Virus record (IMG/VR): IMGVR_UViG_3300007346_000270
Coordinates: 1-23,090 of that record
Source of the DNA: a virus
Direction: 5' to 3' (one strand)
Length of the DNA: 23,090 bases
Shown: piece after piece, positions 1 through 23,090 of the stretch
Numbering within the stretch: the first letter of the stretch is position 1
Layout of the letters: each line of letters starts with the position of its first letter
Notes under the pieces: model-generated
The model's database searches: none
The model's input: only the letters and a program-made list of their open reading frames with translations
What the model was told of the DNA's origin: nothing
Translations under genes and position numbers: made by a program

Positions 1-4
1 TATG

Positions 5-12
5 ATATTTAT
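5..12 (+). promoter_or_regulatory. Phage promoter-like element ATATTTAT
   Basis: GATATTTATA lies 16 nt before the ATG at 29. It is the first of about a dozen copies of the same element found just upstream of transcription units in this window. The assignment as a promoter core rests on position and recurrence only. Confidence 0.5.
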
Positions 13-28
13 ATAAAAAAAATAAATT

Positions 29-247
29 ATGATAATAGTAACAAAAACAGAAATGAATGAAAAATGGTGGATTGCAACAAATGAAGATAATTCAATTGTT
101 CACTACGGAAAAACTGACCCACCACAACAAACCGAAACAGGTTTACCGAATTATACAATATTCGATGATGAAACATCTTGGAAAACAGAGTTATTAAATA
201 ACTTTGAAATTGATGTTGATAACAATGAAGAAGAAATAACAGAATAA
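29..247 (+). CDS. Small acidic phage protein, unknown function
   Basis: This encodes 72 residues that I do not recognise. The N-terminal half is rich in Trp and Lys (EKWWIAT), the middle has a Pro-Gln stretch (DPPQQTE), and the C-terminus is strongly acidic (DVDNNEEEITE). No signal peptide or membrane segment is visible. The ATG is preceded by the recurrent ATATTTAT element and an A-rich stretch, with no Shine-Dalgarno. Its stop lies 4 nt before the ATG of the DUF285 fibre gene, so the two are probably co-transcribed, and a role as a fibre accessory or tail protein is conceivable. That is inference from position only. Confidence 0.6.
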   Translation: MIIVTKTEMNEKWWIATNEDNSIVHYGKTDPPQQTETGLPNYTIFDDETSWKTELLNNFEIDVDNNEEEITE

Positions 248-251
248 AGAT

Positions 252-1199
252 ATGGCACAAATAAGAGTGGGAATAAAGGATGGTTCCCTAGAAAAAAAGA
301 AATTTATTTTTACGATAGATACTACTTTAGGTGGTAATACAAATGATTTTAATTTAAGAATATATACAAATGGAACAATCCCATTAGATGGTGTTGTTGA
401 TTGGGGAGATGGTAGTACAGATAACTGCACATCTTTTCCTGGGACAGGTATCACTCATATTTATCCAACACCTGGTATTTACACAATAAAAATCATAGGT
501 CAATTCGGTGGTTTAAATTATACAGCAGGTACACCTGAAAAAATAACTGATATTCAACAGTGGGGTAGTTCTAATCAATATGAGTTAATAAAATTATCAT
601 CTGCCACAAATATGGTTATAACAGCAACTGATACACCTAATACATCATTAATAACTTCAGTAGATGGTGCATTTACTTCTTGTTCATCTTTAACAACTAT
701 ACCTAATTTCAATACGTGGGATATGTCAAATGTTGTAAGTGCTACAAGATTTATTTATAATGCTATCTCAATAACTAGTTTAGATATGTCAGGGATGGAT
801 TGGTCAAGTTGTACTAATTTTGGAAGTGGTGGCACAAATGGATTTACACGCGGTTTAGGTTCTTGTACTTCTTTTGATGTTACTAATATGGTATTAAATT
901 CAACTTCAAATGTTTCAATGTATAGAATGTTTAGAGGTATAGCAGATGATGTTATTGTAGGATTAGATACTTGGAATATTGAAAAAGTAAATGTATTTAC
1001 AGGATTCTTAGAAGGTGCGAAAATCAGTACTTCTGAATACGATAAATTATTAGTTGCGTGGAATGCACTTAACCCTGTAGATGGTTTATCAGTTAATTTC
1101 GGTACATCTAAATACACAACAGGAAGTCCTGCTGAAGCAGCAAAATCAAACTTAGTTTTAAGTGCTTTATGGACAATCACCGATGGTGGTGGAATATAA
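252..1199 (+). CDS. DUF285 / PKD-like surface-repeat protein, probable tail fibre or adhesin
   Basis: This is a 315-residue protein without a signal peptide, as expected for a virion protein. Residues about 20-85 look like a PKD-type beta domain: VVDWGDGSTDN at 48-58, and HIYPTPGIYTIKIIG with the typical Y-x-x-x-G-x-Y-x-V/I ending. Residues about 130-260 contain degenerate DUF285 (BspA/Mycoplasma surface protein) repeats, such as FTSCSSLTTI, NFNTWDMSNVV and LDMSGMDWSS. The C-terminal YDKLLVAWNAL, TSKYTTGSPAEA and WTITDGG resemble the usual end of such repeat proteins in Bacteroidota. The family is known from adhesins and phage receptor-binding proteins. It is followed by an intrinsic terminator, and the next operon carries a glycosyltransferase. 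Attachment to the host surface is the likely role. The receptor is unknown. Confidence 0.75.
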   Translation: MAQIRVGIKDGSLEKKKFIFTIDTTLGGNTNDFNLRIYTNGTIPLDGVVDWGDGSTDNCTSFPGTGITHIYPTPGIYTIKIIGQFGGLNYTAGTPEKITDIQQWGSSNQYELIKLSSATNMVITATDTPNTSLITSVDGAFTSCSSLTTIPNFNTWDMSNVVSATRFIYNAISITSLDMSGMDWSSCTNFGSGGTNGFTRGLGSCTSFDVTNMVLNSTSNVSMYRMFRGIADDVIVGLDTWNIEKVNVFTGFLEGAKISTSEYDKLLVAWNALNPVDGLSVNFGTSKYTTGSPAEAAKSNLVLSALWTITDGGGI

Positions 1200-1221
1200 T
1201 AATTATTAAAAAATTAATATT

Positions 1222-1248
1222 AAAGGAGGAGTTTTTCCTCCTTTTTTT
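1222..1248 (+). terminator. Intrinsic terminator after the fibre gene
   Basis: AAAGGAGGA (1222-1230) pairs perfectly with TCCTCCTTT (1236-1244) around a 5-nt loop, followed by a T-run. It lies 23 nt after the fibre stop codon. The GGAGGA here is part of the stem and not a ribosome binding site. Confidence 0.85.
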
Positions 1249-1258
1249 ATTTAATATC

Positions 1259-1266
1259 ATATTTAT
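1259..1266 (+). promoter_or_regulatory. Phage promoter-like element, decides the start at 1271
   Basis: ATATTTATT ends 4-5 nt before the ATG at 1271 and lies directly after the terminator. This supports a new transcription unit starting here, and the mRNA would be almost leaderless. Confidence 0.5.
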
Positions 1267-1270
1267 TTAT

Positions 1271-1510
1271 ATGGAAAAAAATGTTTTATATTATCAGGTC
1301 ACAAGAGATTTATTTTTACTTTCAGACCCATCTTACGATATTGATGAAGTTGGCATTGACAACCCAATTTTAGAAGAATGTGAGTTATATAATAATGGTT
1401 ATGAATCAGTTATAACAAAATGGAGGAAACAATTAAATATATCGTTAGATGATGTAAAGGAATTTAACTCTGACATCTATAAAAACACAAAAAAACCAAA
1501 ACTAGTATGA
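1271..1510 (+). CDS. Small hypothetical protein preceding the glycosyltransferase
   Basis: This encodes 79 residues beginning MEKNVLYYQV. An in-frame upstream start at 1169 would run through the fibre stop region and the intrinsic terminator, so I place the start at 1271, just after the ATATTTAT element. The protein is mixed alpha/beta in appearance, acidic, with a basic tail (KNTKKPKLV). No recognisable domain is visible. Its stop overlaps the ATG of the DUF2827 gene (ATGA at 1507), indicating translational coupling and perhaps a shared role in surface glycosylation. Confidence 0.6.
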   Translation: MEKNVLYYQVTRDLFLLSDPSYDIDEVGIDNPILEECELYNNGYESVITKWRKQLNISLDDVKEFNSDIYKNTKKPKLV

Positions 1511-2718
1511 TAGATACGGAAAATATAAAAATAGGTATTACAATAGCATTAAATGATATTAAAGAATCAATGTGGACAAATGGGATGAAATTAAACATTC
1601 TTATGTTAATCAACCTATTAAAAAAATCCAATAAAAATTACGAAATACATTTATTAAATACAAAAGAAATCGATTTATCTAATCCACCACAACATTTTGA
1701 TGGGATTAATGTTTCCTTATTAAAAGACAAATATAAGGAAATGGATTTAATTATTTCCATGGGTGCACAAGCAGATTTTGAATTAATAAGGGAGTTTAAA
1801 CACCAAAAACCAACAAACAAATATATTGGTTATAAATGTGGTAACAATTATGTTTTAGCAATTGAGGATATGTTGTTTAAGGGTGGATCACATGGAATGT
1901 TTGAAGATATGTTTGATGAGATTTGGTATGTCCCACAACAAGATTATAATAATAGTGGTTATTATAGGACATTATATAGAGCCAATTCAATAAGTGTACC
2001 TTTTTTATGGGATAATAGTTTTTTAGATAGTTCATTAAAAATTATTGCATCACAACATGAAGAAGGCAGATACAAGAAAAACCACTTATACAACCCAACA
2101 AAAGAAAAAAAGGTTATTGGTATTATGGAACCAAACCTAAATACCGTTAAAACTTGTGTTATACCTATTTTGGTAGCTGAAGAATCTTATAGGTCAGAAA
2201 CAGGAAAAGAAAAAATAGAAAAGTTAATGATTACCAACGCAAAAGACGTTTTATCAAAAAACCCTTCTTTTACCTCTATGATAAAATCATTAGATATATT
2301 TAAGGATAATAAAGTAAGTGTTGAACATAGATACCAAACTTCTTTTGTTGTTTCACAATTTATTGATATTGTTGTTTCACATCAAATAATGAATCCGTTA
2401 AATTATTTATATTTGGATGTTGCGTATATGGGTTACCCTGTATTACATAACGCACCATATTGTAAAGATGTTGGTTATTATTTTAATGAATCTGATACCA
2501 GAGATGGGGCTAAGATGTTAAACTGGATTTTGGAAAATCATGACAATAATCTTGATTTATATAAAACTAGAAATAAACAAGCGTTATGGAGATACCACGT
2601 ATCAAACCCATTAATTTTAAGTACTTATGAAAAATTAATCCATAATTTATTTAATGGTGGTAATAGTCCTGATTTAAAATATAACCCAGCAACAAACAAC
2701 TATTTTAATTTAATTTAA
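1507..2718 (+). CDS. DUF2827-type GT-B glycosyltransferase
   Basis: This 403-residue protein resembles the DUF2827 family of glycosyltransferase-like proteins. Family features seen are the N-terminal KIGITIALNDIKESMWTNGMK Rossmann-like start, the mid part YKCGNNYVLAIEDMLF and FDEIWYVPQQ, and a second Rossmann half beginning KKVIGIMEPNLNTVKTC. The C-terminal VVSHQIMNPLNYLYLDVAYMGYPVLHNA is typical of a GT-B nucleotide-sugar site. The expected role is transfer of a sugar from a nucleotide-sugar donor in the cytoplasm. The acceptor is unknown. Likely acceptors are a virion protein, such as the neighbouring fibre, or a host surface glycan. It is coupled to the 79-residue gene and converges on the J-domain gene with a 4-bp overlap. 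Confidence 0.75.
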   Translation: MIDTENIKIGITIALNDIKESMWTNGMKLNILMLINLLKKSNKNYEIHLLNTKEIDLSNPPQHFDGINVSLLKDKYKEMDLIISMGAQADFELIREFKHQKPTNKYIGYKCGNNYVLAIEDMLFKGGSHGMFEDMFDEIWYVPQQDYNNSGYYRTLYRANSISVPFLWDNSFLDSSLKIIASQHEEGRYKKNHLYNPTKEKKVIGIMEPNLNTVKTCVIPILVAEESYRSETGKEKIEKLMITNAKDVLSKNPSFTSMIKSLDIFKDNKVSVEHRYQTSFVVSQFIDIVVSHQIMNPLNYLYLDVAYMGYPVLHNAPYCKDVGYYFNESDTRDGAKMLNWILENHDNNLDLYKTRNKQALWRYHVSNPLILSTYEKLIHNLFNGGNSPDLKYNPATNNYFNLI

Positions 2719-3293
2719 CTTTTTGTTGTGGGTGGTTGTTTATCTCTTAATTTACCTTTAAATAATTCCACAATAGCCTTTTTTTCTGCCGGTGATTTTG
2801 CATGAGCCCACATATATAAATAAGATTTTTGGAATGCCTCCATTTCTTTTTTCTTAATCTCAATTATTCGTTTAATAAACTCAACATGTTTTTCATTTAA
2901 TTCAAAATCAACATTTAGTTTGGATGCTATTAACGCTAATTCAACAATATTATTGGTGTCGTATGCTTCTTTGGCTAATCTATAAAAATCTAAATATTCT
3001 TCGGTTTTTATTATATCTGGATGTGTTTTTTTCATAACATCTCTAAAAACCTTTTTTAACATTTTTTTTGTTTCAGCATCTAACTCATCATCTTGTATTA
3101 ATTTTTCTTTTTTTGGTTCTTCTTTTTTTGGTTCGGGATTTTCTTTTTTCTCATTTGGGCCTTCTCCCAAAATATCCTTCATAAATTCAGTTGTGTAATT
3201 ATCCACTATTTCTTGTTTATACTCATCACCTAACACCAACAAATCATACTCCTTTAATAACCTCTGTATTTCTAATTTTTTTAATTTATCCAT
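2715..3293 (-). CDS. J-domain-like (DnaJ-type) protein
   Basis: This encodes 192 residues. Residues about 74-113 read as a J-domain helix II, HPD loop and helix III: KKVFRDVMKKTHPDI with HPD at 91-93, followed by YLDFYRLAKEAYDT. Residues 46-66 form a low-complexity Lys/Glu/Pro linker (KKENPEPKKEEPKKE). The C-terminal third is helical and charged. J-domains stimulate the ATPase of Hsp70/DnaK, so the protein probably recruits the host DnaK to phage substrates. The J-domain is internal rather than N-terminal, and zinc-finger and client-binding domains are missing. The ATG at 3293 overlaps the end of the PrsW-like gene by 8 bp, so the two form one minus-strand operon. Confidence 0.65.
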   Translation of the reverse strand: MDKLKKLEIQRLLKEYDLLVLGDEYKQEIVDNYTTEFMKDILGEGPNEKKENPEPKKEEPKKEKLIQDDELDAETKKMLKKVFRDVMKKTHPDIIKTEEYLDFYRLAKEAYDTNNIVELALIASKLNVDFELNEKHVEFIKRIIEIKKKEMEAFQKSYLYMWAHAKSPAEKKAIVELFKGKLRDKQPPTTKS

Positions 3294-4014
3294 CTTTGTT
3301 TTCTATTTTTTTATTTCTAAGGTTATTTGAAGCAAATTTGGCACCCAATAAACCAATAAACAACATTAGTATCATTATTGACCCAGATGCTTTGCCTGAG
3401 GTACTTAAACTATAATTCCATAAACCATGATAACCAACACCACATAACAAACCAATAAAAGAATAAACAAACCCCCTTATTTTTGGGTTGGATGCCATAA
3501 AAATATCAAAAACTGACCTATTATTGTATTTATTAATTTTAACTTTACTTAAAGAAATCCAATAACCAGTAAACATACCAAAAAGCATATGTGCCAATGT
3601 TGATGTAAAGGTTCTTGTTATTAAAACAAATTCACCGAATCTATAAAAATAACTAACGTTTTCAATCATAGCAAACCCTAAACCAACCATACCCATATAA
3701 AACATGGTCCCTATTGGGTGTTCTTCCTCGTCCCTGCCTAACATTTTATATATAATAAAATAAGAAATAAATTTCGCTATTTCTTCATGTGGGCCAACTT
3801 CAAAAAAATAAAAAGTAAACTCAGAACCAAAATAATCATCACCATAAGGTAATAATAAATTAATTATTGTTAAAATAGGTATCGATAAAATACCGCCTAT
3901 AAAATATTTTAATGATTTTGTTATTGATATCGACTTGTATGGGGAAGTTAAATAAATAACCAACACATAAATTAATGGGGGAAATACCACCATTATAAAA
4001 TTTAATAATGACAT
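3286..4014 (-). CDS. PrsW-family intramembrane metalloprotease-like protein
   Basis: This encodes 242 residues from the ATG at 4014. A TTG two codons upstream is also possible. The protein is strongly hydrophobic with about six to seven membrane segments. All PrsW signature motifs are present, numbered from the ATG: HEEIAKF (Glu 77-78), GFAMIENVSYF (Glu118-Asn119), TLAHMLFGMFTGY (His142) and GVGYHGLWN (His196). PrsW proteins cleave membrane substrates within the bilayer. B. subtilis PrsW performs site-1 cleavage of an anti-sigma factor. The C-terminus is short and basic. The gene is followed with 8-bp overlap by a J-domain gene and is expressed from a divergent promoter shared with 4058-4453. 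The substrate is unknown. Candidates are a host anti-sigma factor or a membrane defence protein. Confidence 0.82.
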   Translation of the reverse strand: MSLLNFIMVVFPPLIYVLVIYLTSPYKSISITKSLKYFIGGILSIPILTIINLLLPYGDDYFGSEFTFYFFEVGPHEEIAKFISYFIIYKMLGRDEEEHPIGTMFYMGMVGLGFAMIENVSYFYRFGEFVLITRTFTSTLAHMLFGMFTGYWISLSKVKINKYNNRSVFDIFMASNPKIRGFVYSFIGLLCGVGYHGLWNYSLSTSGKASGSIMILMLFIGLLGAKFASNNLRNKKIENKDG

Positions 4015-4028
4015 AAGCAATTTTATTT

Positions 4029-4046
4029 ATAAATATCGATATTTAT
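4029..4046. promoter_or_regulatory. Perfect 18-bp palindrome forming a divergent promoter pair
   Basis: ATAAATATCGATATTTAT reads the same on both strands. The right half is the plus-strand element ATATTTAT (4039-4046), 11 nt before the ATG at 4058. The left half is the same element on the minus strand (4029-4036), 14 nt before the ATG at 4014. The geometry fits two outward-facing promoters back to back. Confidence 0.6.
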
Positions 4047-4057
4047 TAATAAAAGAT

Positions 4058-4453
4058 ATGGCACAAAATTTTTATATAAGAAAAGGGTCACAATTACCTA
4101 TTTTAAAGATGAAAGTTAATAATGATGGTAGAAATGACTATAAAAAAATTATTGAGGGACTGGAGAATGCTGCAGTTACTTTTTCCATGAAAGAAATGGA
4201 ATGTAATACTTGTAAATACAAAGTATATAATAAATTGGGTCTAATTATCCCTGTTCAAGATGAATGTGGTGAAATTATAGAATATTATATTGGATATAAA
4301 TTTTCCAAAAAAGAAACAAACCAAGAAGGTATATATAGAGGTGAATTTAGAATAGATTTTTTTGGTGATAATACTAGTTTACTGGTTCCTATAAAGGAAG
4401 AGTTAATTATCCATGTTTTGGATAGCCAAACTCTTTCAAAAATTGTTTGTTAA
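4058..4453 (+). CDS. Small virion-type protein, BppU N-terminal-like
   Basis: This encodes 131 residues. The pattern is a short N-terminal FYIRKGSQLPILKMKV, a middle AAVTFSMKE, then acidic turns, YIGYKFSKKETNQEGIYRGEFRIDFFGDNTSLLVP and a final IHVL strand. It resembles the N-terminal Ig-like domain of baseplate upper proteins (BppU_N), in which a bound-sugar or receptor module is presented. Cys residues occur as CNTC and in DECGE. The start MAQ is shared with the fibre gene at 252 (MAQ). The gene stands alone between two minus-strand operons with its own promoter and a strong terminator. A baseplate or tail role is an inference. The family match is from memory of the pattern and not from a search. 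Confidence 0.5.
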   Translation: MAQNFYIRKGSQLPILKMKVNNDGRNDYKKIIEGLENAAVTFSMKEMECNTCKYKVYNKLGLIIPVQDECGEIIEYYIGYKFSKKETNQEGIYRGEFRIDFFGDNTSLLVPIKEELIIHVLDSQTLSKIVC

Positions 4454-4464
4454 TTATGTTAAAA

Positions 4465-4495
4465 AAAAAACCCCTCTAATTAGAGGGGTTTTTTA
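4465..4495. terminator. Bidirectional intrinsic terminator
   Basis: CCCCTCTAATTAGAGGGG (4471-4488) is a perfect palindrome flanked by an A-run on the left and a T-run on the right. It sits between the convergent 131-residue gene and clpC and should stop transcription from both sides. Confidence 0.9.
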
Positions 4496-4501
4496 TTGTT
4501 T

Positions 4502-6964
4502 TTATTTTTCAATATCGACAGTTACATCACCTTTTGAAAAACCAATTTTAATTGTGTCACCTTCAACCAAATCACCATCCAACATTCTTTCAGAGATAGG
4601 GTCTTCAAGGTATTTTTGTATAGCCCTGTTTAATGGTCTAGCCCCATATTTTTCATCATAACCAGCCTCAACCAAATATTCTTTTAATTTAGGCGAGATT
4701 TTTAATTTATAACCCATCTCATCAATTCTATCACTTAATTCTTTAAGAGGAATATCTAAAATTTTCTTAATATCTTCTTTTTCAAGAGGTTTGAAGAAAA
4801 TAATCTCATCTAATCTATTTAAAAATTCAGGTGAAAACGCCTTTTTAAGTTCATTATCAATAACAGATTGTTTAATATCATCTAAATTATCGTTTTTAGT
4901 TTTAGTACCGAAACCAACACCTGTTCCAAAATCTTGTAATTTTCTAGCCCCAACATTAGATGTCATAATAATTAAAGTATTTCTAAAATCTACTTTACGA
5001 CCTAAACCATCAGTTAAATGTCCATCATCTAAAACTTGAAGTAAAACATTAAATACATCAGGGTGTGCTTTTTCAATCTCATCCAATAAGATTACAGAAT
5101 ATGGTTTTCTACGAACTTTTTCAGTTAATTGGCCTCCTTCTTCATAACCAACATATCCTGGAGGTGCTCCAACCAATTTAGATGTTGTATGTTTTTCCAT
5201 ATATTCAGACATATCAACTCTGATAACAGCATCAGACGTACCAAACATTTCTTCAGCTAATTTTTTAACCAAATAAGTTTTACCTACCCCAGTTGGGCCA
5301 ACAAATACAAATGAACCGATTGGTTTGTTGTGTGCTTTAATACCCATTCTGTTTCTTCTAATCGCCTTAGATACTTTTTCAACAGCCTCATTTTGTCCAA
5401 TAACCTTAGAAGATAAAATAGTTGCCATGTTTTTAAGTCTAGATAAGTCATCTTGTGAAACTTTTGTCACAGGAATACCTGTTACCATAGAAACAACGTT
5501 TGCAACATCTTCTTCAGTAATTTTTTTCCTAACAGAGTTTAACTCGTTTGTCCAAACTTTAGTTTCAATATCTAACTCTTCTTTTAAGTATCTTTCCTCG
5601 TCTCTTAATTTAGCCGCCTCCTCATATTTTTGTGCTTTAACAACATCAATCTTTTTTTGGTCTATAGCTAATATTTGGTTTTCCAAATCTAATATATGTT
5701 TTGGTGGTTTAAGATGTACTTGTGACCTAGCACCCACTTCATCTAAAATATCGATAGATTTGTCAGGTTGTTCTCTATCAGTAATATATCTATCAGCTAA
5801 TTTAGCACAAGTTTCAACAGCCTCTTCAGTATAAATTACTTTATGGTGGTCTTCATACTTATCCTTAATATTTTTTAATATTATTAAAGTATCCTCCAAA
5901 GATGGTGGGTTAATAGTAACTTTTTGGAATCTTCTTTCCATTGCCCCATCTTTTTCGATGTTTTCACGATACTCATCCAAAGTGGTTGCTCCAATACATT
6001 GGATTTCACCTCTAGCTAAAGCTGGTTTAAGAATGTTTGATGCGTCTAAAGATCCTGATGCGTTACCTGCACCCATAATTGTATGGATTTCATCTATAAA
6101 AAGAATAACATCATTAGCTTTTTCTAATTCTTGCATAATACTTTTAAGACGTTCCTCAAATTGGCCTCTATATTTAGTTCCAGCAACTAATAAAGCCAAA
6201 TCCAAAGAAACCACTCTTTTACCAAAAAGAACTCTAGGACACTTTTTTTGTACAATCTTTAATGCCAAACCTTCAACTATGGCTGTTTTACCAACCCCAG
6301 GTTCACCAATTAAAATAGGATTATTCTTTTTTCTCCTACTTAATACTTGAGAAACTCTTTCAACTTCCTCATCTCTACCAATAATTGGGTCTATACCACC
6401 TTTAGCGGCAATATCAGTAATATCCCTACCAAAATTATCTAAAACTGGTGTGTTGGACTTATTTGAACTTTTTTTACCTTTTAGTCCACCCATTTCATCG
6501 AAGTCGTCTGCTATACTCATATTTATTTCTGTTTTTGTTTCTAATAATTTTTCTTTAAAATTTTTATAATAAATACCCTGATGGTTTAATACTTTTGTAC
6601 AATCAAGTTCTTTATCTTTTAAAATAGCTAACATTAAGTGTTCTTCGTTGATAAAATCGTCACCAAATTTATCTGATTCCATCTCGGATATGTTTAATGC
6701 TCGCTTTGAACATTCACTTAAAGATACTAATTTTTTTTTAATTTGTGGTGTTTTTATTTTTAATCTTAAAAAAGCTTCTACTTTTGAACCCAAATCTTCA
6801 CAATCATAATCCATAGAATTAAAAGCATCAATAACTTTATTTTTTTTATCGTTTAAAATGCTTAATATCATATGGTCTGGTGTTATACTATCAGCCCCTA
6901 ACCTATTAGCTTCTTTAAAAGATTCTTTTAATACCCACTTTATTTTTTCATCTGTTGGTTTCAT
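4502..6964 (-). CDS. clpC: ClpC-type AAA+ unfoldase
   Basis: This 820-residue protein has the full length and order of bacterial ClpC. It has a Clp-N repeat domain (about 3-140) and a first AAA+ module with GEPGVGKT (220-227), VILFIDE (286-292) and arginines after AMER (about 344-345). A UVR-like middle segment, [19 protein letters not shown] (446-464), follows. The second AAA+ module has GPTGVGKT (556-563), VILLDE (624-629) and sensor-2 GARPL (774-778). Residues 682-686 GVGFG form the VGF loop that docks ClpC on ClpP, which ClpB disaggregases lack. No ClpP or adaptor is in the window, so it probably works with host ClpP or one encoded elsewhere. Neighbours are PrsW-like and J-domain genes. 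No exact ATATTTAT element precedes the ATG at 6964, so it may be an early gene. Confidence 0.9.
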
Positions 6965-7007
6965 CTAATCTATAATATTATAAAAAATATTTTTAATAAA
7001 ACAAAAT

Positions 7008-7015
7008 ATATTTAT
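7008..7015 (+). promoter_or_regulatory. Promoter-like element upstream of the 7081 operon
   Basis: ATATATTTATATTTT lies in the 116-bp intergenic region between divergent clpC and the gene at 7081. Its distance to the ATG is 65 nt, much longer than for the other copies. The rest of the interval is nearly pure A/T and shows no other structure. Confidence 0.35.
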
Positions 7016-7080
7016 ATTTTTTTATTTTATTGTTAACTTTAACAGACAAAATATAATTATCTAATAAATAATAATAAAGT

Positions 7081-7296
7081 ATGGAAAAAGAAAAACTTTT
7101 TAATATTAGCCTAATAATTAGAAATAATAGTGATTTTGATGATGATTTCACTAGTGGTACTTATAAGTTAGATTTTACTAACTCAAGTTATAGAATAACT
7201 GGTGATTATTTCATTATTGAAACCAAAAAAGACGAAGAATTATTAGGTAGTATACACCCAATAAAAACAATTAAATCTTATAAAATATGGCAGTAG
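7081..7296 (+). CDS. Small hypothetical protein
   Basis: This encodes 71 residues with alternating hydrophobic and polar residues (NISLIIRNN, GTYKLDF, YRITGDYFIIET), suggesting a small beta-sheet domain. There is an acidic patch, DFDDDF, near residue 20. No known family is recognised. Its last 10 nt overlap the ATG of the KTSC gene, so the two are translationally coupled. Confidence 0.55.
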   Translation: MEKEKLFNISLIIRNNSDFDDDFTSGTYKLDFTNSSYRITGDYFIIETKKDEELLGSIHPIKTIKSYKIWQ

Positions 7297-7583
7297 TAAA
7301 AAGAACACAAAGAGAAGATGGTGTTATTGAATGTTTAATTGATTCTAGTAACATTTTACTAACAGAATGGGATAAACCTAATAAAACATTAAAAGTAACG
7401 TTTAAGGCAGGTACACAATACCTATATAAAGACGTATTAGAAAGGGATTACGTTAGATTCGAAATATCTGAAAGCCAAGGTTCTATTTTTAATAAAACAT
7501 TTCAAAAATATTCTTTTGAAAAACTAGATAAAATAGATGTTACAGAAATTAAAGAATTGATTAAAGAAAATAAACGTGATTAA
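7287..7583 (+). CDS. KTSC-domain protein
   Basis: This encodes 98 residues. Positions about 16-70 follow the KTSC-domain pattern: a Trp-Asp turn (EWDKPNKTLKVTFK), AGTQYLYKDVLERDYVRF, and then the S-x-G-x-x-F-N-K signature (SQGSIFNKTF) followed by a Tyr-containing helix start. The domain is named from a lysyl-tRNA synthetase fusion and is common as a stand-alone protein in phages and bacteria. Its biochemical role is not established, with nucleic acid binding proposed in general. The C-terminal 25 residues are a charged helix. It ends in a 4-bp convergent overlap with the minus-strand 109-residue gene. Confidence 0.75.
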   Translation: MAVVKRTQREDGVIECLIDSSNILLTEWDKPNKTLKVTFKAGTQYLYKDVLERDYVRFEISESQGSIFNKTFQKYSFEKLDKIDVTEIKELIKENKRD

Positions 7584-7909
7584 GCCTTAGTATAAGCAAT
7601 TACATCAGTAACCTCCATACATGGTGGGTTTGCTTCAGAATTACTCATAGTATCAATAACAAAAACTGGTCCTTCGGTATGAACTATATATTGGAGTTCC
7701 TTTTGTGATTCCCCATACCCCAAAAATTTAATATTAACATCCTCATAACCATTTTCATTTAATTTTTTAGAAATAAGTGATTTTATACTCTCACCAGTAC
7801 ATTCTAGTTTTTTAAGTTCGAAAGCTAAGTCAATAGCACTTACTTCTTTAACTCTTCTTTCAGTTAAACGTTCTAATTGTGATTCAGTTATTTTAATTAC
7901 TTTTTTCAT
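7580..7909 (-). CDS. Small protein with capsid-targeting-like N-terminus
   Basis: This encodes 109 residues. The first 22, MKKVIKITESQLERLTERRV followed by KE, form an amphipathic basic helix containing ITE-S, LTE-R and VKE-V. Each fits the (L/I/V)-x-E cleavage rule of T4-type prohead proteases, and the whole resembles the short targeting peptides of phage internal head proteins. The rest (about 24-109) is a compact alpha/beta domain that I do not recognise (INENGYEDVNIKFLGYG-like strand pattern, then VFVIDTM). It is downstream of the 186-residue gene with a 3-nt gap, in one minus-strand operon. I infer a packaged internal protein. Confidence 0.6.
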   Translation of the reverse strand: MKKVIKITESQLERLTERRVKEVSAIDLAFELKKLECTGESIKSLISKKLNENGYEDVNIKFLGYGESQKELQYIVHTEGPVFVIDTMSNSEANPPCMEVTDVIAYTKA

Positions 7910-7912
7910 ATA

Positions 7913-8473
7913 TTAATAATTTTCGTCATATTCTTCATCATACTCATCAGGGTCAAAACCAGATTGTTTTCTCTCAAAATCTTCTGTATCTATACCTAAT
8001 TCGTAAGCTCTACCTTCTTCAAATGCTTTATGATAAGTTTCCTCTGAACCTTCAGAATAACCTTCTTGATAACCTTTTTCAAGTCCATCACTATAACCCT
8101 CTTCATATGAATTATCCATTATTTCTCGTTCACGTTCTCTAAACTCATATTCTAAATCTTCTCTTGATTCACCTGAACTTGCACCTTCATTATAACCCTC
8201 TTCATAACCAGCATTCAAGCCCCTTTGGTGTCCTGCATCAAAAGATATTTCTGATAAACCATATAATGATGATAATAGATCTTTTAATTTATCTTTTGTT
8301 AAACCAAGATTATATATAGAATTGATTAAATAACTTTTGTTACCTAAACTATGGTATCCAAAATCTACTAAACCACTTAATTCTTGGGAAATTTCAGATT
8401 TACTCATTGGGTTTACATCAGAAGTCCAATCAAAATCATTTTCTTTTAGTATTTTCTTAATTAAATTTTTCAT
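7913..8473 (-). CDS. NDFDW-motif protein with targeting-like N-terminus and GYxEG repeats
   Basis: This encodes 186 residues. The N-terminus MKNLIKKILKENDFDW combines a basic amphipathic peptide ending in L-K-E (9-11) with the NDFDW motif (12-16) found at each module junction of the divergent 1072-residue protein. Residues about 75-165 contain YEEGYNEG, YEEGYSDG, YQEGYSEG and related Gly-Tyr-Glu repeats, like those of Yae1-type and other coiled acidic proteins. The tail is very acidic (DPDEYDEEYDENY). Expression is from a minus-strand ATATTTAT element 11 nt upstream, back to back with the polyprotein gene. I infer an internal head protein cleaved after Glu11. The function of the mature part is unknown. 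Confidence 0.65.
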   Translation of the reverse strand: MKNLIKKILKENDFDWTSDVNPMSKSEISQELSGLVDFGYHSLGNKSYLINSIYNLGLTKDKLKDLLSSLYGLSEISFDAGHQRGLNAGYEEGYNEGASSGESREDLEYEFREREREIMDNSYEEGYSDGLEKGYQEGYSEGSEETYHKAFEEGRAYELGIDTEDFERKQSGFDPDEYDEEYDENY

Positions 8474-8474
8474 G

Positions 8475-8492
8475 ATATTTATTAATAAATAT
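8475..8492. promoter_or_regulatory. 18-bp palindrome with a minus-strand promoter-like element
   Basis: ATATTTATTAATAAATAT is perfectly palindromic. The minus-strand ATATTTAT corresponds to 8485-8492, 11 nt before the ATG at 8473. The plus-strand half begins the 16-nt string GATATTTATTAATAAA (8474-8489), which recurs at 4038-4053 and 11758-11773. Confidence 0.5.
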
Positions 8493-8496
8493 TAAG

Positions 8497-8504
8497 ATAT
8501 TTAT
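8497..8504 (+). promoter_or_regulatory. Promoter-like element of the polyprotein gene
   Basis: GATATTTATA ends 4 nt before the ATG at 8509. If this is the -10 core, the transcript would start at or next to the start codon. Confidence 0.5.
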
Positions 8505-8508
8505 AAAT

Positions 8509-11500
8509 ATGAAGATAAACGAGAAAGAAATTGAACAAGCATCTAAAGATATAGATTTATCTGGTTTTAAGATGCAAGACAATCTTAACCCAAAGATATG
8601 GGATAAAGACCAAAAAATGAAATCTGAGGTTAAAAAAAATCTATTAAAAATAGCTGACGATTATTTTGAATCTTTGGAATTACCTGGGGTAGATATTGAA
8701 GATGTTACCATGACAGGTTCTTTGGCTAACTATAATTGGTCCAAATATTCTGATGTAGATTTACATATCGTAGTGGATTATGATGATTTACCAATGGAAC
8801 GTGATTTGGTTCAAGATTTTCTTAAATCTAAAAGTTCTGCTTGGAATAAAGAACATGATGTAACGATTTATGGTTATGACGTTGAATTATATGTTCAAGA
8901 TATTAACGAACCACACCATTCAACGGGTGTTTATTCTGTGTTAAATAACGAATGGAATATTAAACCAGAAAAAAAGAAAATCAGTATCGATGATAAGTCG
9001 GTTAAAGATAAAGCAAATCTTTTAATGGATAGAATAGAAGATATCTATGATGAGATGGATGAGGTTGAAAATGAAACTACTGTTAAACGTGTTGATAAAT
9101 TAACTGATAAAATTAAGAAAATGCGTCAATCTGGTTTGGATAAGGGTGGTGAATTTTCTGTTGAAAATATGGTTTTCAAGGTTTTACGTAGAAATGGTAT
9201 GTTGGATAGGTTATATGACATTAAAACCGTTGCTTACGATAAATCAGTTACTTTAGAATCAATAAACGAGAGTGATTTTGATTGGACAGAAAACTTACCT
9301 GATATATTAAGTCATAATGAAGATTGGATTTTGGTAAATGACGTAAACCCAAGTAGTATTGAAGAGGGTATAGAGATGCAAGAATTTTTATTTAAGTTAG
9401 GTTATAAATGGAATGCTGGTGAGTTAAAACACAATAAAATCTATATGATGTTTCATTACAATAAAAAACATAGTGAAAATGAATTACTTTATCTCGAATA
9501 TAAAGGAAAAGAAATAGGGTTGGGTAATGAATATTTGGATCCTAATAACACTATGTATCAATACCGAAAATTCCCTAAAATTTATTATTGGAGTAAAGTA
9601 AAACCAAACAGAATAACAGAATCTAATGACTTTGATTGGGCAAAGGATATACCTATAACTTACATCCATATAGCTAACGATATGTACAGAAAGTCTGAAG
9701 GTGCTTTTCCGTTTGATAGTGAGAAAATGTCTTTTTCGACTTACGTAACCAAAGAGTATGGTGTTGATGACAAGGATATCATACATAAAGTTTGGCGTAA
9801 ATATAGGTTTTTAATGGGTTGGGATAGGAAAGATTTATCAGAATCTAATGACTTTGATTGGACAAAGGATATAAAACCAATTGTGTCAGTAGGTGATGTA
9901 TTTCACACTAGAACAGATTTTACACCTAAAGATTTGAATGCTGAGGTTACTTTTGAAATTGTTGATATATCACCTGATGGTAAATGGGTTAGATTTGCAC
10001 ACCATAAAGGTTCAATGGATAGAGGAACTTATATCGATATTGATAGAATCAATAAACATACTATGTCCATGGGTTGGGATAGGTATGGTTATAATGGAGC
10101 TAACTCAACAGATATCAACCAAGTTTTAAAAAACATAAATACTGGTTTTTGGAAAAGGGTTAATGTACCTGGTTATCTACAAAGAAACCCCGAAGAATAT
10201 GATAGATTAATAAAATTAGGTAGTAATATAAACGAATCCAACGATTTTGATTGGGCTAAAGATATTCAACCTGAACCTGAAACACCTGAAGATAAGATTC
10301 ATGTTGGTGCTGTATATAGAGTTAACCCAAACAGAAATATTCCGTCTATAGATATGTTACTTAAAGTATATAAAGTTGATAGAGATGTCCATTATGAGAT
10401 AATTGTATCTAACGATGAGGATGAACTTATTGGTGAAAAAAGTTATGTTAGATACAATGAGGCTGTAGGATTATTAAAACCTAAAAAAACTTATGTCCAT
10501 AATGGAGATGGTTCTATGACCGAAAAAGAGTTGGAACCTTATTGGTTATATTTACCATACCACTCGGAACACATAACAGAATCCAATGATTTTGATTGGA
10601 TTACTGACATACCAGCAAAAAGCCCTTATAGATACTTTGAGATATATGCTTGTTGGAATTCTTTCTATGATGAAGAAACAGGTGAAGATGAGTGTACAGA
10701 TGGTGGTTCTTATTTTGTTAAAATACCTGAACATGTTGTAGATGAAATATGGGATTACACAGCTGAAGACCAATATTATGCTGGACCTGGTGATGAAGGT
10801 GAAGATGTTATTGAGTGGTGTATTGAGAATAATTTAATAAATGGTGATGATGTAGATATGTTTGACTACGTTACCGAATTGAGTGAAACTGATTATTGTA
10901 ACTCTTGGGGTAAATGGAATCCAAATGATGAGGGTTTGTGTTGGTCATCAGTTAATGAATCTAACGAATTTGATTGGATAAATGATATTGATGATAGTAA
11001 ACCACAAAAAGGAACTGCTTGGGCAATAACAGGTATTAAGAATGAGACTGACTCTATCCAATGTCAGGAATTCTTATTTAATCTTGGTTTTGAATGGGGT
11101 CTCGGTAAAATTATTAATAATAATTCTAAATATATAAGACGAATATCTTCTATTTGGGAAGATGATATCAGAAAACATAGAATTACCTATGGTAGTAATT
11201 TAAGTTCTGATTTTGATAAACTTATACAAAGAACCAAAGAAAAATCTAACCAAAATAAATTATATCATTATGAATGGGTTAACGGTGAAACAAAATTAAA
11301 AGATATTATTTATTTAACTGATAACATAAACGAATCCAATGATTTTGATTGGACTAGGGACATTCAAGTAACCCCAATAGACAATGGACCAATATGTGAA
11401 GCATTGTATGGTGAAGTTGTTAGATATTTTAGAAATAAACAACCAATAAGTTATGGAGATTACTATTATAGTATGGATGGATATAGTGGGACTATAGTGT

Positions 11501-11727
11501 GGGGATTTAATGATACTGATGAATATGTGGTTTATGCAACACCTTATTGGGAAGGTGAATGTGAGTTAAATATTGATATTCAAGGTGATATGGGTGATTA
11601 TGAAACATTAGATTATATTGAATTACCTAAATTTGAATATGTTGAAGCATTACATCAATGGTTAGAAAATGAATACCCAAAAATAGTAGTAAAAAGGATT
11701 AAAGACTTAGGTCCTTTACCTGAATAA
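8509..11727 (+). CDS. Nucleotidyltransferase-headed modular polyprotein, predicted prohead-protease substrate
   Basis: This encodes 1072 residues. Residues 1-254 contain a minimal nucleotidyltransferase core, with MTGSLANYNWSKYSDVDLHI giving Gly70-Ser71 and Asp82-x-Asp84. Glu126 in DVELYV, or nearby Asp124, is the likely third carboxylate. Seven junctions follow, each (I/L/V)-(N/T/S)-E then S(N)(D/E)FDW, with the Glu at 254, 371, 445, 576, 691, 817 and 942. They divide the chain into modules of 117, 74, 131, 115, 126, 125 and 130 residues. Modules 255-371 and 818-942 are paralogous (QEFLFKLGYKW versus QEFLFNLGFEW). The other modules are not recognised. Glu followed by Ser fits T4 gp21-type cleavage, (L/I)-x-E. 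The stand-alone genes at 7913-8473 and 16114-16476 carry the same NDFDW near their N-termini. I infer that the protein is packaged and cut into eight proteins. An uncut tandem-repeat protein is the alternative. Confidence 0.75.
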   Translation: MKINEKEIEQASKDIDLSGFKMQDNLNPKIWDKDQKMKSEVKKNLLKIADDYFESLELPGVDIEDVTMTGSLANYNWSKYSDVDLHIVVDYDDLPMERDLVQDFLKSKSSAWNKEHDVTIYGYDVELYVQDINEPHHSTGVYSVLNNEWNIKPEKKKISIDDKSVKDKANLLMDRIEDIYDEMDEVENETTVKRVDKLTDKIKKMRQSGLDKGGEFSVENMVFKVLRRNGMLDRLYDIKTVAYDKSVTLESINESDFDWTENLPDILSHNEDWILVNDVNPSSIEEGIEMQEFLFKLGYKWNAGELKHNKIYMMFHYNKKHSENELLYLEYKGKEIGLGNEYLDPNNTMYQYRKFPKIYYWSKVKPNRITESNDFDWAKDIPITYIHIANDMYRKSEGAFPFDSEKMSFSTYVTKEYGVDDKDIIHKVWRKYRFLMGWDRKDLSESNDFDWTKDIKPIVSVGDVFHTRTDFTPKDLNAEVTFEIVDISPDGKWVRFAHHKGSMDRGTYIDIDRINKHTMSMGWDRYGYNGANSTDINQVLKNINTGFWKRVNVPGYLQRNPEEYDRLIKLGSNINESNDFDWAKDIQPEPETPEDKIHVGAVYRVNPNRNIPSIDMLLKVYKVDRDVHYEIIVSNDEDELIGEKSYVRYNEAVGLLKPKKTYVHNGDGSMTEKELEPYWLYLPYHSEHITESNDFDWITDIPAKSPYRYFEIYACWNSFYDEETGEDECTDGGSYFVKIPEHVVDEIWDYTAEDQYYAGPGDEGEDVIEWCIENNLINGDDVDMFDYVTELSETDYCNSWGKWNPNDEGLCWSSVNESNEFDWINDIDDSKPQKGTAWAITGIKNETDSIQCQEFLFNLGFEWGLGKIINNNSKYIRRISSIWEDDIRKHRITYGSNLSSDFDKLIQRTKEKSNQNKLYHYEWVNGETKLKDIIYLTDNINESNDFDWTRDIQVTPIDNGPICEALYGEVVRYFRNKQPISYGDYYYSMDGYSGTIVWGFNDTDEYVVYATPYWEGECELNIDIQGDMGDYETLDYIELPKFEYVEALHQWLENEYPKIVVKRIKDLGPLPE
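9618..9651 (+). repeat. 34-nt direct repeat, copy 1
   Basis: This is identical to 9840-9873 except for one G/A difference (GATTGGGC versus GATTGGAC). It spans the junction between modules. The copies are 222 bp (74 codons) apart, so recombination between them would remove one module in frame. Confidence 0.85.
9840..9873 (+). repeat. 34-nt direct repeat, copy 2
   Basis: This is the second copy of the junction repeat at 9618-9651, with one mismatch. Confidence 0.85.
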
Positions 11728-11758
11728 TAAAAAAAAAGTAAATTTAACAATAATAAAG

Positions 11759-11766
11759 ATATTTAT
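11759..11766 (+). promoter_or_regulatory. Promoter-like element of the 11.8-16.0 kb operon
   Basis: GATATTTATTAATAAA (11758-11773) lies 18 nt before the ATG at 11785 and is identical over 16 nt to 4038-4053 and 8474-8489. The four genes behind it have no copy of their own and end at the terminator at 16056-16090. Confidence 0.55.
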
Positions 11767-11784
11767 TAATAAAAACAAAAAATT

Positions 11785-12072
11785 ATGGATAGTTATTCAG
11801 TATTACATGGAGTATCAGACGCTGTTTATTCAGCATACACATATTATCAAATATATGTAGATACTTCTTCTACCTTTGTTTATAAAGGTGTGTCAATGGT
11901 AGGACCAACAGGTGGGCCTATTGTATTAAATTTAGTAGTTAATTCAGCTTCAGATATAGCTGGTAGTACAGATATATTACTATTAGGTAAGAAAAAACCA
12001 GAAGCATTCCATAGAGGACCTGCTGGAACAAATGGTTTAAATAGTGATGGTACTTGGTCTATAAAAGGATAA
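11785..12072 (+). CDS. Small putative structural protein
   Basis: This encodes 95 residues, neutral, rich in Ser, Thr, Gly and Tyr with beta-strand character: SVLHGVSDAVYSAYTYYQIYVDTSSTF, then VYKGVSMVGPTGGPIVLNLVV and ILLLGKKKP. The C-terminus is loop-like (HRGPAGTNGLNSDGTWSIKG). There is no membrane segment or signal peptide. The composition and position at the head of a virion-gene operon suggest a small abundant structural protein, such as a head decoration or tail component. No specific family is recognised. Confidence 0.55.
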   Translation: MDSYSVLHGVSDAVYSAYTYYQIYVDTSSTFVYKGVSMVGPTGGPIVLNLVVNSASDIAGSTDILLLGKKKPEAFHRGPAGTNGLNSDGTWSIKG

Positions 12073-12093
12073 TAAAAAAAATAAAATAATAAT

Positions 12094-13785
12094 ATGAAAA
12101 AAAGTACATTAAATAGAATGTTAGAATTAGCTGACATTAAACCAACATTAAAAGAGAATAAATTAGAAATATCTAGTTTTGGTTTGGTTAAGGAGGCGGT
12201 TAATGGTAAAACATATGCTATAGTTAGAGAAGGTAAAAAATATTTTATTAAAGAAGCTAACACTAAACAAAACCTAACCGAATCTGATTTTGACTATGTT
12301 GGTGGTTTAAGTAATAAAGGTAAAAAATATTACCACTCTTTTAGTGAGGCAACAAAACAATTAAATTTAGTTTTTGAGGAAATTAATAATCATTATGATG
12401 TTAATTTTATTAATATTTTAGAATCTGATGATGTTTTATCAGAAAAAAAATATGTATTGAAATTAAATAAAAAGAAAAAAGAAGAACCAACTGAAGAACC
12501 TAGTTTTGATATGGGTACTGAAGAAGGTGGTGATACTGAAGAAGAAGAATCGTTTGATTTTGGTGATGAATCATCTGAAGAAGGTGGTGATGAAGAATTT
12601 GACTTTGGTGATGAATCGTCTGAAGAAGGTGGTGATGAATTTGATTTTGGTGATGAAGGGGAAGAAGATACTGAAGAAACTGATGATGAATTTGATTTTG
12701 GTGATGAAGGGGAAGAAGATACTGAATCTGTTGATAATCAAGAAGAAGGTGGTGATAACATCAAAGATATCCAAAGTACAACAGGTAAACTAGGTCAACA
12801 ACTTAGAGATGTTGAGGATTTATCGTCTGATATGAAAAAATGGGTTGCTAAATCTGTATTAGCGGCTTTAGATTTAGATAATATGGATTCTAATGATAAA
12901 GATGATGTATTAGATACTATTAAAGATAGTGGTAATAAAGAACAAGAAGTAGAAGAATCTTATGATTCTTATATGGATGATAAAGAATATGATGATTACG
13001 ATTCTTATATGGGTGAATATCCAGCTGGTTATTTAGGACACCTATCTAATGACCAAGTAGAGGAATCTTATGATTCTTATATGGAAGAAGATAACCCAAA
13101 TATTGGTGGTGATGAAGAATTAGAAGATGATATGTTATTGTTGGATGATGAGTTATATTCTGATGAAGAAAAAGAGACATTATACCCACAAAGAGCAAAC
13201 AAATATAGACCATCAGCATCTGAAAGAGCAAGAAGACAAGCTGATAGAGATATTACAAAACATTTTCATAGAAATGCAGAACCTGGATACGATTCAAAAC
13301 CTGTAGAAAAATGGGCAAAACATAAATTACCATATGATACAAGATTTGACTCTTTAGAAGAAGATGATGATATTTTCTCAAAAAAAGATATTGATATGAA
13401 TGCAGAACCAAAAACAAGACCTACAACAAGACCTTCTGAACCTGGTGTTAAACCTGATAGAGGTCCTGGAAGAGAAAAACCTTCAAGAAGACCATTTAGA
13501 GTTCCACCTAAAATCGACCCAAATGATCCTGATGCACAACCAGCACCAAAAGCTAGAAGACGTGAATATGATACATATATGGATGATGTAAGGATGGCAC
13601 CATCTCCAGCACCAGCAAGACCAAAAACATCACCAAATCCTGATGTTAAACCTGGTAAACCTGGAACTGATAGACCAAGTCCTTCAAGAAGACCTTTTAG
13701 AGTTCCACCAAAAATAGATCCAAACGACCCTGATGCACAACCAGCACCAAAAGCTGATTACGATTCAGACGTTGAATTCGAATAA
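12094..13785 (+). CDS. Large acidic repeat-rich protein, candidate head-core or scaffold component
   Basis: This encodes 563 residues. Residues 1-63 end in LTE-S followed by DFDY (64-68), a diverged copy of the polyprotein junction. Residues 52-54 (IKE) and 19-21 (LKE) are further possible protease sites. A folded-looking part (64-125) is followed by an acidic run with four FDFGDE repeats (starting 154, 169, 183, 200). Next come VEE-SYDSYM at 286 and 322, then a Pro/Arg-rich tail with a 25-residue repeat copied exactly at 463-487 and 530-554. Extreme acidity, multiple candidate protease sites and lack of a stable-looking fold are typical of phage prohead core proteins. That role is inference. 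Compositional bias is strong compared with neighbours. Confidence 0.6.
   Translation: MKKSTLNRMLELADIKPTLKENKLEISSFGLVKEAVNGKTYAIVREGKKYFIKEANTKQNLTESDFDYVGGLSNKGKKYYHSFSEATKQLNLVFEEINNHYDVNFINILESDDVLSEKKYVLKLNKKKKEEPTEEPSFDMGTEEGGDTEEEESFDFGDESSEEGGDEEFDFGDESSEEGGDEFDFGDEGEEDTEETDDEFDFGDEGEEDTESVDNQEEGGDNIKDIQSTTGKLGQQLRDVEDLSSDMKKWVAKSVLAALDLDNMDSNDKDDVLDTIKDSGNKEQEVEESYDSYMDDKEYDDYDSYMGEYPAGYLGHLSNDQVEESYDSYMEEDNPNIGGDEELEDDMLLLDDELYSDEEKETLYPQRANKYRPSASERARRQADRDITKHFHRNAEPGYDSKPVEKWAKHKLPYDTRFDSLEEDDDIFSKKDIDMNAEPKTRPTTRPSEPGVKPDRGPGREKPSRRPFRVPPKIDPNDPDAQPAPKARRREYDTYMDDVRMAPSPAPARPKTSPNPDVKPGKPGTDRPSPSRRPFRVPPKIDPNDPDAQPAPKADYDSDVEFE
12553..12708 (+). repeat. Acidic FDFGDE repeats
   Basis: This holds four copies of FDFGDE separated by 9-12 Glu/Ser/Gly/Asp/Thr residues, within the 563-residue protein. 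The DNA is a run of GAA, GAT and GGT codons, prone to slippage. Confidence 0.85.
13480..13554 (+). repeat. 75-nt coding repeat, copy 1
   Basis: This encodes 25 residues starting PSRRPFRVPPKIDPNDPDAQ. It is identical at the protein level to 13681-13755. The six nucleotide differences are all third-position synonymous changes. Confidence 0.9.
13681..13755 (+). repeat. 75-nt coding repeat, copy 2
   Basis: This is the second copy of the repeat at 13480-13554, 201 bp (67 codons) downstream in the same frame, directly before the acidic C-terminus DYDSDVEFE. Confidence 0.9.
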
Positions 13786-13807
13786 AAATAGATTAAAAAG
13801 GTTTTAT

Positions 13808-14206
13808 ATGTATTTAATTTACATAAATAGAATTGGTACAACATTTAAAGGTGAACATATATTCGAATTCTTATTCTCTGATTCAACAGAATGGGAATGG
13901 GATGGTGGTTGGTATGAATCGTCAGTTATGACCGACACAAGAGAATTAGCACCAGACGAACATATTATTAAATTAGTTGGGACATTGAAAACTTATTTAT
14001 TTGATATGGAATTAGTTCAAGAAGATGGTGTTAGAGACATATATAATGCTGTTGAAGGTATTATAGCCTTAGGTTGGGAAAAGTTAGAAGAGGATGGAGA
14101 TATACCCGAAAAACGTAGAATATTTAAGTTTGGTGACACAAAAGAATCTGTTGATGCACAACTTTATGAATATGATTTAGCATTAAAATATAAAGAAAAT
14201 AAATAA
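13808..14206 (+). CDS. Conserved-looking small phage protein, unknown function
   Basis: This encodes 132 residues from the ATG at 13808 (MYLIYINRIG). An upstream in-frame start at 13733 would lie inside the repeat region of the preceding gene and is rejected. The sequence looks like a compact alpha/beta domain: IYINRIGTTFKGEHIFEFLFSD, EWEWDGGWYES, HIIKLVGTLKTYLFDMELVQ, a DAVEGIIALGWEKL-like helix and FKFGDTKESV. It resembles proteins I have seen in T4-like phage structural clusters, but I cannot name it. It sits between the acidic repeat protein and the 600-residue protein in one operon. Confidence 0.6.
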   Translation: MYLIYINRIGTTFKGEHIFEFLFSDSTEWEWDGGWYESSVMTDTRELAPDEHIIKLVGTLKTYLFDMELVQEDGVRDIYNAVEGIIALGWEKLEEDGDIPEKRRIFKFGDTKESVDAQLYEYDLALKYKENK

Positions 14207-14213
14207 AATAGTA

Positions 14214-16016
14214 ATGGCAAAGAAAAAAGAAGAACCTTATTTATTAAACGATGAAGAACATTTAAGTGAAGTAGATACACAAATTACTAAAACTTATAAT
14301 GATAAAGATCAAGAATCAAATCCTGACGAAGTTTCTAAAGCTATTAAAAAGGCCAACCCTGAAGATGTATCATATAATGAAGATGGTAGTATTTCAGTTA
14401 AGGAAGGTGATGTAAATGAAGTTGAAAAAACACAAGTAATGAAATTCGATATTAAGAGTAGTTCTGATGTTAAAGCTTTACAACAAATGTTAGATAAGGG
14501 GGTAGATTCTAAAAAAATGGGTGTTGGTACAGATGGAACAATATCTGTATCTGAGAATAAAATTAATTTGACTAAAAAAGAAATAATGGGTATTATTAAG
14601 GAGAATAAAAATTTTGTATCAACAAAATCGGATTTATTAAAAACAATTAAAAACAGAATAATATCAGAATCAAGAATGAACGATAACGTAAGAAGGAAGT
14701 TTGAGGGTGGTGATAACGACTATAATGATATTTTGGGTCAAGATTTAACAAATCAATTGGCACAAGAATCTTTTAGAGAAATTGCTGACAATATTAGACA
14801 AAAAACAGGTAAGGAAAACCCATCTTTTATGGAAATCCAACAATTTTTGAGTAATTCTCTATTGGAGGCAGCAAAAGAAGAATATAGGTTAGGAACAGAA
14901 AACCTAGAAAGAAAGGCTGTTGCCATGATTAGAAGACAATTTAACATCCCTGAGGATGCTGTTGAATTTGATGCAAAAATTATGGGAATACCTCCAGCAA
15001 TGTTGGGTTTACCTAGTTCAACACCACAGACACAATTAGACCAAATTGCTAGACAACAAGGGTTTAAGATTGGTGATATTAAACGTGAAGGATTAAAGTT
15101 TGATAAAGGTAATAAACCAAAACCTGAGGGTAGAACAGAAGAACAAATTAAACCAGCATTAAAAAGAAGGCGTTTAACGAACTCAATGATGCATGGGGCA
15201 GCAAGAAAATCACAAAATTTACACCATTTAGATGATGAATTAAGAGAAACCAACCCAACACTAGGAAGAAACTATTCTAACGTTATGGCAGCAAACGATG
15301 CAAACTATTTCTTAATGGATGATGATTCTATTAAACAACAAGGAATGGGTGGTATTCATGCAGGAAACGTTAAATTAGACATTTCTAATCCTGATAAACC
15401 AAAAATTATAGCACAAGGAATTATTTTCCCAATTCTTTTACACGAATTAGCTAAAGGTGTTGTAGAATTAATGTCTTTACAAGGTTTAAGTGATGATGTT
15501 GAAGTAAGAAAATATGTTTTAGATAAAACTGATAATTTGGAATCAGAAACTAATGATATTCGTTTGGGTACAAAAATTTGGGAGAAATTTGTTACACAAA
15601 TACCAACTGAAAACCAAGAAGTTATTTCTTTAACATGGAGTATTTTACAAGAATTACCTGATAGTGAATTTAATTCTGTTATTGAGGGGTTAATTAAAGG
15701 TGATGGTAATGCACAACAAAAAGTTAGAGGATTTGCTAATGAAGCTTTAGAAGAATTACGAGGTGAGGCAGCTGAAGATGTATTGTCTAGTTATAGTGAT
15801 GATTATGAGGATGAAAATGAAACACCTGAATCTGAAGAAGAAGATGTTGAGGATGAATTATTGAATAGTTTACTTAAACAAAAAGATGATACAGAAGAAG
15901 AGGTTGATTACGAATCTATGTCAAAAGTAGAATTACAAAATCTTATTGATGATGCTTTGGATGCTGGTGATATGGAATTAGTTAGACATTTAGGTTCAAT
16001 ATTGAATAAGAAATAA
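14214..16016 (+). CDS. Large putative virion protein, unknown function
   Basis: This encodes 600 residues. Residues 1-150 are charged and low in complexity, with IKE-N (about 126) and ISE-S (about 146) sites that fit the prohead-protease rule. From about 155 there is a mostly helical core, with NDILGQDLTNQLAQESFREI and KRRRLTNSMMHGAARKSQNL. In the same core are GIIFPILLHELAKGVVELM, with a conserved-looking His-Glu, and then helices to about 520. The last 80 residues are acidic (EDENETPESEEEDVEDE) and end in a short helix. It is the last gene of the operon before the terminator at 16056-16090 and precedes terminase. A head or neck structural role is inferred from position. I recognise the middle region as recurring in other large phages, but no function is known to me. 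Confidence 0.6.
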   Translation: MAKKKEEPYLLNDEEHLSEVDTQITKTYNDKDQESNPDEVSKAIKKANPEDVSYNEDGSISVKEGDVNEVEKTQVMKFDIKSSSDVKALQQMLDKGVDSKKMGVGTDGTISVSENKINLTKKEIMGIIKENKNFVSTKSDLLKTIKNRIISESRMNDNVRRKFEGGDNDYNDILGQDLTNQLAQESFREIADNIRQKTGKENPSFMEIQQFLSNSLLEAAKEEYRLGTENLERKAVAMIRRQFNIPEDAVEFDAKIMGIPPAMLGLPSSTPQTQLDQIARQQGFKIGDIKREGLKFDKGNKPKPEGRTEEQIKPALKRRRLTNSMMHGAARKSQNLHHLDDELRETNPTLGRNYSNVMAANDANYFLMDDDSIKQQGMGGIHAGNVKLDISNPDKPKIIAQGIIFPILLHELAKGVVELMSLQGLSDDVEVRKYVLDKTDNLESETNDIRLGTKIWEKFVTQIPTENQEVISLTWSILQELPDSEFNSVIEGLIKGDGNAQQKVRGFANEALEELRGEAAEDVLSSYSDDYEDENETPESEEEDVEDELLNSLLKQKDDTEEEVDYESMSKVELQNLIDDALDAGDMELVRHLGSILNKK

Positions 16017-16022
16017 AGACAT

Positions 16023-16054
16023 ACGGATTAGGACCGTTATCAGTTACGACTGAT
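16023..16054 (+). ncRNA. Two small hairpins stacked before the terminator
   Basis: ACGG (16023-16026) pairs with CCGT (16034-16037) over a 7-nt loop. After one base, ATCAGT (16039-16044) pairs with ACTGAT (16049-16054) around TACG, a very stable UNCG tetraloop. One further base separates this from the terminator stem. This may be a structured 3' UTR or a small RNA. Confidence 0.4.
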
Positions 16055-16055
16055 T

Positions 16056-16090
16056 AAACCCACCAAGTTCGCTACTATGGTGGGTTTTTC
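16056..16090 (+). terminator. Strong intrinsic terminator of the 11.8-16.0 kb operon
   Basis: AAACCCACCA (16056-16065) pairs perfectly with TGGTGGGTTT (16078-16087) around a 12-nt loop and is followed by T-rich sequence. It lies 39 nt after the stop of the 600-residue gene. Confidence 0.88.
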
Positions 16091-16100
16091 GTTTTTGATT

Positions 16101-16108
16101 ATATTTAT
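16101..16108 (+). promoter_or_regulatory. Promoter-like element upstream of 16114
   Basis: TATATTTATA ends 5 nt before the ATG, directly after the terminator. A transcript from it would be nearly leaderless. Confidence 0.5.
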
Positions 16109-16113
16109 ATTAT

Positions 16114-16476
16114 ATGAAATCAATAAAACAAATAATTAGAGAAGAAATCAACGATTTTGATTGGACATCAGAGATTAAACCGATGAAACCTGAAATGGAA
16201 TGGTTAAAATCTAATTTTGATAACCTTAAACCAATTGTTAAAGGTATTAGAACCTATTATGTTGATAACGAAAGAAAACCACTTTTTTATTATCAGAATG
16301 AAGAAAATGGGGATGTTTACATAAATTATGGTAGAATTTGGTCGGTTTTAAAAAAGGATTTTGGTCTTAATCGTACTGAAATTCAGGAACTTATAAAGAG
16401 GTGGTTGGAAGAGACCTATAATTTAATGGGACTTACACCGAACAAGTTAAAAATGCTCTTTCTTCCTTTGTTGTAA
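16114..16476 (+). CDS. NDFDW-motif small protein with capsid-targeting-like N-terminus
   Basis: This encodes 120 residues. The N-terminus MKSIKQIIREEINDFDWTSEIKP joins a basic amphipathic peptide ending I-R-E (8-10) to NDFDW (13-17), as in the minus-strand gene at 7913-8473 and the junctions of the polyprotein. The length equals that of the polyprotein modules (115-131). The C-terminal part is helical (FGLNRTEIQELIKRWLEETY). The final codons are odd: a 30-bp segment encoding EETYNLMGLTP is repeated 66 bp later, in the same frame but behind the stop codon. The annotated C-terminus, NKLKMLFLPLL, may therefore be a recent replacement. I infer a packaged internal head protein with a stand-alone own promoter. 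Confidence 0.65.
   Translation: MKSIKQIIREEINDFDWTSEIKPMKPEMEWLKSNFDNLKPIVKGIRTYYVDNERKPLFYYQNEENGDVYINYGRIWSVLKKDFGLNRTEIQELIKRWLEETYNLMGLTPNKLKMLFLPLL
16410..16439 (+). repeat. 30-bp direct repeat, copy 1
   Basis: This matches 16476-16505 with two mismatches. It encodes ETYNLMGLT near the end of the 120-residue gene. Confidence 0.85.
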
Positions 16477-16505
16477 GAGACCTATAATTTAAGGGGACTA
16501 ACACC
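16476..16505 (+). repeat. 30-bp direct repeat, copy 2 (beyond the stop codon)
   Basis: This copy lies 66 bp after copy 1 and keeps the same reading frame (ETYNLRGLTPHH). It follows the in-frame TAA at 16474-16476, so it is not translated from the upstream gene. It looks like the remnant of an older C-terminus. Confidence 0.8.
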
Positions 16506-16543
16506 CCACCATATCTGTATGGGTCACAAAATTAAAACTCATG

Positions 16544-16551
16544 ATATTTAT
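16544..16551 (+). promoter_or_regulatory. Promoter-like element of terminase, decides the start at 16556
   Basis: GATATTTATA ends 4 nt before the ATG at 16556. An in-frame ATG at 16541 lies partly upstream of and across the element and is therefore unlikely to be the start. Confidence 0.55.
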
Positions 16552-16555
16552 AAGT

Positions 16556-18388
16556 ATGAGTTTATCAAAAGCACAAATGTTATATGAAATTGGGAAATGT
16601 TTATCAGACCCAGTTTATGCAATAGAATCTTATTTAGAAACAGAAGATAGGACACAAGGTGGTTATGTACCATTTAGATTATTCCCAAGACAAATAGAAT
16701 TGGTTAATGATTATAAAAATCATGACCACAATATAGTAATGAAACCTCGTCAGGCAGGTATTTCAACAACAACGGCAGCATACTTCGCAGTTTTAACAGC
16801 TTTATCTTCAAATAAATCAACACAAAAGATATTGATTGCGGCCAACAAACAAGAAACGGCAAAAGAATTCTTGAAAAAAATTAAAGATTTTACCATGCAA
16901 TTACCAGCATGGATGGATGTATATAGACCAGCAAATAGTGATTCATGGTTTAACCCCGAAAAAAACTCAAGTTCCCATTATAAATTATGGAATGGTTCAG
17001 AGGTTAAGGCCGTTGCTTCATCAAAAGATGCTTTAAGGGGTTATACACCATCATATATTGTTGTGGATGAGGCGGCCTTCATTGAGGGTAATAGAGGAGA
17101 AGAATTTTATACTGCAGCACAACCTTCATTATCAACAGGTGGTAAGTCGATACTTATTTCAACACCCAATGGATACGACCCACTTTACCATAAAGCATAC
17201 GTTATGGCAGAAAAAGGTCGAAATAATTTTAATATTGTTTCGATGAGATGGTATGAAGATCCACGTTATAATGGTAGGAATGATGGTTCTGGTATGTCAT
17301 GGATTTTACGTGACGATAAAACAGATGAAGTTGTTGAGGAGATAGTTGACCCTAAAAGTGGTAAAGGTCCTGATGCTGTTGTCCCTGAAGAAAAATGGGA
17401 TGAGATGGTTGAAAAAGGTTATACACCTAGGTCTAAATGGTTTGATGATATGTGTGCTCAACTTAACCATAACCCAAGGTCGATTTCACAGGAGTTGTTG
17501 TGTTCATTTATTGGTTCAGGTGATAACGTAATCGATGATAAATATAAAAATAGACAAGAAAAAGAAAACGTAAAAGACCCAATCAGGAAAGAATGGATTG
17601 ATGGTGGTATGTGGATATGGGAAGACCCTATTAAGGACCATCAATATATATTGGCAGCAGACCCTTCTTCAGGTTCTTCTGATGACTTCGCTGGTATATG
17701 TATATGGGATTATACAACAGGTAATCAGGTTGCTGAATACCATGGTAAGGTTGCACCAGACGTTTTGGGTGAAATATGTAAATATTATGGTGAATCATAT
17801 GACGCATTTATTGTTGTCGATATTACAGGTGGTTGGGGTGCTTCAGTTGTGTTAAAATTGATTGAATTAGGATACCCAAAAAATCGTCTTTATTACGATG
17901 TTGCTGTTGGTATTGATTCTGTTGAAAACAATAAAGCATTACAGAAGTTTATGGATAAAGGTAAATTACCTGGACTAAACTTCCAAAAGAATAGGAATAC
18001 CATTATTTCTGAGATGGAAAAAGGTATTAGGATGGATACTTTTAAGATTCGTTCTAAAAGGGTATTAAATGAAGTTAGTACCTTTGTTTATATTAACGGT
18101 AGACCAGACCATATGAAGGGTTATCACGATGACCTTTTAATGTGTATTGGTATGTGTTGTTTTGTTGGTATGACTTCTTTTAAGGATTTGGAAAAATCTA
18201 AGGGTCAAGCTAAAGCGATGATAAATAGTTGGTCTGTTGAAACAAATGATGTTAAAGATAATAGTGTTTTAGGTGAAGTTGTGGGTGGAGGGTTTTACTC
18301 AGACAAAAACACCAAAAATAACGTTACTGCTGAACAATTTAAAGAAAATATGTGGTTATTTAGTGGTATGAAAGGCTTTAAAAAATAA
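16556..18388 (+). CDS. terL: Terminase large subunit (T4 gp17-like DNA packaging motor)
   Basis: This encodes 610 residues from 16556. The ATPase part contains the Walker A variant MKPRQAGISTTT (62-73), Walker B SYIVVDEAAF (166-175, with Asp171 and Glu172) and the coupling motif ISTPNG (201-206), as in T4 gp17. The RNase-H-like nuclease part has AADPSSG (Asp369), VVDITGGWG (Asp422) and YHDDLL (Asp525/526) as the likely metal-binding residues. MCAQLNHNPRSISQELLCSF links the two domains. It packages and cuts concatemeric DNA at the portal. The protein is full length. No small terminase gene is recognised next to it. An 82-residue gene follows after 4 nt. Confidence 0.95.
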   Translation: MSLSKAQMLYEIGKCLSDPVYAIESYLETEDRTQGGYVPFRLFPRQIELVNDYKNHDHNIVMKPRQAGISTTTAAYFAVLTALSSNKSTQKILIAANKQETAKEFLKKIKDFTMQLPAWMDVYRPANSDSWFNPEKNSSSHYKLWNGSEVKAVASSKDALRGYTPSYIVVDEAAFIEGNRGEEFYTAAQPSLSTGGKSILISTPNGYDPLYHKAYVMAEKGRNNFNIVSMRWYEDPRYNGRNDGSGMSWILRDDKTDEVVEEIVDPKSGKGPDAVVPEEKWDEMVEKGYTPRSKWFDDMCAQLNHNPRSISQELLCSFIGSGDNVIDDKYKNRQEKENVKDPIRKEWIDGGMWIWEDPIKDHQYILAADPSSGSSDDFAGICIWDYTTGNQVAEYHGKVAPDVLGEICKYYGESYDAFIVVDITGGWGASVVLKLIELGYPKNRLYYDVAVGIDSVENNKALQKFMDKGKLPGLNFQKNRNTIISEMEKGIRMDTFKIRSKRVLNEVSTFVYINGRPDHMKGYHDDLLMCIGMCCFVGMTSFKDLEKSKGQAKAMINSWSVETNDVKDNSVLGEVVGGGFYSDKNTKNNVTAEQFKENMWLFSGMKGFKK

Positions 18389-18392
18389 TAAA

Positions 18393-18641
18393 ATGAAAAA
18401 AGTTAATTCTAACAAACCGTTTAATAATAGATGTAATTTAAGGGCTGGTGCAGGACCCATTTATAATAAATTTTGTCCAACACCAAATAACCCCAATGGT
18501 TCAAAAACAAAGGGTGGTGATTATAAAGGTGTTAAATTACCATGTAGTGAATTATATGATAATTTAGTTAATTATGTTTGGGAAATAGACCTTTCAAACG
18601 GAGAACACTTATCTTATGTTGAATGTGATTATGTAGATTAA
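18393..18641 (+). CDS. Small cysteine-containing hypothetical protein
   Basis: This encodes 82 residues with four Cys (RCNLRAG, KFCPTP, LPCSEL, VECDY) spaced widely enough to form a small metal site, although no standard zinc-finger spacing is seen. The first half is basic and Asn/Pro/Gly-rich. The second half ends acidic. It starts 4 nt after terminase in the same transcript. Neither this gene nor its neighbours show small-terminase features such as an HTH or coiled coil. The function is unknown. Confidence 0.55.
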   Translation: MKKVNSNKPFNNRCNLRAGAGPIYNKFCPTPNNPNGSKTKGGDYKGVKLPCSELYDNLVNYVWEIDLSNGEHLSYVECDYVD

Positions 18642-18658
18642 TTATTTTTTAAATAATT
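18640..18658. terminator. Weak A/T hairpin between convergent genes
   Basis: AATTATTT pairs with AAATAATT around TTT, spanning both stop codons. All pairs are A-T, so terminator function is doubtful. Confidence 0.25.
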
Positions 18659-19217
18659 TAATTTTTCTATTGTTTGTTGTGTCTTGGTCTTTTTCAATGA
18701 CCTTGTTTGATTTATATTTTTCTAAAATATTTAAAACTACTTGTAATTCGTATTTTAATTCTTGGTTTTCAATCTCCAAGTCGTTAATTACCTGTAAAAG
18801 ATCTTTATTTTTTTTGTTTAATTTATTTAAATCATTTTTATAATCATTTATTGTAACATCTTTTTTATTTAATTCCTGTTTAAGTTCCAAATAACGTTTG
18901 TTTAATTCATTTAAACAATTTTCAACAGAATCTAATTCATATTTACTAATAATTAAAGAAACGCCTTTTGTTTTTACTTTACGATCTAAACTATCCATTT
19001 TATGTTTTGATATGCTGTCCGTATAAACAATGTCTTCAATCATTTTTTCAGCAACCTCAATCATATCATTTTGTTTAATTTTTAAACTATCAATTTCTTT
19101 ATTTATTTTATCCGTATCAATATTTTTTCGTTCATCGTTATATATTGATACAACCGAAAAAGTTGTAAAAGATAAAATAACAACCAATACACCGTATTTT
19201 ATTAATCTTCTAATCAT
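18642..19217 (-). CDS. Membrane-anchored coiled-coil protein
   Basis: This encodes 191 residues. One N-terminal membrane segment (about 7-26, LIKYGVLVVILSFTTFSVVS) is preceded by basic residues (MIRR), so the rest probably lies outside the cytoplasm. Residues about 35-175 are a long charged coiled coil with heptad-like Leu/Ile spacing. The tail is basic (NNRKIKLFKK). The layout resembles an inner-membrane spanin (Rz) or a superinfection-type membrane protein, but no partner lipoprotein with a lipobox is present. It overlaps the upstream 78-residue gene by 8 bp and lies antisense between terminase and portal, an unusual place for a head-gene cluster. Confidence 0.6.
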   Translation of the reverse strand: MIRRLIKYGVLVVILSFTTFSVVSIYNDERKNIDTDKINKEIDSLKIKQNDMIEVAEKMIEDIVYTDSISKHKMDSLDRKVKTKGVSLIISKYELDSVENCLNELNKRYLELKQELNKKDVTINDYKNDLNKLNKKNKDLLQVINDLEIENQELKYELQVVLNILEKYKSNKVIEKDQDTTNNRKIKLFKK

Positions 19218-19446
19218 TTTTTTTATTTCTATTATTTAACTTTGTTATTGTTATAATGAATTTTTCATTTAATTCCTTATAATCATCTTTTAGTTGATTA
19301 ACTTCTTTTTCTAATTTAACTATTTGTGTTGTTAGTGTTGATTTGTTATCTAAATATAAATAACCTATCGCTATTAAACACATAAATAGTAATGCCACTA
19401 TTGGGTTTTTGGCAAACTCTTTAAACGATATGTTAGGTAAACTCAT
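19210..19446 (-). CDS. Small membrane protein with coiled-coil tail
   Basis: This encodes 78 residues from the ATG at 19446 (MSLPNISFKEFAKNP). A longer reading from 19509 is possible, but the minus-strand ATATTTAT element lies at 19462-19469, inside that extension, so I choose the shorter form. One membrane segment, PIVALLFMCLIAIGYLYL (15-32), is followed by a short coiled coil (KLEKEVNQLKDDYKELNEK). The topology matches the next gene, with which it overlaps by 8 bp. The two may form a complex at the inner membrane. Lysis and superinfection exclusion are both possible. Confidence 0.55.
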   Translation of the reverse strand: MSLPNISFKEFAKNPIVALLFMCLIAIGYLYLDNKSTLTTQIVKLEKEVNQLKDDYKELNEKFIITITKLNNRNKKND

Positions 19447-19461
19447 TATGTTTTTTATTAT

Positions 19462-19469
19462 ATAAATAT
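19462..19469 (-). promoter_or_regulatory. Minus-strand promoter-like element for the membrane gene pair
   Basis: On the minus strand this reads TATATTTATA, 15 nt before the ATG at 19446. It supports that start and a two-gene minus-strand transcript. Confidence 0.5.
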
Positions 19470-19510
19470 ACCCTTCACATTCATAATATAATAAATTATC
19501 TTTAAACATG

Positions 19511-19518
19511 ATATTTAT
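19511..19518 (+). promoter_or_regulatory. Promoter-like element of the portal gene
   Basis: GATATTTATAA lies 18 nt before the ATG at 19537, followed by an A-rich leader with no Shine-Dalgarno. Confidence 0.55.
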
Positions 19519-19536
19519 AAAAAAGAAATAAAAAAA

Positions 19537-21417
19537 ATGGCAGATAATAAGAATAATTTAACAGTTTATCAAAAACTATTTTATATGTTTGGCCAAGGTG
19601 GTGGTCCTAAAGCTAACCTAACCAACAATAAATATTCTTTAACGGATAACGATTTAATTGTAACAAAATCCAAAGAAGAGTTTAATAAAGAAAAATTACA
19701 ACTACAACAACAAAAATATTTAGAAAGTCAATGGTCTAAAATAGATAGTGAATTATATCAAAAGGCTATATTTTATGAAACTTCTAGAGTCGCTTCTTAT
19801 ATGGATTATGAGGCAATGGAATTTACTCCGGAGATTGCGGTAGCTTTAGATATTATGTCAGAAGAGTCGTGTACGTTAAGTGAACAAGGTAAAATGTTAA
19901 CGGTTTACTCTGATTCTAGTAGAATTAAAAAAGTATTAGAAGATTTGTTTTTTAATGTTTTAGACATCCACTCTAATTTACCAATGTGGACTAGAAATAC
20001 ATGTAAATATGGTGATAATTTTGTATTTTTAAAAATAGATTACAAAGATGGTATCATTGGTGGTACCCAATTAACTAATTTAGATATTGAAAGAAAAGAA
20101 TTAAACGCAGTAGATTTTAAAAACAACCAATTACAAGGTGAGAATGAAAATTCTCTTAATAAAAAGAATGTTAAGTTTATTTGGAAAGATAAAACTTTGG
20201 AGTTTAATGCTTGGGAGATAGCTCATTTCCGTTTATTGGGTGATGATAGAAAACTACCTTATGGTACATCTGTTTTAGAAAAAGTTAGACGTATTTGGAA
20301 ACAATTGCTTTTAGCCGAAGACGCGATGTTAGTTTATCGTGTAACAAGAGCACCTGAAAGAAGGGTATTTAAAGTTTATGTAGGTAACATTGATGATTCG
20401 GATGTTGAGGCATACGTACAAAAAGTAGCTAATAAATTTAAAAGAACACAAACAGCGGATAAACAAACAGGCCAAACAGATGTTAGATATAACACATTGG
20501 CAGTAGACCAAGATTATTTTGTTCCTGTTAGAGACCCTAACGCTTCAATGCCTATTGAAACTTTACCAGGTGCATCGAATTTAGATCAAATTGCAGATAT
20601 TCAGTTTATCCAAAGAAAATTGGTTACAGCATTAAGAGTACCAAAAACTTTTTTAGGGTTCGAAGAACCTACAGGTGAAGGTAAAAATTTAGCTTTAATG
20701 GATATTAGATTTGCTAGAACTATTAACAGAATCCAACAAGCTATGATTCAAGAATTAAATAAAATAGCAATCATTCATTTATATATTTTAGGTTTCCATG
20801 ATGAGTTAAATAATTTTAAATTAACACTTAATAACCCATCAACACAAGGTGAGGTATTAAAGGTTGAACAATGGAAGGAAAAAGTATTGTTATATAAAGA
20901 TTTAACAGCTAGTGATGCTGGTATTGCCGCAACATCACATACGTGGGCTAAGAAAAATATCTTTAATTGGTCTTCTGATGAAATTTTGGAAGATTTGGAA
21001 CAACAAAGATTGGAGAGAGCTGTTGCAGCTGAATTGGAAAAAACATCTGAGGTTATTAAAAACACAGGATTCTTTAAGAAGGTTGATAAGTTATATGGTG
21101 AGTTACCGTCAGAACAAGGTGCTGAAGGTGCTGAAGATACTGGTGGTGATGAAGGTGGATTTGGTGCTGACTCAGGAGGTGGTTTCGGAGGCGGAGGCTT
21201 CGGTGGAGGTGACTTCGGAGGTGGAGATACTGGAGGTGAAGATACTGGTGGTGATGAAGGTGGATTCGGAGAAAGTTTTAGAGGTGATAAAAACACAATA
21301 GACAAATTACTATTAGAAGGTAAAAAGAAAAATCAAGATATTTTTTATATGACTAAAGGTATAGATGAACTTTTAAATGAAGATATTTCTGATGAAGATG
21401 AATTATTATTCGATTAG
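19537..21417 (+). CDS. Portal protein (T4 gp20-like)
   Basis: This encodes 626 residues. The central part shows the T4-type portal pattern: SYMDYEAMEFTPEIAVALDI near residue 90 and MWTRNTCKYGDNFVFLKIDY. Further on are FRLLGDDRKLPYGTSVLEK, RVTRAPERRVFKVYVGNI and PGASNLDQIADIQFIQRKLV, followed by LRVPKTFLGF. The portal is the dodecameric ring through which terminase packages DNA and on which the head assembles. Residues about 530-580 form a Gly-rich low-complexity insert with a duplicated GDEGGFG, after which the chain ends in an acidic tail (DISDEDELLFD). T4 gp20 is shorter, so the Gly-rich C-terminal extension is a distinctive feature. Confidence 0.92.
   Translation: MADNKNNLTVYQKLFYMFGQGGGPKANLTNNKYSLTDNDLIVTKSKEEFNKEKLQLQQQKYLESQWSKIDSELYQKAIFYETSRVASYMDYEAMEFTPEIAVALDIMSEESCTLSEQGKMLTVYSDSSRIKKVLEDLFFNVLDIHSNLPMWTRNTCKYGDNFVFLKIDYKDGIIGGTQLTNLDIERKELNAVDFKNNQLQGENENSLNKKNVKFIWKDKTLEFNAWEIAHFRLLGDDRKLPYGTSVLEKVRRIWKQLLLAEDAMLVYRVTRAPERRVFKVYVGNIDDSDVEAYVQKVANKFKRTQTADKQTGQTDVRYNTLAVDQDYFVPVRDPNASMPIETLPGASNLDQIADIQFIQRKLVTALRVPKTFLGFEEPTGEGKNLALMDIRFARTINRIQQAMIQELNKIAIIHLYILGFHDELNNFKLTLNNPSTQGEVLKVEQWKEKVLLYKDLTASDAGIAATSHTWAKKNIFNWSSDEILEDLEQQRLERAVAAELEKTSEVIKNTGFFKKVDKLYGELPSEQGAEGAEDTGGDEGGFGADSGGGFGGGGFGGGDFGGGDTGGEDTGGDEGGFGESFRGDKNTIDKLLLEGKKKNQDIFYMTKGIDELLNEDISDEDELLFD
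21133..21269 (+). repeat. Gly-rich coding repeat in the portal gene
   Basis: A 32-nt segment at 21133-21164 is repeated at 21238-21269 with one synonymous change, 105 bp apart in frame. Between them lie GGA- and GGT-rich codons encoding GGGFGGGGFGGGDFGGG. Confidence 0.85.
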
Positions 21418-21420
21418 GGC

Positions 21421-21428
21421 ATATTTAT
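21421..21428 (+). promoter_or_regulatory. Promoter-like element upstream of 21444
   Basis: CATATTTATA lies 15 nt before the ATG at 21444 and a few bases after the portal stop. It would drive the three overlapping genes up to 23072. Confidence 0.5.
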
Positions 21429-21443
21429 ATTTAAAATAGTACT

Positions 21444-22244
21444 ATGAATTTTGGAACATTAAAAGATATTTTCCTTGAGAAATTAATTGAATCTTATACA
21501 TCTGAAGATACTTTAGGCAAGGATTTATATAAAAAATTCTTAAAAATATTAAAAGAAAACGAAACTTTAAAAACTAGTTTTATTGTTTTTAAAAATATAG
21601 AAAACAAAACAATTACTAGTGAAGTTAAAGCCATAGAATACCTAAAAGAACACAAATCTTTATTCGATAAATTCCGTGGTGATAAGTCATTATCAAAAAA
21701 TTTAGAAAAATTAACAACTTTGTTGGAGTCTTACGGAATTGATTATTCAAACAAGGAAGTTAAACCAATTCACAAATCTTTACAGGATTTTATATTAACA
21801 CAAAAAAATATAAACACATTAGATTCTTTACAAGAAACACAAGATGTGTTGGTTAATTGGTTGTTAACTGAAAAAGTTTTGGTTAAAGAAACAACTAACG
21901 ATGAATATATTAAAAAAGGGATTAACCCTAAAAACTTTTTAGATATTGCTTCTAAAAAGTTTAATGAAAAATGGGGTAATTCTTTAACAGAAGAAGAAAA
22001 GTCATTATTAAAGGTTTTAAGGGAAAGAAATGAAGAAAAAAATAAAGCCTTAGTAAAAGAATTAGTTAAAGAGAATATTTCTTTAGTGAATCAGCTTTTA
22101 GAAGAAAATGCTGAAAACATTACAATTAAGTCAAAACTACTAGAAACTAAGGATGCTATTTATAAAATGGCTGAAAATAACGACAGTTTCAGTAGAAACA
22201 TACTGAAATTGTATGAACTAAAGAAAAACCTTAAAAATGATTAA
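21444..22244 (+). CDS. Helical charged protein, candidate prohead core or scaffold
   Basis: This encodes 266 residues, almost entirely helical and rich in Lys, Glu and Leu, with no membrane segment. Sites such as LIE-S (14-16) and LLE-S (near 92) follow the (L/I)-x-E rule but could be chance in such a sequence. The middle holds LQETQDVLVNWLLTEKVLV, and the C-terminal half is coiled-coil-like (KNKALVKELVKENISLVNQL). In T4, core and scaffold proteins follow the portal gene, and this position plus composition suggest a similar role. The final 8 nt overlap the holin gene. No family is recognised with certainty. Confidence 0.5.
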   Translation: MNFGTLKDIFLEKLIESYTSEDTLGKDLYKKFLKILKENETLKTSFIVFKNIENKTITSEVKAIEYLKEHKSLFDKFRGDKSLSKNLEKLTTLLESYGIDYSNKEVKPIHKSLQDFILTQKNINTLDSLQETQDVLVNWLLTEKVLVKETTNDEYIKKGINPKNFLDIASKKFNEKWGNSLTEEEKSLLKVLRERNEEKNKALVKELVKENISLVNQLLEENAENITIKSKLLETKDAIYKMAENNDSFSRNILKLYELKKNLKND

Positions 22245-22776
22245 CAAACTACTACACCAAATCGTAAACAATTTTGGATTTAAATGTGTTTCTGATTTTG
22301 GAAACTCTATTGTACACTCAAAATTTTTGGCATTAACATTACCATTAGCAGCATTATCTTCTATGGTACAAACTCTTTTGGGTTTACACGTATTAACAAT
22401 AATATCTTTTGTTGTTTTGGTTGTATTGGAATTAATAACGGGGTTATTGGCATCAAAAGTTAGGGGTGAAAAAATTGTTTCACGTAAGTTTAGTCGTTTT
22501 GGTTTAAAAGTATTTGTTTGGATACTTTTATTATACGTAACAAACGCTGTTAAGTTAGAATATAACACAGACCCAACATCTTTTGGTAAAGTTGCTTCAA
22601 CATTATTTACGTGGTTACATGGTACATTCTTTATTTATATTGTTTTGGAATATCTAATATCAGTTTTAGAAAACTTGGGTGTTATAACTGGTAATTCTAA
22701 ACAAACGTTAATTGACGCTATAATCAAAAAAATAAACACATTTTTAGGTTTAGAAAAAGACAAAGATAAAAAATGA
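22237..22776 (+). CDS. Phage holin family protein (holin_4-type)
   Basis: This encodes 179 residues. Membrane segments lie at about 28-46 and 49-68, with two further ones at about 90-108 and 123-145. The second ends in VVLELITGLLASKVRGEK, followed by SRKFSRFGLKVFVWILLLYV, which is the signature order of the phage_holin_4 / toxin-secretion holin family (acidic residue-x-x-TG, then Ser and a Gly-x-x-x-K helix). The C-terminus is basic and charged (GLEKDKDKK). Holins make holes in the inner membrane to release endolysin, but some family members have other membrane roles. No endolysin is in the window. It overlaps both neighbours (8 and 4 bp). Confidence 0.75.
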   Translation: MINKLLHQIVNNFGFKCVSDFGNSIVHSKFLALTLPLAALSSMVQTLLGLHVLTIISFVVLVVLELITGLLASKVRGEKIVSRKFSRFGLKVFVWILLLYVTNAVKLEYNTDPTSFGKVASTLFTWLHGTFFIYIVLEYLISVLENLGVITGNSKQTLIDAIIKKINTFLGLEKDKDKK

Positions 22777-23072
22777 AAAAATTATTCCAACAAATATTAA
22801 AAGAAAAAGGTGAATATTCACAAGGTAGGGTTTATTTACTTTGGTCTATTATTGCTTACTACATAACAATAACGATATTGTTAATTTCTGGTATTAAAAA
22901 AGAAGAGTTAAAAATGGAAAACTTTAAGATAATATTGGATGCTTTGGAATATGCGATGACCTTATTCGGTGGTTATGTATTCGGTGGTAAGTTTTTGGAA
23001 GTTATTAAACATATTGGGGTTAACAGAGGTAAAAATACTGATAATAACGAAAAACAAATATTAAACGATTAA
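22773..23072 (+). CDS. Small two-segment membrane protein with targeting-like N-terminus
   Basis: This encodes 99 residues. The N-terminal MKKLFQQILKEKGEYSQGRV resembles the basic LKE-ending peptides of the cargo-like genes in this window. Membrane segments follow at about 21-41 (VYLLWSIIAYYITITILLISG) and 58-78 (ALEYAMTLFGGYVFGGKFLE), with a polar tail. It is translationally coupled (ATGA) to the holin-family gene, so it may be an antiholin or a second pore component. No family is identified. Confidence 0.6.
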   Translation: MKKLFQQILKEKGEYSQGRVYLLWSIIAYYITITILLISGIKKEELKMENFKIILDALEYAMTLFGGYVFGGKFLEVIKHIGVNRGKNTDNNEKQILND

Positions 23073-23090
23073 TTATAGAAACACAATAAA

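Follow-up and report, generated by a model that had tools for sequence, protein, structure and literature searches.

Is the acidic protein that is encoded among the head genes of this phage cut inside the prohead and, if so, after which of its glutamates? The window, by which we refer to the whole stretch of DNA that was analysed, is a 23,090-base virus record, and the gene of the acidic protein, here called P0001, lies within its head-assembly gene region, close to a gene for a modular protein. A first-pass annotation pointed to three strings in P0001, all of which are present: LTESDFDYVGG at residues 61-71, close in its view to the junctions of the modular protein, VEESYDSYM at residues 286 and 322, and four copies of FDFGDE. 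From these it proposed that P0001 is cut before Ser64, Ser289 and Ser325. The two genes concerned are the following.

12094..13785, + strand: acidic protein P0001, 563 residues (open reading frame and composition, homologues, AF2 model)
8509..11727, + strand: modular protein of 1072 residues, with a nucleotidyltransferase-like first module followed by seven modules, the source of the junction motif

The window encodes a T4-type portal (PF07230, E 2.2e-73) and a terminase (PF03237), and the nearest annotated portals, at about 39% identity, are those of Microcystis phage Mel-JY01 and Flavobacterium phage immuto. The window's own record stops upstream of the place of a prohead protease gene, and the presence of the protease is therefore read from the records of relatives: an S77 prohead protease (PF03420) is encoded in six of the seven records that contain P0001 relatives, the seventh being an 11.8-kb fragment, and record G001, whose copy of P0001 is 99% identical to that of the window, encodes the protease. 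Downstream in two relatives, a gene for an Asp/Glu-rich, gp22-type candidate is followed by a capsid gene, which is called gp23-type on the PF07068 match of the one protein scanned. Both capsid proteins, in a comparison of two rows, carry LINE/T at residues 57-61 (here and below, a slash marks the candidate bond), near the place of the T4 maturation site; the corresponding place, found by eye, reads LISE/A and IVSE/A in the Microcystis and Flavobacterium phages. A HMMER alignment, which is weak (9.8 bits, i-Evalue 2.9), places capsid residue 61 onward against mature gp23* from residue 12 onward, i.e. near the T4 cut, but about 11 residues off. The T4 protease gp21 cleaves after L/I-X-E, as described in excerpts of PMC9026906; taken with the INE/T of the clade capsid proteins, this makes [LI]xE followed by a small residue the expected specificity in the clade. 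The sequence comparisons thus support a T4-type head locus in the window phage, with an S77 prohead protease encoded by its relatives.

P0001 as a whole has a pI of 4.36, with Asp and Glu making up 26% of the 563 residues, and its charge is very unevenly distributed: the net charge is +2 over residues 1-110, -73 over residues 111-563 (pI 4.21), -48 over residues 131-221 and +5 over the slightly basic C-terminal tail (residues 438-563). The order of its parts is a leader with a small N-terminal domain (residues 1-110), an acidic repeat tract, a helical domain, a disordered region containing the YDSYM strings and a basic, Pro/Arg-rich tail.

12094..12156, + strand: leader, residues 1-21, with a predicted helix at residues 3-12 and LKE at its end; a candidate CTS-like propeptide (AF2 model, alignment)
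12172..12399, + strand: small predicted domain, residues 27-102, containing DFDY-GG-NK (AF2 models)
12553..12708, + strand: acidic tract, residues 154-205, with FDFGDE starting at residues 154, 169, 183 and 200 (sequence; pLDDT mostly below 50)
12757..12933, + strand: residues 222-280, the densest run of invariant columns in the family, with three predicted helices (alignments, AF2)
13480..13755, + strand: two copies of a Pro/Arg-rich motif (residues about 463-487 and about 530-554) in the basic C-terminal tail (sequence, alignment)

In the AF2 models, residues 27-102 form three strands and then a helix from residue 83, with DFDY-GG inside; confidence is low to moderate, with block-mean pLDDT values of 58-83 over residues 31-100 and pTM values of 0.25 and 0.44, and the pLDDT is below 50 for residues 14-26 and for nearly all of residues 105-227. 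The FDFGDE copies, which had been taken as a hint of cleavage, make up an acidic tract for which we have found no reason to suppose such a link.

The number of candidate motifs in P0001 carries little weight. In 20,000 shuffles of the sequence, 5.98 copies of [LI]xE are expected and six are observed, so that the presence of the motif alone is no evidence. Stricter definitions give two copies of [LI]xES (0.44 expected, P 0.07), three of [LI]xE[SAG] (1.07 expected, P 0.09) and four of [LI]xE[SAGN] (1.34 expected, P 0.04); [LIVM]xES reaches four (0.75 expected, P 0.006), four copies are also found when all hydrophobic residues and Ala are allowed at P3 (1.42 expected, P 0.05), and every definition other than [LI]xE and [LIVM]xES falls between P 0.01 and 0.09. 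What exceeds chance is, on the evidence of the aligned sequences, the conservation of one site, at residues 61-64, and not the number of motifs.

The conservation was read from a main alignment of 17 rows that have the N-terminus, i.e. the window and 16 homologues chosen without regard to site 61-64. The starting set comprised the window and 22 loci, six of which were left out: L011 and L012 (coordinates and profile scores the same as those of L010), L046 (protein the same as that of L045), L008 (99% identical to the window), and L051 and L053 (which lack the N-terminus). A wider set of 21 adds L073, L077, L079 and L081 from a later pattern scan, and these four are biased towards keeping residues 61-64, since the scan patterns included ESDF[DN]Y. 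The homologues are related to each other, so that none of the counts below are counts of independent events. Four [LI]xE triples recur in nine or more of the 17 rows, all of them within residues 19-118.

12148..12159, + strand: candidate site 1, residues 19-22, LKE/N, between residues 21 and 22 (alignment)
12274..12285, + strand: candidate site 2, residues 61-64, LTE/S, between residues 63 and 64 (alignment)
12415..12426, + strand: candidate site 3, residues 108-111, ILE/S, between residues 110 and 111, in the linker after the small domain (alignment)
12436..12447, + strand: weaker candidate, residues 115-118, LSE/K, with LxEK in 17 of 17 rows

Site 61-64 reads [LI]xE[SG] in all 17 rows, with Ser at P1' in 16 and Gly in one, and it is kept in 20 of the 21 rows of the wider set, the exception being L079. 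P2 takes seven residue types and P4 is also free, against a fixed P3, P1 and P1'. Cleavage in the prohead is in our view the most likely reason for this conservation. Of the three cuts proposed earlier, the one between residues 63 and 64 is the one that stands up, as a candidate. The first site has [LI]xE in 12 of 17 rows (Glu in 16 of 17), with the variants IKE/S, INE/G and LNE/S among the homologues, and in 15 of the 21 rows of the wider set, the other six being without it. At the third site, ILES or LLES occurs in register in 13 of 17 rows, and in the four remaining rows the same linker contains another [LI]xE at a distance of a few residues. In 21 of 21 rows, the first 40 residues after the helix include an [LI]xE whose P1' residue is not Lys (40 residues were taken in most rows, where the end of the linker went unrecognised); shuffled linkers reach 10.2 rows on average and at most 17 in 2000 shuffles, in a control that counted any [LI]xE and is thus more lenient than the observed count, and, owing to kinship, the comparison yields no true probability. 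Residues 115-118 are the weaker candidate because of the Lys at P1'; their invariance is also a point against reading such motifs as cut sites, since it means that an LxE may be conserved without a plausible P1'. The conserved candidates between residues 21 and 22 and between residues 110 and 111 had been overlooked in the first-pass annotation.

Beyond residue 118, none of the remaining 445 residues belongs to an [LI]xE that is kept in at least nine of the 17 rows, and a search of all alignment columns, including the insertions of the homologues, adds none at that level. The next most kept are IKE at residues 52-54 (seven of 17 rows) and an acidic I[DE]ED (six of 17). The IKE, whose next residue in those seven rows is A, S or T (residues 52-55), was not taken as a site. 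The confinement of the four kept triples to residues 19-118 is to be expected of an N-terminal propeptide and not of a scaffold that is chopped throughout.

The same search for conserved sites, [LI]xE[SAGNT] kept in at least 90% of rows, returned none in the alignments of TerL, the portal, the protease, the nucleotidyltransferase module and a 157-residue open reading frame. It returned one in ClpA (IVEG), a protein that one would not expect to be a substrate, which counts against the reading of such motifs as cut sites; three in a 266-residue open reading frame after the portal, and one, just below the threshold, in a 600-residue open reading frame; for P0001 the count was 18 of 19 rows, in a set that includes L053, which lacks the N-terminus.

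The conservation of the motif, the protease of the relatives, the capsid motif and the low-confidence structure around sites 1 and 3 lead us to a reading to which we give an even chance: that P0001 is a prohead component whose first ~110 residues are a propeptide cut by a gp21-like S77 protease, leaving an acidic mature remainder. The inferred course of events, from entry into the prohead to the number and order of the cuts and what becomes of the remainder, would be as follows. The leader helix and the small domain (residues ~1-110) would act as a prohead-targeting propeptide; the protease would cut after Glu at [LI]xE near residue 21 and in the linker at residue 110 (or 117); a cut at residue 63, within the propeptide, would probably be secondary, so that the propeptide would be both removed and fragmented; and the mature acidic remainder (residues 111-563) would stay in the head, with the VEES strings at residues 286 and 322 left uncut.

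The strongest rival, which we judge to be unlikely although it deserves serious weight, is that the LxES at residues 61-64 is an uncut structural feature of the N-terminal domain, and that P0001 serves uncleaved in the virion or in assembly. The AF2 models place residues 61-71 inside the small alpha/beta domain, and this is the main argument against 61-64 as the primary cut; a cut at E63 would, in these models, need prior unfolding or an earlier cut. The DFxYxGG-N that follows the site is almost equally invariant, and L079 keeps DFDFxGG even though the LxES directly before it has been lost; since DFDY also falls within the predicted domain, it is best read as a part of that domain, and probably is a fold element of it. 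The chance-level count of [LI]xE, and the background-level association of DF[DE]Y with such motifs outside the family (described below), fit the structural reading as well. Against it, P3, P1 and P1' being fixed while P2 and P4 are free is the pattern expected of a protease site, L079 has an IKES a few residues upstream of its DFDF, and sites 1 and 3 recur in segments with a pLDDT below 50 that are probably disordered, which makes 19-22 and 108-111 better placed, in the models, than 61-64. These two sites are the ones to which the propeptide reading assigns the main cuts.

In a second rival, which we hold to be improbable, P0001 would be a scaffold-like protein of the prohead core that is wholly destroyed, with only peptides remaining, as happens to T4 gp22, gp67 and gp68. 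The T4 gp22, gp67 and gp68 proteins are acidic in composition. They are described in parts of PMC9958956 and PMC9026906 as prohead core proteins that are destroyed by the protease. P0001 resembles them in being a candidate substrate of the same kind of protease, in being strongly acidic and in having largely low predicted order; its gene lies in a head region shared with the terminase and the portal, and the gp22-type candidate of the clade is likewise rich in Asp and Glu. It differs from them in that its conserved candidate sites are found only in the first 118 residues, whereas a gp22-type scaffold would be expected to have cut sites throughout the chain, and this speaks against total destruction. 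The clade's scaffold-like protein, by comparison, shares nine [LI]xE between the two rows compared, and in four of these the next residue is A or S. The presence of a separate gp22-type candidate just upstream of the capsid gene speaks against this rival as well. A phmmer search with this candidate (E <= 1e-5) found no copy of P0001; its matches were counterparts from the Flavobacterium and Microcystis phages and from two further contigs of the clade.

As a candidate propeptide, residues ~1-110 can be compared with the propeptides of known phages. The T4 gp21 system is matched by the S77 protease, the gp20-type portal and the gp23-type capsid protein, and the substrates of gp21 are matched by L/I-X-E with a small residue after Glu at most of the candidate sites of P0001; what differs is that neither the phage collection nor the libraries searched yielded a relative of P0001, and that its candidate propeptide (~110 residues, with several sites) is longer than those of T4, which measure 7-65 residues (PMC9026906). 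The T4 internal proteins IPI-IPIII, with their CTS, have a short N-terminal leader that ends in [LI]xE, a propeptide of ~10-20 residues, to which the [LI]xE of P0001 near residue 20 (residues 19-21, in 15 of 21 rows, as above) may correspond; P0001 differs in having further sites downstream, in the lack of any sequence relation found, and in being acidic, with a pI of 4.32 over residues 22-563 and of 4.21 over residues 111-563, where a mature T4 internal protein would be expected to be basic. Longer propeptides occur in giant phages: PMC10052503 and PMC5694885 give 111-254 residues for the head propeptides of SPN3US, some of them cut at several motifs. P0001 is like the head proteins of these giant phages (SPN3US, phiKZ) in its long candidate propeptide with several copies of a putative cleavage motif; the protease motif differs, being A-X-E in SPN3US and S-X-E in phiKZ, and no sequence relation was found.

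The likeness of residues 61-71 to the junctions of the modular protein holds in part. The 1072-residue protein does contain seven junctions of the form [IVL][NTS]ES(N)[DE]FDW, and each of these modules opens with S(N)[DE]FDW behind an [IVL][NTS]E. P0001 shares a conserved [LI]xE/S, but the string after its site is not DF[DE]W: in place of the Trp stands a Tyr in 20 of the 21 rows and a Phe in L079. Across the open reading frames of the clade, with orthologues counted separately, DF[DE]W has an [LIV]xE within the seven preceding residues in 27 of 31 cases, against a background of 9.2% among the positions sampled; three control strings of similar appearance give 10-15%. DF[DE]Y follows [LIV]xE in 15 of 27 cases, 14 of these 15 being P0001 orthologues; outside the orthologues the figure is one of 13, about the background level. 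The proposal that DFD(W/Y) is one element shared by packaged proteins is not borne out by these counts, as only the DF[DE]W form is linked to [LIV]xE. A composite signal [LI]xE/S(N)DFD(W/Y), in which the protease would cut before the Ser and the DFD(W/Y) at the new N-terminus would mark the mature product or dock it in the head, seems to us a long shot; if it were true, it would allow whole strings of modules, and the acidic body, to enter the prohead as a single chain and to be set free there.

The two VEES strings, by contrast with site 61-64, do not behave as sites.

12949..12960, + strand: VEES, residues 286-289, probably not cut; [LI]xE in 1 of 17 rows, [LIVM]xE in 13 of 17
13057..13068, + strand: VEES, residues 322-325, not conserved; [LI]xE in 1 of 17 rows, [LIVM]xE in 2 of 17

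Residues 286-289 read mostly VEE, MEE or LEE in the homologues, P3 being mostly Val or Met, and Ser289 and Ser325 have been rejected as cut sites on conservation together with the identity of P3. The YxxYM repeats, of which the 17 rows hold 35, follow [LIVM]xE in 12 cases and [LI]xE in none, and YDSYM has accordingly been rejected as part of a junction; from the sequences we read the VEES-YDSYM strings as repeats of another kind. In two other short open reading frames of the clade, a YDSYM-like string follows KEE or EEE.

The full set of earlier claims, with cuts at Ser64, Ser289 and Ser325 and DFD(W/Y) as the mark of packaged proteins, is consequently very improbable as a whole: the three strings exist, [LIVM]xE is kept at residues 286-288 in most rows and DF[DE]W is indeed linked to [LIV]xE, but each VEES string reads [LI]xE in only one of the 17 rows, the second is not conserved, no YxxYM follows [LI]xE, and DF[DE]Y stands at background outside the orthologues. 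Equally hard to credit is that an acidic composition rich in Ser has produced the likeness to the polyprotein junctions by accident. The chance-level numbers of [LI]xE and [LI]xES speak for this; against it stand the 17 of 17 rows with Ser or Gly after the motif at residues 61-64 and the 21 of 21 linkers with [LI]xE against a shuffled mean of 10.2.

Searches for relatives have not linked P0001 to a described family. P0001 gave no PHROG at E <= 0.1 (PHROGs being used without a curated cut-off) and no Pfam match over the cut-off; its homologue L054 gave no PHROG or Pfam match, and L010 gave weak hits of DnaJ-zinc type or unnamed hits only. Among annotated phages, tblastn gave no match, whether the query was P0001, its consensus or parts of three diverged members, and the family profiles found no convincing relative among the open reading frames near the portal of four phage records or near the relative of the 600-residue protein in a fifth; the best profile match outside the family has an E of 0.14 and lies in a clade contig. 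A pattern scan of bacterial and archaeal genomes gave 389 matching stretches, none of which encodes a P0001 relative. The 126-residue N-terminal model has no match among solved structures at E <= 0.001; in BFVD, at the same threshold, it matches two phage proteins, A0A8S5L9J2 (Myoviridae sp. ctPuP5; E 6e-5) and A0A6J5L781 (uncultured Caudovirales phage; E 3e-4), at 29-30% identity, a likeness that is known from the model match and concerns two proteins that are both named only "uncharacterized protein". Among the papers listed, judging by titles and the openings of abstracts, we found none on the clade, proteomics included. We have found no description of P0001 as a protein family; as a kind of system it would belong with the T4-type prohead substrates.

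The propeptide reading predicts protein ends at residues 22, 64 and 111, and none at 289 or 325. If it is true, the substrates of T4-type prohead proteases gain an acidic protein with a long, multi-site propeptide, which would be unrelated to the substrates of T4, as far as searched, and would come from a clade for which we have found no cultured member; it would also provide a rule by which the packaged and trimmed proteins of these large phages could be predicted.

The eight modules of the 1072-aa protein are separated by boundaries of the type [IVL][NTS]E/S(N)[DE]FDW (the slash marks the candidate cut), and [LI]xE sites occur in two further proteins of the window:

8509-11727, modular protein
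14214-16016, 600-aa protein, ISE/S at residues 150-153
21444-22244, 266-aa ORF, immediately following the portal

The modular protein looks like a packaged polyprotein. Its first module is nucleotidyltransferase-like, matching phrog_36119 and, below the cut-off, NTP_transf_2; modules 2 and 7 are similar to each other, and module 6 recurs in a different multi-module protein (L033:4920-7763). Module 1 is joined directly to module 8 in several relatives, and those relatives in which module 1 is complete are shorter, at 249-636 aa.

In the 600-aa protein, [LI]xE is present at residues 150-153 in 18 of the 19 aligned sequences, followed by a small P1' residue in 16; a relative of its C-terminal part is present in two uncultured phages of ~640 kb. 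The 266-aa ORF lies right behind the portal, the gp67/gp68 position in T4, and contains three conserved [LI]xE sites, where the next residue is N or T in the window and S, A, G, N or T in 14-15 of the 15 aligned sequences; it is a candidate prohead core protein.

Genes that lie in separate pieces or carry intein-type insertions occur in relatives and in an uncultured phage:

L081:5920-7397, acidic-protein counterpart, 339-kb relative
L028:14781-15095 and L030:5533-6154, second gp23-type protein, diverged and in pieces, 226-kb relative
L059:30496-32220, 19779-23939 and 17916-19697, intein-type insertions, uncultured phage
L009:10775-13954, intein-type insertion, relative

In the 339-kb relative, the acidic protein is spread over two separate ORFs, one with its N-terminal part and the other, judged by eye, with its helical part; none of the three candidate sites is lost, and they read ISE/N, INE/S and ILE/N. 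The gp23-type pieces are separated by ~30 kb, the N-terminal one having QLINE/V where the maturation site is expected. The insertions of the L059 prohead protease and of the L009 terminase score above the cut-off for LAGLIDADG_3 and below it for Intein_splicing, which is above its cut-off in the L059 portal and one further ORF.

Two relatives carry glutamine-synthetase-like genes (L022:2297-3376 and L035:4193-5302; PF00120, PF03951) between the portal and the prohead protease; this interval contains different ORFs, according to the ORF list, in the relative with the 99% identical acidic protein. The window itself also encodes four other proteins:

252-1199, DUF285 protein
1507-2718, DUF2827 protein
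3286-4020 (-), PrsW-type membrane protease
4502-6964 (-), Clp-type ATPase

Lastly, three small proteins of the window begin as follows:

7913-8473 (-), MKNLIKKILKEN-DFDW
16114-16476 (+), MKSIKQIIREEIN-DFDW
7580-7909 (-), MKKVIKITESQLERLTE

In relatives, several ORFs in the neighbourhood of the protease gene and the capsid gene begin in a similar way (MKKxIxLTExDLxxLVxKIIxE), and these shared starts may be regarded as candidate capsid-targeting leaders.
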